From Leucobacter komagatae (GTDB taxonomy: Bacteria > Actinomycetota > Actinomycetes > Actinomycetales > Microbacteriaceae): a DNA stretch of 64,000 bases. Below the pieces are notes generated by a model that saw nothing but the letters and a program-made list of their open reading frames with translations, was not told the DNA's origin and did no database searches. The translations under genes and the position numbers were made by a program. Shown here piece by piece: positions 1 through 64,000 of the stretch. Numbering within the stretch: position 1 is the stretch's first letter; every line of letters begins with the position of its first letter. The stretch lies in assembly GCF_000834055.1 (NCBI RefSeq), contig NZ_JXSQ01000007.1, positions 62,001 to 126,000 on the forward strand, given 5' to 3'.

Positions 1-770
1 GCGCCCCGCAGGACGTAGCCGAAGACCACCGTGCGGCGCGGGAGCCCCTTCGCGGTTGCGGCCTTCACGTAGTCCATGTCGAGCACCTCGAGCACCGCGG
101 AGCGCGCGAAGCGGGTGAGCAGACCGATCGTGTAGAGCGCGAGCACTGAGGCAGGCAGCACGAGGTGGTAGAGGGCGTCCCAGAAGGTGCCCCACTGGCC
201 GGAAAGTACGGAGTCGACCGTGTACAGGCCGGTGACGTGCGGCGGCGCGATTGCCGTCGGGTCGAGCCGGCCAGAACCGGGGAAGATCCCGAGCACGAAG
301 AAGAAGACGTAGTAGACGACGAGCGCGAGCCAGAAGGTTGGCCAGCTCAGGCCGATGAGGCTCACAACGCGGATCACCTGGTCGACAAAGGTGCGGCGCT
401 TGAGCGCAGCCCAGAGGCCGAGGCCGATGCCGATGATCGCCGAGAACACGATCGCGGAGAGCGCGAGTTCGATGGTCGCAGGGAACGCTGCGGCGAGCTC
501 GTCTGCGACGGGCACGCGCGTCTGCGTTGAGACGCCGAGGTTGCCCTGCAGCACGTTGCCGAGATACGTGAAGTACTGCACGATGAGTGGCTGATCGAGC
601 CCGTTCTCGGCGCGGAACTTCGCGACGATCTCTGGGTTCGCGGCGGCCTGCTCACCGAGCGCGGCCTGCACGGGATCGGCAGGCACGAGGTTGGTGAGCA
701 CGAAGGTGACGATCGTCACCCCAACCATAAGCAAAACCGTCAGGCCGAGGCGGACGGCCACGTACCTCAC
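1..770 (-). CDS. ABC transporter permease, DppB/OppB type (3' part missing)
   Basis: Inner-membrane permease of a peptide/nickel-type ABC importer. The frame opens at GTG 770 and runs off the left edge, giving about 256 residues of a usual ~315. The N-terminus reads VRYVAVRLGLTVLLMVGV, a typical first membrane helix, and the segment LTNLVPADPVQAALGE is characteristic of the family. Near the edge, RFARSAVLEVLDMDYV followed by KAATAKGL is the cytoplasmic EAA loop that docks on the ATPase. It lies 61 bases behind the binding-protein gene on the same strand, so they form one operon. The chosen GTG lies inside the arm of a large inverted repeat (751-812). No other start fits the first helix better. 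Substrate cannot be told from sequence. Confidence 0.88.
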   Translation of the reverse strand, partial: MRYVAVRLGLTVLLMVGVTIVTFVLTNLVPADPVQAALGEQAAANPEIVAKFRAENGLDQPLIVQYFTYLGNVLQGNLGVSTQTRVPVADELAAAFPATIELALSAIVFSAIIGIGLGLWAALKRRTFVDQVIRVVSLIGLSWPTFWLALVVYYVFFFVLGIFPGSGRLDPTAIAPPHVTGLYTVDSVLSGQWGTFWDALYHLVLPASVLALYTIGLLTRFARSAVLEVLDMDYVKAATAKGLPRRTVVFGYVLRG

Positions 771-812
771 GAACGGGGGAAGCCCCCGCCGTGAGGTACG
801 CTCGGCCGTCCG
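751..812 (-). promoter_or_regulatory. Large intergenic stem-loop over the permease start
   Basis: Nested inverted repeat between the binding-protein and permease genes. Outer arms CGGACGGCC (751-759) and GGCCGTCCG (804-812), middle arms CGTACCTCACG (761-771) and CGTGAGGTACG (790-800), and an inner stem CGGGGG/CCCCCG (774-779/783-788) are all perfectly complementary. As minus-strand RNA it forms one long hairpin that buries the GTG start of the permease. Such a structure fits damping of permease expression relative to the binding protein, or mRNA 3'-end protection. There is no U-tract, so it is not a classical terminator. The role is inferred. Confidence 0.75.
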
Positions 813-831
813 AATCGCGACGGTGCTGTTG

Positions 832-2412
832 TTACTTGATGAGGGCAAGATCCACTGTCCACACGGGGTTCGTCGTGATCGACTCGATCGACGGCGACGT
901 GACCACGTTCTGGGCGGGCTGCAGCAGCGGCACGAAGGGTCCGCTCGCGTTCAGCTCGTCCTGCCACGCCTCGTATGCCGGGGCGCGGTCTTCACCCGTC
1001 GCAGCCTTCGCAGCGTTCGAGAGTTCGGTGACCTTCGGGTTGGCATCAGCAGCCCAGCCGGAGCGCAGGCCGACAAGCTCACCAGGGGAGAACACGGTGT
1101 AGTTCGATGCGTCCGGGAAGTCGGGGCCCCAGTACCAGAGACCGATGGTCTCGGTGCCGTTGCGGTACGCGTCGAGCTCGGTCGCCACGGGAGCCGGTGC
1201 GAGGGTGACCTCGATGCCGACCTCGCTGAGCTGTGCCTGCACGGCCTCAGCAACGTTCTGCAGTGACAGGCCCTGGACCGTGATGTCGTTCGGGAAGTTC
1301 AGCGTGACCTTCTCGCCGGCGTAGCCCGACTTTGCGAGCGAAGCCTTCGCTGCGTCGACGTCGCGCTGGTTACCCTGCTTCGCGTCAATCGCGCCAACGA
1401 ACAGCGAGGGAATCGGGCCGCCGGGGCGAACCGAGCCTTCACCTGCAAGGGCAACGATCTTGTCGTAGTCAAGTCCGAGCTTGACAGCCTCAAGGAAGTC
1501 CGGGTTGCTGGTGATGTCGCTGACCTCAGGGTTCTGGTTGAGCAGCAGGAAGATCATGTAGCGCGACGGGTTCGAGACGACCTTGACGTCAGCGCCCGAG
1601 AGTTCGGCAACCTGGTCGGGGTTGAGATCGAGCGCGACCTGCGACTCGCCCTTCTCCACGTTGAGCTTCTGCGTCGGGCCCTCAACGTTGCGGAGGACGA
1701 CGCGATCATACGCTGGCTTGTCGCCCGTGTACTCGGGGTTCGCCTTGAATACGACCTGAGCTGCCGCGTCAAACGATTCGAGCGTGTACGGGCCCGAGCC
1801 CGCGGACTCGCCGTTGAGGAATGCCTCTGCGCTGTCAGACTCGTCCGCGGAGCCGCCGTTGGCCTCAACGACCTCCTGGTTGACGACCGAAAGCGCCGGG
1901 TTCGGCAGGATGAACGGCAGCGCCGGGTTCGGGTTCTCCGAGGTGAGCGTGAGCGTGTCATCGCCGGTCTTCTCGACGGTGACACCATCGAGCAGGAACG
2001 AGGGGTTGCCGAGCATGCCCTGGACTCGCGTCAGGGAGAACACTGCATCGTCAACGGTGACGTCGGAGCCGTCGGAGAACTTGGCTCCCGGCTTCATCGT
2101 GAGGGTGAGTACCGTGTTGTCGGCGTTCATCTCGTAGCTTGCGAGCCCGTCGATGGGCTTCGTGACGTCTTCGCCTTCGAAGGTGAGCAGCGTTTCGTAG
2201 AGCGCCTTCGCGACGATCGAACCGGTCGTCTCGTACTGGCGACCCGGGTCTGCGGTCTTGAGGTCGAAGGATGCGTCAACGACGATCGACTTCCCGCCCT
2301 CACCCGCCGAACCCGTTCCGTTGTCTGCGCTGCCTGCGCAGCCAGAAAGTGCAAGCGCAGCAGCAGCAACCAACCCAGTTACTGCGAAGACGCGCTTCAT
2401 CGAGTGCTTCAT
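832..2412 (-). CDS. ABC transporter substrate-binding lipoprotein, family 5 (DppA/OppA-like)
   Basis: Extracytoplasmic solute-binding protein of 526 residues, the usual length for family 5 binding proteins, which bind peptides, nickel or other compounds. A lipoprotein signal is present: basic MKHSMKR, a hydrophobic stretch and the lipobox LSGC (Cys about residue 25), followed by a Ser/Gly/Asp-rich tether. The body shows family features such as KALYETLLTFEGEDV near residue 70 and a late LWYWGPDFPDASNY segment. The ATG at 2412 has GGAGG five to six bases upstream. It is the first gene of the operon with the permease at 1-770 and is divergent from the Lrp/AsnC-type regulator at 2586, which probably controls it. 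Confidence 0.92.
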   Translation of the reverse strand: MKHSMKRVFAVTGLVAAAALALSGCAGSADNGTGSAGEGGKSIVVDASFDLKTADPGRQYETTGSIVAKALYETLLTFEGEDVTKPIDGLASYEMNADNTVLTLTMKPGAKFSDGSDVTVDDAVFSLTRVQGMLGNPSFLLDGVTVEKTGDDTLTLTSENPNPALPFILPNPALSVVNQEVVEANGGSADESDSAEAFLNGESAGSGPYTLESFDAAAQVVFKANPEYTGDKPAYDRVVLRNVEGPTQKLNVEKGESQVALDLNPDQVAELSGADVKVVSNPSRYMIFLLLNQNPEVSDITSNPDFLEAVKLGLDYDKIVALAGEGSVRPGGPIPSLFVGAIDAKQGNQRDVDAAKASLAKSGYAGEKVTLNFPNDITVQGLSLQNVAEAVQAQLSEVGIEVTLAPAPVATELDAYRNGTETIGLWYWGPDFPDASNYTVFSPGELVGLRSGWAADANPKVTELSNAAKAATGEDRAPAYEAWQDELNASGPFVPLLQPAQNVVTSPSIESITTNPVWTVDLALIK

Positions 2413-2500
2413 GTGTGGCCTCCATATTGTGCCATCCCGCGTTGGATAACTCTTTACAGAAGTTACGCGATCCGCGATTATTGTGTCAACTCAAGAACAT

Positions 2501-2519
2501 GAGGACGAAATATGTCCTC
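2501..2519. promoter_or_regulatory. Candidate Lrp/AsnC operator
   Basis: Perfect inverted repeat GAGGAC-N7-GTCCTC with an AT-rich centre (GAAATAT), lying in the 173-bp divergent region between the binding-protein gene and the Lrp/AsnC-type gene. Size, symmetry and position fit a site for the adjacent regulator. The assignment is by context only. Confidence 0.45.
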
Positions 2520-2585
2520 TTCTATGCGAGTATGTGCGCAATAGATCCAAATATGAGTCGAGAAAGAATCGCTGGTGTAGACAGA

Positions 2586-3149
2586 ATGCAACTTGACGAC
2601 ACACACATACAAATGGTCGACCTGCTCCGCCGCAATGGCAGGCTCTCGATCGCGGCTCTCGCAGAGCAATTGGGGGTTTCCCGGTCAAACGCGTACCAAC
2701 GATACGATGCGCTGGTCGAAGCCGGCGTCATCACCGGATTCACGGCGACCCTCGACTTTCGCGCTGCCGGGTTCGGCGTCGCTGCGCTCGTGTTCGTCTC
2801 ACTCAAACAGCAGCGGTGGCAGGAGTTCCGCGAGCGGCTCCCATCGGTGCAGGAGCTCGAGTACTTCGCAGTCACTGCGGGGCAGCACGACGGCATGCTG
2901 CTTGTGCGGGCGGCAGACGTTGCGGCCATACACGAGCTCGTCGCGACAAATCTCGCTCAGTGGGACTGCATCAAATCGACGGAGACCGTGTTCATCATGG
3001 ACGAGCAGTGGGATCGGGTGAATCTCCGCTCCGGATTCGCAGGCCGGGCCCTCCGCGCCACCCGCGACCTCACCGACGGTTCGACCGGTGGCGGCCTGAC
3101 CCTCGGGAGCCTCGTTGAGCCCGGTGAGGAGAACGAGGTGGCCCGCTAG
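2586..3149 (+). CDS. Lrp/AsnC family transcriptional regulator
   Basis: DNA-binding regulator of about 187 residues. The N-terminal winged-helix region reads LDDTHIQMVDLLRRNGRLS, then ALAEQLGVSRSNAYQRYDAL and AGVITGFTATLD, which is the standard AsnC layout with the recognition helix at SRSNAYQRY. The remainder (about residues 65-150) fits the alpha/beta ligand-binding RAM-like domain, with a Gly/Thr-rich, probably disordered tail. I chose ATG 2586 because family members begin a few residues before the LDxxD motif. In-frame ATGs at 2532 and 2553 would add 18 or 11 residues, and no clear ribosome site settles it. Divergent from the peptide-type ABC operon, hence its likely local regulator. Confidence 0.85.
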   Translation: MQLDDTHIQMVDLLRRNGRLSIAALAEQLGVSRSNAYQRYDALVEAGVITGFTATLDFRAAGFGVAALVFVSLKQQRWQEFRERLPSVQELEYFAVTAGQHDGMLLVRAADVAAIHELVATNLAQWDCIKSTETVFIMDEQWDRVNLRSGFAGRALRATRDLTDGSTGGGLTLGSLVEPGEENEVAR

Positions 3150-3156
3150 CCGGACG

Positions 3157-3207
3157 CCTCAACGCGCAACGCCCCTCGGAAGTTCCGAGGGGCGTTGCGC
3201 GTTGAGG
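3157..3207. terminator. Bidirectional terminator hairpin
   Basis: A perfect 23-bp stem (3157-3179 with 3185-3207) and a 5-base loop, sitting between the convergent ends of the Lrp/AsnC-type gene (3149) and rbfA (3213). Its length and position indicate a shared transcription terminator, although neither side has a long T run. Confidence 0.8.
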
Positions 3208-3212
3208 ATTCG

Positions 3213-3749
3213 CTACGAACGATCTTCGTCGTCCTTCAGCTCTTCTTCGTCGAGGCCGTCTTCATCTTCCTCGTCGAAATCATCGTCAATTTCCTCATCG
3301 AGGTCGTCATCGAGATCGTCCTCGTCGTCTTCGCTTCTGGGCTTCTCATACGGGTCTGCGTCTCCCGCGTAGTTCGCACCAACAGCGAGCTCTCGCGCAG
3401 CGTCGTCGCGGCGCTGCGCCTCAGCGAGCAGCTCATTGAGGTGGTCAGCGGAAGCTGGCAGTTCATCGTGCAAGAACTCGAGCGTCGGTGTCAACCGCGT
3501 CCCCAGCTGCTTGCCCACTTCACTGCGGAGCATGCCCGTCGCCGCTTTCAACGCAGCCGCGGTGTCCCGCTGAGTCGCATCGTCACCGTAGACCGTGTAG
3601 AACACACTCGCGTTCTGCAGGTCCCCCGTCACACGCACCTCGGTAATGGTGACGAAACCGAGCCGCGGATCGCGGAGACCCTTATCAAGTCGGCGGGCGA
3701 TGATCTGGTGGATCCGCTCCGCGACCTTACCTGCACGTGGATTACTCAT
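3213..3749 (-). CDS. rbfA: Ribosome-binding factor A
   Basis: Assists late maturation of the 30S subunit and 16S rRNA 5' end, especially in the cold. The first ~115 residues form the KH-like RbfA domain, with the family motifs RIHQIIARRL, DPRLGFVTITEVRVTGDL and the late LEFLHDELP. The C-terminus (about residues 130-178) is an unusual tail made almost entirely of Asp and Glu, longer than in most RbfA proteins. TAGGCT lies exactly six bases before the ATG at 3749, so the gene probably has its own leaderless promoter although it sits downstream of infB. Confidence 0.95.
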   Translation of the reverse strand: MSNPRAGKVAERIHQIIARRLDKGLRDPRLGFVTITEVRVTGDLQNASVFYTVYGDDATQRDTAAALKAATGMLRSEVGKQLGTRLTPTLEFLHDELPASADHLNELLAEAQRRDDAARELAVGANYAGDADPYEKPRSEDDEDDLDDDLDEEIDDDFDEEDEDGLDEEELKDDEDRS

Positions 3750-3755
3750 AGCTCA

Positions 3756-3761
3756 AGCCTA
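3756..3761 (-). promoter_or_regulatory. Predicted -10 element of rbfA (leaderless)
   Basis: TAGGCT followed by six bases and the ATG of rbfA. This spacing puts the transcription start at or next to the start codon. No convincing -35 hexamer is visible. Confidence 0.5.
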
Positions 3762-3798
3762 CCCGCGTCGACGCGTTCACCGCTGCACTCAGGGCGTC

Positions 3799-4251
3799 TT
3801 AGAACTCAGGAAGCCCGGTAGTGACCGGGCCGCCGAAGTGCTGCACGACGCCCTCGTGGAGCTGGATGATCCGGAGCGGACCATCAGTGTCCAGCAAGAT
3901 CGCGGAGTTTCGGACAACCTCGGGAACAATCGGAGCGCCGTCCGCGTCGACAGCGTCGATCCGCAGCCACCACGTCGCCGAGATCACGTCGCCGATGCGA
4001 CGCGCGGTGAAGAGGCCGGGGACGAGTGCAGTCTCAGTCTGCGCCGGCGCAGCGTCGTCGCCCGCGCCCCGCCCCGCTCGCACCGCGTTGAGCTCGTCCA
4101 TGCCGGAGATCAGCGGGGCGCTCGCAGAGTCAAACATCGTAAGTTCAGCGTCGAGGAGCTGGTCGATTGCGGAGCGGTCGCCTCCGAGGTATCCGCCGTA
4201 CATCGTCTCCACGAGGGCCCGGACGCGAGTAACAAGTTCTGGATCGTTCAT
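3799..4251 (-). CDS. NTF2-like/SnoaL-type protein, function unknown
   Basis: A 150-residue protein with the size and pattern of the NTF2/SnoaL fold: an N-terminal helix pair (ELVTRVRALVETMYGGYLGG, then RSAIDQLLDAEL), the typical FDSASAPLISGMDEL segment, and strands ending in LRIIQLHEGVVQHF. Such cone-shaped domains bind small molecules or act as enzymes, and the active-site residues are not diagnostic here. It lies between infB and rbfA, an unusual place. TATGCT lies six bases before the ATG, indicating an independent leaderless promoter and therefore probably no tight link to translation genes. Confidence 0.7.
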   Translation of the reverse strand: MNDPELVTRVRALVETMYGGYLGGDRSAIDQLLDAELTMFDSASAPLISGMDELNAVRAGRGAGDDAAPAQTETALVPGLFTARRIGDVISATWWLRIDAVDADGAPIVPEVVRNSAILLDTDGPLRIIQLHEGVVQHFGGPVTTGLPEF

Positions 4252-4257
4252 GCTTCG

Positions 4258-4263
4258 AGCATA
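4258..4263 (-). promoter_or_regulatory. Predicted -10 element of the NTF2-like gene (leaderless)
   Basis: TATGCT, six bases, then ATG 4251. The match to the actinobacterial TANNNT element and the exact spacing are visible. The absence of any Shine-Dalgarno sequence agrees with a leaderless message. Confidence 0.5.
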
Positions 4264-4343
4264 GGGGCGAAGGCGTGCGGCTCCCGCCTCCGTTCGCTCC
4301 AGCTCCGCCTGCCGGGCGAGTCGCGACGACGGCCCACAGATAC

Positions 4344-4383
4344 GCGAGAGGCCGGGGAAGCTTTCGCTCCCCCGGCCTCTCGC
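4344..4383 (-). terminator. Terminator hairpin downstream of infB
   Basis: A 14-bp perfect stem (4344-4357 with 4370-4383) just after the infB stop codon at 4397. The loop is 12 bases. No T run follows, but stem length and position support termination or mRNA end formation, separating infB from the NTF2-like gene. Confidence 0.6.
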
Positions 4384-4396
4384 ACTCAGCTACGCG

Positions 4397-7207
4397 TTAG
4401 CCGCGCGGCTTCTCGACCATTTCGGTGGTCTCGATCTCATCACCGGGCTGGATGTCGTTGAACTTGCCGAGGCCGATACCAGCCTCGAAGTCCGTCTTCA
4501 CCTCAGTGACATCGTCCTTGAAGCGACGCAGCGACTCGATGGCAAGACCATCGGCGATGACGACGCCCTCGCGGATGACGCGTGCCTTGGCGTTGCGCGT
4601 GATCGTTCCCGAACGCACGATGACACCGGCAATGTTGCCGATCTTCGAGGAGCGGAAGACCTCGCGGATCTCCGCGACGCCCGACTGGACCTCTTCGTAT
4701 TCCGGCTTGAGCATGCCCGTGAGCGATGCCTCAATGTCATCAAGCGCGTTGTAGATGACGTTGTAGAACCGGATGTCGATGCCCTCGCGCGCAGCGCGCT
4801 CGCGAGCCTTGACGTCGGGGCGCACGTTGAAGCCGATGACGATCGCGTTGTCGATCGTGGCAAGATCCACATCCGACTCGGTGATCGCGCCGACGCCGCG
4901 GTGCAGGATGCGCAGCTGGACCGAATCGTCCACCTCGATCTTCATGAGCGACTCTTCAAGTGCCTCAACGGCACCCGACACGTCACCCTTGATGATGAGG
5001 TTGAGCGACTCAACCTTGCCATCCTCAAGCGCCTTCGTGAACTCTTCGAGGCTGATGCGCTTGCGAGCCTTCGCCAGCATTGCGTTGCGCTCCGCTGCCT
5101 CACGCTTCTCAGCGATCTGACGCGCGGTGCGGTCCTCGGAGGTCACGATGAAGTTGTCACCGGCGCGAGGCACCGAAGACAGACCCTGAACCTGGACGGG
5201 GCGTGACGGCAGTGCCTCGAGTACGGGGTCGCCGTTCTCGTCGTGCATCGCGCGAACGCGTCCGTATGCGGTACCGGCAACGATTGCGTCGCCGACACGG
5301 AGCGTACCCGACTGGATGAGCACGGTTGCAACCGAGCCACGGCCCTTATCGAGCTTCGCCTCAATTGCGACGCCGCGAGCTTCCTTGTCAGGGTTCGCAC
5401 GCAGGTCGAGACCGGCGTCTGCAGTGAGGAGCACGGCTTCGAGCAGTTCGGCGATGCCGACATTGTTCTTTGCCGAGACGTCGACGAACATCACGTCGCC
5501 GCCCCACTCCTCAGAAACGAGACCGAACTCGGTGAGCTGCTGACGAACCTTTTCGGGGTTCGCGCCTTCCTTATCGATCTTGTTCACCGCGACAACGATC
5601 GGCACATTCGCCGACTGTGCGTGGTTGAGCGCCTCGATCGTCTGCGGCATGATTCCGTCATCAGCTGCGACCACGAGGATCGCGATGTCGGTAACCTGCG
5701 CGCCACGGGCACGCATGGCGGTGAACGCCTCGTGACCCGGTGTATCGATGAACGTGAGCGCGCGGTCGAGACCTTCGTGCTCGGTGTGCACCTGGTACGC
5801 ACCGATGTGCTGGGTGATGCCGCCGGCCTCGCCGCCGCCAACGTTTTCCTTGCGGATCGCGTCGAGCAGTCGGGTCTTACCGTGGTCAACGTGACCCATA
5901 ACGGTGACAACAGGCGGACGCGGCTGCAGCACGTCGTCGCCCTCTTCGGCGTACTCAGCATCGATGTCGATGGAGAAGCCTTCGAGGAGCTCGCGGTCCT
6001 CGTCCTCCGGCGAGACGATCTGGATCTTGTAGCCCAGCTCGTCACCGAGGATCTCGAACGTTGCCTGATCGAGCGACTCAGTCGCCGTCGCCATCTCACC
6101 GAGGTGGAAGAGGACGGTAACGAGGTTCGATGCGCTCGTGTCGATCTTGTCCGCGAAGTCAGACAGCGAGGCGCCACGGCGCAGACGAATCTGCGTGGAG
6201 CCGTTGCCGCGAGGTACGCTTACGCCGCCAAGTGACGGCGCCTCACGCATCTCGAATTCTGCGCGCTTCGCCCGCTTCGACTTTCGTGCCTTGCTCTTGG
6301 AGCCGCCACGGCCGAATGCGCCGGCAGTGCCAGCACCACGGCCACCACGACCGCGTCCGGCAAAGCCACCGGCTGGGCGAGGAGCGCCGAAACCGCCACC
6401 GGGACCACCGGCACCGCCTGGGCCGCCGCCTGGACGGTTGAAGCCGCCGCCTGCGCCGCCGGGACGCGGAGCACCGCCGGGACGGGGTGCGCCGCCGGGA
6501 CGCGGTGCGCCACCGGGACGTCCGCCTGGGCCACCCTGGCCGCCGGGGCGCGGGGCCGCGGGGCGCGGGATGTTACCGGGGTTCGGACGGTTGCCGCCCA
6601 TGCCCTGGTTTGCCGCGAACGGGTTGTTTCCTGGCCTGGGTGGGCGAGGAATGCCCATGCCCTGGCTCGAAGCGAATGGGTTGTTGCCCGGACGCGGGCC
6701 GCCTGGCTTCGCAGCACCGGGCTTCGCAGCTCCTGGCTTCGCGTCAGTCGGCTTTGCGTCACTCTGCTTCGCGTCGGCAGGCTTCGCGGCGGAAGCCGCT
6801 TCGCCCTTCGCTGCTGGCGCAGCAGGAGCCGGCGTAGCCGTCTCTGGTGCTGCGGGAGCCGCGGGAGCAGGTGCTTCCTTCGGCTCTGCTACTGCGGGAG
6901 CCTCAGCGGCCGCGGGTGCAGGAGCCGGAGCGCCGGGCTTCGGAGCTCCCGGACGTGCGGGCTTTGGTGCGCCTGGCTTCTTCGGCGCGGCGGCCTTGGC
7001 CGGTGCGGCCTCAGCAGCAGCATCGTCGCTCTTGACGAGCTCCGGATGGTCCTTGACGAATGCCTTGAGCTTGCGCACAGTCGGCGGCATGATCGTCGAG
7101 GACGGGGTTTTGACGAACTCATTCAGTTCATCATTCAAAATCTCAACCGCTTTTTTGCTCTCGATACCGAGCTCTTTAGCGATCTCACTTACGCGTGGGT
7201 TAGCCAC
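4397..7207 (-). CDS. infB: Translation initiation factor IF-2
   Basis: GTPase that places initiator fMet-tRNA on the 30S subunit and promotes subunit joining. The protein is about 936 residues. An N-terminal IF2_N helix domain ([19 protein letters not shown]) comes first, then ~250 residues of Ala/Pro- and Gly/Pro/Arg-rich linker typical of actinobacterial IF-2. The GTPase domain follows with G1 GHVDHGKT, G2 [10 protein letters not shown]3 DTPGHEAF, G4 NKID and G5 SAK, then domains II to IV. I start at GTG 7207 ([11 protein letters not shown]) because AGGAG lies five bases upstream. An earlier GTG at 7228 has no ribosome site and lies in a hairpin loop. Follows ylxR and nusA on the same strand. 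Confidence 0.96.
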
Positions 7208-7213
7208 TTTTCT

Positions 7214-7238
7214 CCTGTCTGGGTTCACGCCAGACAGG
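7214..7238 (-). promoter_or_regulatory. Hairpin overlapping the infB ribosome-binding site
   Basis: A perfect 9-bp inverted repeat (CCTGTCTGG 7214-7222, CCAGACAGG 7230-7238) with a 7-base loop. In the minus-strand mRNA the 3' arm ends in CAGG, which is the first part of the AGGAG ribosome site for GTG 7207. Folding would compete with ribosome binding. Confidence 0.55.
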
Positions 7239-7281
7239 CGAGAACCAAAATTACCGGACGGGTCTCATTGTGAGCCGCTCA

Positions 7282-7539
7282 TTACTTGTCCATCAGCATT
7301 TTCAGCCTGTTCTCTAGTGGGTGAGCGTCGAGCTTCCCCGACACCCTAAGTGCCCGCGTGAAGGTCCCACGCTGCACTGCAAGATTCAAGCACTCTGCGG
7401 TCTCGTGCACCCAAGCGCCTCGTCCTGGCAGCACAGCACGGTCATCGATAAACAGATGACCGTCACGCACCACCAAACGAAGGAGTTCCGCGCGCGTTGC
7501 CCGTGTCCGACAGGCAACGCAAGTCCGAATCGGATCCAT
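7282..7539 (-). CDS. ylxR: YlxR family (DUF448) nucleic-acid-binding protein
   Basis: Small basic protein of 85 residues conserved between nusA and infB in Gram-positive bacteria. The diagnostic motifs are both present: RTCVACR at residues 5-11 and LPGRGAWVH near residue 37-45. The family has an RNA-binding-type surface and has been linked to regulation of gene expression and RNase P. The position nusA-ylxR-infB is the classical one. Confidence 0.93.
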   Translation of the reverse strand: MDPIRTCVACRTRATRAELLRLVVRDGHLFIDDRAVLPGRGAWVHETAECLNLAVQRGTFTRALRVSGKLDAHPLENRLKMLMDK

Positions 7540-7563
7540 CTTACCAGCTTCCCGCTGCGCACA

Positions 7564-7601
7564 TACCCAGGCATCCCCTTTGTTTGGGGTATGCCTGGGT
7601 A
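7564..7601 (-). promoter_or_regulatory. Stem-loop between nusA and ylxR
   Basis: Arms 7564-7578 and 7586-7601 pair over 15 bp with a single bulged base (7590) and a 7-base loop TTTGTTT. It lies in the 90-bp gap after the nusA stop. There is no downstream T run in the minus direction, so it looks like an attenuator, processing site or partial terminator that lowers ylxR-infB read-through. Confidence 0.5.
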
Positions 7602-7629
7602 ATGCGACTGAGTTTCTTCGCCCTAGGAC

Positions 7630-8625
7630 TCAATCATTCATGATCGAATCTGGCTGAATATCGATCTTCGCGCCCGTGAGTTTTGCGGCGAGGCGGGCGT
7701 TCTGGCCCTCCTTGCCGATCGCGAGCGACAGCTGGAAGTCGGGAACGAGCGCCCGCACCTGCTTGAGCGTTTCGTTGATCATGAAGACGTCGGTCACCTT
7801 TGCGGGCGACAGCGCGTTCGCGACGAACTTGGGCAGCTCAGGCGAGTAGTCGACAATGTCGATCTTCTCTTCGCCAAGCTCGCTCATAACGGCGCGCACG
7901 CGGCTCCCCATCTCGCCGATGCAGGTGCCCTTCGCATTGATGCCTGCCTGCTTCGCGCGCACGGCAACCTTGCTGCGGTGTCCCGCCTCGCGGGCGAGCG
8001 ACACGATCTCGACGAGACCCTCGCCAAGCTCGGGAACCTCACGTTCGAACAGCTTCCGAACGAGGCCTGGGTGGGTGCGGGAAACAACGATCTGGGGGCC
8101 CTTCAGCCCCTTCGACACGCTCGTCACATACACGCGAACGCGGGTTCCGTGCGCATAGTCTTCGCCTGGCACCTGCTCTTCTGGTGGCAAGATCGCCTCA
8201 ACCTCACCAAGGTCGATGTGCACCATGCGAGGGTTTGGGCCCTGCTGGATTACACCAGAGACGACCTGGCCTTCCTTGTCCTTGAACTGTCCGAGAACTG
8301 CGTCATCCGACAGGTCGCGCAGGCGCTGGTTGATGACCTGCTTTGCGGCGCTCGACGCAACACGGCCGAACTCGTCGGTCGTGACGTAGGCCTCGCCAAT
8401 CACATTGTCTTCGTCGTCGTGCTCTGGCACGAGCACGGAGATCTCACCGCTCCGCCGATCGAGGGTGACGCGCACGTCCTCGGTGGGGGGAACGGGAAGG
8501 CCCTGATTTTCAGCGTGCCGCACATATGCAGTCTGGATCGCCTGCTCGATGATCTCGGCGAGCTCCTCGAAAGGGATCTCCCTCTCACGCTCAAGCCCTC
8601 GCAGCATGGCAAGATCAATCTTCAC
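7630..8625 (-). CDS. nusA: Transcription termination/antitermination factor NusA
   Basis: Binds RNA polymerase and nascent RNA and controls pausing, termination and antitermination. At 331 residues it has the compact Gram-positive layout: N-terminal polymerase-binding domain (to ~residue 115), an S1 domain (GQVVSGVIQQGPNPRMVHIDLG region), then tandem KH domains with VSKGLKGPQIVVSRTHPGL, GSRVRAVMSELGEEKIDIV and SLAIGKEGQNARLAAKLTG. The C-terminal acidic repeats of E. coli NusA are absent, as usual here. The start is GTG 8625 with AGGAGG six bases upstream. rimP, often found before nusA, is absent, and the next gene upstream is the divergent ispD. Confidence 0.95.
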   Translation of the reverse strand: MKIDLAMLRGLEREREIPFEELAEIIEQAIQTAYVRHAENQGLPVPPTEDVRVTLDRRSGEISVLVPEHDDEDNVIGEAYVTTDEFGRVASSAAKQVINQRLRDLSDDAVLGQFKDKEGQVVSGVIQQGPNPRMVHIDLGEVEAILPPEEQVPGEDYAHGTRVRVYVTSVSKGLKGPQIVVSRTHPGLVRKLFEREVPELGEGLVEIVSLAREAGHRSKVAVRAKQAGINAKGTCIGEMGSRVRAVMSELGEEKIDIVDYSPELPKFVANALSPAKVTDVFMINETLKQVRALVPDFQLSLAIGKEGQNARLAAKLTGAKIDIQPDSIMND

Positions 8626-8728
8626 GGTGTCCTCCTGGATATTGAGATGTCTATTCAGATGTTCCGGCGGATGCTCTCGCTCGGGTAGTCCTCAAGAATA
8701 GCTCACCAGTGCGAATAAGACCTGCCGG

Positions 8729-8734
8729 TACGCT
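8729..8734 (+). promoter_or_regulatory. Predicted -10 element of ispD (leaderless)
   Basis: TACGCT followed by six bases and ATG 8741, with no Shine-Dalgarno sequence before the start. Confidence 0.4.
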
Positions 8735-8740
8735 TGCAAC

Positions 8741-9517
8741 ATGATCAGCGTTCACGAGCACGAGCTTTCCAGCGACGCCCCGCACGCCCTGTCAACGCTC
8801 GGCATCGTACTGGTGGCCGCCGGGCGCGGCGAGCGACTCGGTGCCGGCAAGCCCAAGGCCTTCGTTGAGCTGCAGGGGAGCACGCTCATCGAACACTGTG
8901 TGTCTACGATCACCGCGCTGCCACACGGCGGCCACCTCGTAATCGTCGTGCCAGAAGCGCTCGCTGCCGAAACGCTCTCGCTCGTCTCGGCGACGGTCGA
9001 GCCCGGATCGCTCTGGGAGATATCGGTCACCCCGGGCGGCCGCGAACGTCACGAGTCTGTGCGGTTCGGGATCGATGCGCTCCATGACACGGCCAACGTA
9101 GTGCTCGTGCACGACGCGGCACGGCCGCTCGCTCCCCGCACACTGTTCGAGCGCGTCGCCGCCGAGGTCGCACGCACAGGCGACTCGGTCATTCCTGCGC
9201 TCCCCGTCGCAGACACGCTCAAGCGCGTCGGGGAGGGCGGCATCGTCCACGAGACGGTCGATCGTTCTCCGCTGGTCGCGGTGCAAACCCCGCAGGGGTT
9301 CCTGCGGGAGCAGCTGGCCGCGGCACACGACAGGCTCGGATCCGCAGCGCCTGACTCGTCGGAGAACGGCCCAACCGATGACGCGGAGGTCGTGCAGCGC
9401 GCCGGCGGCACGGTAAGGGTCGTCGCCGGCGACATGCTCGCCCACAAGCTCACGGTCCCAGGCGATCTCATGCTCCTCGAAGCGCTGCTCACCACCGAGA
9501 CGGGAAACAGTCAATGA
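8741..9517 (+). CDS. ispD: 2-C-methyl-D-erythritol 4-phosphate cytidylyltransferase
   Basis: Third step of the non-mevalonate (MEP) isoprenoid pathway: joins CTP and MEP to give CDP-methylerythritol. The nucleotide-binding loop VLVAAGRGERLGAGKPKAF begins near residue 23 and carries the expected Gly, Arg and Lys residues. VVLVHDAARPL near residue 120 and the VQTPQGF segment near residue 182 are further family signatures. The length (258) is normal, with about 15 extra N-terminal residues. Its stop overlaps the ispF start by four bases, so the two are translationally coupled. The divergent neighbour is nusA. Confidence 0.95.
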   Translation: MISVHEHELSSDAPHALSTLGIVLVAAGRGERLGAGKPKAFVELQGSTLIEHCVSTITALPHGGHLVIVVPEALAAETLSLVSATVEPGSLWEISVTPGGRERHESVRFGIDALHDTANVVLVHDAARPLAPRTLFERVAAEVARTGDSVIPALPVADTLKRVGEGGIVHETVDRSPLVAVQTPQGFLREQLAAAHDRLGSAAPDSSENGPTDDAEVVQRAGGTVRVVAGDMLAHKLTVPGDLMLLEALLTTETGNSQ

Positions 9518-9999
9518 CCACTCTGCCCGATATCCGCGTCGGCACCGGCTTCGACGTGCACGCTTTCGATGAGGGATCCCCGCTCCGCCTCGCCGGCATT
9601 GACTGGCCCGGCGAGGTTGGGCTCTCCGGCCACAGTGACGGCGATGCGGTCTGCCACGCCGTCGTCGACGCACTGCTCGCGGCAGCAGGGCTCGGAGATA
9701 TTGGGGGCCTCGTCGGTGTCGACGAGCCCGGCACCAAAGACGCTGCGAGCACTGGCTTTGTGCGACTCGCCCTCGCGCTGCTCGCAGAGAACGGGTTTCG
9801 CCCAGTGAACGTCTCAGTGCAGATCGTCGGAAACCGGCCAAAGTTCGCGCCGCGGCGTGCGGAGGCTCAGCGAGTGATGACCGAACTCGTTGGTGCCCCA
9901 GTGTCTCTCAGCGCGACCACGTCCGACGGGCTCGGCTTCACCGGCCGAGGCGAGGGCATCGCCGCGATCGCCACGGCGCTCATCGCCCGTTCCGCCTAG
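9514..9999 (+). CDS. ispF: 2-C-methyl-D-erythritol 2,4-cyclodiphosphate synthase
   Basis: Cyclises CDP-methylerythritol 2-phosphate in the MEP pathway, as a trimer with a divalent metal at each active site. The metal ligands are in GTGFDVHAF (Asp and His) and GHSDGDAVCHAVVDAL. The C-terminal SATTSDGLGFTGRGEGIAA is the usual substrate-binding end. The length of 161 residues matches the family. Starts inside the last codons of ispD (ATGA overlap). Its last 20 bases overlap the convergent end of the FHA-FtsK gene. Confidence 0.96.
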   Translation: MTTLPDIRVGTGFDVHAFDEGSPLRLAGIDWPGEVGLSGHSDGDAVCHAVVDALLAAAGLGDIGGLVGVDEPGTKDAASTGFVRLALALLAENGFRPVNVSVQIVGNRPKFAPRRAEAQRVMTELVGAPVSLSATTSDGLGFTGRGEGIAAIATALIARSA

Positions 10000-12900
10000 C
10001 GCCCGCTCCGCGCACCGGCAGCGCCACGTGCACGGGTGTGGCCGTGCCGCGTACGACAGCGAATCCTCTGCCGGGCGGAAAGGCCGCTCGAGAAACCCTG
10101 CCGAACGTCTCCCGGAACGGCGTCTGCGGCTCGTTCTCATCGGGCTGCAGCGCAAGACCCCAGTTCGGCTGTTTCAGCGCCGCAAGGAGATCCCACGATC
10201 CGCCGCCGCCCAACTCAAACTCGAATAGCACCAGCACACTCGCACGGCGTGCGGCCTTCGCGAGCGCGATGAGCTGGGGCAGCGCGTCGCTCTCCTCGGC
10301 ATCGCCTGGACGCTCGACGACGATCACGCCGCGGCGGCCAGGCAGCGGGAACTCCAGCGGTGCTTCCGGCACGGCCTGCGTTGCCCCCACAGGAACCGGA
10401 TCAGGCGCGACGCCGCCGCCGAGCAGCCCGGTGAACGCTGGCGATGCCTGATGCGGCCTCCCGCCGAGAGCGATGACCAGGCGCCGCGCAAGCTCCCCAA
10501 CCGCGGCCGCACCTCGCGCCACATGCTCCCAGTCGAGCGGGTCCGCGTGCGTGCCCGAACCCGAATCGAAGCTGAGCAGTACGCGATCCACCTGCTCGCC
10601 GCGCGCCGCCGCCCACCGCTCAACCGCGATGGCGCAGCTCCGCGTCGCTGTGGACAGCCCGGCGCCCGGCGGCCCTGCAATGACACCGAGGCCAGCGTGC
10701 GGCATACCGACGGCCCGCAGCGTGCGAGTGTCGATGCCGAAGACAGGGAGACCCTCGTCCTCGGCGGGCAAGTCAGCGAGGGCGATGCGATCGGGTGCGT
10801 TTCGAATCCGCGGCGCAGCCACAAGGTCGCCTGAGCCGAGGCGCTCCGCGAGCCGCTCCAGCGCGGCCGCCTGATCCGCGAGCGCCGGCGTCTCTCCGGC
10901 GAAGGCGAGTTGAATCTCGTTCTGTTGCCCAGCGAACACTCCCCTCCCTGGGCCAGCAGATTCGAGCACCTCGGCCCTCACGTCGAGATACGAGTAGTCG
11001 TTGGGTGAGGCGAGACGTAAGACGAGGCGCTCCTGCACGCTCGCGGCGAGCGCGCTGGACAGTGCAGCGGAACGCTCGGCGGTGAGCACGACGTGCACCC
11101 CGACGGCGCGCCCAGCACGCATGATTTCGGCGAGCTGGGTCGCTGCGACGCCGCGTTCACCGAAACCCTCGATGGCCTCGGTGAGCGCTGAGAACCCGTC
11201 GATGAGGAGCACCACCCTTGCCTCGCCCGCGGCGCGTTCACCGCCGGTGGCGCGGTAGGCGGCGAGGCTGTTCGCCCTGGCGGCGGCGAACCGGGCGCTG
11301 CGATCGTTCACCACCTCCCAGACATGTCGGATGACCCGCTGTGTGAGTTCACCGTCGCCGAGCTGCGCGACCGCGCCGACCGTCGGCAGCGGGGCGAGCG
11401 GATCCAGATTGCCGCCGGCCGCATCGATGCCGTAGATATGCACGCCGTCGGCGTTCGCAGCCGCGCTCGCCGCTGCCGCGATCGTGAGGAGCGATGTTGT
11501 CTTCCCCGTACCGCTCGCGCCAAAGATCGCAAGGTTTCCCATCACGTCGAGATCGATGCGCACTGGCTCCTGCGCTTGCGTCTCAGGCAGATCAATCAGC
11601 CCAACGGGTAAGCCGCCAGGCTGCGCGATCCCGGTAGCTCCAACTTCCGCGTGCGCTGGGCGCGGGAGTACCGCGTCGAGTGGGAGGAGCGCTGGGAGGG
11701 TCGGCAGCCAAGGCTTTCGGGGCACTGCAATGCCGCCAGCAGTCGCGGCTCCGACGAGAGCGTCGCGGAGGCGTTCGATATCGCGAGCAGCGCGCGCCAC
11801 CGGTCGCGGCCCGCCAGACTGCGGTTCGCCTGGAATGCTCCAGGGCTCCCCCTCAACGAGCCCGAGAGAGCGCACCTCGAGACGCGGGAGGCGGGGCGCG
11901 GCACTTGCCCGGCCGCCGAGATATCCCGTCTGGAAGTGCTCCACCCGCCCGGGCCCAACTTTCATCGCACCCCTGCCGGGTGTTTCCGCGTCGAAGAGTG
12001 CCGCGTCTGGGACCCCGAGCACGTCCCCGGAGTCCGCCTCATCGGCCATGCGCAGGGCGATCCGCAGGTTGGTGTTTGCTCTGAGATTATCGGTGACCAC
12101 CCCGGCTGGCCGCTGTGTCGCCATCACGAGGTGGAGCCCAAGCGACCGGCCACGCTGGGCGACATCGATCACCCCGTCAACGAACTCCGGCACATCGCTC
12201 GCGAGCGCCGCGAACTCGTCGATGACGATGACCAGCACAGGGGGCGCGGCAGGGTCAGACCGCTGCTCCATGGTGATGAGGTCTTTCGCGCCGTGCTCAG
12301 CGAGGAGTTCTTCTCGCCGACGCAGCTCGGCCCGCAATGAGGTGAGCGCACGCCTCACGAGGTATGGCGAGAGATCCGTCACGAGCCCGACGGTGTGCGG
12401 AAGATCGACGCATTCGGCGAACGCAGCACCACCCTTGTAATCGACAAGCAGGTACGTGAGACGGTCGGGGCTGACATTAGCGGCAAGGCTCATAATCCAG
12501 CTCTGCAGAAATTCGGATTTCCCTGCGCCTGTTGTGCCGCCGACCAGCGCGTGCGGCCCGTGCGTGCGCAGGTCGAGGATCGCTGGGCCCTCGGCGCCCT
12601 GTCCCACGACGGCGGCGAGCGACACTGGCGCGCGCTCCTCCCCCGCGCGCCAGTCACGCACGAGGCTGCCTGATCGCTCCCAGTTTTGCAGCAGCGGCGA
12701 TCCGCCCCCGAGCAGATCGACCCCGTGCACCTCTCGCAGGTTCACAGCACGTGGCAGGTCGCTTTCGTCGAGAGCTCGGGCGGCGGTGTCGTCGACCGGC
12801 GCTACAGCTCGGGCGAGCATCGCTGCGGTTTCCGCGTCGAGCTGTTCCATCCGAGTGAGCGGCACACGATCGCGCTGCCTGACAAAGTTGACCGTGGCCG

Positions 12901-14680
12901 GGCTCGTGTCGTCGGGCGCACCCACTTCGACAAACGTACGGCAGGCCGCTGGCACTCGTTCAACTCTGTCTGCGACCCAGACCATGTGCACGCCGAGGTC
13001 TGGCCCGTCCTCTGCGAGCGCGATGAGTCTTGCCCTGTGAGCTTGTTCGACACCGCCGTCGAGAACGAGCACCACGATCACCGGGGTGAGGGGAAGCACC
13101 GTCACGGCCTCGGTTGCAGCGTCCTCCCCCGAGTGCTGTGGGAGGTGGGACCGCAGCGACGCGCCGCCGCCCGGTTTCGCTGCGACCTGCTGGCGCTGCC
13201 CGATGACGCCTTCGAGCGCGATCAGCAGTGCGAGGGAAGCCCGTTCGTCGTCAGCGAGTTGCCATGCGGGGGTCGGCCCGCCAACGGGGTCGACGTGCGG
13301 GAGCCACTTCAACCATTCCCACTCGCCGGGCGAACGCGTCTCACCTGTGAACGCCGCGACCGTGAGCTCCGCCGGTGAGTGCAGGCCAGTGAGCTGCACG
13401 AGCAACGCGCGTGCGAGCGCGTGGGCGCCCGGCTGTGGGCCGGCGAGCCCGATGGATCCGCACTGATCCAGCCGCTCCGTCACCGGGACCGGCGCGACGC
13501 GTGAGAATTCTCGTTCGATCTCTTCAATCGCCTCCCACTGCGCCCCGGCAGCCTCACCGCGTTTGGGCATCACAACCGCAGTCCTGCTGGGCAATTCCCC
13601 CTCACCGAAGCGCAGCTCGAGGAAGCTGCGGTGCTCAGGGCGACGGGCCCACAGCAATCTGCCCTGGTCTCGCATCGCTGCCGCAATGTCGTCGAGCCGG
13701 GGCGTCTCGGTCGCCCGCGTGGCGATTTCCTCGTCCCGAAGCGCGGCGAGTTGCTCGCGCTCAGCTGCGAGCGTCTCGGTGAAGATCCGGTCTTCGCCGC
13801 GCCGCCGGCGTCGTGCAGTCAGGCGGCCGTCTAGCCACGAGCCGATCATCATCATCGGTGAGAACGCCACCATCATAAGACTCATCGGGGAGCGAGTGAT
13901 CGCATACAGGGCGCCGCCCATGAGCATCGGAGCGAGCATCGCGAGCATCGGAATACGGCTGCCCGCGGCCTGCTTCGGCGGCGCTGGCAGCTCGCGTGTA
14001 CTGGGCTCGAAGTGGGGGTCGACCCGCGGGGCGCGCGTGTGCGGGCGCCGGTGATCGAGCGCATCGTCACCCGGGTGATTGGCTGGCCGCGCCGGCGTAA
14101 TGCGGATTCGCACTGACCCCAACAGCACCTCGACGGCATGGTCTATTGGGAGGCTTTCTACGCGATGCCCTCGAACCTCAATCCCGTTTGCTGACCCGAG
14201 GTTGCTCAGAATCATGCGATCTCCCGCTTCGATCACCGCGTGGCGTCTGGATACGCTTCTGCTGCTCAGCAGGATGCGACTCCTGGGGTCCCTCCCGATG
14301 CTGTTGTCCCCCGGGATCAGGCTAAAGCGCACGCCGTCTTCGTCACCGCCAATGACCTCAACGACGCCGACCGCGGGAATCGTGCGGGGCAGGTTGCGGT
14401 CGAACTCCCCCGCGACCCGAATTTGCCACCCAGACTGCAAGCCGGATTGCCCGAGTGGGGCGACCGGGTCGAGAAGGTACTCGGAGGTGCCGTCGGGGCT
14501 GCCAATGATCGTGACGTGTCCGTGTCGCAACGCATGAAATGCTTCGATGTTGGAGTCGCGGTAGAGCCCTGTCCTGATGAGGGCGGCTGCGGTGTCCCGC
14601 ACGGTGGTGGTGACGTTGCAGGAGATCGTGACGTCGTGCAGCGCGCCGCTTGGCAGGGCGAGGGCGAGCTTCAGCTTCAT
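9980..14680 (-). CDS. Type VII secretion ATPase, EssC/EccC-like, with FHA domain
   Basis: Motor protein of a WXG100 (type VII) secretion system, about 1,566 residues. The order is an N-terminal ubiquitin-like/EssC domain, an FHA domain (about residues 100-200, with GDNSIGRDPRSRILL and SVSRRHAVIE), two membrane helices (about residues 240-280), then three FtsK/SpoIIIE ATPase domains. Domain 1 has an intact Walker A (GGTTGAGKSEFL), the DYKGGAAF element and Walker B VIVIDEFAAL. Domain 2 has GASGTGKTTSL. Domain 3 has GPPGAGLSTAT, where the Walker Lys is replaced by Leu. I chose ATG 14680 (MKLKLALALPSG). GTG 14704 is an alternative. Neither has a ribosome site. Confidence 0.9.
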   Translation of the reverse strand: MKLKLALALPSGALHDVTISCNVTTTVRDTAAALIRTGLYRDSNIEAFHALRHGHVTIIGSPDGTSEYLLDPVAPLGQSGLQSGWQIRVAGEFDRNLPRTIPAVGVVEVIGGDEDGVRFSLIPGDNSIGRDPRSRILLSSRSVSRRHAVIEAGDRMILSNLGSANGIEVRGHRVESLPIDHAVEVLLGSVRIRITPARPANHPGDDALDHRRPHTRAPRVDPHFEPSTRELPAPPKQAAGSRIPMLAMLAPMLMGGALYAITRSPMSLMMVAFSPMMMIGSWLDGRLTARRRRRGEDRIFTETLAAEREQLAALRDEEIATRATETPRLDDIAAAMRDQGRLLWARRPEHRSFLELRFGEGELPSRTAVVMPKRGEAAGAQWEAIEEIEREFSRVAPVPVTERLDQCGSIGLAGPQPGAHALARALLVQLTGLHSPAELTVAAFTGETRSPGEWEWLKWLPHVDPVGGPTPAWQLADDERASLALLIALEGVIGQRQQVAAKPGGGASLRSHLPQHSGEDAATEAVTVLPLTPVIVVLVLDGGVEQAHRARLIALAEDGPDLGVHMVWVADRVERVPAACRTFVEVGAPDDTSPATVNFVRQRDRVPLTRMEQLDAETAAMLARAVAPVDDTAARALDESDLPRAVNLREVHGVDLLGGGSPLLQNWERSGSLVRDWRAGEERAPVSLAAVVGQGAEGPAILDLRTHGPHALVGGTTGAGKSEFLQSWIMSLAANVSPDRLTYLLVDYKGGAAFAECVDLPHTVGLVTDLSPYLVRRALTSLRAELRRREELLAEHGAKDLITMEQRSDPAAPPVLVIVIDEFAALASDVPEFVDGVIDVAQRGRSLGLHLVMATQRPAGVVTDNLRANTNLRIALRMADEADSGDVLGVPDAALFDAETPGRGAMKVGPGRVEHFQTGYLGGRASAAPRLPRLEVRSLGLVEGEPWSIPGEPQSGGPRPVARAARDIERLRDALVGAATAGGIAVPRKPWLPTLPALLPLDAVLPRPAHAEVGATGIAQPGGLPVGLIDLPETQAQEPVRIDLDVMGNLAIFGASGTGKTTSLLTIAAAASAAANADGVHIYGIDAAGGNLDPLAPLPTVGAVAQLGDGELTQRVIRHVWEVVNDRSARFAAARANSLAAYRATGGERAAGEARVVLLIDGFSALTEAIEGFGERGVAATQLAEIMRAGRAVGVHVVLTAERSAALSSALAASVQERLVLRLASPNDYSYLDVRAEVLESAGPGRGVFAGQQNEIQLAFAGETPALADQAAALERLAERLGSGDLVAAPRIRNAPDRIALADLPAEDEGLPVFGIDTRTLRAVGMPHAGLGVIAGPPGAGLSTATRSCAIAVERWAAARGEQVDRVLLSFDSGSGTHADPLDWEHVARGAAAVGELARRLVIALGGRPHQASPAFTGLLGGGVAPDPVPVGATQAVPEAPLEFPLPGRRGVIVVERPGDAEESDALPQLIALAKAARRASVLVLFEFELGGGGSWDLLAALKQPNWGLALQPDENEPQTPFRETFGRVSRAAFPPGRGFAVVRGTATPVHVALPVRGAGARRNGR

Positions 14681-14723
14681 GGCGCGGTGCGCTCGCTGTG
14701 CCACAGGGCTGAGGACATGACGG

Positions 14724-15353
14724 TCACTCTTCGGGCGGAGTGTAGGGCCGCTCGAGCATTTCCTCGAGGTACGCGTTGCGTTCTTCGAGTTTCAGCGGGC
14801 CAGTAGACATCGTCGCGTCCGCAGAGCACGGGCTCTCCACACTGAGGATCAGGCCCTCCGCCTTGGAATTGAGCGACAGTACCGCGCCGTCCCTCCTGTC
14901 AGCACGGTAGAACGGATTATCCGGGCGCTCGGGGTAGAAAACGCTTGTCACGACCCATCCCTCGCTCTCCCACGCGGCCCGCATGCGGTCCGAGATCTCG
15001 GCCCAGTCCGGAACGTCCCGGACGACAAGACTTTGCACGAGCAGGCCGCCGCCGCCGCACGCTCGAGGCAGAAGCGAGCCAAAGATCTCGTACCTGGACC
15101 GCGGGTCATCAGTCCACTCGATCTCCTCACCCGAGAACGACTTGAACCAGCCGTCTTTGATCCCGCTGACAGCGATGGCCTTGTCGATCTCGGCTTCAAC
15201 CCATTGCAGGTGCTCAACAAGCGTCCATCCAACAAAACGAGTCGGTTCAGAAATAATGGGTACCTCCATCCGGTCACAGCCCGAAACCGCTACTGCCAGG
15301 AGCGCCACACCAGCCACGGCGCTCGCCCGGCGTCTCCGGTTGATCTTCTTCAT
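14724..15353 (-). CDS. Lipoprotein of the type VII-like cluster, function unknown
   Basis: A 209-residue predicted lipoprotein: basic MKKINRRRR, hydrophobic stretch and lipobox AVSGC with Cys at about residue 26. The mature part is soluble, with no membrane helix and no recognised catalytic motif. It contains several Trp-rich segments (GWTLVEHLQWVEAEIDKAI near residue 43). Its start overlaps the end of the hydrolase gene by four bases and it precedes the EssC-like gene by about 40 bases, so it belongs to the same operon and probably acts at the outer face of the membrane with the secretion ATPase or its substrates. Family not recognised. Confidence 0.75.
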   Translation of the reverse strand: MKKINRRRRASAVAGVALLAVAVSGCDRMEVPIISEPTRFVGWTLVEHLQWVEAEIDKAIAVSGIKDGWFKSFSGEEIEWTDDPRSRYEIFGSLLPRACGGGGLLVQSLVVRDVPDWAEISDRMRAAWESEGWVVTSVFYPERPDNPFYRADRRDGAVLSLNSKAEGLILSVESPCSADATMSTGPLKLEERNAYLEEMLERPYTPPEE

Positions 15354-17416
15354 AGGCTTGAACTCGCTCTCATCGGGTAGCGAACGTGCGTCTGCAGCCC
15401 GCTGAACGGATCGGTAAAGGTCTCCACTCTCATCTCCTCAACCGCGCTGAACGTTTCAGAGGTCGCCGCTGTGATTCTGTCCGTCGTGATCTCGGCCGTG
15501 ACCCACAAGGACTGTGTGTTGCGGTCGAAATACCCGTGCCCCACAGACGTTGCTGCGCCCCAGAGCCCCGGGGCCCGCTTATCGCCGATCGCGGCGTGTC
15601 CGTCAGTCTCCTTGAGCCCGCGCGCCGGGTCCCCGTCGGATGGGAATACGATCGCTCCCCCGTACACTGGCGACCGCGCTCCGAGCCCGAGCAGGGAGCG
15701 ATCGTCGGCCGTGGGAACCGCGCGCTCGGCAAGCCCCGCTCCGGAAGGGGCGATTCGGTCAGCGCTGGCATTCGTCGCGTATATCGCTTTCTGGCCTTCC
15801 GGAAGTGTCCTCACATTCAATCGTTCAAGGCCCGGCACAGCCTCCACATCGATGCCTGCCGAGCCGAGCATCACAAAGGAGTCGACAGGGTGAGTCGTCT
15901 TCGTGAGCGCGATCGAGGCCACGGTCGTGCCGTACGAGTGAGCAACAACGCTGAGGAGAGGCGGTTCCCCGCCCGCCTGCCTCGCAATTACGAGGCCGTC
16001 AAGCTCAGACGTGAGTCTCCCCGCCCCCTGTGCTGCAGCCGCCGAGCCGAGGACGCCCAAACTCGGAAGCGCGTCAGGCGCGTCATACCCGAGCCATGCG
16101 ACCACCCCCGGCGCTTGCCCTCGCCCGAGGTCGAGCGAGGCGGCTTTGGCATCGAAGAGATTCCTACTCGCGGTATCCCACGTAGGCAAGCCGTCGGGTG
16201 CATCATTACCCATTCCTCCGACTTGAAAAGTGGTGTGTGATGCGGTGTCGAGGTCGCCGTACCCCACTGCGGCCATCGGGACGTTCTCGCTCAGGCTGAA
16301 GGAGAGCAGCTGGACGGGAGGTTCGGGCCGGCGCTGACTCTCCTCGAGGTCGAAGATTCGTTGCACCTCCGCAACGAGCTTGAGTTGTTCCGGGCTGAGC
16401 AACTGCGGGTTTGCGCGGTAGAACTCAACGGAAAGCCGGTTGGCCCGGTCACGCGCCCAGGCTGGGAGTCCAGGCAGGTTGCCGATGACATAGGGGACCG
16501 TCTGGGTGAGCGTCTCCTGTTCTGCAGCGCTCAGCGCGCCCCACCACTGCTCGACCTTCTCAGGGCTGGGTGGAGTGTCCCACACACCGGATCCATCGTT
16601 CGTCGGAAAGATTCGCGAGAGTAGCGGATGCTCGACGCTTAAGGCATCGACGACCCGCGTGACGCCGCCGAGCTCACCGGTTAGCCCAACCGCAATTGCG
16701 CGCTTGCGCCCGCCTGGTATCCCTGCGCCAAGGGTGATGAGCTGGCCAAGCGGGGTGTCTCTGAGGGACCCGACGAGGGTGTTCTCTGCCTCACGCCGCT
16801 CCTCAATGAGGTCACCCCAAGCGAGGACGGCCGCCCTGATGTCTTCGACGTCGCTCTGCCACCGAAGTGCCGTATTGCGCCAGCGCGCTTCGTGGGAGTC
16901 CCGCATGAGCCTCACGATGACTTCACGCTCGGGCGGCGAAGGTGGCGCGTCGGCGGGCCGCAGCTGGGGTTCTGGCATGGCCGGTGTTGGCGGGGAGTCC
17001 CATGGGTACCTGAACGGGGCCAGAATCGCGGCGCAAATATCCTCGATATCGGCCATCGCGCTGGTGATGCCGTCGATGCAGGCGGTGGTCCGAGATCGCA
17101 GCCTGTCTGCACGGGCGTGGATGCTCTCTATCTCGCCTGCGTATCGGTTTAGCGCCATGCCTGCCCGCTTCGCCGAAGTCTCGAGCGCGGCAGCGCCCGG
17201 CAAGACGCTCTGCCCGAGTTTCACTTCCACCCGAGCTACGGCCTCGCTCTCGAGCTGTTTCAGGCTCGCCTGCGCGGCCACCGTGGCAGCAGAAAAGCTC
17301 ACGGCGTCTTGCCGGGCGTCTTCAACGAAACGCGCGGCCGCTCGAACGCTGTCGCCCGAACCCGCTTTAGGGGTTCCCTGGAGTATCTCGCCGATCCCTG
17401 GAACGCGCGCGCTCAT
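15350..17416 (-). CDS. DUF1023-type alpha/beta hydrolase with helical N-terminus
   Basis: A 688-residue protein typical of actinobacterial WXG100 loci. The first ~190 residues are Ala-rich and helical, like an LXG/WXG-type export domain. The C-terminal third carries an alpha/beta-hydrolase of the DUF1023 kind. The nucleophile elbow is VVAHSYGTTVAS, with Ser in an H-S-Y-G context, and GHGYFD near the end provides the catalytic His. No signal peptide is seen, so if it is exported the neighbouring type VII-like machine is the likely route. It overlaps the preceding 101-residue gene and the following lipoprotein gene by four bases each. Substrate unknown. Confidence 0.82.
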   Translation of the reverse strand: MSARVPGIGEILQGTPKAGSGDSVRAAARFVEDARQDAVSFSAATVAAQASLKQLESEAVARVEVKLGQSVLPGAAALETSAKRAGMALNRYAGEIESIHARADRLRSRTTACIDGITSAMADIEDICAAILAPFRYPWDSPPTPAMPEPQLRPADAPPSPPEREVIVRLMRDSHEARWRNTALRWQSDVEDIRAAVLAWGDLIEERREAENTLVGSLRDTPLGQLITLGAGIPGGRKRAIAVGLTGELGGVTRVVDALSVEHPLLSRIFPTNDGSGVWDTPPSPEKVEQWWGALSAAEQETLTQTVPYVIGNLPGLPAWARDRANRLSVEFYRANPQLLSPEQLKLVAEVQRIFDLEESQRRPEPPVQLLSFSLSENVPMAAVGYGDLDTASHTTFQVGGMGNDAPDGLPTWDTASRNLFDAKAASLDLGRGQAPGVVAWLGYDAPDALPSLGVLGSAAAAQGAGRLTSELDGLVIARQAGGEPPLLSVVAHSYGTTVASIALTKTTHPVDSFVMLGSAGIDVEAVPGLERLNVRTLPEGQKAIYATNASADRIAPSGAGLAERAVPTADDRSLLGLGARSPVYGGAIVFPSDGDPARGLKETDGHAAIGDKRAPGLWGAATSVGHGYFDRNTQSLWVTAEITTDRITAATSETFSAVEEMRVETFTDPFSGLQTHVRYPMRASSSL

Positions 17417-17718
17417 GTGCCGCCCTCACCCAGTGTGAATCCGGCGGGCAGCGCCGAGGCAATGGCTGTGTCGAGTGCGGCGCTCTCCTCCATCACGGCG
17501 GACACAGCAACGCTCGATGATTTCGCCGCGTCCGCAAGTGCTGCCCGAGCGACAGGGAATCCTCGAAGGTAGAGACTCACCTCGCCGCCCGCACCGCTAA
17601 TTGTCGAGATCACCGCCGGCCGCTTCGCGCCGCCGTTGAGCATTCCGGCCGCTGCCTCGACGAGCTTTCTCCCCGCCTGGGAAAGGGCCGCGTCGCTGAG
17701 CCGCATGGCGCCTGACAT
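17413..17718 (-). CDS. Small helical protein of the type VII-like cluster
   Basis: A 101-residue Ala/Ser-rich protein, second in the operon between the WXG100 gene (22 bases upstream) and the hydrolase gene (four-base overlap). Two likely amphipathic helices (LSDAALSQAGRKLVEAAAG and the Val/Ala-rich second half) flank a short strand-like centre (GGEVSLYLRGF). The size and place suggest a partner or chaperone of the WXG100 protein or of the hydrolase N-terminus. It lacks a WXG motif, and no family was recognised. Confidence 0.65.
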   Translation of the reverse strand: MSGAMRLSDAALSQAGRKLVEAAAGMLNGGAKRPAVISTISGAGGEVSLYLRGFPVARAALADAAKSSSVAVSAVMEESAALDTAIASALPAGFTLGEGGT

Positions 17719-17740
17719 GATCTGTCACCCGCCGAGCCGG

Positions 17741-18034
17741 TCAGTTGATCCTTGCGGCGATCTCGTCGTCCATCGAACGGTGCGCAGCGGCGGTCTGCGT
17801 GATGAACTGCTGGATCTCCGTCAGTTTCTCGATGACCCTGTTCGCGCTCGTCGTGTACTCGGTGTACGCGCCCTCAAACCGCTTGGATGCGTTGTCGGTG
17901 ACGAAGCCCGAGCTGACAAGACCCTGGATCTGTCGCTGCAATTGCTGCAGCTTTGCGGTGATCTCGTCACGACCAGCTCCGAGCTGAGACGCAGCTGCTT
18001 CCATCTCTTGGTATGAAATATTGATGTTTGCCAT
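17741..18034 (-). CDS. WXG100 (EsxA-like) protein with degenerate motif
   Basis: A 97-residue secreted-type helical hairpin protein, first gene of the operon. Two long amphipathic helices (from residue 7 and from about residue 50) are separated by a turn at LVSSGFVTDNASKRFEGAY. In classical members the turn reads W-x-G; here Trp is absent and the turn is S-G-F. The rest of the pattern, including the Phe ten residues later in ASKRFEGAY and the length, matches the family. Such proteins form dimers and are the main substrates of type VII secretion ATPases such as the one at 9980. Confidence 0.88.
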   Translation of the reverse strand: MANINISYQEMEAAASQLGAGRDEITAKLQQLQRQIQGLVSSGFVTDNASKRFEGAYTEYTTSANRVIEKLTEIQQFITQTAAAHRSMDDEIAARIN

Positions 18035-18124
18035 GTGCCTGCTTCCAATCCGTTTCAGATTGCGAAGAGCCCCAGATTCGCAGCGCCTGCCATTGGACAG
18101 GCGATCGCGCGGTGCGATGCACTC

Positions 18125-18152
18125 AGACTACGTTGCGCAACACTCGTCGCAA
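18125..18152 (-). promoter_or_regulatory. Predicted promoter of the type VII-like operon
   Basis: In the minus direction TTGCGA (18152-18147) and TAGTCT (18130-18125) are 16 bases apart, about 90 bases before the WXG100 start. The spacer contains the perfect 10-base palindrome GTTGCGCAAC (18132-18141), a possible operator. Confidence 0.4.
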
Positions 18153-18196
18153 AGGACTATCCGAAAATGTGCACAACGTACTGTAGGTACGCAAAA

Positions 18197-18233
18197 CCGG
18201 CGGGCTCTGGAGAAAACCCCAAACGCCCGCCGG
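18197..18233 (-). terminator. Terminator of purM
   Basis: A 9-bp GC-rich stem (18197-18205 with 18225-18233) followed in the minus direction by TTTTGC, eleven bases after the purM stop codon. Confidence 0.65.
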
Positions 18234-18244
18234 CTGCGGAAATA

Positions 18245-19354
18245 CTAGCTCTTGTACGAACCAACGAGACGCACGGCCCCGCCGTCGACACCCTTCGCGC
18301 CCTGCTCGAAGCCGGCGAAGTCGCGGGCTGAGGTCGAAACGGTCCCAACGAGCCACGGGTCGAGGCCCTCGGCGGTGAGCGCGGTTGCAACGAGCTGCGC
18401 CTTGTCGGCTGCGACGACCGCGAACATGCCGACGCCGAGGTTCCATGCACCCTCAAGCGACTCGAGCGAGTGCCCACCGAGCTCGGCGAGGTGACGGAAG
18501 ACGGGAAGCGGCGACCAGGTCGAGCGATCCACTTCGATCCACGACCCAACCGGAAGCACGCGAGCGAGGTTCGCCGCAATGCCGCCGCCGGTGACGTGGC
18601 TGAGTGAGTGGATCGCACCGGCAGTCGCCGGGTCCTCAAGCACGCGCAGCAGTGGCGCCGTGTACAACGCGGTCGGGGTAAGGAGCGCCTCACCGTAGCT
18701 CGCGCCGAGTTCAGCGCTGTGCTGCTCGTAGCCAATGCCCTTGTCCGTGAGGATGTGGCGGACAAGCGAGAAGCCGTTCGAGTGGAGACCGGAGGCCGCC
18801 ATCGCGATGACCACGTCGCCGTCTTGCACGAGCCCCGAGTGCAGCATCTTGTCGGCCTCGACCACGCCGGTCGCCGCACCAGCAACGTCGTAGTCGTCGG
18901 GGCCGAGGAGGCCAGGGTGCTCTGCGGTCTCGCCACCGACGAGGGCCGTGCCCGTCGCCTCGCACGCCTCAGCGATGCCCCGGACGATGTCGGCAATGCG
19001 CTCGGGCACAACCTTGCCGCAGGCAATGTAGTCAGTCATGAACAGCGGCTTCGCACCGACAACGACGATGTCGTCCACGACCATCGCGACGAGATCCTGC
19101 CCGATGGTGTCGTGCTTGTCGATCGCCTGCGCGATCGCCACCTTCGTTCCGACACCGTCGGTCGACGAGGCAAGCAGGGGGCGCTTGTAGCCGAGGAGGG
19201 CCGACGCGTCGAACATGCCGGCGAAGCCACCGACACCGCCGAGCACCTCCGGCCCGTGCGTCCGCTGAACTGCCGACTTCATGAGTTCGACAGCGAGGTC
19301 TCCGGCGGCAGTGTCAACACCGGACTGGGCATAGATCGACGAGTTTTCGCTCAC
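18245..19354 (-). CDS. purM: Phosphoribosylformylglycinamidine cyclo-ligase (AIR synthetase)
   Basis: Fifth step of purine synthesis: ATP-dependent closure of FGAM to aminoimidazole ribotide. The sequence shows the PurM motifs SSTDGVGTKVAIA near residue 62, IGQDLVAMVVDDIVVVGAKP for nucleotide and metal binding, and the Gly-rich VGGETAEHPGLL. The length of 369 fits. The GTG start at 19354 has TAACCT exactly six bases upstream and no ribosome site, so it is probably leaderless. Divergent from purF, as expected for co-regulated purine genes. Confidence 0.96.
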   Translation of the reverse strand: MSENSSIYAQSGVDTAAGDLAVELMKSAVQRTHGPEVLGGVGGFAGMFDASALLGYKRPLLASSTDGVGTKVAIAQAIDKHDTIGQDLVAMVVDDIVVVGAKPLFMTDYIACGKVVPERIADIVRGIAEACEATGTALVGGETAEHPGLLGPDDYDVAGAATGVVEADKMLHSGLVQDGDVVIAMAASGLHSNGFSLVRHILTDKGIGYEQHSAELGASYGEALLTPTALYTAPLLRVLEDPATAGAIHSLSHVTGGGIAANLARVLPVGSWIEVDRSTWSPLPVFRHLAELGGHSLESLEGAWNLGVGMFAVVAADKAQLVATALTAEGLDPWLVGTVSTSARDFAGFEQGAKGVDGGAVRLVGSYKS

Positions 19355-19360
19355 CCCATA

Positions 19361-19366
19361 AGGTTA
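19361..19366 (-). promoter_or_regulatory. Predicted -10 element of purM (leaderless)
   Basis: TAACCT, six bases, then GTG 19354 in the minus direction. Confidence 0.5.
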
Positions 19367-19505
19367 CCCTGCCGCGGGAGGCCCAAACCGCACTCCCTTT
19401 CGCCACCCGGTTCGTTTCCTGATCGTTCACACGGGCCGAGGTGTGGGAAACTATTAGCTGCGTCATTTGGCGCAAACACCTTACTCAGTGGAGCGAACTC
19501 GCAAC

Positions 19506-20966
19506 ATGTGCGGCATCGTAGGCATTGTCTCGTCTGATCACGTCAACCAACAGATTTACGACAGCCTCTTGCTGTTGCAGCACCGCGGCCAGGATTCCAC
19601 CGGCATCGCGACGCTTGAAGGAGATCATTTTCACACGGTGAAGATGAAGGGGCAGGTCCGTGAGGGCTACCGCACCCGCGATATGCGCATGCTCATGGGC
19701 AACGTCGGCCTCGGCCACGTGCGCTACGCAACGAAGGGCGATGCGGCCCGCGAAGAGGAGGCGCAGCCGTTCTACGTTGGCGCGCCCTACGGCATCATCC
19801 TCGTGCACAACGGCAACCTCACGAACACCCGCGAGCTCACCGCAGAGCTGTACAACGTTGACCGCCGCCATCTGAACACCCACTCAGACACCGAGCTCCT
19901 GCTCAACGTCCTCGCGAACGAGTTGCAGTCGAGCATCTCGGGCCTCTCGCTTGATGCAGAGCAGGTCTTCGAGGCGGTCACGCGCCTGCACGAGCGCGTC
20001 GAGGGATCGTACGCCGCGATTGCCCTCATCGCGGGTTACGGTCTCGTCGCATTCCGCGACCCCAACGGTATTCGCCCGCTCGTCCTCGGTCACCGTCTCT
20101 CAGAGACCGGGCAAGACGAATGGGTCGTCGCGTCGGAGTCGCTCGTGCTCGAATCGGGCGGGTACCGGATCGTTCGCGACGTCGAGCCTGGCGAAACGAT
20201 CCTCATCTCCGCTGACGGCAACATGGTGTCGCGCAAGTGCACCCCGAACTCGCAGCTCGTGCCGTGCGCGTTCGAATACATCTATCTGGCCCGCCCCGAC
20301 TCGGTGCTCAGCGGCATCTCTGTCTACGACGCGCGCCTTCGGATGGGTGATGTTCTCGCCGAGCGGATCCGCGAGGAGCTGCCCGGCGTGAACATTGACG
20401 TTGTCATGCCCATCCCGGACTCCGGCCGCCCGAGCGCGATGCAGCTGGCCCGCAACCTTGGCATCGAATACCGTGAGGGCTTCTTCAAGAACCGCTACGT
20501 CGGCCGCACCTTCATCATGCCCGGACAGTCCGTGCGCAAGCGCAGCGTCCGCCAGAAGCTCAACGCGATGCACATCGAGTTCAAGGGCAAGGACGTGCTG
20601 CTCGTCGACGATTCGATCGTGCGCGGTACGACCTCGCGCGAGATCGTCGAGATGGCTCGCGCGGCCGGCGCACGCTCGGTGATCTTCGCGTCAGCCGCTC
20701 CGCCAGTGCTGTTCCCACATGTCTACGGCATCAACATGCCGTCGCGCGAGGAGCTCATCGCGCACGGGCGCACGCCGGCCGAGATCGCAGCTGAACTCGG
20801 AGCGGATCACCTCATTTACCAGACCGTCGAGGGCATGAACCGCGCGATCCTCGCGGGTCAGACCGAGGTCACAAAGCTCGAGGAGAGCTGCTTCACCGGC
20901 GAGTACATCGCGGGCAACATCGACGCCGAGTACCTCGCCTGGGTCGAAGCGACGCAGACGAGTTAG
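19506..20966 (+). CDS. purF: Amidophosphoribosyltransferase, E. coli-type
   Basis: Commits PRPP to purine synthesis, transferring amide nitrogen from glutamine. The protein begins MCGIVGIV, so Cys2 becomes the N-terminal nucleophile after Met removal. Glutaminase-domain signatures LLLQHRGQDSTGIAT, GLGHVRYATKGDA and HNGNLTN follow. The PRPP loop VLLVDDSIVRGTTSREI lies near residue 360. The four Cys ligands of the Fe-S cluster in the Bacillus-type enzyme are not all present: the PCFYGI region is HVYGIN, and the CGQCLACFTG region is ESCFTGEY. That makes it the cluster-free, E. coli-like class. A TTG at 19467 would give a 13-residue propeptide but is less likely. Confidence 0.94.
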   Translation: MCGIVGIVSSDHVNQQIYDSLLLLQHRGQDSTGIATLEGDHFHTVKMKGQVREGYRTRDMRMLMGNVGLGHVRYATKGDAAREEEAQPFYVGAPYGIILVHNGNLTNTRELTAELYNVDRRHLNTHSDTELLLNVLANELQSSISGLSLDAEQVFEAVTRLHERVEGSYAAIALIAGYGLVAFRDPNGIRPLVLGHRLSETGQDEWVVASESLVLESGGYRIVRDVEPGETILISADGNMVSRKCTPNSQLVPCAFEYIYLARPDSVLSGISVYDARLRMGDVLAERIREELPGVNIDVVMPIPDSGRPSAMQLARNLGIEYREGFFKNRYVGRTFIMPGQSVRKRSVRQKLNAMHIEFKGKDVLLVDDSIVRGTTSREIVEMARAAGARSVIFASAAPPVLFPHVYGINMPSREELIAHGRTPAEIAAELGADHLIYQTVEGMNRAILAGQTEVTKLEESCFTGEYIAGNIDAEYLAWVEATQTS

Positions 20967-21005
20967 CAGGCCGGGGTGGCCGAGCCACCCCAAGCCCCTG
21001 CACTC

Positions 21006-21046
21006 AACAACGCCGCCGTGTTCGCAATGAACACGGCGGCGTTGTT
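21006..21046 (+). terminator. Terminator of purF
   Basis: An 18-bp perfect stem (21006-21023 with 21029-21046), 5-base loop, followed by TGTG. It begins 40 bases after the purF stop. A smaller GC hairpin (GGGGTGG...CCACCCC) lies just before it. Confidence 0.7.
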
Positions 21047-21105
21047 TGTGAGAGCGATTCGCGGCGGGCTAAGCAGGTTCAGCTCAGAACCCGTCGCGGG
21101 CGATG

Positions 21106-21309
21106 CTACTCAGACTTCTTCGGAGCCTCTGGCTCCTCAGTCTTGTCTGCGGTGCCTGTCTTGTCGTCCTCCGAGCGAATTTCCTTCTTCAGGATCTTCA
21201 TGGACTGACCCAGGCTCTTCGCGAGCGCGGGAAGCTTCGGTGCACCAAACAAGAGCAGCACAATAAACACAATGACGATAAGGGTGGGACCACCCAAGTT
21301 GCCTGGCAT
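21106..21309 (-). CDS. tatA: TatA/E-type twin-arginine translocase subunit (copy 1)
   Basis: Pore-forming component of the Tat pathway for folded proteins. It has 67 residues: one N-terminal membrane helix (LIVIVFIVLLLFGAPKLP, about residues 10-27) with the characteristic FGAPKLPALAKSLGQSMK hinge and amphipathic helix, then a short charged Glu/Lys tail. A near-identical paralogue lies 119 bases upstream on the same strand. tatC is not in the window. Confidence 0.92.
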   Translation of the reverse strand: MPGNLGGPTLIVIVFIVLLLFGAPKLPALAKSLGQSMKILKKEIRSEDDKTGTADKTEEPEAPKKSE

Positions 21310-21428
21310 AAGTTACGTACTCCCTCGCTGTTCAACGCTTCCATCAAAACTACCGCAGTTCGGGCAGGGCCGCGCGGAGATTCCTGAGAGCGCACGCAGG
21401 TCCGCCAAGTTTCGGCGGACGCCAGAGG

Positions 21429-21641
21429 CTAGTTCGCGCCCCCAGCATCGCCCGGCTTCGAGGGCTCGGCTGCGACAGGCTCGCGGGCTGGCTGATCGTC
21501 GTCTGCGCGAACCTCATTCTTGAGGATCTTCATCGACTGTCCGAGGCTCTTTGCGAGCATAGGAAGCTTCGGTGCACCAAACAGCAGCACAACGAGGAAT
21601 ACGAGAACGATCAGATGCGGTCCGGTCAGTCCTTGCCCCAT
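21429..21641 (-). CDS. tatA: TatA/E-type twin-arginine translocase subunit (copy 2)
   Basis: A 70-residue TatA-like protein with the same core as copy 1 (VVLLFGAPKLPMLAKSLGQS then MKILKNEVRADDD) and a Pro/Ala/Glu-rich tail. AAAGGGG lies seven bases before the ATG. The two copies differ mainly in the periplasmic N-terminus and the tail, so they may be an ancient tandem duplication giving TatA and TatE/B-like partners. Confidence 0.92.
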   Translation of the reverse strand: MGQGLTGPHLIVLVFLVVLLFGAPKLPMLAKSLGQSMKILKNEVRADDDQPAREPVAAEPSKPGDAGGAN

Positions 21642-21694
21642 GGCGAGCCCCTTTCATATAAGAACTCGCTGATTATTGCATAGCTTGCTGCGGG

Positions 21695-22099
21695 TCAGTT
21701 GCGCCCGGGCTCAGCTTGCGGGTCGGCCTGTTCGTTGTCCTCTGCCGACTCGTTGACGGCCCCGTCGGCGACCGCTGCGGCAACGTCAAGCTCGTCGGGC
21801 GCTTCGATGCCCTCTCCGACGACCGTGAAGTGCTCGATGACGGCAGTGCCGCGGTTACGCTTGGCAATCGCCGAGAGCGTCAGGGCGAGCACGCCACCTA
21901 TGGCGAGCCCAGCGACGCCACCGATGAGCAGCATAAAACCGGCGATCTGGCCCATTGTGTAGAGCGCCCCCTCGGGCACAGGAAACAGCGTAGTCAGGAG
22001 GGCGCCGACAATGGCGCCAGCGATCGCACCGACGATGAGCAGTCGCCCGATCCGAACGGATCGCTGAAGCTCGACGGTCTGCTGAATTTCGCTTGACAT
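21695..22099 (-). CDS. Small membrane protein of unknown function
   Basis: A 134-residue protein with two clear membrane helices: about residues 20-40 (LLIVGAIAGAIVGALLTTLF) and 48-75 (the Gly-rich IAGFMLLIGGVAGLAIGGVL region). An acidic cytoplasmic or exposed tail rich in Glu, Asp and Ala follows. No catalytic motif is seen. The same strand and spacing (53 bases) relative to the TatA copy may mean co-transcription. GAGAAT lies six bases before the ATG at 22099, a weaker version of the leaderless -10 pattern seen at other genes here. Confidence 0.65.
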   Translation of the reverse strand: MSSEIQQTVELQRSVRIGRLLIVGAIAGAIVGALLTTLFPVPEGALYTMGQIAGFMLLIGGVAGLAIGGVLALTLSAIAKRNRGTAVIEHFTVVGEGIEAPDELDVAAAVADGAVNESAEDNEQADPQAEPGRN

Positions 22100-22203
22100 A
22101 CGCCTATTCTCTCAGGTTTCGTTTGTGTGTTTCGTCGCAGTTGGGTTTTGTGCCAAGTTGCGACGCGCAACGCGGCAAGCAGGTGACCGCGGCAGGACCC
22201 CGG

Positions 22204-22569
22204 TCAGGAGGCCCGGCGGATCACCGGGAGCAGACCATCAAGGTTTGCGCGGGAACCGGAGGCGAACACCTTGGCGCCCGCCTTGGCTTCTTCCCAGCTC
22301 AGCCTGCCGGTCGCGATACCGATCCACGTTTCCGCGTCGGTTTCGATGACATTCGGCGGCGTACCTCTGGTGTGGGTGAGCCCGCCGACGCACTGAACAG
22401 CCCCGAACGGCGGTACGCGCACCTCAACCGATTTTCCAGGCGCGAGCTCGGCAAGTTCCTCGAGCAGGAAGCGCACCGCCGTCGCTGTGTCGGTTCGCTG
22501 GGTGCTTCCTGCCTCGACTGCGGCGAGCGCCGAAAGACCGTCTGTCGCTGAGATCCTGCGTCTGGCCAT
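22204..22569 (-). CDS. Sterol carrier family (SCP2-like) protein
   Basis: A 121-residue protein of the actinobacterial SCP family commonly found beside purF or purD. Recognisable segments are SVEVRVPPFGAVQCVGG and NVIETDAETWIGIATGRLSW, the latter typical of SCP2 ligand-binding domains (ETD...WIGLATG). The family is predicted to bind a hydrophobic ligand, and its role is unknown. Divergent from purD with only 22 bases between start codons. TAGTCT lies six bases before the ATG. Confidence 0.85.
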   Translation of the reverse strand: MARRRISATDGLSALAAVEAGSTQRTDTATAVRFLLEELAELAPGKSVEVRVPPFGAVQCVGGLTHTRGTPPNVIETDAETWIGIATGRLSWEEAKAGAKVFASGSRANLDGLLPVIRRAS

Positions 22570-22575
22570 CAGCCC

Positions 22576-22585
22576 AGACTATCCT
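22576..22585. promoter_or_regulatory. Overlapping divergent -10 elements of the SCP gene and purD
   Basis: On the minus strand TAGTCT (22581-22576) lies six bases before ATG 22569. On the plus strand TATCCT (22580-22585) lies six bases before GTG 22592. The two hexamers share two base pairs. Both genes lack ribosome sites, so both messages are probably leaderless and their promoters mutually exclusive. Confidence 0.5.
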
Positions 22586-22591
22586 TGAGAT

Positions 22592-23854
22592 GTGAAGATT
22601 CTCGTCTTGGGGCCGGGTGCCCGCGAACACGCCATCGTTCTTTCCCTTCTCTCCGAGGACGCGGGGCACAGCATTGTGTGCGCGCCAGGAAACGCGGGCA
22701 TCGCGGCGAGCGGTGTTGAAACGGTGGATCTCGCGTTCACCGACCCCACCGCCGTGACGAAGTACGTCTCGGACCGTGGCTTCGATCTCGTGATCATCGG
22801 GCCGGAGGCGCCGCTTGTCGCTGGCGTCGCGGATCCGCTCCGCGCGGGCGGCGTGCCCGTCTTCGGCCCGAACGCCGACGCGGCGCAGCTCGAGGGGTCG
22901 AAGGCGTTTGCGAAGCGCATCATGGATGAGGCTGGCGTGCCGACAGGCCGCGCGGCCAAGGTTACTGACGCGGCCTCGGCCGGAGCCGTACTCGACGACT
23001 TCGGCGCCCCCTACGTTGTGAAGGCTGATGGGCTCGCAGCTGGCAAGGGCGTACTGGTGACAGAGGATCGCGACGCGGCTATCGCGCACGTCGCCACGTG
23101 GGCCCCGCACGGCGAGGTGCTCGTCGAGGAATTTCTCGACGGGCAAGAGGTGTCCCTGTTTTTCTTCGCAGACGGACGCGACGTTGTTCCGCTGACTCCC
23201 GCGCAGGACTACAAGCGAATCTTCGACGGCGACCAGGGGCCGAACACCGGCGGCATGGGCGCTTACTCTCCCCTGCCCTGGCTGCCAGGCGGCACCGAGG
23301 CCTTTGTTGAGGAAATCAAGCAGACAGTCGCTATCCCGACCGTGCGCCAGCTCGCGGACGAGGGCACCCCGTTCATCGGACTGCTCTACTGCGGCCTCAT
23401 CGTCACCCCGAAGGGCGTGCGTGTCATCGAGTTCAACGCCCGCTTTGGCGACCCCGAGACGCAGGTGGTGCTCGCCCGCCTCGAGTCCCCGCTGAGCGCG
23501 TACCTGCTCGCCGCCGCGCAGGGCGAGCTCGCTTCGCTCCCCGAGCCCACGTTCTCCGACGAGCCCGCAATGATCGTGGTACTCGCTAGCGAGGGCTACC
23601 CGGGAGACACGACTACCGGGCGCGAGATCACCGGCCTCGACGCTGCGGCCGCAGTCACCGGAGTGCATCTCGTACACGCGGCAACGGCGCGCACGGAGAA
23701 CGGTGGGTGGATCGCGACCGGCGGGCGCGTGCTCGGTGTCGTGTCGCGCGGTCAAAACTTCGCGGAGGCGCGCGGGCGGGCCTACTCAGCCATGAACGAG
23801 ATTGATCTCGAGGGCGGCCAGTTCCGCTCGGACATCGCCGAGCGGGTCGCCTAG
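22592..23854 (+). CDS. purD: Phosphoribosylamine-glycine ligase (GARS)
   Basis: Second step of purine synthesis, joining glycine to phosphoribosylamine with ATP (ATP-grasp enzyme). Signatures are the N-terminal [34 protein letters not shown] in the ATP-grasp domain, and the purD hallmark [20 protein letters not shown] with [10 protein letters not shown]. The length of 420 is standard. Starts at GTG 22592, apparently leaderless. Convergent with the SRPBCC gene, with a shared hairpin in between. Confidence 0.96.
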
Positions 23855-23855
23855 C

Positions 23856-23892
23856 CGCACACCCACGCCGCTATTCGGAGCGTGGGTGTGCG
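23856..23892. terminator. Bidirectional hairpin between purD and the SRPBCC gene
   Basis: A 13-bp perfect stem (23856-23868 with 23880-23892) and an 11-base loop, between or overlapping the two convergent stop codons. Confidence 0.6.
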
Positions 23893-24668
23893 TCGCCCCG
23901 GATGATGCTGTCAAAGTCGGGCTCGGCGGCTGACTCGACTTCTGGCTCGGGCTCTGACTCGGGCTCGGCGCCTGCAGTCTCAACTTCGGGCTCGGGCTCA
24001 GCGTCTGCAGTCTCGACTTCGGGCTCAGGCTCAGGCTCAGCGTCTGCAGTCTCGACTTCAGGCTCAGGCTCAGCGTCTGCAGTCTCGACTTCAGGCTCGG
24101 ACTCAGGCTCAGGCTCAGGCTCAGGCTCAACCTCAGCCTCAGCCTCAGCCTCAGCCTCAGCCTCAGGCTCAGGCTCAGCTGCAGCCGGTACAGTCGCTGC
24201 CTCGCTCGCCGCGGCGACGCTGGCAGGCTCAGCCTCCGCCAGCACATCCCTGAGCGAGGTGAGCAACTCGATCCAGCTCTGCTGCGCGTCTGCCGAACGC
24301 TCGGGAGCGTCCGCAAACAACCCAAAGCCGGTCTCCGTGACCATCACATCGGTCTCGTCGCCCTGTGAGCGGAGTGTGATGAGCACCGCCGTCTCGTGCG
24401 CATCGTTTCCGTCTCGCCAACGAAAGCCCAGCGCGTGACCTTCGATGAACACGTCGATCACGCCGACAGCGTTACGACTCGCCGCGTCTGGCCCGTCCCC
24501 ATCTGTCCAGCGCTCGGACACCGCGCCACCGAACTCAGCGGCAAGCTCGGCGTCCGGCCACCACAGATGCAGCTTCTCGACCTCTGCGAAATACCGCCAT
24601 GCAGTTTCGCGCGCTGCCTTCGCGCGCATCCGCGCAATCACTGGTGCAACGGCCGCCATGTCACTCAC
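23871..24668 (-). CDS. SRPBCC/AHSA1-like protein with long acidic repeat tail
   Basis: The first ~150 residues fit the START/SRPBCC fold used for ligand binding: [41 protein letters not shown] and a final helix [15 protein letters not shown]. The last ~100 residues are a low-complexity tail of Glu/Pro/Ala, with (EA)n and (EP)n runs and four copies of a [11 protein letters not shown]-type unit. The ribosome site GGAGGG precedes the ATG. Base use in the tail is dominated by GGCTCA-like hexamers, prone to slippage. It could be a regulator or ligand carrier; the tail may bind basic partners. Function unknown. Confidence 0.75.
23920..24180. repeat. Hexanucleotide-rich low-complexity repeat in the SRPBCC gene
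   Basis: Runs of GGCTCA/GGCTCT/GCCTCA hexamers plus four ~33-base units (TCTGCAGTCTCGACTTC-type) encode the acidic tail. All repeats are multiples of three, so length change would keep the frame. Confidence 0.8.
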
Positions 24669-24765
24669 CCTCCCGCTGTATGTGCCCTCATCTTATTCTG
24701 CGCAGCAGACAAGCGGCACGCCTCCAGATGTGTCGGCCACGGCCGCGGGGTGGGAGAATGGAGCG

Positions 24766-25692
24766 GTGAACGCTCTCCCCGCTCCCCTCGCGCTGCCAGG
24801 CTGGTCCCACACCTACTCTGGAAAGGTACGTGACCTGTACGTACCCGAAGGGGTAGCCGCCGAGACATCCCCATACCTGTTGGTGGTCGCGAGCAACCGT
24901 GTGAGCGCGTTCGATTTCGTGCTTGAACCGCCAATCCCTGGCAAGGGCGCACTGCTCACTGCGCTGTCGAACTGGTGGTTCTCGCGGATCCCGATGCCGA
25001 ATCATCTCGCCGTGGGAGACGCCGCACCCACTCTCCCCGACGCGGTCGCGGATCGAGCCGTCGTGTCACGACGGCTCGACATGTACCCGATTGAGTGCGT
25101 CGTTCGCGGAGCACTCACCGGTTCCGGGTTCATCGAATACCAGCAAACTGGCGCCGTGTGCGGCATCACGCTTCCCGAGGGGCTGTCAGACGGCGACCTG
25201 CTCGATGAACCGATCTACACCCCCGCGTATAAGGCCCCGTTCGGAGAGCACGACGAGAACATCACGTTCGAACGATCCGCCGAGCTCGTTGGCGCCGATA
25301 TCGCAGAGGCGCTCCGCTCAGCCTCGCTGGAGATCTTCACCGCGGCGCGGGAGCTCGCGGCCGAAAGCGAAGTCGTGCTGGCCGACACGAAGTTTGAGTT
25401 TGGCAAAGACCCGGTCACCGGGGAGCTCGTGCTCGCCGACGAGGTCCTCACCAGCGACTCATCGCGCTACTGGGACGCGGCGACGTACTTCGATGAGGCG
25501 CTGAGCGGTTCAGAGCGGCTCGCGTCGTTCGACAAGCAGATCGTGCGTAACTGGCTGTCAGCAAACTGGGACAAGCAGGGTGAGCCTCCCGTCCTCCCGG
25601 ACACGATCGTCGCGCAGACCTACGCGCGCTACCTCGACCTCTACGTGCGGCTCACGGGCACGCAGCCGCCGGCCACCACAGCAACGCCCTAG
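24766..25692 (+). CDS. purC: SAICAR synthetase
   Basis: Adds aspartate to CAIR in purine synthesis. I start at GTG 24766, giving 308 residues, because it has GGGAG about nine bases upstream and the conserved N-terminus LPGWSHTYSGKVRDLYVP follows. The open frame extends much further upstream but that part is antisense to the SRPBCC gene. Family motifs are VASNRVSAFDFV, YPIECVVRGALTGSGFIEY, and the active-site IYTPAYKAPFGEHDENITF. LADTKFEFG lies near residue 205. The length is typical of the larger bacterial/fungal-type enzyme. Confidence 0.95.
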   Translation: MNALPAPLALPGWSHTYSGKVRDLYVPEGVAAETSPYLLVVASNRVSAFDFVLEPPIPGKGALLTALSNWWFSRIPMPNHLAVGDAAPTLPDAVADRAVVSRRLDMYPIECVVRGALTGSGFIEYQQTGAVCGITLPEGLSDGDLLDEPIYTPAYKAPFGEHDENITFERSAELVGADIAEALRSASLEIFTAARELAAESEVVLADTKFEFGKDPVTGELVLADEVLTSDSSRYWDAATYFDEALSGSERLASFDKQIVRNWLSANWDKQGEPPVLPDTIVAQTYARYLDLYVRLTGTQPPATTATP

Positions 25693-25716
25693 CGCTTCTG
25701 GGCGGCTCAAGTCCGC

Positions 25717-26754
25717 TCACAGCCCGGAGGCAAGCCACGCCAGCGTGCCGGCGACGGGTTCGGCCCGCGCCGCCCGGTAGCCGGTCCCGGCCCAGAGGTG
25801 GAGCCGGTCGCTATCCCCCGCCGCCCCCGCACGCTTTCTCAACTCGCGGGTGAGGTGATGCACAGCAGGGTAGCCCGTTATCTCCCTGTGCTCGTGGCGC
25901 TCAATGAAACCGTTGCGCAGACCGCGAGCTGGTCGGCCAGTAAACACGCGGGTGAGCGTGGTCTCCGTGAACGCCTCCGAGGCGAGTGCTTCACGGTGGG
26001 TGGTGGAAGTTCCCGCTTCGTCAGTTCGGAGCAGGAGCGTACCGACGGCCACGCTCGCAGCCCCCGCCGCAATGAGTTCGTTGACTGCCTCAGGCCCGTC
26101 AACCCCGCCAGTGGCGACAAGCGGTAGCCGCGTCACGGCGCGCACTGCGGCAACGAGATCCGCCGTTCTCCCATCGCTCACCGTGTGCCTGGGGTCCCAT
26201 GTTGCCGAGTGGCCGCCGGCCCGCGGCCCCTGCACGATCAGCCCGTCGACGCCCGCCTCATCCGCGGCGCGGGCCTCCGCCTGCGTCGTGACCGTCGCGA
26301 GCACTGCAGAACCCGCACGCTGCAGTGCGGTGATGTCCCGCCATGCCGGTATCCCAAACGTCAGCGACACCACTTCCACTGGGTCCTGTAGCAGGAGCGC
26401 AAGCTTGTCTGCCCAGGCGTCATCGTCCTGCTGGGGTTCGGCGTCGAGCTCAAGCCCGTAGCTGGCGGCCTCATCAGCGATCTCAGCAGCATAGCCAGCG
26501 AAGAGTGCCCGTTCGCTTTCGGTTGCGCCGAACCCGGCTGGGTCAGGCACGAAGAGGTTCACACCGAGCGGCCCTGCGAGTGGGCGCAGCGCAGCGATCT
26601 CCGCTGCCAGGGCGGGGACGGTCTTGTACCCTCCCGCGAGAAAGGGGTACGCGCCGGCGCTTGCTGCCCCGGACGAGAGCGCTACTGTCGTCGCTCCGCC
26701 TGCCATGGGTGCGGCGATGAGTGGGAGCTCGCTCGAGAGAAAGGATGCGGTCAC
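25717..26754 (-). CDS. Nitronate monooxygenase family flavoprotein
   Basis: A 345-residue TIM-barrel, FMN-dependent enzyme of the nitronate monooxygenase (2-nitropropane dioxygenase) family, which detoxifies propionate 3-nitronate and related compounds. Motifs are PLIAAPMAGGATT at the N-terminus, VVSLTFGIP, DGLIVQGPRAGGHSAT with the catalytic His, VATGGVDG and GAASVAVGTLLLRTDEAG for FMN phosphate. The GTG start has GGAGG six bases upstream. It lies convergent to purC and divergent from purS, with no obvious pathway link. Confidence 0.9.
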   Translation of the reverse strand: MTASFLSSELPLIAAPMAGGATTVALSSGAASAGAYPFLAGGYKTVPALAAEIAALRPLAGPLGVNLFVPDPAGFGATESERALFAGYAAEIADEAASYGLELDAEPQQDDDAWADKLALLLQDPVEVVSLTFGIPAWRDITALQRAGSAVLATVTTQAEARAADEAGVDGLIVQGPRAGGHSATWDPRHTVSDGRTADLVAAVRAVTRLPLVATGGVDGPEAVNELIAAGAASVAVGTLLLRTDEAGTSTTHREALASEAFTETTLTRVFTGRPARGLRNGFIERHEHREITGYPAVHHLTRELRKRAGAAGDSDRLHLWAGTGYRAARAEPVAGTLAWLASGL

Positions 26755-26871
26755 GTTGGTCCTCCGATGCGTTCATGCGCGGACGGTCTGGGAGGCGGAA
26801 CAGCGCCCCTACAGCCAGGGTAGACTTGAACGGTCCGCATCCCGTTATTTTCGCGAACCTGGAGGCACTCC

Positions 26872-27138
26872 TTGCCCACGATTGTTGTTGATGTCATGCC
26901 TAAGGCCGAACTCCTCGACCCCCAGGGTAAGGCGACGACGGGGGCGCTCGAGCGTCTCGGTCACGGCAAGTTTGAGAACGTCCGCATCGGCAAGCGTTTC
27001 GAGCTCACCGTCCAGGGCGAAGTGACCGAGGATGTCCTCGCTGAGGTCCGCAAGATGGCCGATGAGATCCTGTCGAACTCGGTCATCGAGGACGTCGTCG
27101 CGATCTCCGTCGACGGCACCGCAGTCGAGGCGCGCTAA
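26872..27138 (+). CDS. purS: FGAM synthase subunit PurS
   Basis: Small subunit (88 residues) of the three-part formylglycinamidine ribonucleotide synthase. It bridges PurL and PurQ and helps ammonia channelling. Recognisable by [17 protein letters not shown], then [20 protein letters not shown]. The start is TTG 26872 with GGAGG six bases upstream. The TAGACT near 26823 is a likely -10. Its stop overlaps the purQ ATG (TAATG). Confidence 0.95.
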
Positions 27139-27842
27139 TGGCGACCCGCATCGGTGTAGTGACGTTCCCTGGATCGCTTGACGACCGCGACGCGCAGCGC
27201 GCAGTGCGCCTCGTCGGCGCAGAGCCTGTCGCGCTGTGGCATGCGGATCACGATCTGCAGAACGTCGACGCGATCATCCTCCCCGGCGGCTTCAGCTACG
27301 GCGATTACCTCCGCCCGGGCGCCATTGCCGCGCTCGCCCCGATCATGACCGAGGTCGTTGACGCAGCGGGCAAGGGCATGCCAGTGCTCGGCATCTGCAA
27401 CGGCTTCCAGATGCTCGTTGAAGCTCACCTGCTTCCCGGCGGGCTCATCCGCAACGCGCACCAGCAGTTCATCCGGCGCGACCAGCGCATCGTTGTCGAG
27501 AACTCGTCAACCGCATGGACCAACACCTTCAGCGTCGGCCAGGAGATCACGATCCCGCTGAAGAACGCTGACGGGGGCTACATTGCGAGCGATGAAACCC
27601 TCAAGCAGCTTGAGGGCGACGGCCTCGTTGCGTTCCGCTACGCGGGGATCAACCCGAACGGTTCGCTCAACGACATCGCAGGCCTCACGAACGAGCGCGG
27701 CAACGTTGTCGGTCTGATGCCCCACCCCGAGCACGCAATCGAGGAGGGCTTCGGCCCGAACACCCCTCAGGCGATGCGCTCAGGTATCGATGGTCTCGGG
27801 TTCTTCGAGAGCGCACTCAACACGATCGCAGCACGCGTCTAG
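27138..27842 (+). CDS. purQ: FGAM synthase glutaminase subunit PurQ
   Basis: Class I glutamine amidotransferase supplying ammonia to PurL. The 234 residues show [20 protein letters not shown], the nucleophile elbow [12 protein letters not shown] with catalytic Cys, and the late [12 protein letters not shown] with catalytic His and Glu. Coupled to purS by one-base overlap. purL, normally next, lies 22 kb away at 50152. Confidence 0.96.
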
Positions 27843-27860
27843 CACGAGCGAGGCGCCTAC

Positions 27861-27901
27861 GCAGGAAGCCGGGATGAGCTCACGCTCTCCCGGCTTCTTG
27901 C
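27861..27901. terminator. Bidirectional terminator between purQ and the siderophore operon
   Basis: A 14-bp stem with one G-U pair (27861-27874 with 27888-27901), placed between two convergent stop codons. Confidence 0.6.
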
Positions 27902-27911
27902 GTATCTTGAG

Positions 27912-28673
27912 CTATACCCGGTAGTAGATCGCGACCTTATGGCCGCCGTGCTCGATGACCTCGACCTCGGTACCGAAGACGCGCTCGAGCACCTCGGGCG
28001 TCATGATCTCCTCTGGCGTGCCCGATGCGACGAGCTCGCCCTCCGCGAGCGCAATGATGCGGTCAGCGTAGGCCGAGGCGAAGTTCACGTCGTGCACAAC
28101 GAGCACGATCGTCTTCCCGAGCGCATCGGCCGCCGCGCGCAGCTGCTTCATCATGCCAGCAGCGTGCCGCATGTCGAGGCCGGTGAGCGGCTCATCGAGC
28201 AGCACGTAGTCCGTATCTTGCGCGAGCACCATCGCGACGAACGCGCGCTGCCGTTGCCCGCCCGAGAGCTCGTCGATGAAGCGGTCTTCCATACCGGCGA
28301 GATCGAGAAACGCAATCGCAGCGTGGATCGCGCGCCTGTCGGCCTCGGTTGTGCGGCCCGCGGAGTGTGGGAACCGCCCGAAGGTGACGAGCTGGCGCAC
28401 GGTGAGCCGCGCCATGAAGTGGTTCTCCTGACGCAGGATCGAGACGACCTGCGCGAGGGTTTTCGGCTTCGCGGTTGCGACGTCGAGGCCGCCGACCGTG
28501 ACCTGGCCTTCGTCGGCGCTGAGGAGCCTGCCGATGATGGTGAGCATCGTCGACTTCCCCGCACCGTTTGGGCCGATGAGCGCGGTAATGCCGCCCGGTT
28601 CGATCGTGAGGTCGATGGGCCCGAGGACGCGCTTGCCTGCGTATCCCTTCCCGACTGACGTGAGCTGGATCAA
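27912..28673 (-). CDS. Iron-siderophore ABC transporter, ATP-binding protein
   Basis: FecE/FepC-type ATPase of 253 residues. Walker A is LIGPNGAGKSTML, the signature LSGGQRQRAFVAM, Walker B DYVLLDEPLTGLD, and the switch His is in VLVVHDVNFA. It energises the two permeases encoded upstream, overlapping the nearer one by four bases. Last gene of an operon binding protein-permease-permease-ATPase controlled by an iron box at 31906. The binding protein's best fit is to catecholate-type siderophore importers. Confidence 0.93.
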   Translation of the reverse strand: MIQLTSVGKGYAGKRVLGPIDLTIEPGGITALIGPNGAGKSTMLTIIGRLLSADEGQVTVGGLDVATAKPKTLAQVVSILRQENHFMARLTVRQLVTFGRFPHSAGRTTEADRRAIHAAIAFLDLAGMEDRFIDELSGGQRQRAFVAMVLAQDTDYVLLDEPLTGLDMRHAAGMMKQLRAAADALGKTIVLVVHDVNFASAYADRIIALAEGELVASGTPEEIMTPEVLERVFGTEVEVIEHGGHKVAIYYRV

Positions 28674-29698
28674 CGCAGCCCCTTTCTGAGCAACACTATG
28701 AGGAAGAGCAGCCCGCCGGCGAACTCGATGATGACGGTGACGAGGCCGCCAGCGGAAAAGATGTGCTTGAGCACGAACGTCGCACCGAGCAGTGTGACTA
28801 GCCCAATGCCGATCGCGAGCGGCAGGGTCTCGCCGTGGGTATCGTTGCGGGCGAACTGGTAGGCGAGCGTCGCGACGAGGAAGCCATAGAACGTCATCGG
28901 ACCGACCATGGTGACGGAAACGGAGACGAGCACAGCGACGAGCACCAGCACAATCACTACTTCACGCCGGTAGTTGACCCCGAGACTCACCGCCGCGTCG
29001 CGGCCGAGCGCAACGACGTCATAGGTCTTCCTCCTACGCCAGATGTACACGAAAATGCCAAGTGCGATCGCGGAGGCGTATGGCAAGTACGAGATGTTGC
29101 CATTGCCGATACTGCCGAAGAGTCTCGCACTCAGCACATCGAACTCGCTCGGCGTGAGCAGACGCTGCATGAATGTTGAGACGGATCCGAAGCCGATCCC
29201 GAGGACGACGCCAACGAGGAGCAGCAAGTGCAGATTCGCGCGCTTGCCCGAGAACAGCCAGCCATACAGCACGGTTGCGAAGATCACCATGAGACCGCTC
29301 TGGGCAAGAATCTTTGGGATCCCCTCTAGCCCCGTAGCCGCTGTCCCGAACACGAACACCAGTGAGGTCTGTGTGAGCACGTACAGGGCGTCAAACCCGA
29401 GAATCGACGGGGTCAGGATGCGGTTGGAAGTCGCAGTATGAAACAGCACAGTTGCAACCGCTTGGCAGACGGCGACAAGGGCGATCGTCCCGAGCGAGGC
29501 CAAGCGGGAGCGCACGATCACCCAGAACCCGGCGCTGCCCGGCTGTGCTGGATTGCCGTACGTCAGGATCGCGACGGCAAGCAATATGGCCACCAGACCG
29601 ACAATGGCGATGGGCAGCAGCTGGCGCCAGCGCGGAAGGGCTTCGAATGGCGCAACGGGGAGCTCGCCCTGTGGGCTCAGGCGGATCAGGCTACCCAC
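28670..29698 (-). CDS. Iron-siderophore ABC transporter permease (FecCD family, second)
   Basis: A 342-residue integral membrane protein of the FecCD/BtuC type with about nine or ten hydrophobic helices. The family appears in the long hydrophobic series and in VVALGRDAAVSLGVNYRREV, the cytoplasmic loop that contacts the ATPase, followed by VGPMTFYGFLVATLAYQFA. Overlaps its partner permease by eight bases and the ATPase gene by four, so subunits are made together. Confidence 0.9.
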   Translation of the reverse strand: MGSLIRLSPQGELPVAPFEALPRWRQLLPIAIVGLVAILLAVAILTYGNPAQPGSAGFWVIVRSRLASLGTIALVAVCQAVATVLFHTATSNRILTPSILGFDALYVLTQTSLVFVFGTAATGLEGIPKILAQSGLMVIFATVLYGWLFSGKRANLHLLLLVGVVLGIGFGSVSTFMQRLLTPSEFDVLSARLFGSIGNGNISYLPYASAIALGIFVYIWRRRKTYDVVALGRDAAVSLGVNYRREVVIVLVLVAVLVSVSVTMVGPMTFYGFLVATLAYQFARNDTHGETLPLAIGIGLVTLLGATFVLKHIFSAGGLVTVIIEFAGGLLFLIVLLRKGLR

Positions 29699-30782
29699 GT
29701 TTGCGTCCCCTCAGCAGGATCGAAATGAAGACCACGGCACCAATCATTCCAAGCACCATGGAAACTGGAATCTCGAATGGCATCCGAATCGTCCGCCCGA
29801 TCAGGTCGCACGTCGTCACGAGCGCGACCCCTCCCAGGCATACCCATGGCAGATTGCTGCGCACGTTGTCCCCGCGTAGCATCGCGACGACGTTGGGCAC
29901 CACGAGCCCAAGGAACGGTAAGAAACCGACGACGACAGTTGTGACTCCCGCCGCCACTGCGACAAGGGCCGTTCCCGCTACGAGCACTGTTTCGTAGCGC
30001 AGACCAACGCTCGTTGCCACGTCTCGTCCGAGACCAGCGACGGTAATCCTGTCCGCAAGGAGAAACACAAGGATGGTGACGATTGCGACGACCCACAAGA
30101 CCTCGTAGCGGCCGCGCACGACACTCGTGAAGCTCCCCATGAACCAGGTGCCGACCATCTGCAAGAGGTTGAACTGCACGGCGAGGAACGTCGTGAGTGC
30201 ACTCACGACTGCACCAAGCATGATGCCAATGAGCGGCACCACGAGGGTCGAACGGATCACTATGCGGCGGAGGATGAGCATGAACGCCATCGCTCCGACG
30301 AACGCGAACACACTGGCGACAACCATGCGCCCGAGCAGGCCGACACTCGGAGCGACGATTGCGGTGAGCAAAAGTCCGAGTGCTGCCCACTCGGTAGTAC
30401 CGGAGGTGGTCGCATCGACAAAACGGTTTTGCGTCAGCATCTGCATGACGAGCCCACTTGCCGCCATCGCGGCGCCTGCGAGCAGCAGCGCGAGCGTTCG
30501 TGGCACACGGGTGATCCACATCATCTCGGCGCCAAGGTCACCGTTCGTGATGTCGTAGACCCCAACGAAGAGCGAGAGCGCGAGTAGTGCAACGACGACG
30601 AGCGTCGCCAGCATCAACGGCCAAGGAGAGGAGCGCTTCTCAGCCGCGACTGCTTCGGGATCTTCGAGTGAGGCCACGAGGGTTCCCCCACCGTCACCCG
30701 TGGCCCGAACGCGGGGACGCCCGCTCTCGCGAGCGGGCGTCCCCTCACCACCGCCACCGGTGGCACGGTTGCTGAGTCTCAT
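29691..30782 (-). CDS. Iron-siderophore ABC transporter permease (FecCD family, first)
   Basis: A 363-residue FecCD permease. An unusual N-terminal extension of about 45 Gly/Arg/Glu-rich residues precedes the first helix. Typical FecCD elements are VPRTLALLLAGAAMAASGLV, the ATPase-contact loop GLGRDVATSVGLRYETVLV, and VGFLPFLGLVVPNVVAMLRG near the end. Overlaps the binding-protein gene by four bases. Confidence 0.9.
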   Translation of the reverse strand: MRLSNRATGGGGEGTPARESGRPRVRATGDGGGTLVASLEDPEAVAAEKRSSPWPLMLATLVVVALLALSLFVGVYDITNGDLGAEMMWITRVPRTLALLLAGAAMAASGLVMQMLTQNRFVDATTSGTTEWAALGLLLTAIVAPSVGLLGRMVVASVFAFVGAMAFMLILRRIVIRSTLVVPLIGIMLGAVVSALTTFLAVQFNLLQMVGTWFMGSFTSVVRGRYEVLWVVAIVTILVFLLADRITVAGLGRDVATSVGLRYETVLVAGTALVAVAAGVTTVVVGFLPFLGLVVPNVVAMLRGDNVRSNLPWVCLGGVALVTTCDLIGRTIRMPFEIPVSMVLGMIGAVVFISILLRGRKRG

Positions 30783-31789
30783 GCTGCTGCGAATGCGTCC
30801 TGGATACGCTCAAACAGCTCGGTGTAGGCCTGGATGTCTTCGGTGAGGTAGAAGTTCGCATCGAGGTAGACGATGTTGCCCTTCGTCACTGCGGGAACGT
30901 TCTTCAGCGCTTCTGAACCGGCGATGAGCTCGGCCGCAGGAGCCGACCCTTCGTCGCGGTCCTCGGGAGCGAAGGCCGCGTCGCGGTCCAGCGCGATGAT
31001 CCACTCGGGGTTTGATGCAGCGATTGCTTCAACAGAAATGTCGTCACCCTGATGATCACTTGATGCGCCCTCAACCTCGAGTGCGGGGGTGAGCCCAAGC
31101 GCCCCGAATACGGGTCCGACCGAACGGCCGATGCCAGGCGCGAGGTAACCGATCTTGCCGCCCGACGTGTTCACGGCCATGACCGTGTCCGTGCCGTTGT
31201 AGGCATCCTTCGCGCCGGCGATGGCATCGTCTAGCTTGGTGTTGAGGGCCTTTGCGTCGTCCTCATGGTCGAAGATTTGGCCAAGGATCGTCGTGGTGCG
31301 CTGGAGCTCGCTCATGAGGTCCTCGCCCTCGCGCGGGGCGATGTCGATGACGGCGGCGTTGGGATTCTGAGCCTTGATGTCATCGTAGGCGTCGCCGAAG
31401 CGGTAGCCGGCAATGATGAGGTCCGGCTCAGCGGCCACAATGGCCTCGAGATTGGGCTCGCGATGCGACCCGATATCTACGACGGAGTCATCGTCGGAGT
31501 AATTCGGCCAGACCGACCCCATGATGCCCTTCGGGGCGGCAGCGAGTTCGACGTTCCAGCTGTCGAGCGTTTCGAATACGTGGTTATCGAGCGCGACGAC
31601 GGTCTTAGGATTCACTGGCACCTCAACGGTGCCGTAGTTGTCGGTAATCGACACAGTCGATGCGCTGTCCGTCGTCCCTTCCGGCTCTTCAGCCGGTGAG
31701 GAACTGCATGCGGAGAGTACGATCGCGGCACTCGCAGCAATTGCTGCGATGCTCAGCAGGCGCGGCCTGCGGGAGGTTCGGAGAGTCAC
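30779..31789 (-). CDS. Iron-siderophore binding lipoprotein
   Basis: Extracytoplasmic receptor of 336 residues. It has a lipoprotein signal with lipobox LSAC (Cys about residue 28). The two-lobed metal-chelate binding fold is seen in VPVNPKTVVALDNHVFETLD, the EPNLEAIVAAEPDLIIAGY stretch at the lobe junction, and ISVEAIAASNPEWIIALDRD. The pattern resembles catecholate receptors such as CeuA/YclQ/FatB; the exact siderophore is inferred only. GTG start at 31789 with AAGGAA upstream. First gene of the operon. Confidence 0.92.
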   Translation of the reverse strand: MTLRTSRRPRLLSIAAIAASAAIVLSACSSSPAEEPEGTTDSASTVSITDNYGTVEVPVNPKTVVALDNHVFETLDSWNVELAAAPKGIMGSVWPNYSDDDSVVDIGSHREPNLEAIVAAEPDLIIAGYRFGDAYDDIKAQNPNAAVIDIAPREGEDLMSELQRTTTILGQIFDHEDDAKALNTKLDDAIAGAKDAYNGTDTVMAVNTSGGKIGYLAPGIGRSVGPVFGALGLTPALEVEGASSDHQGDDISVEAIAASNPEWIIALDRDAAFAPEDRDEGSAPAAELIAGSEALKNVPAVTKGNIVYLDANFYLTEDIQAYTELFERIQDAFAAA

Positions 31790-31905
31790 GGTGATGAATT
31801 CCTTAGGACGGTTTTCGGTTCATGGCGCACCAACTTCCGGGCGGAAGCGAAGCGGTTCCGAGAGAGGGCCCGTGCACTTGGGCATATTCCCCCGTCGGAT
31901 CCTGC

Positions 31906-31924
31906 TTAGGTAAGCCTAACCTCA
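31906..31924 (-). promoter_or_regulatory. DtxR/IdeR-type iron box
   Basis: The 19-base sequence TTAGGTAAGCCTAACCTCA is a close match to the DtxR/IdeR consensus (TTAGGTTAGSCTAACCTAA-like). It covers the predicted -10 element of the siderophore operon, so iron-loaded regulator would block transcription. Confidence 0.85.
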
Positions 31925-31942
31925 TATTCATCTGATGTTCAA
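31913..31942 (-). promoter_or_regulatory. Predicted promoter of the siderophore operon
   Basis: In the minus direction TTGAAC (31942-31937) and TAGGCT (31918-31913) are 18 bases apart. The -10 lies inside the iron box, giving a leader of about 120 bases before the binding-protein gene. Confidence 0.5.
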
Positions 31943-32032
31943 GTGCTGCGGTGATTTGATGCCCGGACCGGGAGTTTTACCCTCAGGACCGGTCGGCACG
32001 GACCAGCAAGCCTAGCTTGACCTCCCAGCAGG

Positions 32033-33061
32033 CTACACGAGTGAGGAGAGTCCGTACGACATGAGCCGAAGCTCGGAGCCGTCCTGACGCGTAATCACGC
32101 GGTCCCTTTCTGGCAAACGCTGAAAACCAAGTCGGTCATACAGGCGCCACGCGGCTTCCATCATGGGGCTCGTTTCGAGCACCAGTTGCCCAGCCCCGCG
32201 GATGCGCGCGAGCCGCAAGCTGTGCAGCGTCAGCACGGCACCAATGCCTCTGCCGCGGGCAGTCTGCGCGACGCCGAGCAGCCGAATGTCCATGTCGTCT
32301 GCTCGCGCAACCCCCGTGAGCTGCTCGCCGGGTCGCGGCGTCGTCACCGTCCCGAGGAGCTCCCCGGTTTCGGTGTCTTCCGCCACCCACACCTGGTGAA
32401 GCTCAACGCGCGCAGCGACATCAGCAATATCCGCGAGGTACGACTCGTCGAGGTGCGGATAGTCGTCCCGGTACGCAGCGAGCACGAGGGCACTCACCGC
32501 GGCAATCTCGGTCTCGCGAATGAGGCGCACCCGAACATCGGATCGCTCCTGCAACCCGTATCGGTAGGTGAGCGAATCGCCGTAGCCCGAGGCAGAACGT
32601 GCGGCGTCGAAGTCAACCGTCCGCTCGAACCCAAGCCGTTCATAGAGGTGCTGCGCCGGGTTCCGAACGCCGGTGTCGAGCCTCAGCGCCTGCGCGCCCC
32701 ACTGCAGCGCTTCCTCGAGCCCGCCACGGACAAGCGCAGCACCGATCCTCTTCCCCTGCGCCGCGGGAGACACGGCGACGAGCCGAAGCTCAGCCTCGCC
32801 GGGCTGCGCGAGCTTCGCATGCGAGCTTTCGCTGCGCAGCACCGAAGCCACACCAAGGACCCGGTCCCCCTGCGCGGCAACGATCACTCGGCCGTCAGCG
32901 TGCCGCCCGGCGGTGTCACTCACCGAACGCTCCCACGCCTGGTTGCCCGCGAGCTCGGCAGCGTACACCCCCGCCCCATACGCTGCGCGGAGCAGGTCGA
33001 CCTCTTCCTGGTGTTCCTCAGTTCGAATCGGCCGGATCATGATGGGGAGCTCAGAAGTCAC
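32033..33061 (-). CDS. Tandem GNAT-domain acetyltransferase
   Basis: A 342-residue protein with two GNAT domains. The first has the acetyl-CoA motif AVSPAAQGKRIGAALVRGGL and LYERLGFERT. The second has GVAQTARGRGIGAVLTLHSL and LYDRLGFQRLPERD. Both retain the R/Q-x-x-G-x-G/A loop. Tandem GNATs act on amines, antibiotics or mycothiol-like precursors, and the substrate is unknown here. The start at GTG 33061 is supported by TAGAAT exactly six bases upstream, so it is probably a leaderless, separately transcribed gene although it lies just behind the surface-protein operon. ATG 33040 is an alternative start. Confidence 0.85.
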   Translation of the reverse strand: MTSELPIMIRPIRTEEHQEEVDLLRAAYGAGVYAAELAGNQAWERSVSDTAGRHADGRVIVAAQGDRVLGVASVLRSESSHAKLAQPGEAELRLVAVSPAAQGKRIGAALVRGGLEEALQWGAQALRLDTGVRNPAQHLYERLGFERTVDFDAARSASGYGDSLTYRYGLQERSDVRVRLIRETEIAAVSALVLAAYRDDYPHLDESYLADIADVAARVELHQVWVAEDTETGELLGTVTTPRPGEQLTGVARADDMDIRLLGVAQTARGRGIGAVLTLHSLRLARIRGAGQLVLETSPMMEAAWRLYDRLGFQRLPERDRVITRQDGSELRLMSYGLSSLV

Positions 33062-33067
33062 CCAGTA

Positions 33068-33073
33068 ATTCTA
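33068..33073 (-). promoter_or_regulatory. Predicted -10 element of the GNAT gene (leaderless)
   Basis: TAGAAT, six bases, then GTG 33061 in the minus direction. The strongest match of this type in the window. Confidence 0.55.
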
Positions 33074-33111
33074 GGGCTGTGCGGCAACCCATCGCTCGCG
33101 GGGAGCACGGG

Positions 33112-34812
33112 TCAACCAACGTAGACGCCCCCGGAGGGGCCTACCCGTGTCGCGTCGCAGTATCGAAAGGAGAGCTGCCAAGCACCTGCGCCGGGTCGTT
33201 GGAGCACAACGTCGCGGCTACCGGCCGCATCAAGCTGGCCCTGCCAGGAGAAGCCGGCGTCATCGAATAGGCACACCTGAGCACCGGGAACCCCCGCAAC
33301 ATTGAATGCCACACCCGCCGTTGAGTCATTCGCCTGCAGACGCGTAACCGTCGGAAGTGTCAACGTGAAACTCACACTCGGTGAACGGCGCACCTCGTGA
33401 TCGCGTGTTTGGCTCACGAAGACGGAGTGCGTCCCCACCGTGAGCCCCAAGCTTCCGAGGTCAGCAGACCATGCGCCGTCGGACGACACGTCCACGGCGA
33501 TCTCGATCCCCGAGACAGCCAACATGAGCGTCCGCGCCGGATCCGCAGCGCCCCGCACCACGGGAGCAAAGGAACCGTCGATCGGTCCACTGAGTTCAAC
33601 GGTCGGCCAAATATCTGGCGCCGTTTGGGCGAGCTCGCCGGCCTCAACCCCGCCCCCAGCAGCTGGCGCGCGCTCGGTTTGCGCTGCGTCCGACTCCGGC
33701 CGTTCGTCGTCGCCAGGTGGCGCCGTGCTGCTCTCAGTATCTGGCGCCGGTTCTTTCACCTCACGTGGCACCGCGGGCTCAGAGGTCGGTTGACTCGGAG
33801 GGTTAGCTGGGGCCTCGGGAACAGTTGCAGAGGTGTACTGCAGGAGCCCAGCAACCACCGATACGACCACCACCCCGCTCACCAGCATCGCCGCGACGCG
33901 AAGGGGCTCGCCCTGACCTTGAAACACCACCTCTTTCGCCCGCTCCCGCGCTCGGGAGAGCACCCCAACGTTGGACGCCGCGATGGCTTTGAGGCTCAGA
34001 TCGGTTGCGAATACACTCCCACCGACGAGCGGAAGCAGCGCGAGTGCAATACCAAACACCGCGTTCTCCTGCCGCAGCTCTGTCTCGCGAGCGCGGCATG
34101 CGCGGCACTCAGAAAGGTGCTCCCGAATGTGCTGGCGTTTAACCTTCGTCCAGCCACCGCGAACGTAGCGGGGAAGATCCTTGGCAACCTTCACGTCGTC
34201 TTTCGCTGGCTCCAGCGCAAAGCGCGCAGATAGCCATGCCTCTCGCAACCCCTCTTTCGCTCGCCGATACAGCTGAGTCGTCGAGTTCGGGCTGAGACCG
34301 AGGCTCACAGCGACTTCTGCTCGCGGCCTACCTTCCACATCGAGCATCCACAGCACCTGCCGCCAGCGTTCCGGAAGTTGCTCGAAAGCGCGCCGAATAT
34401 CGCGTACCGCCTCCTCGTGTTCGATCTTCCCGGTCTCGTCGTCAATCGGTTCTTCCTGAAGGTCGACGCCGGTGGCCACTCGCCCGAGCTTCCGATGGGA
34501 TCGGGCCGCAAGATTTCGGACTGTCGCGAGAAGGTACCCTCTGAAGCTGCCCTGTGGGCCGTCGCCCTGTTGCAGCTTGTCCCAGATCGCTTCAAACGCG
34601 TCAGACGCTATGTCTTCGGCGTCTGCATGGGCGAATGGGCGCGCGACCGACACCGCAAGCGTCCGATACCGCAGCCATAGCTCACCGTACGCAGCACGGT
34701 CGCCAGTGCGGGCAAGTTCGAGCAGCCCGCCGTCATCCTGTTGTTCCTGCCCTAACTCGAAGGGGACAGTTGATGCTGTGTGTTCCACTCGCTGAATTCC
34801 ACCACCACTCAC
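33112..34812 (-). CDS. ECF sigma factor fused to zinc-finger anti-sigma, membrane and extracellular domains
   Basis: A 566-residue fusion. Sigma region 2 lies at about residues 30-105 (AEDIASDAFEAIWDKLQ) and region 4 at about 135-190 (FEQLPERWRQVLWML, then AEVAVSLGLSPNSTTQLYRR). Residues 228-245 hold the anti-sigma zinc motif H-x3-C-x2-C (REHLSECRACRA). Two hydrophobic helices follow (about 252-270 and 310-331), then a Pro/Glu-rich linker and a C-terminal beta-rich domain, probably outside the cell. The sigma part is thus tethered to the membrane with a built-in sensor. The layout recalls actinobacterial ECF groups with membrane-linked C-terminal extensions. The GTG start overlaps the FKBP stop by four bases. 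Confidence 0.87.
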   Translation of the reverse strand: MSGGGIQRVEHTASTVPFELGQEQQDDGGLLELARTGDRAAYGELWLRYRTLAVSVARPFAHADAEDIASDAFEAIWDKLQQGDGPQGSFRGYLLATVRNLAARSHRKLGRVATGVDLQEEPIDDETGKIEHEEAVRDIRRAFEQLPERWRQVLWMLDVEGRPRAEVAVSLGLSPNSTTQLYRRAKEGLREAWLSARFALEPAKDDVKVAKDLPRYVRGGWTKVKRQHIREHLSECRACRARETELRQENAVFGIALALLPLVGGSVFATDLSLKAIAASNVGVLSRARERAKEVVFQGQGEPLRVAAMLVSGVVVVSVVAGLLQYTSATVPEAPANPPSQPTSEPAVPREVKEPAPDTESSTAPPGDDERPESDAAQTERAPAAGGGVEAGELAQTAPDIWPTVELSGPIDGSFAPVVRGAADPARTLMLAVSGIEIAVDVSSDGAWSADLGSLGLTVGTHSVFVSQTRDHEVRRSPSVSFTLTLPTVTRLQANDSTAGVAFNVAGVPGAQVCLFDDAGFSWQGQLDAAGSRDVVLQRPGAGAWQLSFRYCDATRVGPSGGVYVG

Positions 34813-35795
34813 TCTGCTGGGTGTGCTGCGCCCAGAATGTCGATGACGAATACCATCACATCGTCTCCCGCATGCCCCATCTGGGCAAGGGCTGTCTCAC
34901 CGTAGCCATCGGCAGCCGGAACGAGAATCATCACCTGCGACCCGACGCGCTGCCCTTCGAGGCCCTTGGAGAGCCCGGGAATCATCCCAGTCGTGATGTA
35001 GTCCGTGGGATCACCCGCCCACGTCGATTCAAATTCCTCGCCGGTGCGCCAGATAGTGCCGGTCGACCGGAGGTAGACCCTGTCACCCGTGCGCACCTCT
35101 TCACCCTCGCCCGCAACGAGTGTTGCGGTCTGAACACTGTCGGGTGCCGGCGCGCCCTCCGGGATCGTCACCGTGGGCTTGCCAGATTCTGAGATATCCA
35201 CCGCGGGGAATGAGGCAGGCGGCTCAGCGCGTTCACCCTCGGCGCGTTCCAGGAGATCTTCTTTGGTGATCGTCCCTGGGATGCCAGGCACGGCCTGCTG
35301 CAGGTCAATCACGACCAGCAGTGAGCTCTCTTCCGCGAGTCCGGGGACTCCGGCGGCGAGCACCCTGCCCTCACCGTAGACATCTCCTGCTGGGAGCACC
35401 GCGGCAATCCGATCCCCAACAGTCGCGCAAGAAATGGCGCGCATGATCCACTCGCTGCTTGTGTCGCTGTGGCTCAGCCGGGCCGACTCAGCAGATATCC
35501 GCTCGCCGTCCTCTCCGTTGAACACCGACACAACCGATTGGACAGAGTCGCCAGCTTTGAGCTGCTCCCCTCCGCCCTCCACGAGCACGCTACGCTGCAT
35601 CGACTTCACCCTTTCGGGCGCATCGGAGGTCAGGGCGAGGTCCAGCGAACCGAAGGTGCCAGCAACTTCGACCGCTTTGCTCTGCTTACCTGCCGGAGCG
35701 CACTGCGGTTCAGCACCGCCCACACCTGAGCATGCAGCAAGCCCGGCAATAGTGAGGGCGAGCACGGGGATAACCGCGAGCGAACGCTGATTCAT
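34809..35795 (-). CDS. FKBP-type peptidyl-prolyl isomerase lipoprotein
   Basis: A 328-residue extracytoplasmic foldase with a lipoprotein signal (lipobox LAAC, Cys at about residue 22). Two FKBP-like domains follow: a divergent one (about 80-170, LKAGDSVQSVVSVFNGEDG) and a better conserved C-terminal one (about 235-325) with VRTGDRVYLRSTGTIWRTGE, EFESTW, PGLSKGLEGQRVGSQVMILV and GYGE. The AAGGAG ribosome site overlaps the signal-peptidase stop. The context suggests it helps fold the Pro-rich repetitive exported proteins of the same operon. Confidence 0.9.
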   Translation of the reverse strand: MNQRSLAVIPVLALTIAGLAACSGVGGAEPQCAPAGKQSKAVEVAGTFGSLDLALTSDAPERVKSMQRSVLVEGGGEQLKAGDSVQSVVSVFNGEDGERISAESARLSHSDTSSEWIMRAISCATVGDRIAAVLPAGDVYGEGRVLAAGVPGLAEESSLLVVIDLQQAVPGIPGTITKEDLLERAEGERAEPPASFPAVDISESGKPTVTIPEGAPAPDSVQTATLVAGEGEEVRTGDRVYLRSTGTIWRTGEEFESTWAGDPTDYITTGMIPGLSKGLEGQRVGSQVMILVPAADGYGETALAQMGHAGDDVMVFVIDILGAAHPAE

Positions 35796-35803
35796 GAGTC
35801 TCC

Positions 35804-36196
35804 TTAGAAGAGGGTGAAAACGTATCTGTGGACCTGGGACACCGTGTACGGGGCAGGGTCCGGGTTTGGGTTGGCGTCGCCCTGCAGCCAGAGCACTCGC
35901 TCGCCGCCAGCATCTTCCATCCGAACGATGCGATGGGTGACGGTCCTCTCACTGCCGCGACGCTGGGTGGTGACGATGTCGCCTACGACCAGGTCGTCTG
36001 CCGCTGTCGACCGGGTGAGAATGGTCTCTCCGGCCACAATCGTCGGCTCCATCGAGCCGCTGGTGATGCGATACACGCGCACTCCAAGCAGCTGCGCTGC
36101 CAGGGAGGCGACAATGAGCACGCCAACGAGGGCGGCGATCCCGATGACCGCCACCCTCGCTGCGCGCCCCGCTTTAGGGCGCGCTACACGTGTCAC
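35804..36196 (-). CDS. Signal peptidase I, SipW/ER-type
   Basis: About 130 residues, with GTG 36196 chosen as start (MTRVARPKAGRAARV). The frame is also open to 36268, but that would overlap the RCC1 gene by 95 bases. A membrane helix (about 14-38) is followed by the catalytic SGSMEPTI (Ser48), the strand motif GDIVTTQRR, and TVTHRIV with His88 where bacterial-type enzymes have Lys. His in this place defines the SipW/archaeal/ER class. C-terminal LQGDANPNPDP is box E. Such enzymes often process a few dedicated substrates encoded nearby, here most likely the products of the two upstream genes. Confidence 0.9.
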   Translation of the reverse strand: MTRVARPKAGRAARVAVIGIAALVGVLIVASLAAQLLGVRVYRITSGSMEPTIVAGETILTRSTAADDLVVGDIVTTQRRGSERTVTHRIVRMEDAGGERVLWLQGDANPNPDPAPYTVSQVHRYVFTLF

Positions 36197-38180
36197 AGTT
36201 TTCAAGCTCGTCCGGGTTCGTCGTGGTGATGTGCGACACAGCGTCTCTGTCCGAGTTGCCCGTGCCACTCACACTCATGGTCGCTTCGGCACGAAGCGTC
36301 ACGCCCGCGGGTGTGCCGCTCTTCACGGCGACCGCAAACTCGATCTTTACCTGGCTGCGTTTCGGTACGGAGCCAGACCATTGCACTTTGCCACCGTTCA
36401 GGGTTCCTCGAACCGGCTCGTCATTTCCGACGGTGACTGCGATGCTCTCGGGGTCGACGTCGACATCGCTCAAGAACGAGCTGATATCGACCGCCACCGA
36501 ATAGTTCGCCGGATCGGCGAACGTATTGCGTGCGACTGCCTGGTAGCGGATCGTCTGCCCGGCCATCACGGCGCTGCCGGTGAACGGGTTGGAGTTCAAC
36601 GAAATCGTCTGGTAGCGGCCGACGTTTTGGATCCCCTCGATCACCGCGGGTGCCCACACGTAGAGCCCGTTCGGGGTTCCGCCAGGAACGACCGACGCTA
36701 CGTTTCCGGATTTGTCGAGACACGCAGCGTAGGTGTAGCCACCACACGCAGCGCCGCCGCCGTTCTCTCCCCAGGACAGGATCGTGCCGTCATCGAGCAC
36801 CACCGAGGCAGAGTCCTTGTTCCCGCCGATCATCAGCGCCTTGCGCTTGGAGCTGTCCTGGGCTGGGTCCCACACCTTGCCGGTGAGATGGTCCGAGTTC
36901 GCCGGCGTGCGACTACCGTAGTTCAGGCTGAAGGCCCCACCCCACAGGCGGTTTCCGTACGCCCAAGCGGTTCCGTCGTCGGTGATGTACTGCGTAGACC
37001 CAAACCGGGCGGTTGCTTCCATGACGTTCGTCGCCTTCAGCGTCGGAAGCGTGCCGTTTGTCGAGGTGTCGCGGAGCCCATCGTTGCCGGAGGAGTTGTT
37101 CTCCTCGCTGCCCCAAGCGTAAAGGTTGCCCTGCTTCGTGAGCAGGTGGCCGTGCGCGTATCCCCCTCCAAGGGATTTCACGCCTTCCGCTTTGGCGAAC
37201 GCCGTAATCTCGGGGACCAGGATTGGAGTGCTGCAACGGAAGTCGCTATACACAGCGCTCACGGTGGTGCACCCCGCGGCGTTGAGGTTCGTGTTGGACG
37301 CGCCAGCACCGTTCCTAAACGACCGCCCCCAGAAATAGACATTGTCCTCGTCATCGACGGCGTAGTACCCCTCGTACCCGGAGTACACGACGACAATGTT
37401 CGGCTGCGCGCCGCCCGGCCACTTGGTGACCTGGGTAGCGACGCGCAGGGCTGCCCCGCCGTTGCCCGTAGTGCCCTGTCCGCGCTGGGAGAGCGCGTTG
37501 TCTCCGACCGTCCAGATGGTCCCGTCAGATTTCGTATACGCGGCTCCGTACTCGACGGACGCGACGCTGGTTACGTCCGTGTCCATAATCGCGTCGGACC
37601 AGTTGCTCGTCACGTTCTGCGGCGTGGTGCCTGCGGGAACGATCCGCCCGGGGTCGCCGAAGCCCTTCCCGAACATGTAGAGGCCACCGTTGTTCTGTCC
37701 CCATCCGAAGAGGTTGCCGTGCTCGTCGATCGCGTAGTTCGCGTAGGCCGAAGAGGCCATCGCCTTGATGTTCTCGAGCGCCTTGAACTGATTCGGTTTG
37801 TGCTCGTTAAAGGCGGCGCCGGTCGTGTAGTCAATGCCGTTTGTCCCGCCTCCCTGCCCCGCAGAGCTGACGCCGGGGCCAGTGTTGCCGTAGTAGCCCC
37901 AGATCCAGAGGTTGCCAGCGACATCGAGCACCTGCATGGTGTCGAGCGCAAAGGATGGAACGACGGACGCGAGGGGGCTCGTCGGGGGTACGGACACCCC
38001 GTTCGCCTGGGCGTATAGACCGTCTGAGTACCCAGCCGAGCTCTCTGAGATCAGTGGGGAAGCTGTCGCAACCAGCAGCGCCGCCCCGAGCAATCCGATC
38101 CCACCGGTGATGGCACGCTTCGCGCTACGTCGCCTCCGCTGCGAGCGCAGCGGAACGTTCTCTTCTACCGAGACGCCCAT
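36174..38180 (-). CDS. Exported RCC1-repeat beta-propeller protein
   Basis: A 668-residue secreted protein. A long N-terminal signal (Arg-rich region, helix about 25-43, then ISESSAGYSDGLYAQANGV) resembles SipW-dependent signals in having a small-residue tail beyond the helix. RCC1-type propeller blades follow at about residues 85-520, seen in repeated cores such as NLWIWGYYGNTG, NLFGWGQNNGGLYMFG, VYFWGRSFRNGAG, NLYAWGSEENNSSGNDG and ILSWGENGGG. The C-terminus (about 540-650) is a DUF11-like beta domain related to the repeats of the giant protein. ATG 38180 overlaps the preceding stop (TAATG). Likely a binding or scaffold component of the surface structure. Confidence 0.87.
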   Translation of the reverse strand: MGVSVEENVPLRSQRRRRSAKRAITGGIGLLGAALLVATASPLISESSAGYSDGLYAQANGVSVPPTSPLASVVPSFALDTMQVLDVAGNLWIWGYYGNTGPGVSSAGQGGGTNGIDYTTGAAFNEHKPNQFKALENIKAMASSAYANYAIDEHGNLFGWGQNNGGLYMFGKGFGDPGRIVPAGTTPQNVTSNWSDAIMDTDVTSVASVEYGAAYTKSDGTIWTVGDNALSQRGQGTTGNGGAALRVATQVTKWPGGAQPNIVVVYSGYEGYYAVDDEDNVYFWGRSFRNGAGASNTNLNAAGCTTVSAVYSDFRCSTPILVPEITAFAKAEGVKSLGGGYAHGHLLTKQGNLYAWGSEENNSSGNDGLRDTSTNGTLPTLKATNVMEATARFGSTQYITDDGTAWAYGNRLWGGAFSLNYGSRTPANSDHLTGKVWDPAQDSSKRKALMIGGNKDSASVVLDDGTILSWGENGGGAACGGYTYAACLDKSGNVASVVPGGTPNGLYVWAPAVIEGIQNVGRYQTISLNSNPFTGSAVMAGQTIRYQAVARNTFADPANYSVAVDISSFLSDVDVDPESIAVTVGNDEPVRGTLNGGKVQWSGSVPKRSQVKIEFAVAVKSGTPAGVTLRAEATMSVSGTGNSDRDAVSHITTTNPDELENCDTCSAP

Positions 38181-38905
38181 TAGAAGCTCTCTCCTTCAAT
38201 ACGGATGCCGAAATCGGTGTCAACACCGGAATATGCGGCAAGTTTCGTTTTCGTTGTGTCATCCGGGTCGTAGGCGAAGGTCGCCTTCACGGTGAACTCC
38301 GCCTCGTCGCCGGCCAGCAGCACACGCGATATGTCGCCGCGCACCGTGCCGTCGCCGTTCGGGTCGTTGTTTTCATCGGCGCCGAGCATCTCGTTATCAA
38401 TGACGACCGTGCCCTCGTCGTCGGTAACGGTGAAGCTGAGCTGGGTGAAGAGATCCGGGTAGATCTCGTCCTTGCCCGGCGCAATCCGATACTTCACCTT
38501 CGCGGATGAGGGATCGCAGATGACAAAGAACAGCTGTCCCGTTCCTGCGCCCTCGTTCCGGACAACGACAGTCCACTCCATGCCACCGCGGATGAGATCC
38601 TCTGCGGTGCTCGCCGATTCGAGCACGAGCGGATCGTCACGCGTCGCATCAACAAAGCCCGAGGACTCGCTTGCGACCTGAATGTCGTACTTGGTGAACT
38701 GCGAGGGGACCTGGGTCGCGGCCCCCTGGCCGAAGAGTCCTCCGGCCCAGGCGGCGAGGCCGCCGATCGCGAGGACCGCGACCGAGGCGGCAGCGCCAAT
38801 GGCGACGCGCTTTCGTTGCCCCTCCCGAGGGGGTGTCGCAGGCGCGACTCCCCCCGTGGCATCGAATGTTTCCACGTGATTCTCACTTTCGAACTGGTTA
38901 GGCAA
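38180..38905 (-). CDS. Exported or membrane-anchored beta-rich protein, possible fibre subunit
   Basis: About 241 residues. Start is TTG 38905 with AGGAG seven bases upstream, inside the last codons of the giant gene. After ~33 hydrophilic residues there is one hydrophobic segment (VAIGAAASVAVLAIGGLAAW), then GQGAATQV and a beta-rich domain with WTVVVRNEGAGTGQLFFVI, FTVTDDEGTVVIDNEMLG and an Asp/Asn-rich DENNDPNGDG loop that could bind calcium. The size, fold pattern and SipW-type peptidase two genes on suggest a TasA/CamelysinN-like subunit, but no family motif proves it. A simple membrane-anchored accessory protein is the alternative. Confidence 0.65.
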   Translation of the reverse strand: MPNQFESENHVETFDATGGVAPATPPREGQRKRVAIGAAASVAVLAIGGLAAWAGGLFGQGAATQVPSQFTKYDIQVASESSGFVDATRDDPLVLESASTAEDLIRGGMEWTVVVRNEGAGTGQLFFVICDPSSAKVKYRIAPGKDEIYPDLFTQLSFTVTDDEGTVVIDNEMLGADENNDPNGDGTVRGDISRVLLAGDEAEFTVKATFAYDPDDTTKTKLAAYSGVDTDFGIRIEGESF

Positions 38906-41900
38906 TGTCCGCTCCTTCCACGCGCGAGCGCTTGTTCCTGGCGAGCAGCAGCCCGCCGCCGAGCAGCGCAAGCAGCCCGAGGATGATGAGCGGGGCGATG
39001 TCGCCTCCGGTCATCGGGATGGTTTCTCCCGGATTCAGCGGGGTGACCGGGTTCTCCGTGACTGGCTTGTCAGGAGAGTGCGGGCTCAGAACCAGGTTCT
39101 TGAGCGTCGCAGGGGCGACCGCGGTCTCCTTGACCTGCACGGTGTAGCGGATCTCGAGGGTACTGAGGGCGGGTACAGACCCGCTCCAGGTCAGCTTCGT
39201 GCCCTTGATTTCCACCGTCGTGCCAGCTGGCGCGACCGGCTCGCCGACAAGCACCGCGTCGTCGAGCACATCAGCGAGGTCGTCCTCGAAGGAAACATCG
39301 CTGAGACCGTACGGGGTCGGGTTGCTGACCGTCACCGTGTAGTTCACTCGCTCGCCTCGGCCTACCGCTGATCCGCTCTGCGGGTCAGAGGTCTTGACGA
39401 GGTTCACCACGCCAACCGGGTTCTCCGTGACCGGTTTCTCCGGCGACTGCGGGCTTGTCACGAGGTTCCGCAACGTTGCCGGTGGCACGGCTGTCGAAGA
39501 GACAAGCACGGAGTACGTGATGGTCACGGTCTCCCCGGCGGGAACCATACCCGTCCAGCTCAGGCTCATCCCGTTGAGGTGAGCCTTCGAACCGTCCGAG
39601 ACCTTCGGCGACCCGATGAGTGATGCGTCGTCGAGGATGTCGGAGAGGTTGTCCTCAACATGCACGCCAGCAATGTCGGCATCACCCGGGTTGGTCACGG
39701 TGACCGTGTAGTCGACCGTGTCACCAGGCTTCACCGCAACGCCCGACGTCGGATTACTGCTCTTACCAAGCACGACCGTCGCAACGGGGTTCGTTGTTTC
39801 CGGGTCTACCGGGGAGTCCGGGCTCGATACGACGTTCCTGAGGACCGCCGGCGCAAACGCGTCATCGTTCACGCGCACTGAATACGTGAGAGTGACGACA
39901 TCGTTCGCAGGCACGTCTCCCGACCAAATAAGGTCAGTCCCCTCGAGCGACACCGCGCCTGAGGAGGCCACCGGGTCTCCGACCAGCGTCGCGTTGTCGA
40001 ACACGTCGCTCAGATCATCGGTCACGGTTGCGCCCTCGAGCGGAGCGGCGGCATCGTTTGCGATGAGCACGGTGTACTCGACGGTGTCGCCTGGTTTCAC
40101 TGCGACCCCGTCACCTGGCACCGAGGTCTTCGCGAGACGGAGCGTCCCGACCGGGTTCACAACCTCGGGTATTTCGGGCGAATCCGGGCTCGTAACGATG
40201 TTCCGGAGCACCTGTGGGGCGGTCGCATCCTTGTTCACGGTCACCACATAGGTGATCACGATCTCGGAGTCAGCCGGAACGGTCCCGTTCCAGCTAATGC
40301 GATCGGCGGCGACAGTCGCGGTTGAGCCGTCCGATACAGCGACGCTCTCCCGATCCAACACCGCGTTGTCGACAATGTCTGCGAGATCATCCGTCACGCT
40401 GACGTTGTGGATCGGAGCCGCGGTCGTGTTCCGCACCGTGACCGAGTAGGTGACGTCGTCACCTGGGCGCACGGCCACACCGTCGCCGGGCACCGTTGAC
40501 TTGCTCAGCGAGACCGTCCCGACGGGGTTTTCCGTGTCGGGCTCGTCGGGCGAGTTCGGGCTGGTCACGAGGTTGCGCAGCACCGCTGGGGCGAGCGCGT
40601 CCTTGTTCACGGTGACGCTGTAGGTGAGCGTCACCGAGCCGTTGGCTGGCACGTCGCCGCGCCACTGCAGTTGCTGGTTACCGTCGATCGTCACTGGCGT
40701 CCCATCTGAGGCCTCAGCCTCGCCGACGAGCGTCGCGTTGTCCAGGACGTCACGCAGGTCATCGGAGATGCTCGCACCAGCGATATCAACGTTGCTCGTG
40801 TTCTGAGCGGTAACGGTGTAGGTGACCGTCTCACCCGGCTTCACAGCTGTCCCGGACGCCGGGGTGACGTCCTTCGTTATCCGCAGCGTGCCGACCGGGT
40901 TTTCGGTTCCAGGCCCCTCCTCGTCATCGACAAAGAGTTTGTTGCTCAGCACGGCTGTTCCGTCGGACTTCGGATCGGTGAGCACGGTGTAACTGATCGT
41001 CACGGTGTGCCCGGCCGGGATCTCGTGGTCCCAACTGATGACCTGGTTCTCGAACGCGACGGCTGGCACCTCGCCACCGGCGGTCCACCGCGCCTCTGGC
41101 CCGGTCACGAGCTGAGCTGCGCTCAGCACGTCACTCAGGTCATCTCGGAGCGAGACCCGCTCGTCGCTCGTCATCCCGTTCATTGCGGTGAGCTCATAGG
41201 TGAGCTGCTGGCCCGGTGCCACGATGGTGCCGGAGCCGACCGGGTTGCCTCGCTCGTCGAGCAGTCGCTTCGCGGTCACAATGTCCCCGACAGGGTTCTC
41301 CGTTTCGGGAATGATCGGCGAATCGGGGCTCACAACGCGGTTGCGAAGGACATCACCCTGCGAAGCGCTCTCCTTCACCTTGACGGTGTAGGTGATCGCT
41401 ACGATCTGCTTCGCGGCGAGGTCGCCGCTCCACACGATCTCTTGCGTGTCAGCGTCGTAACGCACGTCACCGCTATAGCTTTCTGGACCGCCGACGAGGT
41501 CGGCCGCGCCGAGCACTCCGGCGAGCTGATCGACGACCCGAACGTCCGCAATAGCAGCGTCGACCGGGTTCTTTACGGTGACCGTGTATGTCACGGACTC
41601 ACCCGGTTTCACGGCTGTGCCGTCGCCGACGTCTGAGACCTTCTCAAGCACGACGGTGCCAACCGGGTTCTCGGTCGACGGGGTGTCATCCGAGTCGGGG
41701 CTCGTGACGAGGTTTCGCAGCACCGCCGGTGCCGTGACCTCGTCGAGCACGCGAACGAGATAGGTGATCTCGATCGAGCCGTTTGCCGGGACGGTTCCCG
41801 TCCACGAGAGCTCATTCCCTGTCACCGTGGCAGACGATCCATCGGAGACCTGCGGGGTGCCCTCAAGCACCGCGGAGCTCAGCACCTGCGACAGGTTGTC

Positions 41901-44900
41901 GACGACGCGCACACCTTCCTGCTCCGAACCCGAGGGGTTCGTCACGGTGATCGTGTATGCGACGGTGCTGCCCGGTTTGACGGTCTCACCGCTCTTGGGA
42001 ACCGAGCTCTTCGCAAGGTTCACGGTGCCGACTGGGTTCTCAATACCCGGGGTGTTCGGCGAGTCAGGACTCGTGACCGCGTTCCGGATCTTCGCGGGCG
42101 CCTCGGCGGTGTCCTTCACCGTAACCGAGTAGGTGATCGTCACGGCACCATTCGCGGGAACCGAACCGGTCCAGCGCATGGTTTCGCCGTCGAGCGATAC
42201 GTCTCCTGCCGAGGGCACAGCGTCGTCGTTCCAGCTCGCGTTTCCGAGGACGTCAGAGAGATCATCCGAAACGGTGACGTCGTCGAGCGCGGCAGCGCTC
42301 GGGTTCGTGATCGTGACGGAGTACGTGACCTTCTCTCCCGGTTTGACGACGGTGCCGTCGCCCTTGTCGTTGATCTTTGAGAGCAGCAGCGACCCAACCG
42401 GGTTCTCAGTCTCAGGCTCGTCGGTCGAGTGCGGGCTCGTCACGACGTTTCTGAGCGTCGCCGGAGCGAGCGCGTCATCGTTCACTGTCACCTTGTAGGT
42501 GATGACGATCTCACCGTGGCTCGGCACAGTACCGTTCCACGAGATCGAGCTGCCGACGAGGGCGGCCGTTGAACCGTCCGAAACCGCGATGTCACGCTCA
42601 AGGAGCGTCGCGTCGTCGAGGATGTCGGACACGTCGTCCGTGATGCTCACGAGCGTCGCGTCGGTGTCCGTCGTGTTTTTCGCGGTGATCGTGTAGAACA
42701 CCTCCTGGCCGGGGCGCACGCTCGATCCGGAAGCCGGGGAGACCGTCTTCTCTAGGCCGATCGTGGTCACCGGGTGCTTGACGCTCGGCTCATCTGGTGA
42801 GTCCGGGCTCGTGACAAGGTTGCGCAGCACGTTGCCGCTCTCCGCATCGCTGTTCACGACAACGGTGTAGGAGATCCGTGCTTCCTGACCAGCTGCGAGG
42901 TCGCCAATCCATGTGATCGTTTGCGCATCCACATCGAGCGATGCGGTGCCTCCTCCTTCGATCACCTCGGGCTCTCCCTGCATGCTGGCGTAGGGAAGCA
43001 CGCGGGCGAGGTCATCTACCGCTGTGACCCCGGTGAGATCGACGCCCGAGGTGTTGCGCACCGTCACCGTGTAGGACACGGCGTCGCCAGGCTTCACGCC
43101 AGCGCCCGCTGCCGGGTCCGACATCTTCACGAGCTCAACGGAGCCAATGGGGTTGACCGTCTCAGGTGTGACGGGCGAGTCGGGGCTCGTCACCACATTC
43201 CGGAGCTGCTGCTCCCCCTGCACATCATCATTCACCTTGACGGTGTAGCGGATCTCGACGGTGCCGCCTGACGCGACATCGCCTGTCCAGGTGAGCGTAT
43301 TCTGCTTGAGCTCAAGCGCGCCGCCACCCGAAACGATCTCCGCATTGCCCTGCAGGGTTGCGTTGTCGAGAACGTCGCTCAGGTCATCAGCCACGGAGAC
43401 ATCCTTGAGATCGGCTCCACTGTCGTTCGTGATCTTCACGGTGTAGGTGATCTCGTCTCCGATGCGGACGGTGGATCCGGCTGGCACGTCGGTCGATTTT
43501 TCAAGGCCGAGCGAGCCAATCGGGTTTTCCGTCTCCGGCTTTTCGGGCGAATCGGGGCTCCAGGCCACGTTTCGCAAGGTCACCGGCGGCGTAATGGTGT
43601 CATTCACCTTCACGACATAGGTGATCGTGACGTTCTGCCCGGCCGGGACATCTCCCTTCCAGTGGAGCTGACCTGCGTCGCGGGTAACTTCACCCGACGA
43701 AGCGCTCGGCTCGGTTGTCACGACAGCGTGCGCAAGCACATCGTTGAGATTGTCGTAGACGTCGACGCCGTTGACGTCGACCGCGCTCGGATTCTTCACC
43801 GTCACCGTGTACGTGATCTCGCTACCAGGCTTAGCCGGCCCGGCGGGCGACACTACGGACTGCTTCTCAAGACCGACGACACCAACGGGGGTCTCGGTCT
43901 CCGGTTCCTCGGGAGAAACCGGGCTTGCGACATGGTTCCGCAGCACTTCGCCGGCCGCGACGTCTTCGTTCACCACAACGGTGTACGAGATCGTAACGGT
44001 TGCGCCGTTGGCGACATCACCCGTCCAGCTCAGCGTTTCCCCGACGATTTCAGCGTTGCCGCCCCCGACCACATTCAGGGAGCCTGGTACGAGCGTCGCG
44101 TTGTCGAAGACATCGGAAAGGTTGTCCGTGAGTGATGCACCCGCAACGTCAACACCTGAGGTGTTGGTCACGGTCACCGTGTAGGTGAGCGGCTCACCGC
44201 GGTTGACCGCTGTGCCAGCGGGAACATCGGTGCTCTTCGCGAGGGTCACTGCGCCGATCGGGTGTTCCGTCTCCGGTGTGATCGGTGAATCAGGGCTGCT
44301 CACGACATTGCGTAGCGCACCCTCGAAGACTCCCTCGTTCACGCGCACCGAGTAGCTGACAAGCACTTCCTCGCGGGGTGCGAGGTCGCCCGCCCACGTG
44401 ATCGTGGTGCCATCGATCGTCGCGCCACCGTCGGGGCCTGACTCGAGGGTCGCGCTGTCGAGCACGTCTGAGAGGTCATCGGTCACAACGACACCGGTCA
44501 GCGGCGCATCCGCAGCGTTCCTGATGCTCACCTGGTAGGTGACGATGTCGCCTACCTTTACAGCGGTCCCCGCCCCTGGTGTCGATGTCTTCGCGAGCTC
44601 GATGCTTCCAACAGGGTGTTCGGTGACGGGCGGATCCTCCGGATCGTTTGTCATGTCGGTACTGGTCACAACGTTCTTCAGTACGGCAGGGGCCGTCGCG
44701 TCGTCATTCACCGTAGCGACGTAGCTCAGCTCCACCGAGCTGTTCCCTGCGACGTCGCCGACCCACACGAGCTCGTTGCCCGAGAGTGTCATCCCGGCTG
44801 GTAGCGATGCGGTGTCGATCGTCGCGTTCGCGAGCACGCTCGTCACGTCGTCAACGACCCGGACGTCCCGAATCACCCTGGGGGTGTCGTTCGTCACGGT

Positions 44901-47900
44901 GACCGTGTAGGTGATTGCCTCACCCGGTCGCACAGTGCTACCCGACGTGGGATCCGAGGTCTTCGCGAGCGTCACCTGGCCCCGCGGATTATCCGTCGGG
45001 TGTGTGGTTTCCGGGCTCGTCGGCGAATCGGGGCTCGTCACGACGTTGCGGAGGACAGCGCCCTCAGGCGAGATCACCTCGTTGACCTTGACCTGGTAGG
45101 TGAAGGTGATGGCGGCCCCGGCGGCGATGCCACCGGTCCACGAGATCGTCTTCGCTACCGGGTCGAAGACACCGGGCGCGACCGGCTCAATGAGGGTCGC
45201 GTTCCCCAGCACTCCGCTGAGGTCGTCGATCACCGTCACGTCGTCGAAGTCGACAGCCGAGGGGTTCTTGGCGACCACGGTGTACGTGATCACGTCACCC
45301 GATTGCACCGTTGCGCCCGATGCCGGCGTCGAGACCTTCTCGAGATCGATGGTGCGCACCGGGTGTTCGGTTGTCGGCGGGTTCTCCGGGTCGTTCTCCA
45401 TGTCCGGGCTCGTCACGACGTTTCCGATGACCGCTGGTGCCGTGGCGTCCGCGTTCACGGTGACCTCGTAGCTGAGCGTGACCGTCTCTTGCGCGGGCAC
45501 GGTCCCCGTCCAGCGGATCGTGTTGCCGTCGAGCACGGCGCCTGCTGGCAGGCTCGCCGCAACAACCGTCGCCGGGCCGCTCACGACGTCCTCAAGTACG
45601 ACATCTTCCATGTCGAGCTCGGTGTCGTTCGTAGCACTCACCGTGTAGGTGATGGTGGATCCTGGCAGCACCTGGCTGCCAGATGCGGGGTCAGAGTTCT
45701 TCTGCAACTCGACCTTGCCCCTCGGGTTTTCCACCTCGTGCGTTGTCCCGGGCGGATCCTCGCGCACCTGGGCGCTCGCCGCGTGGTTGCCGATCCGCTG
45801 ACCGTTCGGAGCGCTGTCGAGCACGCGCACGGAATAGGTAATCGTCACGATCTCTCCCGCAGCGACATCACCCTGCCAGGTGAGGATCGAGCCGGCTACC
45901 GTTGCACCCTCGCTCGGGGTGCCAACGAGCTTCGCGTACGGAAGCACGGCGGAGAGATCATCGGTCACCGTAACGTTTTGCTTCGCAGCTACTGCGTCCT
46001 TGTTCGTCAGGGTGAGCGTGTAGTCGATCGTGTCGCCTGGCTTCACAATCGTGCCGCTGGCGGGGGTGGCCGACTTCTCGAGGGTGAGTTCGTCCTCGAC
46101 TGGGATCACGGTCGTCGGCCCCTCTGGGTCAACGTTTTCGGGAGACTCCACGCCGTTCACGAGCGCCTCGCCACCCGCAAGCGGGTAGAGCTCTTCAGCG
46201 GTCTTTGTCGTCACCTCGTAGGTGATCGTGACCGTGGCACCCGCCGGCACGTCGCCGCGCCAGCTCAGCAGCGGCTCCGCATAGCTCGCCTCCGGTGCTG
46301 CAAGGTCGTTGCCGTCCCTGTCCTGCATCGAGACGACGATGTTCTCGGGGGATCCCGCGAACTGCAGCAGCTCTGTCAGGTCATCAGTCACGCTCGCGTC
46401 TGCAAGCGGAAGCCCGCCGACGTTCCGCGCGGTGACGGTGTAGCTCACGCGCTCGCCGGGCGAGGCAAGCCCGTTCTCGTCCTCATCGGTGGCAGTCTTT
46501 TCGAGCAGCAGCGCACCGTCGATGGGTGTTGTAACCGTCAGGCCACCGGTCCACTTCTCGCGATCGGCAGCGTCGGCAGCGTCACGGACACTCGGAACCT
46601 CGGTGGTCTCGTCGCCGACGCGCTTCGTGGTTGTGACGGTGTTCACGAGAGCAGCAACCGGCTCAGTGAACTCCTGCACGTCCTCGTCGTCTGCGACGAC
46701 CTCGGACTTCACGGTCGCTGTGTACGTAATCGTGAACGCCTCGCCCGCGGCGAGGTCACCGGTCCAGGTGATCTTGTCGCCGTCGAGCGTCGCGGTGCCC
46801 GTGGAGGCCACAACGTCACTCACCTCGGCGTCGTCGATGACGTTGCTGAGGTCATCGGTGAGCGTGAAGTTTTCGAGGGCTGCGCCGGTCGTGTTCTCCA
46901 GTGAGATTGTGTACTCGGCGACATTACGCCCCTCGATCGCACTCGGGGAAGCATTGCCAGGTGCCAGAGAGGTTGTCTTCGTCAGCGTTACGGCGTTGAT
47001 TCCCGTAAACACGTACACGTTTCCGCTCGCGCTCACGACTGCCCTGTGGCGCTGGACACCGTCGTCACCGACCGCTGTGCCCGCGCGGACCGCGCCGCCG
47101 AGGATACCGAACGTGCCGAACATGGATTCGCCGCCGTCCTTGGTCGCGAGCGGCTTGATCGCCGTCGTCGAGGCTGGCCCGCTGACCTCAAAGAGCTGCA
47201 CGGTCCCCGTATTCGGGGTGCCGTCGAGGTTCAGCGCACCAACGAACAGCTCCGAAGTCGTCTCGTTGAGATCCAGCGTCGAACCGAAGTAGTACTGGTG
47301 CGGGGCTGCCGAGAGGCTCTTACCCGCGAGCGTGCCGTCACCGTTATATACGTAGACGGCTCCCTGAGTCGTTGTGGTGTCCGTGGCAATATCGCCCGGC
47401 TCGGTTCCTTCGAACGACACCTCCGAGGGCGAGCCCGCGACGATGCGACCGTCCGCCGTAATGGCGATCGCACGCCCAAGGCCAGCCCAGGAGCCGCCCT
47501 CGAGCGCAGGCGGAAACGCAACATTCGCCTGGTTGACGTCAGGCGAAACAGTGAAGTTCAGTGAGCCGCTCGCGATGTTCCATGAGCTGATCTGGCCCAC
47601 CTGGTAGGCGTTCCCGTCTCCCGCGATTTCCCTGTGCTGCGCGGCAGACACGACTGCGAGATCACCGGCTGTTGCGACGATCTGTCCGTAGACGTCGTCG
47701 ACGTTCACGCCACCGGTCGGAAGCAGCATGGGTGCCGCGACGGCGTCCGCACCGACGATGGCTGAGACCGAGACCGAGTACGCTGCCCCGGCGTTCGCCT
47801 TACCGTCCACCCGAGAGTTCGGGGCACCAATCACGACGTGTGATCCGGAGAGACTCACGGACTCGCCAAACGAGCGCACCTCGGCCACGCGGGGGTCACC

Positions 47901-48449
47901 TGCTGGAGTGATTTTCGTTGGAGTGGTCGTCCAATCGCCATCGACCTCCGTGTAGACGTAGACCTCCTGCGAGTACCGGGCACCTACGATGGCGATCCCG
48001 GCGGCCTCATCAATGTCTACCGAGTAGCCAAAGCCCTTGGCATCGGCTGGGGTCACGAGTTGGGTCTCGGCGAAGTCTCCCGCGCCGGGCCCTTCCCAGG
48101 TACGGACCGTTACGAGCCCGCTACCGGGCTGCTTGGTCCCACGCTGCTGCGTGAAGATCACGGAGTCACCGCTGAGCTCGACGTCGTATCCGGTGCGTGC
48201 GGTATCGGAGCCGGCAACATCAGCTCCGAACTGGGCGACCTCGGTGTACCGATCCGAGTTCGTGGCGTCGAAGGGAGTGATGTCCGCCGTCGTCGTAGCG
48301 GCCATCGCCGCGCCAGGGGCAGCGATGAGCATTCCCCCAAACAGCGCGGCTGTCGCAACGGACGCGATCCCGACTCTCATTCGCTCCCACACGCTCTGCG
48401 CCCGGGGGCGCTCATGTGTGTCTCTCACGTGTTTCACGTTTCTCCTCAT
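38898..48449 (-). CDS. Giant cell-surface protein with 21 DUF11-like repeats
   Basis: About 3,183 residues. N-terminal signal peptide with cleavage after AAPGAAMA (residue 50). Then a ~430-residue region with propeller/FG-GAP-like repeats (GYSVDIDEAAGIAIVGARYS, FGESVSLSGSHVVIGAPNS). Then 21 repeats of ~120-126 residues, each running L-x-K-x-S-x-P-x-x-G-x-x-V-K-P-G-D, YTVTVTN, DDLSDVLDNA, WTGDVPA and LRNVVTSPDSP. The C-terminus IPMTGGDIAPLIILG, a membrane helix and RNKRSR form an LPXTG-like sorting signal. I start at ATG 48449; GTG 48437, just behind AGGAGA, is possible. Upstream open frame to 48785 lacks signal character. Probably a long stalk adhesin. Confidence 0.92.
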   Translation of the reverse strand: MRRNVKHVRDTHERPRAQSVWERMRVGIASVATAALFGGMLIAAPGAAMAATTTADITPFDATNSDRYTEVAQFGADVAGSDTARTGYDVELSGDSVIFTQQRGTKQPGSGLVTVRTWEGPGAGDFAETQLVTPADAKGFGYSVDIDEAAGIAIVGARYSQEVYVYTEVDGDWTTTPTKITPAGDPRVAEVRSFGESVSLSGSHVVIGAPNSRVDGKANAGAAYSVSVSAIVGADAVAAPMLLPTGGVNVDDVYGQIVATAGDLAVVSAAQHREIAGDGNAYQVGQISSWNIASGSLNFTVSPDVNQANVAFPPALEGGSWAGLGRAIAITADGRIVAGSPSEVSFEGTEPGDIATDTTTTQGAVYVYNGDGTLAGKSLSAAPHQYYFGSTLDLNETTSELFVGALNLDGTPNTGTVQLFEVSGPASTTAIKPLATKDGGESMFGTFGILGGAVRAGTAVGDDGVQRHRAVVSASGNVYVFTGINAVTLTKTTSLAPGNASPSAIEGRNVAEYTISLENTTGAALENFTLTDDLSNVIDDAEVSDVVASTGTATLDGDKITWTGDLAAGEAFTITYTATVKSEVVADDEDVQEFTEPVAALVNTVTTTKRVGDETTEVPSVRDAADAADREKWTGGLTVTTPIDGALLLEKTATDEDENGLASPGERVSYTVTARNVGGLPLADASVTDDLTELLQFAGSPENIVVSMQDRDGNDLAAPEASYAEPLLSWRGDVPAGATVTITYEVTTKTAEELYPLAGGEALVNGVESPENVDPEGPTTVIPVEDELTLEKSATPASGTIVKPGDTIDYTLTLTNKDAVAAKQNVTVTDDLSAVLPYAKLVGTPSEGATVAGSILTWQGDVAAGEIVTITYSVRVLDSAPNGQRIGNHAASAQVREDPPGTTHEVENPRGKVELQKNSDPASGSQVLPGSTITYTVSATNDTELDMEDVVLEDVVSGPATVVAASLPAGAVLDGNTIRWTGTVPAQETVTLSYEVTVNADATAPAVIGNVVTSPDMENDPENPPTTEHPVRTIDLEKVSTPASGATVQSGDVITYTVVAKNPSAVDFDDVTVIDDLSGVLGNATLIEPVAPGVFDPVAKTISWTGGIAAGAAITFTYQVKVNEVISPEGAVLRNVVTSPDSPTSPETTHPTDNPRGQVTLAKTSDPTSGSTVRPGEAITYTVTVTNDTPRVIRDVRVVDDVTSVLANATIDTASLPAGMTLSGNELVWVGDVAGNSSVELSYVATVNDDATAPAVLKNVVTSTDMTNDPEDPPVTEHPVGSIELAKTSTPGAGTAVKVGDIVTYQVSIRNAADAPLTGVVVTDDLSDVLDSATLESGPDGGATIDGTTITWAGDLAPREEVLVSYSVRVNEGVFEGALRNVVSSPDSPITPETEHPIGAVTLAKSTDVPAGTAVNRGEPLTYTVTVTNTSGVDVAGASLTDNLSDVFDNATLVPGSLNVVGGGNAEIVGETLSWTGDVANGATVTISYTVVVNEDVAAGEVLRNHVASPVSPEEPETETPVGVVGLEKQSVVSPAGPAKPGSEITYTVTVKNPSAVDVNGVDVYDNLNDVLAHAVVTTEPSASSGEVTRDAGQLHWKGDVPAGQNVTITYVVKVNDTITPPVTLRNVAWSPDSPEKPETENPIGSLGLEKSTDVPAGSTVRIGDEITYTVKITNDSGADLKDVSVADDLSDVLDNATLQGNAEIVSGGGALELKQNTLTWTGDVASGGTVEIRYTVKVNDDVQGEQQLRNVVTSPDSPVTPETVNPIGSVELVKMSDPAAGAGVKPGDAVSYTVTVRNTSGVDLTGVTAVDDLARVLPYASMQGEPEVIEGGGTASLDVDAQTITWIGDLAAGQEARISYTVVVNSDAESGNVLRNLVTSPDSPDEPSVKHPVTTIGLEKTVSPASGSSVRPGQEVFYTITAKNTTDTDATLVSITDDVSDILDDATLLERDIAVSDGSTAALVGSSISWNGTVPSHGEIVITYKVTVNDDALAPATLRNVVTSPHSTDEPETENPVGSLLLSKINDKGDGTVVKPGEKVTYSVTITNPSAAALDDVTVSDDLSDVLGNASWNDDAVPSAGDVSLDGETMRWTGSVPANGAVTITYSVTVKDTAEAPAKIRNAVTSPDSPNTPGIENPVGTVNLAKSSVPKSGETVKPGSTVAYTITVTNPSGSEQEGVRVVDNLSQVLSSAVLEGTPQVSDGSSATVTGNELSWTGTVPANGSIEITYLVRVLDEVTAPAVLRNLVTSPDSDDTPSTENPVGTVVLEKVSDVGDGTAVKPGESVTYTVTVKNPVDAAIADVRVVDQLAGVLGAADLVGGPESYSGDVRYDADTQEIVWSGDLAAKQIVAITYTVKVKESASQGDVLRNRVVSPDSPIIPETENPVGDIVTAKRLLDERGNPVGSGTIVAPGQQLTYELTAMNGMTSDERVSLRDDLSDVLSAAQLVTGPEARWTAGGEVPAVAFENQVISWDHEIPAGHTVTISYTVLTDPKSDGTAVLSNKLFVDDEEGPGTENPVGTLRITKDVTPASGTAVKPGETVTYTVTAQNTSNVDIAGASISDDLRDVLDNATLVGEAEASDGTPVTIDGNQQLQWRGDVPANGSVTLTYSVTVNKDALAPAVLRNLVTSPNSPDEPDTENPVGTVSLSKSTVPGDGVAVRPGDDVTYSVTVRNTTAAPIHNVSVTDDLADIVDNAVLDRESVAVSDGSTATVAADRISWNGTVPADSEIVITYVVTVNKDATAPQVLRNIVTSPDSPEIPEVVNPVGTLRLAKTSVPGDGVAVKPGDTVEYTVLIANDAAAPLEGATVTDDLSDVFDNATLVGDPVASSGAVSLEGTDLIWSGDVPANDVVTLTYSVRVNDDAFAPAVLRNVVSSPDSPVDPETTNPVATVVLGKSSNPTSGVAVKPGDTVDYTVTVTNPGDADIAGVHVEDNLSDILDDASLIGSPKVSDGSKAHLNGMSLSWTGMVPAGETVTITYSVLVSSTAVPPATLRNLVTSPQSPEKPVTENPVGVVNLVKTSDPQSGSAVGRGERVNYTVTVSNPTPYGLSDVSFEDDLADVLDDAVLVGEPVAPAGTTVEIKGTKLTWSGSVPALSTLEIRYTVQVKETAVAPATLKNLVLSPHSPDKPVTENPVTPLNPGETIPMTGGDIAPLIILGLLALLGGGLLLARNKRSRVEGADIA
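39048..46998 (-). repeat. Array of 21 degenerate ~360-400-bp coding repeats
   Basis: The DNA encoding the DUF11-like repeats of the giant protein. Every unit carries recognisable blocks (CCCGGG/CTTCAC for KPG, GAC/GTC-rich for DDLSDVLD, TCCGGGCTC for SPDSP). Units are divergent rather than identical, indicating an old array. Confidence 0.9.
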
Positions 48450-48991
48450 AACCCCGTCTACTTCAGTCGATGAAGGCTGGTCTTTCAGTTCGAACTTCAC
48501 CTCGCTTAGGCGCGCCCTGTTGGGCACGACTGCACGGATCCCGTGCATGGCGGGGCTCAGCCAGTTCTGGCAGCTAATGACTAGGTTCCAGTTGCCCCAC
48601 AAAAGTGACGCTGGCTTACGAAATTCTTTTTTTTCGCTTCGCCTCCCGTCGTAACCACCCGAGGTGGCTCGGGTCAGTCGGCGCGGTTCGATTGCAGTAG
48701 CGCAAGCGCGCTCGCGCCTCTCACACGTGCGCTGACCGCGGACCGCAGCTATAGCGCGGGTCGCGCAGCGAAATACTGCCGCCAAGGCGCTGGCAGTTCA
48801 TCCAGGGCGTCGTCGGCTCAATATCCCTACGGAATACCACCCTTTTCGCAGAAGACAGACTCTCTCTACGGTGCAGCGTAGGCAGACTCCTGTCCCACTG
48901 AGGACGCCTGGAGTATTAAATCTTTGGAGATTGAGTAGCGATTTTGTCGAAGTTGAGCAGTTCTTATGACTTAGTGAGAGGAGACACAAAA
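48450..48991. promoter_or_regulatory. Leader/promoter region of the surface-protein operon
   Basis: About 540 bases without a convincing gene between the giant gene and the terminator at 48992. An open frame in the giant's phase reaches 48785, but it lacks a ribosome site and has non-protein-like composition (Arg/Ala/Cys-rich). The region holds a T8 run at 48627-48634, GC-rich inverted segments, and an AT-rich patch at 48912-48925 (GTATTAAATCTTTG). The promoter must lie here; no hexamer pair is convincing, as expected if an ECF sigma factor is used. Confidence 0.45.
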
Positions 48992-49019
48992 AACCCCAGG
49001 CGCCCTAGCGCCTGGGGTT
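48992..49019 (-). terminator. Rho-independent terminator of the 329-residue membrane protein gene
   Basis: A 12-bp perfect GC-rich stem (48992-49003 with 49008-49019), 4-base loop, then TTTT in the minus direction. It lies 15 bases after the stop codon at 49035. Confidence 0.85.
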
Positions 49020-49034
49020 CTTCGTTGCTCGCGG

Positions 49035-50024
49035 TTACTGCTGCGGCGGGAGTGGTGCGCCTGGCACCGAGAAATCTGGCTGTCCATCCGGACGTGCCGG
49101 AATCGGTCGGCCGTCGGCAAACGTCGGCCATGGCAGCAGCACTACTTGTTCCTGCCCCGCCGCCGGTGCGCCGGGTGAACTCGGCTGCGGTGACGCCGGC
49201 TGTGCCGGCTGCTCGGCGTGCACTGAATCCGATGCAGGCAGCTGCGCGCCACCCTGGAAGGGCGCGGGAGCGAGGGCCTGCCCATCAGCGACTGCGCGTG
49301 CCGCAGTCGCTGCGGCACGCTTCGCCGCGCGCTCGTCTGAATTGTTGGCCCAGCGAAGCAGCAGCGTCACCGACAGGCCAAGAGCCGTGAGAATAAGCAC
49401 TGCTGTCGCGATCTTCCAGTAGAGATCGGGAACGCGCAGGTTGAAGGCTTCGATGCCTACGGGAGCGGTGAACAGAATGCCCGAGAGCACCGCAAGCACG
49501 CTCGTGATGAATGCGAAACTGTTTCCCGCATCATCATTGGCCTTGCCGAGTCGGAGCAGCACCTCGCAGCACAGGATCACGAGCCTCGTGACGATGATCA
49601 CAAAGAACGACTTCCAGAAAATCTCGAGAATCAGACCGTACGAGGTGTACGGGGTCATCCAGATCACGACGAGCAGCAGCCCGAGGATGTAGGTATTCGC
49701 GATCAGTGCGACCGGGGCGTACCACTCGCTGACACGCTCACGATTTGTGTCGACCGCCGTCAGCAGGACAAACACGGCGAAGAGTGCAAACGTCGAGAAC
49801 ACGCGCTCGAAGCGGCCCTCGAAGTCCCCGATGAACAGTAGCGAGATCGACGCAAGCGTCAATCCGATGAGCAGGATGATGCTCACTCGCAAGAACGTCG
49901 ACGGCTTCTTCGAGGCGGAGCCCGATGGCTGCGGGATAGCTGGCGCGACTCCCGGAACGGTGCCGGCAACGGCGCTGGGAACAGCGTCCTGCGTGGTTTC
50001 CAGCGGTGCGTGATTATCACTCAT
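49035..50024 (-). CDS. Multi-pass membrane protein of unknown function
   Basis: I start at ATG 50024 (MSDNHAPLETTQD), with GGGAG nine bases upstream, giving 329 residues. A Pro/Ala/Ser-rich N-terminal ~45 residues precedes about six hydrophobic helices (first at VSIILLIGLTLASISLLFI; later VFSTFALFAVFVLLTAV and ILGLLLVVIWM). A C-terminal tail of ~80 residues is rich in Pro, Ala and Gln and ends in PGAPLPPQQ. No catalytic or transport signature is visible. Divergent from purL. Confidence 0.75.
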   Translation of the reverse strand: MSDNHAPLETTQDAVPSAVAGTVPGVAPAIPQPSGSASKKPSTFLRVSIILLIGLTLASISLLFIGDFEGRFERVFSTFALFAVFVLLTAVDTNRERVSEWYAPVALIANTYILGLLLVVIWMTPYTSYGLILEIFWKSFFVIIVTRLVILCCEVLLRLGKANDDAGNSFAFITSVLAVLSGILFTAPVGIEAFNLRVPDLYWKIATAVLILTALGLSVTLLLRWANNSDERAAKRAAATAARAVADGQALAPAPFQGGAQLPASDSVHAEQPAQPASPQPSSPGAPAAGQEQVVLLPWPTFADGRPIPARPDGQPDFSVPGAPLPPQQ

Positions 50025-50139
50025 GCGAACAGTCTCCCACTTCCAGGCCGTGAAGTGCCAGAAATGCTTTCGCGAGCGAAACCCCTGGCCCCGCTGCAAC
50101 GCTTCCCCGCAGGGGGAAAACTGCTCACGCAAAGCCGCA

Positions 50140-50145
50140 TAGACT
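50140..50145 (+). promoter_or_regulatory. Predicted -10 element of purL (leaderless)
   Basis: TAGACT, six bases, then GTG 50152. The AGGGG directly against the start codon is too close to act as a ribosome site, which supports leaderless initiation. Confidence 0.55.
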
Positions 50146-50151
50146 TAGGGG

Positions 50152-52479
50152 GTGACTGACTTCGCTGCCTCTTCATTCCGCCCCGATACGGTCGCCGATG
50201 CGGCTGCCACCCCTGAGAAAGAGCAGCCGTACGCGGCACTCGGCCTCAAGCCCGACGAGTACGACAAGATCCGTGAGATCCTCGGCCGCCGCCCGACCTC
50301 TGGCGAACTCGCCATGTACTCGGTCATGTGGTCTGAGCACTGCTCGTACAAGTCCTCAAAACCCTACCTGCGCCAGTTCGGCAAAAAGGTCAACGACAAG
50401 ATGCGCGAGCGCCTGCTCGTCGGCATCGGCGAGAACGCCGGCGTCGTTGACGTCGGCGAGGGCTGGGCGGTGACCTTCAAGGTCGAGAGCCACAACCACC
50501 CCTCATACATCGAGCCGTTCCAGGGCGCTGCGACCGGCGTTGGCGGAATCATCCGCGACATCATCTCGATGGGCGCGCGCCCCGTCGCCGTCATGGATCA
50601 GCTCCGTTTCGGCGCGATCAACGACCCTGACACCGCACGTGTCGTGCACGGCGTCGTCTCCGGTATCTCCTCGTACGCGAACTGCCTCGGCCTGCCGAAC
50701 ATCGGCGGCGAGACCGTCTTCGATGGCGTCTACCAGCAGAACCCGCTCGTGAACGCACTCGGCGTCGGCGTTCTCCGCCACGAAGACCTCCACACCGCGA
50801 ACGCTTCCGGCCTCGGCAACAAGGTCGTACTCTTCGGCGCCCGCACCGGCGGCGACGGCATCGGTGGCGCGTCGATCCTCGCGTCTGACTCGTTCGACGA
50901 GGGTGGCCCCACCAAGCGCCCAGCCGTTCAGGTCGGCGACCCCTTCGCAGAGAAGGTGCTCATCGAGTGCTGCCTTGAACTCTTCCAGGGCGAGCTCGTC
51001 GAGGGCATCCAGGACCTCGGCGCCGCAGGCATCTCTTGCGCAACGAGCGAGCTCGCGGCGAACGGCGACGGCGGCATGTTCATCGAGCTCGACAGCGTGC
51101 TCCTTCGCGACCCCTCGCTCACCGCAGAGGAGATCCTCATGTCGGAGAGCCAGGAGCGCATGATGGCAATCGTCGCGCCCGAGAAGCTCGACGCATTCCT
51201 CGCAGTCACTGAGAAGTGGGACGTCGAGACGAGCGTGCTCGGCGAGGTCACCGACACGAACCGCCTCATCATCAACTGGCGCGGGGAGGAGATCGTCAAC
51301 GTCGATCCCTCGACCGTCGCGGTCGACGGCCCGGTCTACGACCGTCCGGTCGCCTACCCCACCTGGATCGACGCGCTCCAGGCCGACTCCGTGAACGCGG
51401 CAGGCCTCGCCCGCAAGGACTCGGGCGACGCGCTCCGCGAGCAGCTCCTCACCGTGTCGTCCTCGCCGAACCAGGCCGACGTGTCGTGGGTGACAAACCA
51501 GTACGACTACTACGTTGGCGGCAACACCGCCCTCGCCTTCCCCGATGGCGCCGGCATGATCCGCGTCGACGAGGAAAGCGGGCTCGGCATCGCGATCTCG
51601 ACCGACGCGAACGGCCGCTACTGCCAGCTCGACCCCTACGTTGGTGCGCAGCTCGCACTCGGCGAGGCATACCGCAACGTCGCAACCTCCGGCGCTGTCC
51701 CGACCGCGGTGACGGACTGCCTGAACTTCGGCAGCCCCGAGAACCCCGAGGTCATGTGGCAGTTCTCGCAGGCCGTCGAAGGCCTCTCTGACGCGTGCCT
51801 CTCGCTCGAGGTGCCCGTGACCGGCGGCAACGTGTCGTTCTACAACCAGACGGGCGATACCCCGATCCACCCCACCCCAGTGGTCGGTGTGCTCGGCATC
51901 ATCGACGACGTCGCGCGCCGCGTGCCCTCGGGCTGGCAGGATCAGGGCGAGCACCTCTACCTGCTCGGCGTGACCCGCGACGAGCTCGACGGCTCAGCCT
52001 GGGCCGAGGCCGTGCACTCACACCTTGGCGGGCTGCCCCCGAAGGCCGATCTCGCAGCAGAGCGCACGCTCGCCGAGCTGCTCCACGCCGCAGCGCAGGG
52101 CGGCCTGCTCTCGGGCGCGGTTGACCTGTCCGAGGGCGGCCTGGCGCAGGCTGTCGTCGACGGCGCGCTCCGCTTCGGCGTCGGCGCTCGCGTGTGGATC
52201 GACGAAATCATGGAGCGCGACGGCGTCGACGCCGTTGCAGCGCTCTTCTCGGAGTCGCAGGGCCGCGTGCTCGTCGCGGTTCCCCACGAGGAGGACGTGA
52301 AGTTCCGTGGCCTCTGCGAGGGTCGCAACTACCCCGTGCTGAAGGTCGGCGTGACCGACCTCAGCGGTGACGACGCAGCGATCGAGCTCCAGGGCCGCTT
52401 CACGCTGCCGCTCGCTGAGCTGCGCACCTCGGTGCAGGCGACGCTCCCCGCGGCGTTCGGCGCGGTCATCGCCGAGTAA
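50152..52479 (+). CDS. purL: FGAM synthase large subunit PurL (small-type)
   Basis: ATP-dependent amidation of FGAR in purine synthesis, together with PurS and PurQ. The length of 775 residues is the short form lacking a fused glutaminase. Signatures are [19 protein letters not shown] with catalytic His, [32 protein letters not shown], and [19 protein letters not shown]; the second half repeats the fold with [15 protein letters not shown]. Its partners purS and purQ lie 22 kb upstream, separated by the siderophore and surface loci. Confidence 0.97.
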
Positions 52480-52490
52480 CACTCGCACTG

Positions 52491-52532
52491 CAAAGGGGAG
52501 GGCGTCACCGACTGGTGGCGTCCTCCCCTTTG
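52491..52532 (+). terminator. Terminator of purL
   Basis: A 19-bp stem with two G-U pairs (52491-52509 with 52514-52532) and the 4-base loop GACT, twelve bases after the stop codon. Confidence 0.65.
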
Positions 52533-52540
52533 TGCTGCTG

Positions 52541-52680
52541 AGGCCTGCAGAGGCCTGCAGACACTTACTGGGCCTGCTAAGGCTTACTGGGCTTGCAGAG
52601 CCTTATTCTGGGCTACACAGGGCGACTCAGGGCGGCGCTGGGCGGCTCAAGGTCCCTCTTGGGCGGGGCTGGGCGGCTTA
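52541..52680. repeat. Short degenerate direct repeats downstream of purL
   Basis: Non-coding segment with AGGCCTGCAG twice in tandem (52541-52560), CTTACTGGGCYTGC twice 19 bases apart (52564, 52583), and CTGGGCGGCT twice 31 bases apart (52638, 52669). Together with 52681-52903, which contains no supportable gene, this forms a ~370-base spacer between purL and hemL. Confidence 0.6.
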
Positions 52681-52807
52681 GGCGTGCTCGTGCGCACCCC
52701 GGCTTGGCTTCCTGCGGTCGTGACCGGCAGCGCGCCCACCGCGGGCAGGGAACCCGCCGCACTAGCGACGCTTTCTGCAGTATCTCTGTCCAAAACCACG
52801 TTTTTCG

Positions 52808-52828
52808 TGAGATCTTCTGCAGATCTCA
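52808..52828 (-). terminator. Inverted repeat downstream of hemL, possible terminator
   Basis: TGAGATCT-N5-AGATCTCA is a perfect 8-bp inverted repeat, 76 bases beyond the hemL stop. In the minus direction it is followed by CGAAAAACGTGGTTTT. The sequence is less GC-rich than its surroundings. It could be a weak terminator or a protein site. Confidence 0.35.
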
Positions 52829-52903
52829 GAGTTAACGCAGCGGGGCCCAGCCGCGGCCCAAGCCGCCAGCCGTGGCCCCAGCCGCCAGCACCGGCCGCGC
52901 CCC

Positions 52904-54259
52904 TCAGACCGCCGCAGCGGCGCGGGCGGCGGCCGGCAGCGCCTCCGCGATCCGGCCGATGACGCTGTCGTCGTGCGCGGCGCTCACAAACCACGCCTCG
53001 AACGCGCTCGGCGGGAGGTTCACACCGCCCGCGAGCATCGCGTGGAAGAACGCGCGGTGCTGGTCCGTGTTCTGGCGCAGCACGTCGTCGTAGTTTGCTG
53101 GCGCGACCGGGTAGTCACCGAAGAGCACGCTGAGCAGGGTCCCTGCCCGCTGCACTCGGTGCGCGACGCCCGCGGCGGTGAGCGCGTCCTCGACCTCAAC
53201 CGCCAGGGCGTCGGCCGCGGCAGCAAGGTGGTCGTAGACGGCGGCGTCGGCGTTCCTGAGGGTCGCGAGCCCGGCAGCGACCGCGAGCGGGTTCCCCGAG
53301 AGCGTCCCACCCTGGTACACGGGCCCGAGCGGGGCGAGCATCTCCATGAGCTCCCGCCTGCCCCCGAGTGCCGCGAGCGGCAGCCCGCCGCCAACGACCT
53401 TGCCGAACGTGAACAGGTCCGGCCGTAGCCCCTCGGGCATGCTCGGGCGTTCGATCCCCCAGTAGCCAGCGGCGCTCGCCCTGAACCCCGTGAGTACCTC
53501 GTCGGTGATGACGAGCGCGCCGTGCGCGTGCGCAATACGGATCAGTCCCTCGGTGAACCCGGGGTCTGGCGGGAGGATCCCCATGTTCGCGGCGGCCGAC
53601 TCTGTGATGACGGCCGCGATCTGCCCCTCGTGCGTCGCGAAAGCGTGTTCGAGGGCTGCGAGGTCGTTGTACGGCAGCACGAGCGTCTGCGCGGCGGTCT
53701 CTGCGGTGACCCCGGCGGATCCAGGCAGCCCGAACGTCGCGAGGCCGGAGCCCGCCGCGGCGAGGAGTCCGTCCGAGTGCCCGTGGTAGTGGCCTGCGAA
53801 CTTGATGATGAGCGGCCGCGACGTGGCGCCGCGCGCGATGCGGATCGCCGTCATCGTCGCCTCGGTGCCTGTCGAGACGAGGCGGACGCGCTCGACGTCT
53901 GGCATTCTCGCGATGATCTCCTCGGCGAGCTCGAACTCGCCCGGCACGGATGCCCCGAACCCGAGCCCCTTGGCCGCCGCCTCCTGCACCGCGTCAACAA
54001 CTGCGGGGTGCGCGTGACCGAGCAGGGCTGGCCCCCACGCGCCGATGAGGTCGACGTATTCGGTGCCGTCCGCGTCGGTCACCGCCGCGCCGCTGCCCCG
54101 CACGAAGAAGCGTGGCGTGCCGCCGACGGAGCCGAAGGCCCGCACCGGGGAGTTCACGCCGCCCGGGATCACGCTCGCGGCCCGCGCCGCGTACTCGGCG
54201 CTGCGCGCGGTCTCGCCAGCGCGCGCTGTCTGGCCGTTTGCCTGCTCTACTGCGCTCAT
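52904..54259 (-). CDS. hemL: Glutamate-1-semialdehyde 2,1-aminomutase
   Basis: PLP enzyme turning glutamate semialdehyde into 5-aminolevulinate for heme. I start at ATG 54259 (MSAVEQANG), which overlaps the hemB stop by four bases; a GTG three codons earlier is also open. 451 residues. Signatures are [63 protein letters not shown] and the PLP-lysine segment [13 protein letters not shown]. Last gene of the heme operon. Confidence 0.96.
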
Positions 54260-55230
54260 CGGATCCACCCCGCAAGTTCGGTCGCGAAGTAGCTGAGGAT
54301 CGCATCAGCCCCCGCGCGCTTGATACTCACGACGGACTCCTCGATTGCCCGCCTGCGGTCGATCCAGCCGTTCGCAGCCGCCGCCTCGATCATTGCTGCC
54401 TCACCGGACACCTGGTAGGCCCAAACGGGCACGGTGCTCACGTCTGCGACGTCGGCGAGCACGTCGAGGTAGCTCATCGCCGGCTTCACCATCACGATGT
54501 CTGCGCCCTCGCTGATGTCGAGTTCGACCTCGCGGAGGCCCTCGCGGCGGTTCGCTGGGTCCATCTGGTAACCCTTGCGGTCGCCAGTGAGCTGGGAGTC
54601 GACGGCCTCGCGGAAGGGCCCGTAGAACGCCGAGGCGTACTTCGCCGAGTACGCGAGCAGCGCGGTGTCGGTGAAGCCTGCTTCGTCGAGCGCACCGCGC
54701 ACGGCGGCGACCTGACCGTCCATCATGCCGGAGAGGCCGAGCAACTCGGATCCCGCTTCGGCCTGCGCGAGCGCCATCGCGCGGTAGCGGTCGAGGGTGG
54801 CGTCGTTGTCGACGCTTCCCCCGTCGGCGCTGAGCACGCCACAGTGGCCGTGGTCGGTGAACTCGTCGAGGCAGAGGTCGGTCTGCACGACGAGCGCGTC
54901 GCCCGCCTCCGCGCGAACTGCGCTCGTTGCGAGGTTGAGGATGCCGTGTGGATCGTCGGCAGCGCTCCCCCTCCCGTCGCGCTCGGCCGGGATGCCGAAC
55001 AGCATGACGCCTCCGACGCCTGCTGCGGCAGCCTCGGAGACAGCGCCCTTGAGCGAGTCGATCGTGTGCTGCACCACGCCGGGCATCGAGCCGATGGGCA
55101 GCGGTTCGCTGAGCCCCTCGCGCACGAACATTGGCAGCACGAGGTCGCGGGGGTGCAGGCGTGTCTCTGCGACGAGCCCGCGGAGGGCTGGTGTGGCGCG
55201 CAGGCGCCTGGGTCGAATCGTCGGGATCAT
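54256..55230 (-). CDS. hemB: Delta-aminolevulinic acid dehydratase (porphobilinogen synthase)
   Basis: Condenses two aminolevulinates to porphobilinogen. 324 residues. Schiff-base lysines lie in [19 protein letters not shown] and [15 protein letters not shown]. The metal region reads [15 protein letters not shown], with Asp replacing the middle Cys of the classical zinc site, a variant common in bacteria. [20 protein letters not shown] is also diagnostic. Start overlaps the hemD stop by four bases. Confidence 0.96.
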
Positions 55231-56183
55231 TCTGCGGTTCCTTCTGGATCGGTTGAAGACGTGGAGCGTGTGGTGTGCGCCTCGGTCGCTACGGCGTCCG
55301 CTGCAGCATCCTGGCTCGTGGGGTGGATCGGCCCGCGGTCTGCGCGGTGTGCGCCATGTGCGCGGTCTGCGCGGTCCGCCGACGCGAAATCGACAAGGGC
55401 CGCGACGGTGCCCGCCGCAGTGTGTTCGCTCGCCACGGTGTCGGCTGGCAGCCCGACCCTGGCGAGCTCGCGGGCGGTTGGTTCGCCGATTGCCGCGACG
55501 ACCGTGCCGTGCGGGAGCGGTGCAAACCGCGCCGCGAGCGCGCGCGCCCCGGACGAGCTGAGCACGAGTGCCGCGCCGATCCGTTGCGCGAGCGCGGCGT
55601 CTGCGTGCGGGTCCGCGGCGACGGGAACGGTGCGGTACGCGGTGACACGTTCCGCGCTGAGGCCGGCAGCGCGGAGCCCCTCCTCGAGTGTTGGTTCCGC
55701 GATTTCAGACAGCGGCAGGAGCACGCGTGCGCCCGTTTCGGTTTCCGCGCGAATCGTCGCGACAAGGTGTGCCGCGAGCTTCGCCCCCGTGAACTCGTCT
55801 GGCACGAGGTCGACGGTGAATCCGGCAGCGGTGAGCGCTGCCGCGGTGACGGGCCCCACGGCCGCGATGCTCGCCGTCCCTGGCCGTGCTCCCGCCGCGA
55901 CGAGGGCGCGGGCGCCGTGCTCGCTCGTGACAGCTACCCAGGCATACGCGCCGCGGTTGAGCTCAGCGACGGCCGCGGTGAGCGGGCCGAGGTCTTCCGG
56001 ATCCACCTGCTCGATAAGTGGAACGAGCTCTGCCGAGGCGCCGTGTTCGGCGAGCAGCGTGGCGATCCGCTCCCCGCGTGGACCGCCGCGTGGCACGAGC
56101 ACGGAACGCCCGTCGAGGAGGCGCGCGAGCGGCGCGTCGGCGGAGTGCGCCGCCGACCCTGCGCGTTCGACGCTGCCCGTCAC
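55227..56183 (-). CDS. hemD: Uroporphyrinogen-III synthase
   Basis: Closes and inverts ring D of hydroxymethylbilane. The family is poorly conserved; support comes from position between hemC and hemB, the length (318 residues), an N-terminal [55 protein letters not shown] and [11 protein letters not shown], all typical of the two-domain fold. The C-terminal ~45 residues are His/Ala/Thr-rich and extra. GTG start in a GTGA overlap with hemC. Confidence 0.87.
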
Positions 56184-57256
56184 CTTGCCGCCCCGAGGGG
56201 CGCCAACTGCGCTGCACCGCGTGCGAGCAGTTCAGCGGCGACCGTGCGCCCGAGCTGAGTTGGTTCGGCGTCGTCGGACATGTTGGGTGTTGCGGGCACC
56301 TCAGCGGTTGCCGTGAGCTGCTCGCTTCCGTCGAGGCGGTACACCGTCGCACTCAGTCTGAAGATTCCGTCTGACACGCTCGCCGTGGCACCGATGGGTG
56401 CGGCGCAGCCTGCCTCGAGTGTGCCGAGGAGGGCGCGTTCTGCGATCGCTTCGGCCCGAGCAGTCGGGTCGTTGAGCGCGGCAAGTGCGCGCGCCATCAC
56501 CTCCGTTGAGACATCCGCCTCACGCACCTCAACGGCGAGCGCGCCCTGGCCTGGGGCGGGCGGCGCATCGACAAGCGAGAAGCGTTCGGAGATCGCGTCA
56601 CCTCGGCCGATGCGGTCGAGCCCAGCGGCCGCGAGCACGACAGCGTCGAGGTCGCTGTGCACTCGAGCGAGTCGGGTATCGACGTTGCCTCTGATGTCGG
56701 AGACGAGAAGGTCGGGGCGGCGGGCAAGCAGCTGGGCGGCCCGGCGCGGCGATCCTGTTCCCACACGTGCGCCGTGCGGGAGCGTTGCGAGCGTCCCCCC
56801 GTCGCGCGCGCACAGGGCGTCGCGCGGGTCTGCCCGGAGGGGAACCGCGCCGAGCACGATCCCGTCGCACGGGCCCGTAGGGAGGTCCTTGAGGGAGTGC
56901 ACAGCGAGGTCGCACTCACCAGCGACGAGCGCTTCGCGGAGCGCGCTGACGAACACACCTGTTCCGCCGAGCTGCGCGAGCGGCGCACGGGAGACGTCGC
57001 CGTGTGTCGTGACGATCACGAGGGCGACGTGCATGCCCGTAGCAGCGGCGATCGCTTCTGCCACTCGCGTGGTCTGTGCGACGGCGAGCGCGCTCCCGCG
57101 CGTGCCGACCCGCAGTAGCCCCGAGGCTGCGGCGAGCGGCCCGTCCGCGCGGGAGACGCTTCCCGGGGTGAGTGTGCCCGCGGCGGAGCTATCCGCAGTG
57201 GCGGAACTGCCGCTGCTGGAGCTGCCGCTGGCTGGGGTGTGGGTCGTTGCGGTCAT
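56180..57256 (-). CDS. hemC: Porphobilinogen deaminase (hydroxymethylbilane synthase)
   Basis: Polymerises four porphobilinogens. 358 residues, of which the first ~45 are a Ser/Thr/Ala/Gly-rich extension before the conserved LRVGTRGSALAVAQT. FVSALREALVAGECDLAVHSLKDLP carries the active-site Asp. The cofactor Cys is in TLEAGCAAPIG. The start is fixed by the four-base ATGA overlap with the cgoX stop. The extension is unusual and probably disordered. Confidence 0.95.
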   Translation of the reverse strand: MTATTHTPASGSSSSGSSATADSSAAGTLTPGSVSRADGPLAAASGLLRVGTRGSALAVAQTTRVAEAIAAATGMHVALVIVTTHGDVSRAPLAQLGGTGVFVSALREALVAGECDLAVHSLKDLPTGPCDGIVLGAVPLRADPRDALCARDGGTLATLPHGARVGTGSPRRAAQLLARRPDLLVSDIRGNVDTRLARVHSDLDAVVLAAAGLDRIGRGDAISERFSLVDAPPAPGQGALAVEVREADVSTEVMARALAALNDPTARAEAIAERALLGTLEAGCAAPIGATASVSDGIFRLSATVYRLDGSEQLTATAEVPATPNMSDDAEPTQLGRTVAAELLARGAAQLAPLGAAR

Positions 57257-58743
57257 GCTGGGGATACCGGGCTTTCGTTGCGTGATGTGTTGTGTGTGAT
57301 GTGCGCGGTCTCACGCAGGAGCCCCGCTGCAGCAGCTCGGGCGCCGGGGATCACCGAGGCGAGCCCGGTGCCAGAAACCCAATCGCCAGCGAGTGCGGCG
57401 CGTGGCGGGACGGTGAGGCGCGGCGAGGCGCCAGGCGGAGCGCCGACGTGCCAGCGCTGTCGTTCCCAGCCGACGATGCGGTCGGCGTCGACGTGCATGC
57501 CAAGGATGGCTGCGGCATCTCGATGGGCGAGGGCGAGGGCTGCTGCGGGGTCAAGGTCCGCGGTCTCGGGTGCGGACCCCGCACGCCCGTATGAGAGCCT
57601 GAGGACGTGGGTGCCAGGGCTGACGGTCGCGGCCCGATCAGGCCATTTCGCTGTGACGTGCGTCAGCGCTTTTGCCGCGATGCCTGCCCCAGCAGCGACG
57701 AGCACCCCGGTGCCGCGGGGCGCGGCGTCGAGGCGATCGTCGTCGATGGCGAGTGCGATGACCTCGATGTCGTGCTCTGCTGGCGCCGCGGCCTCGCGCG
57801 AGGGTGCAGGAGCAGCGGCCTGCAGCAGTGCACGCGCCGCCGACTCGGGTACGGCGAGGAGCACGGCGTCGAAGTGCCCGCTGCCCGGAATCGGTTCGCC
57901 ACCGCCTCCCATCAGCTTCCAGGGCGCATCCGCTGCTGCTCCCTTGGACAGCGCGTCGACGCTGGCGCCAAGGACGATGTCGCAGCCGAGCGCAGCAACC
58001 GTTTCGGCGAGCACGGAAACGAGTGTCGTCATGCCGCCAGCGAGCGACGCGACCGCGCCACCTGCCGCAACGCTCGCCTCCCGCAGCTCACGCGCGGCGA
58101 GCACGAGAGACCCGGTGCGGGCGTACGCTGCGCTCAGCCCTGCGACAGCGGCAAGCGGCAAGCGCTCTGGCTCGGCGGAGTAGACGCCAAGGGTGATGGG
58201 GCGGACGAGTCGCTGGAGCACGCGCTCGCCGAGCCGGCTGCGCACCGCGTCAGCGACAGTCGTGTCGCCGTCGATGTTGCGTGCCCGCGGCAAGAGCGGT
58301 TCGGCTGCTGCCCGCACCGCGCCAAGCCACCCGAGGTGCTTGCGCGCTGCTGCTGCGAGCGGCTTCGCCGGGATCCCTATCGCCCCGCCTGGCGGCAGCG
58401 GCAGCGGCCCGGCGTCGCCAACAACCCAGGCCCCGAGGTTCGCCGGCTGGACGACGCGGTCGGTGATCCCCAGCTCCGTCAGCAGCGCGGCGACTGATCC
58501 GCCACGCGTCGCGAACGCCTCAGCGCCAACGTCAAACGGTGCGCCGGCGAGTTGCACGGCGTGCACACGCCCGCCGAGCCTGTCAGACCCCTCGAAGAGC
58601 GTCACACGCGCTCCGGCGAGGGCGAGATCGCGGGCCGCAACGAGGCCGGCGAGGCCGCCGCCGATGACCGCCACACGCGTGTTCCCAGCGGTGCGTTGCC
58701 GTTCGCCGCGCACCTCGCCCGTTTCCGCGTGGTTAGCGATCAT
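57253..58743 (-). CDS. cgoX: Coproporphyrinogen III/protoporphyrinogen oxidase (HemY/CgoX type)
   Basis: FAD-dependent porphyrinogen oxidase. In actinobacteria this type makes coproporphyrin III in the coproporphyrin-dependent heme route. I start at ATG 58743 (MIANHAETGE), which overlaps hemE by 11 bases; about 496 residues. The dinucleotide fold is VAVIGGGLAGLVAARDLALAG then VTLFEGSDRLGGRV. PITLGVYSAEPERLPL and the C-terminal LAGDWVSGTGLASVIPGAR (FAD binding) are typical. Often annotated hemG or hemY in this phylum. Confidence 0.93.
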   Translation of the reverse strand: MIANHAETGEVRGERQRTAGNTRVAVIGGGLAGLVAARDLALAGARVTLFEGSDRLGGRVHAVQLAGAPFDVGAEAFATRGGSVAALLTELGITDRVVQPANLGAWVVGDAGPLPLPPGGAIGIPAKPLAAAARKHLGWLGAVRAAAEPLLPRARNIDGDTTVADAVRSRLGERVLQRLVRPITLGVYSAEPERLPLAAVAGLSAAYARTGSLVLAARELREASVAAGGAVASLAGGMTTLVSVLAETVAALGCDIVLGASVDALSKGAAADAPWKLMGGGGEPIPGSGHFDAVLLAVPESAARALLQAAAPAPSREAAAPAEHDIEVIALAIDDDRLDAAPRGTGVLVAAGAGIAAKALTHVTAKWPDRAATVSPGTHVLRLSYGRAGSAPETADLDPAAALALAHRDAAAILGMHVDADRIVGWERQRWHVGAPPGASPRLTVPPRAALAGDWVSGTGLASVIPGARAAAAGLLRETAHITHNTSRNESPVSPA

Positions 58744-59842
58744 GTGCGAGCTGCACGATGCGCGTGAGCACATCTGGATCGGTGTCGGGTGGCACGCCGT
58801 GCCCGAGGTTGAGGATGTGTGCTGGCGCCCGTTCGCCGCGCGCCAGCACGTCGTCGACGTGCGCCTCAAGCACGCTCGGTGGAGCACCGAGGAAGGCTGG
58901 GTCGAGGTTGCCCTGGAGCGGGAAAAGGTCGCCGAGGCGCGCGCTTGCCTCGTCGAGCGGGAGGCGCCAGTCGACGCCGACGGCGTCTGGCGCGAGCGCC
59001 GCGAGCTCTTCGAGGAGGTGCCCTGAGCCGACGGCGAAGTGGATCACTGGAACAGCGAGCTGCGAGTCACTCTCCCCTGGGCTCGGGTAGGCGAGGTCGC
59101 GCGCGAGGCTGAGCGCCCGCCTCGAGGCCGGTGCGACGTGCGTGCGGTAGGCCTCGACGCTCAGTGAACCCGCCCACGAGTCGAACAGCTGCACGGCGCT
59201 CGCTCCCGCCTCGATCTGCGCTTCGAGGAACACTGCGCTGAGATCCGCCGCCCACTCGAGCAGCTCCCGCCAGGTGTCGGGGTCTGAGTGCATGAGCGCG
59301 CGTGCGCGCAGGTGCTCGCGGGAGGGACCGCCCTCCACCAGGTAGGCGGCGAGCGTGAACGGCGCACCGGCGAAGCCGATGAGCGGGGTCTCTCCCAGCT
59401 CTGCGACGGTGAGTGCGACCGCGTCGCGGATCGGCCCGATGGCCTCGCGCATGCGTTCCGGACTGAATTCGGCCCTGCAGCGAGCAACGTCTGCCGCGGT
59501 GCGAACGGGCTCGGCAAACACTGGCCCCTTGCCCGCGACGAGGTCGACGTCGACGCCAGCGAGCAGCGGTGGCACGACGATGTCGCTGAAGAATACCGCC
59601 GCGTCGACCCCGTGTCGCCGCACAGGCTGCAGGGTGATCTCGCTCGCAAGCTCGGGGTTCAGGCAGGCGTCGAGCATTCGGTGTTCTGCACGCAGCTCGC
59701 GGTATTCTGGCAGCGAGCGGCCGGCCTGGCGCATGAACCACACGGGAACGCGCGCTTGGCGGTCTCCGCGGAGGGCAGCAACGAGCGGTGATTCACTGGT
59801 TGCGCCGGAGACAAGTGGGTGGGTTTCGCTGAGAAGTTTCAT
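58733..59842 (-). CDS. hemE: Uroporphyrinogen decarboxylase
   Basis: Converts uroporphyrinogen III to coproporphyrinogen III. 369 residues with the two signature motifs PVWFMRQAGRSLPEYRELR and GFAGAPFTLAAYLVEGG, the active-site AAVFFSDIVVPPLLAG, and the C-terminal ILNLGHGVPPDTDPD. First gene of the six-gene operon hemE-cgoX-hemC-hemD-hemB-hemL. TACTAT lies eight bases before the ATG and no ribosome site is seen, so the message may have little or no leader. Divergent from hemA. Confidence 0.97.
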   Translation of the reverse strand: MKLLSETHPLVSGATSESPLVAALRGDRQARVPVWFMRQAGRSLPEYRELRAEHRMLDACLNPELASEITLQPVRRHGVDAAVFFSDIVVPPLLAGVDVDLVAGKGPVFAEPVRTAADVARCRAEFSPERMREAIGPIRDAVALTVAELGETPLIGFAGAPFTLAAYLVEGGPSREHLRARALMHSDPDTWRELLEWAADLSAVFLEAQIEAGASAVQLFDSWAGSLSVEAYRTHVAPASRRALSLARDLAYPSPGESDSQLAVPVIHFAVGSGHLLEELAALAPDAVGVDWRLPLDEASARLGDLFPLQGNLDPAFLGAPPSVLEAHVDDVLARGERAPAHILNLGHGVPPDTDPDVLTRIVQLAHDR

Positions 59843-59864
59843 CGGTCGAGATAGTAACCTATAG

Positions 59865-59885
59865 ATCTGACGTGATAGATCAGAT
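59865..59885. promoter_or_regulatory. Inverted repeat in the hemE-hemA divergent promoter region
   Basis: ATCTGA-N9-TCAGAT, perfect 6-base arms, in an AT-rich patch between the predicted -10 elements of hemE (TACTAT, 59856-59851) and near that of hemA (TATAGA, 59861-59866). A plausible operator for joint control of heme synthesis. Confidence 0.4.
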
Positions 59886-59952
59886 GTGTTCAGGTTCGCG
59901 TGGTTTGCTTACTTCTCGAACCCCCATGCCCGGCTCGAAACAAGAAATTCGC

Positions 59953-61350
59953 ATGCTCATTTCCCTCTCTTTCGGCCTCGATCGCGCCCCGTTTGAGCTT
60001 CTCGAGGCGCTCTCGAAGCGGTCAGCCGAAATCGCGGCTGGCCTCGATGATCCGACCCTCACGACCGGGTCGGTCGTCGTCGCTACCTGCAACCGTTTCG
60101 AGGTGTACGCAGAGACAGGCCAGGATCGGAGCGCAGCGGTGCTCTCACGCATCGCGGCAGCGTCGCACATCAGCGAGGCAGAGCTTGCGGGCGTCGTCGC
60201 CGTCGCAACGGAACACGAGACGGCCTCGCATCTGTTCGCCGTCGCCTCCGGCCTGGAGTCCGCCGTCGTAGGTGAGAGCGAAATCGCCGGCCAGGTACGA
60301 CGCGCGCACGACGATGCGCGCGAGCGCGGCACGCTGACACACGACCTCGAGCACCTGTTTCGCACCGCGACGCGCACGTCGCGCGACGTCGGTCACCGCA
60401 CCGATATTCGTTCAGCAGGTCGCTCGCTCGTGCGCCTCGCGCTGCGCATCGCGGAGTCGCGCGTGCCCGACTGGCAACAGGTCAGGGTGCTCCTCATCGG
60501 CACGGGTGCCTACGCTGGAGCAACGGTCGCCGCGCTGCGCGCCAGGGGCACCGAGATGATCAGCGTCTACTCGCCGTCAGGCCGCGCTGAAATCTACGCG
60601 GAGCAGCACGGCCTTGCGGTCGCCCGCGGCGACGATCTCGCGGCACAGCTCGCGGCCGCCGATCTCGTAATCGCCTGCACTCGCGCCGAAGAGCCCGTGC
60701 TCACCAGCGATCTGCTCCGCGCGGCGGCTGACGCTGATCGACCACGGCTCCTCATCGACCTTGGCATGCCGCGCAACATCGATCACGCGGTCGCGGAGTT
60801 GCCAGGCATCGAACTGCTCGACATTGAGACGATCGCCAAGCACGCCCCCGTCGCGGAACTCACCGCAGCCGCAGAAGCGCAAGACATCGTGCGCGACGCC
60901 GCAGCCGAGTTCTCGGCGTCTCGCGCCGAGCGTGACGCGCTTCCAGCGCTGCTCGCGCTCCGCACCCACGTCATGGGGATCCTCGAGGACGAGCTCTGCC
61001 GGGCCCGCGCGGCCTCCGGGTCAACTGCGCCGTCGGCCGCATCAGGCGCTGGGAACGCTGTCGCTGCTGCCGCCCGCGAGACCGGGACTGGCGCCGCCGG
61101 CACGGCCGGTGCTGGCACGGCTGATACCGGCACCACCAGCGGCCCCGACGCCGCGTCTGCGGCGGCGGCCGCTGCCGACCGAACCGCCGAGATCGAGGCC
61201 GCCCTTCGCCGGTTCACGGGCAAACTCCTCCACACCCCGATGACCAGGATCCGCACCCTCGGCCGTGAGGGCCGTGTCCCTGACGCGGCGGAGGCACTGG
61301 AAACGCTCTTCGGTATCGATCCACTGCGCTCACGCAGCGGCCAGGGATAA
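59953..61350 (+). CDS. hemA: Glutamyl-tRNA reductase
   Basis: First committed step of C5 heme synthesis: reduces Glu-tRNA to glutamate semialdehyde with NADPH. I start at ATG 59953 (MLISLSFGLDRAPFELLEAL) because this is where family members begin; the frame is open to GTG 59872. 465 residues. Catalytic Cys is in VVATCNRFEVY, tRNA/heme-linked motif in VVGESEIAGQVRRAHDDA, NADPH fold in VLLIGTGAYAGATVAALRA, then LLIDLGMPRNID. Between the helical dimerisation parts lies a ~70-residue Ala/Gly/Thr-rich insert (about 350-420), not usual for the family. Confidence 0.94.
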   Translation: MLISLSFGLDRAPFELLEALSKRSAEIAAGLDDPTLTTGSVVVATCNRFEVYAETGQDRSAAVLSRIAAASHISEAELAGVVAVATEHETASHLFAVASGLESAVVGESEIAGQVRRAHDDARERGTLTHDLEHLFRTATRTSRDVGHRTDIRSAGRSLVRLALRIAESRVPDWQQVRVLLIGTGAYAGATVAALRARGTEMISVYSPSGRAEIYAEQHGLAVARGDDLAAQLAAADLVIACTRAEEPVLTSDLLRAAADADRPRLLIDLGMPRNIDHAVAELPGIELLDIETIAKHAPVAELTAAAEAQDIVRDAAAEFSASRAERDALPALLALRTHVMGILEDELCRARAASGSTAPSAASGAGNAVAAAARETGTGAAGTAGAGTADTGTTSGPDAASAAAAAADRTAEIEAALRRFTGKLLHTPMTRIRTLGREGRVPDAAEALETLFGIDPLRSRSGQG

Positions 61351-61369
61351 CAGGAAGCACCCAACACCG

Positions 61370-62275
61370 CTACGCCCGCGGCGTCGCCCTCCCCCGGATG
61401 AACGCGAGCAGCACGAGCGCGACCACCAGCAGCAGAATCGTCGCGGGCCCCGCGAGCTCGAGCGTGAGCCCGGCCCCGCCCCCAGCACCGTGCGCGTCGA
61501 TTCCTCCCGTCGCGAGGAACGTGCTCGGGTCAGTGATGCCGTGCAGCAGCACCGCCCACACGAGGTTCCCAGTGACCCGCATCACGACGTACATGAGTAC
61601 GCCAAACAGGAACGTGTAGCCCATCGTCCCGAGCACCGTCGTCACCGGCTGCCCCGTCAAGATATTCACCGAGTGCATCGCGGCGAACAGCAGCGACGAC
61701 ACCGCAGCGACCACCCACTCCGAGTACCCGCCGCGCCTGAGCAGCGTGACCGCGACACCGCGGAACAGCAGCTCCTCTGATAGCCCAATGAAGAGCCCGA
61801 CTGCGAAGGACATCGCGACCACGGCTGGCCCGTACGCGCCGTAGTCGATACCGATGAGTCGCAAGACGACGGGCAGCAGTACGACCGCCGGTGCGAGCCA
61901 CATCCACCACGACCGCCCGACTGGCTGCGAGGACAACAGCGGGCGCGGCAGCCACCCAAGCGACCAGGCGAAGCCGAGCAGCATCAGCGCGCCGAGCACC
62001 ACGGGCAACCCGATGCCAGCGAACACGCTCCCAGGGGTCGCGAAGACGTTCGGATCGCTGAGCTTGTCGATGAGCGGGAGGAACAGGAACGGTGCGGCCT
62101 GGTACACGACCGCGTAGACCGCGACGACGAGCAGGGCCTTCCACCAGCCGCCGCGGTTCCAGAACGCGCGCCACCGGGACTCTGAGACGCGGACCTCCCC
62201 GCCCCGGAGCGTTCCGTGTGGCGCGGCACCGCCGGGCGGTGCTGACGCGTGCGGTGTGGTGCTACTGTCGCTCAT
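61370..62275 (-). CDS. CPBP-family intramembrane metalloprotease
   Basis: A 301-residue polytopic membrane protein with about eight hydrophobic helices after a hydrophilic ~45-residue N-terminus. The ABI/CPBP (type II CAAX protease-like) motifs are complete: GLSEELLFRGVAVTLLRRGG with the EExxxR core, FAAMHSVNI with His, and AVLLHGITDPSTF with the final His. Some members give bacteriocin self-immunity or process membrane proteins; the substrate is unknown here. GGGGGAG lies five bases before the ATG. Convergent with hemA, only 19 bases apart. Confidence 0.9.
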   Translation of the reverse strand: MSDSSTTPHASAPPGGAAPHGTLRGGEVRVSESRWRAFWNRGGWWKALLVVAVYAVVYQAAPFLFLPLIDKLSDPNVFATPGSVFAGIGLPVVLGALMLLGFAWSLGWLPRPLLSSQPVGRSWWMWLAPAVVLLPVVLRLIGIDYGAYGPAVVAMSFAVGLFIGLSEELLFRGVAVTLLRRGGYSEWVVAAVSSLLFAAMHSVNILTGQPVTTVLGTMGYTFLFGVLMYVVMRVTGNLVWAVLLHGITDPSTFLATGGIDAHGAGGGAGLTLELAGPATILLLVVALVLLAFIRGRATPRA

Positions 62276-62417
62276 TGCTCTCCCCCGCCCCGTTCGGCCG
62301 CCACACAGGCGACCGGTGTGCGAGAAAGCGTACTCCTAACATTGGCCAAGCAACAGTGCTGTCGCGGCGCCCCCACGAAAGAATGGTCAGAGCGGGAGAG
62401 CGGGGCGCGGCGGAGCG

Positions 62418-62479
62418 GGGCGCGAACGGGGGCGCGGCGGAGCTGGGCGCGAACGGCCCTGGAGCGCGGGCGCGAACGG
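62418..62479. repeat. Three direct copies of GGGCGCGAACGG
   Basis: Copies at 62418, 62445 and 62468 (periods 27 and 23) in the 222-bp spacer between tmk and the CPBP gene. Very GC-rich, non-coding. Confidence 0.6.
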
Positions 62480-62497
62480 CCTTCAAACGGCGGTTGC

Positions 62498-63130
62498 CTA
62501 GTCGCGTGGTGCGGCGAGCCGCTCGGCGACCCGGGCGCGCACGACGGCGTGAATCTCTTCGGGGGTGCCTGAGGCGTCGACCACGAGGAAGCGTTCGGGC
62601 GAGGCTGCGGCGAGCCCGTGGTAGGCGCTCCGCACGGCCTCGTGGAACTCTTGCCGTTCGGCCTCGAGCCGGTCGTCGTCTCGCGAGGCGCGCCTGGTCG
62701 CCGCGACCTCTGGTGCGAGGTCGAACAAGACGGTCACGTCTGGCCAGAGCCCGCCAGCTGCCCACTCGCTGATGCGCCGCACCTCGTCGACGTCGAGCAC
62801 GCGCCCTGCGCCCTGGTAGGCGAGCGAGGAATCGATGTAGCGATCCTGCACGACGACCGCGCCGCGCGCGAGCGCGGGCCGCACCACCTTGGCGATGTGT
62901 TGCGCGCGGTCGGCAGCGTACAACAGGGCCTCGGCGCGGGGATCCACATCGCCGATCTCCTCGCCGCCGTGCAGCAGCAGCCTGCGCACCTCAACGCCGA
63001 GCGGGGTGCCACCCGGCTCGCGCGTGCGCACAACCTCGCGGCCCTCCCCCGTCAGCCAATCCTCGAGCAGGGCAGCCTGGGTCGTCTTGCCGACGCTATC
63101 GCCACCCTCGAGCGTGATGAACATGCTCAC
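62498..63130 (-). CDS. tmk: Thymidylate kinase
   Basis: Phosphorylates dTMP to dTDP. 210 residues with P-loop ITLEGGDSVGKTTQA (Ser in place of the more common Gly), REPGGTPLG, the DRY motif VVVQDRYIDSSLAYQGAGR and the LID-like ATRRASRDDDRLEAE. GTG 63130 or ATG 63124 can start it; the GTG directly follows the topA stop at 63131, so the pair is coupled. topA-tmk is a common actinobacterial order. Confidence 0.95.
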   Translation of the reverse strand: MSMFITLEGGDSVGKTTQAALLEDWLTGEGREVVRTREPGGTPLGVEVRRLLLHGGEEIGDVDPRAEALLYAADRAQHIAKVVRPALARGAVVVQDRYIDSSLAYQGAGRVLDVDEVRRISEWAAGGLWPDVTVLFDLAPEVAATRRASRDDDRLEAERQEFHEAVRSAYHGLAAASPERFLVVDASGTPEEIHAVVRARVAERLAAPRD

Positions 63131-64000
63131 CTACTCGGCGGATCCGGCTGACTCGGCGGCCTCTGCTGCCTTCTTCGCGGCGTTCGCCTTGCGGGTCTCG
63201 GCTGCCTTCTTCGCTGCGGCCGAGCGGGCCGGATCAACGGCCTTCTTCGCCGCCGCAGTCTTTGTGGCTGGCTTCTTCGTGGCCGCGGTCTTCTTCGCCG
63301 CAGGCTTCTTCGCTGGTGCCTTCTTCTTGGCCGGCGCCTTCTTCTTCGCTGGGCCCTTCGCGCGCTTGATCGCGAGCAGGTCGATCGCGCGCTCGAACGT
63401 GATGTCCTCGACGGAGTCGCCGCGGGGGATCGTCGCGTTCGTCTCGCCGTCGGTGACGTACGGGCCGAAGCGGCCGTCCTTGACCTTCACGGGCTTACCG
63501 CTCACGGGATCCGCGTCGAATTCCTTGAGCGCAGCGCTCGCCTTGCGCGCACCGTACTTCGGCTGCGCGAGCACCTCGAGCGCACCTGGCAGGTCAATCG
63601 AGAAGATCGCGTCCTCGCTCGGGAGCGTGCGGGTCTCGGTGCCCTTCTTCAGGTACGGGCCGTAGCGTCCGTTCTGCGCGGTGATCGCATCGCCAGACTC
63701 GGGATCGTTGCCGACCGTGCGTGGCAGGTCGAGGAGCGCGACGGCCGTGTCGAGGTCGACGGTCGCCGGATCCATCGACTTGAACAGCGAAGCGGTGCGG
63801 GGCTTTTCGCCCTTCGGCAGCTCCTCGTCCTCGTTCGGAAGTTCCTGCACGTACGGGCCAAAGCGGCCGTTCTTCGCGATGACGCGCTTGCCGGTCTCGG
63901 GGTGGAGACCGACGACACGATCCTCGAGTGGCTCAGCATCCGCGAGCTCGTGGGCGCGGGCCGGGGTGAGCTCGTCAGGCGCCATGCCGTCGGGGATGTT
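63131..64000 (-). CDS. topA: DNA topoisomerase I, C-terminal part (cut by window edge)
   Basis: Only the last ~289 residues are inside the window; the frame continues beyond 64000. It shows NIPDGMAPDELTP, then three copies of the C-terminal TopA repeat (AKNGRFGPYVQEL, AQNGRYGPYLKKG, VKDGRFGPYVTDG) and ends in a ~85-residue Lys/Ala/Pro-rich tail, which in actinobacteria promotes processivity and DNA binding. Confidence 0.95.
   Translation of the reverse strand, partial: NIPDGMAPDELTPARAHELADAEPLEDRVVGLHPETGKRVIAKNGRFGPYVQELPNEDEELPKGEKPRTASLFKSMDPATVDLDTAVALLDLPRTVGNDPESGDAITAQNGRYGPYLKKGTETRTLPSEDAIFSIDLPGALEVLAQPKYGARKASAALKEFDADPVSGKPVKVKDGRFGPYVTDGETNATIPRGDSVEDITFERAIDLLAIKRAKGPAKKKAPAKKKAPAKKPAAKKTAATKKPATKTAAAKKAVDPARSAAAKKAAETRKANAAKKAAEAAESAGSAE

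Follow-up and report, generated by a model that had tools for sequence, protein, structure and literature searches.

A putative SipW-type surface-fibre module with isopeptide repeats, an RCC1 propeller and a fused ECF sigma factor in Leucobacter komagatae

Fibres of the SipW/TasA type have been worked out in Bacillus. Both the tapA-sipW-tasA operon of Bacillus subtilis, which is under SinR control, and the sipW-calY operon of Bacillus cereus place a SipW-type peptidase gene beside genes for exported proteins and, as described in the available sections of the sources, come without an RCC1 propeller, an isopeptide giant or a fused ECF sigma factor (PMC9674648, PMC10151520). Tandem repeats with Lys, Asp and Asn residues characterize a different group, the CLIPPER (DUF11) and DUF7927 isopeptide stalk adhesins, for which the accessible part of one paper gives a DUF7927 example with Lys125, Asp161 and Asn225 (spacings of 36 and 64) and a solved DUF11 domain with Lys715, Asp748 and Asn806 (PMC12617251). 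Finally, the fused sigma factors of ECF48, ECF52 and ECF53, SCO4117 of Streptomyces among them, join an ECF sigma factor to zinc-finger-like and hydrophobic segments, a proline-rich linker and a C-terminal domain (PMC5826349, PMC8999054, both as excerpted), and fused ECF proteins of such build are expected to act by proteolytic release, according to the excerpted review (PMC8999054).

The locus described here lies in a window, meaning the whole stretch of DNA that was analysed, of 64,000 nucleotides from L. komagatae. Like the Bacillus operons, it has a SipW-type peptidase adjoining exported proteins. Its giant protein shares the tandem Lys, Asp and Asn repeats of the stalk adhesins, without visible difference in the repeats themselves, but sits in a SipW/sigma operon. 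Its sigma fusion resembles ECF48/52/53 as excerpted in its build, with a putative zinc-finger-like segment, whereas the C-terminal part is Ig/FnIII-like in a predicted model rather than a carbohydrate-binding module and the gene stands within a surface-protein operon. In the accessible portion of the open-licence PMC literature, no description of a SipW/RCC1/DUF11/sigma operon was found. The features of the locus are as follows.

48996..49008, minus strand: terminator-like stem that marks the left border of the unit, separating the giant gene from its upstream neighbour
38898..48449, minus strand: giant surface protein of 3183 aa with a Sec-type signal (by eye), an FG-GAP region, 21 DUF7927/DUF11 (CLIPPER-type) Ig repeats and an IPMTGG tail
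38180..38905, minus strand: small exported protein, 241 aa from a TTG start, with a predicted TasA-like fold and related to other cargo encoded beside SipW
36174..38180, minus strand: RCC1-type beta-propeller protein; SipW-like signal read by eye as SAGYSD; DUF7927 domain at the C-terminal end, lacking the isopeptide triad
35804..36196, minus strand: SipW/ER-type signal peptidase with a GTG start at 36196; TIGR02228 68.8 bits (cut-off 51.85)
34809..35795, minus strand: FKBP lipoprotein, accessory; PF00254 (FKBP_C) 42.1 bits (cut-off 21.1)
33112..34812, minus strand: ECF sigma factor fusion with a zf-HC2-like segment, hydrophobic segments, a Pro-rich linker and two Ig/FnIII-like domains

The sequence-only reading had presented the six genes as co-directional, in this order and closely joined, and all of this was confirmed on the minus strand. 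The small protein starts at a TTG (38905) within the giant gene, which runs to the end of its stop codon at 38898; the small-protein and RCC1 genes meet in a TAATG at 38180; the GTG start of the peptidase overlaps the RCC1 gene by 23 bases (36196 to 36174); 8 bases separate the peptidase stop from the FKBP ATG; and the FKBP and sigma genes overlap by the 4 bases GTGA. Longer alternative starts for the small protein (38971) and the peptidase (36268) are present in the list of open reading frames. A scan of the interval 32900-39100 found no terminator-like stem on the minus strand, and no sigma-70-type promoter was found in 48300-49200. The GC content of the module is 63.8%, against 66.3% in the rest of the window.

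The order giant, small protein, RCC1, SipW and sigma is also found in Leucobacter luti RF6 (L103) and Mycetocola saprophilus NRRL B-24119 (L104), and overlaps of 8 bases and 1 base at the first two junctions (giant/small protein/RCC1) are common to all three modules. Among the modules, the exported proteins share 64-72% identity, versus 40-52% for the peptidase and sigma factor. The core comprises five genes, because neither of the other two modules has the FKBP gene. Relatives of the window's FKBP lie elsewhere in all 12 genomes searched, and the window's own genome has a second copy with 39% identity to that of the module; the proposal of FKBP as a core member of the module was therefore rejected. 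One conserved module, as first suggested, thus stands for five genes that recur in the same order in two more genomes, the FKBP lipoprotein being outside it. We give a probability of about 0.6 to the locus being a co-inherited five-gene surface-fibre module with an accessory FKBP, that is, a SipW/TasA-type fibre operon with an isopeptide rod and a tethered ECF sigma factor.

A conserved co-occurrence across Microbacteriaceae in general, which had also been proposed, does not hold. Indeed, the small protein (E up to 1e-6) and the RCC1 protein (E up to 1e-30) each occur in only 2 of 398 family genomes, in searches that scored up to six and up to three candidates per genome; the two are the window's own genome and G098, which carries the same module genes as M. 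saprophilus NRRL B-24119. Nine more genomes in this draw are from the window's genus, and they have neither the small protein nor the module RCC1; for the small protein, a search of 394 genomes from the class yielded the window's own alone. Furthermore, a species-genome collection was scanned with two RCC1 heptapeptides from a two-sequence RCC1 alignment, a search that finds close relatives only because just these two were used: 58 stretches matched one of them and eight loci were confirmed, two with the module and six with distant RCC1 proteins and no match for the remaining module proteins. As to a plasmid origin, a comparison of the RCC1 protein with 72,556 plasmids gave nothing closer than distant, partial similarity in 9 records, each with less than 80% coverage.

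The surroundings of the three copies are all different. In the window the module is flanked by a 365-aa gene beside purL on one side and a GNAT gene on the other, in L. luti by genes read as nusG and rplK, and in Mycetocola by a regulator gene on one side and SDR/MerR-type genes on the other (by eye). Because the same order is kept at three different chromosomal sites in three genomes, the module looks like a real transferable unit. At the window-type site, examined in eight relatives' regions, the 365-aa gene is followed by a siderophore-binding gene with no GNAT match between in five and by a GNAT gene, only the second half of which was matched, in two; in L. luti (L127:2064-10403) a different protein of 2779 aa with an export-type N-terminus lies between the purL-side gene and the GNAT gene. 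From these occupants, the module is most simply taken as an insertion here, and the site is apparently one that is reused for surface genes. The L. luti occupant would also suit the view that unrelated surface genes came together by chance at an insertion hotspot and that the sigma fusion acts elsewhere, as would the finding that relatives of the sigma fusion occur in 59 of 150 family genomes (E 1e-20, 88 matches) and seldom beside SipW. However, the conservation of gene order at three unlinked sites with different flanks argues against such a gathering, which we hold to be improbable.

Two further observations concern the region of rplK, a gene whose copies in the window's genome and L. luti are 99% identical. 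A tblastn search of the 2.7 kb from the contig start to rplK in the window's genome (L136:1-2717) gave no nusG, and in another genome, G376 (L137:1751-3397), a 548-aa open reading frame lies between nusG and rplK, the junction that holds the module in L. luti.

The peptidase is of the sigpep_I_arch type (TIGR02228) and scores only 46.2, below 190, on the Bacillus SipW equivalog model NF046067. Its small exported neighbour is predicted to have a TasA-like fold. A low-confidence AlphaFold2 model from three sequences (mean pLDDT 54.5, 74 residues at or above 70) was compared with 350,542 chains by Foldseek, and the best match, the only one with E at or below 1e-3, was the TasA fibre 8aur (E 9.2e-4). 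In VIA, the same structure aligned with a Z of 8.0 (rmsd 3.2, 141 aligned), followed by TasA 5of2 (Z 7.4) and the cannula protein 9h8b (Z 7.3), the latter tied with the unrelated enzyme 7fe0; the fold match alone is not proof, since these Z values are near the level where unrelated folds appear. The small protein also differs from TasA in that it matches no Pfam family and that its profile finds no TasA among PDB sequences; the two matches returned there, to an unrelated human protein (best E 0.016), are taken as chance.

Independently of the fold model, profile comparison indicates that the small protein is related to other SipW-neighbour cargo. Using hhalign, its profile aligned with that of eight exported proteins of SipW loci (from contig C36 of the window's genome and from two other genomes) at 94.7% probability (E 5.9e-8, 145 columns), while controls with the sigma C-terminal domains gave 0.2% in both comparisons. 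A weaker single-profile search against one C36 protein gave only E 0.48. TIGR04088, the curated SipW-cognate signal, matches four of the eight related cargo proteins (best E 3e-4) and neither the small protein nor the RCC1 protein of the window. The expectation that a SipW-type peptidase stands beside dedicated exported partners was upheld in that it adjoins probable cargo, one with a TasA-like fold prediction. Within the family, many SipW-type matches fall in frames of 400-800 aa from stop to stop, a length that may reflect long extensions or fusions.

The second probable cargo is the RCC1 protein, and the proximity of RCC1 and SipW genes extends beyond the module. Among 150 family genomes, 103 have SipW-type peptidases and 30 have RCC1-like proteins. 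Counting the SipW matches listed, at least 14 RCC1-SipW pairs are within 6 kb, versus 0.7 expected at random (uniform placement in 3.3 Mb genomes, those of the same genus not being independent); at least 12 of 65 RCC1 loci, the window and G098 included, are that close to SipW, as are loci in at least 10 of the 25 genomes with both, these 10 representing 8 genera. The RCC1 gene of contig C36 lies outside this count. In three of the eight regions viewed from other genomes (L150, L154 and L156), RCC1 signals read AAYTD or SAGYTD by eye, as in the module RCC1 proteins. This recurrence suggests a testable function for exported bacterial RCC1 proteins. The eight regions hold no sigma fusion (tblastn, 1e-4), and DUF7927-type repeats are without match in seven and give a single weak one in L152.

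The first reading had linked the RCC1 protein physically to the giant through a shared repeat domain. What remains of this link is a common family, the C-terminal DUF7927 domain being related to the giant's repeats (E 6e-15, three-sequence search), but it is a homology of one domain only and the Asp and Asn positions of the triad are lost. Thus, Val or Ala replaces Asp in each of the three modules and Ala stands at the Asn position in the two that align that far, the Lys position being just outside the alignment and reading Asn by extension. The RCC1 C-terminus (window 36177-36200) has a CDxC cysteine pair in all three modules.

In the giant itself, domain scans place TIGR04226/DUF11 repeats beside the FG-GAP region and 21 DUF7927 stretches (1418.7 bits, cut-off 31). 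The Lys-Asp-Asn triad is complete in 20 of 21 repeats in the window, 19 of 21 in Mycetocola and 19 of 22 in L. luti, whose giant has at least 22 repeats with an assembly gap among them. When the 64 repeats are aligned, Lys is present in 61, Asp in 64 and Asn in 61; one repeat lacks an aligned Lys in all three giants, and the other three misses are alignment rows ending before Asn, one of them at the assembly gap. In the 20 complete window repeats, the Lys-Asp spacing is 37 in 17 and 38-41 in 3, and the Asp-Asn spacing is 56-65 in 18 and 71-76 in 2. For every one of the 21 window repeats, the best Mycetocola match is the repeat in the corresponding position, with a mean identity of 64% for these pairs versus 42% among the window giant's own repeats. 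Against PDB sequences, the giant has no match at 1e-5. The tails of the three giants read IPMTGG (in the window), IPTTGS and LPITGG, each with a hydrophobic stretch and a basic end (by eye); the giant tail scores below the cut-offs of the curated anchor models NF058582 (21.6, cut-off 27) and PF00746 (12.8, cut-off 20). Sortases are present in all three module genomes (8, 2 and 5 matches in G000, G098 and G398).

An ordinary Sec-type signal and a sortase-type tail, both read by eye, are what a giant independent of the SipW cargo might carry, and the operon could then make two structures without contact, a wall-anchored isopeptide adhesin and a SipW/TasA-RCC1 fibre, both controlled by the sigma factor. 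The rarity of DUF7927-type repeats in the other RCC1-SipW regions and the lost triad positions of the RCC1 domain point the same way, yet each of the three genomes retains the overlaps of the giant, small-protein and RCC1 genes, and one domain of the RCC1 protein belongs to the repeat family of the giant. Taken together, we find two separate structures rather doubtful.

The sigma fusion has a clear ECF domain (TIGR02937, 65.9 bits, cut-off 42.9), and its zf-HC2 segment scores over the cut-off of 22.2 in L. luti (27.8) and under it in the window (16.7) and Mycetocola (15.5). No Pfam match to a carbohydrate-binding C-terminal domain, of the kind in ECF52, was found on it. The two Ig/FnIII-like domains come from a model of the C-terminal part (pLDDT 87.8), and the top Foldseek matches are adhesin segments, the Bap C region and SiiE, among many similar Ig pairs without specificity. 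The sigma copies of the other modules have 40-43% identity to that of the window, the C-terminal domains being 33-36% identical between the three. Two conserved cysteines fit an extracytoplasmic placement of the C-terminal part, which is tentative given the two hydrophobic segments that precede it. The adhesin-like matches would accord with a locus that is mainly a signalling module, in which the tethered sigma factor has the surface proteins as its ligands or shields and the building of fibres comes second; the lack of specificity of these matches and the weak conservation of the C-terminal domains count against it, and we give such a role very little credence.

Across the family, at least 4 of the 88 sigma matches are within 6 kb of SipW among the SipW matches listed (0.55 pairs expected at random), these being the window module, that of Mycetocola, contig C36 and G121; at least 7 of 88 are within 20 kb among the same matches. 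Surroundings were taken for 60 of the 88 matches, the sigma factor being found again in 58 and not in L047 and L095. Based on typed motif strings, 14 of 56 sigma loci are near an sdhA-like gene and 12 of 56 near a purU-like gene, and a sortase-type protein of at least 500 aa lies within two genes in 7 of 56 (simple pattern). With these counts, a general rule that sigma fusions stand beside SipW or giants was rejected. A shared ECF promoter upstream of the giant gene was likewise rejected, the three upstream stretches having no convincing common motif; a lenient ECF promoter search gave one match, in L. luti only, which is about chance level by a hand estimate. Elsewhere in the window's own genome, contig C14 (L097:8591-10495, 10530-15020) carries a further sigma fusion close to sdh-type genes; it diverges from a gene for a long protein that runs past the region end and is near an 890-aa sortase-type protein.

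For the five-gene surface-fibre module, we infer cleavage, assembly, anchoring and sensing as follows. SipW would cut the small TasA-like protein and the RCC1 propeller during their exit from the cell, the TasA-like subunit might polymerise by donor-strand exchange, and the propeller could cap, nucleate or present the resulting fibre. The giant would take the ordinary Sec route, become locked through some 20 isopeptide bonds within it and be fixed to the wall by one of the cell's own sortases, so as to form a rigid rod tipped by a propeller. With the Ig-like domains at its C-terminal end, the membrane-tethered sigma factor may sense either assembly or contact with a surface and, once freed by proteolysis, raise expression; the FKBP lipoprotein would aid folding in the window's strain only. 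That TasA-like fibres, RCC1 subunits and the sortase-anchored isopeptide rod form a single hybrid appendage, the assembly of which is read by the tethered sigma factor of the same operon, is a tentative extension that we regard as possible. The locus would represent a compact actinobacterial version of the SipW/TasA system, to which it adds an isopeptide rod, a tethered sigma factor of its own and, as a probable SipW cargo, an RCC1 propeller. Through its sigma fusion, the sensing of a surface fibre by the Gram-positive cell that makes it could be studied.

Related loci contain similar parts in other arrangements. Contig C36 of the window's genome (L098:4072-9280, 9317-10984) has a second SipW operon, which resembles that of the window in its SipW peptidase, RCC1-type protein, three SipW-type exported proteins and adjoining sigma fusion, and differs from it in that no DUF7927-type repeat is matched, the sigma gene is divergent and the sequences are only distantly related; it also carries a small LPXTG-type protein. 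In G121 (L049:3641-16970), a single run holds two LPLTG proteins, a sigma fusion, a DUF11-like protein, SipW-type cargo and a SipW peptidase, with two DUF7927-type matches. These two arrangements suggest that the building blocks recombine and that the module of the window is one stable combination of them.
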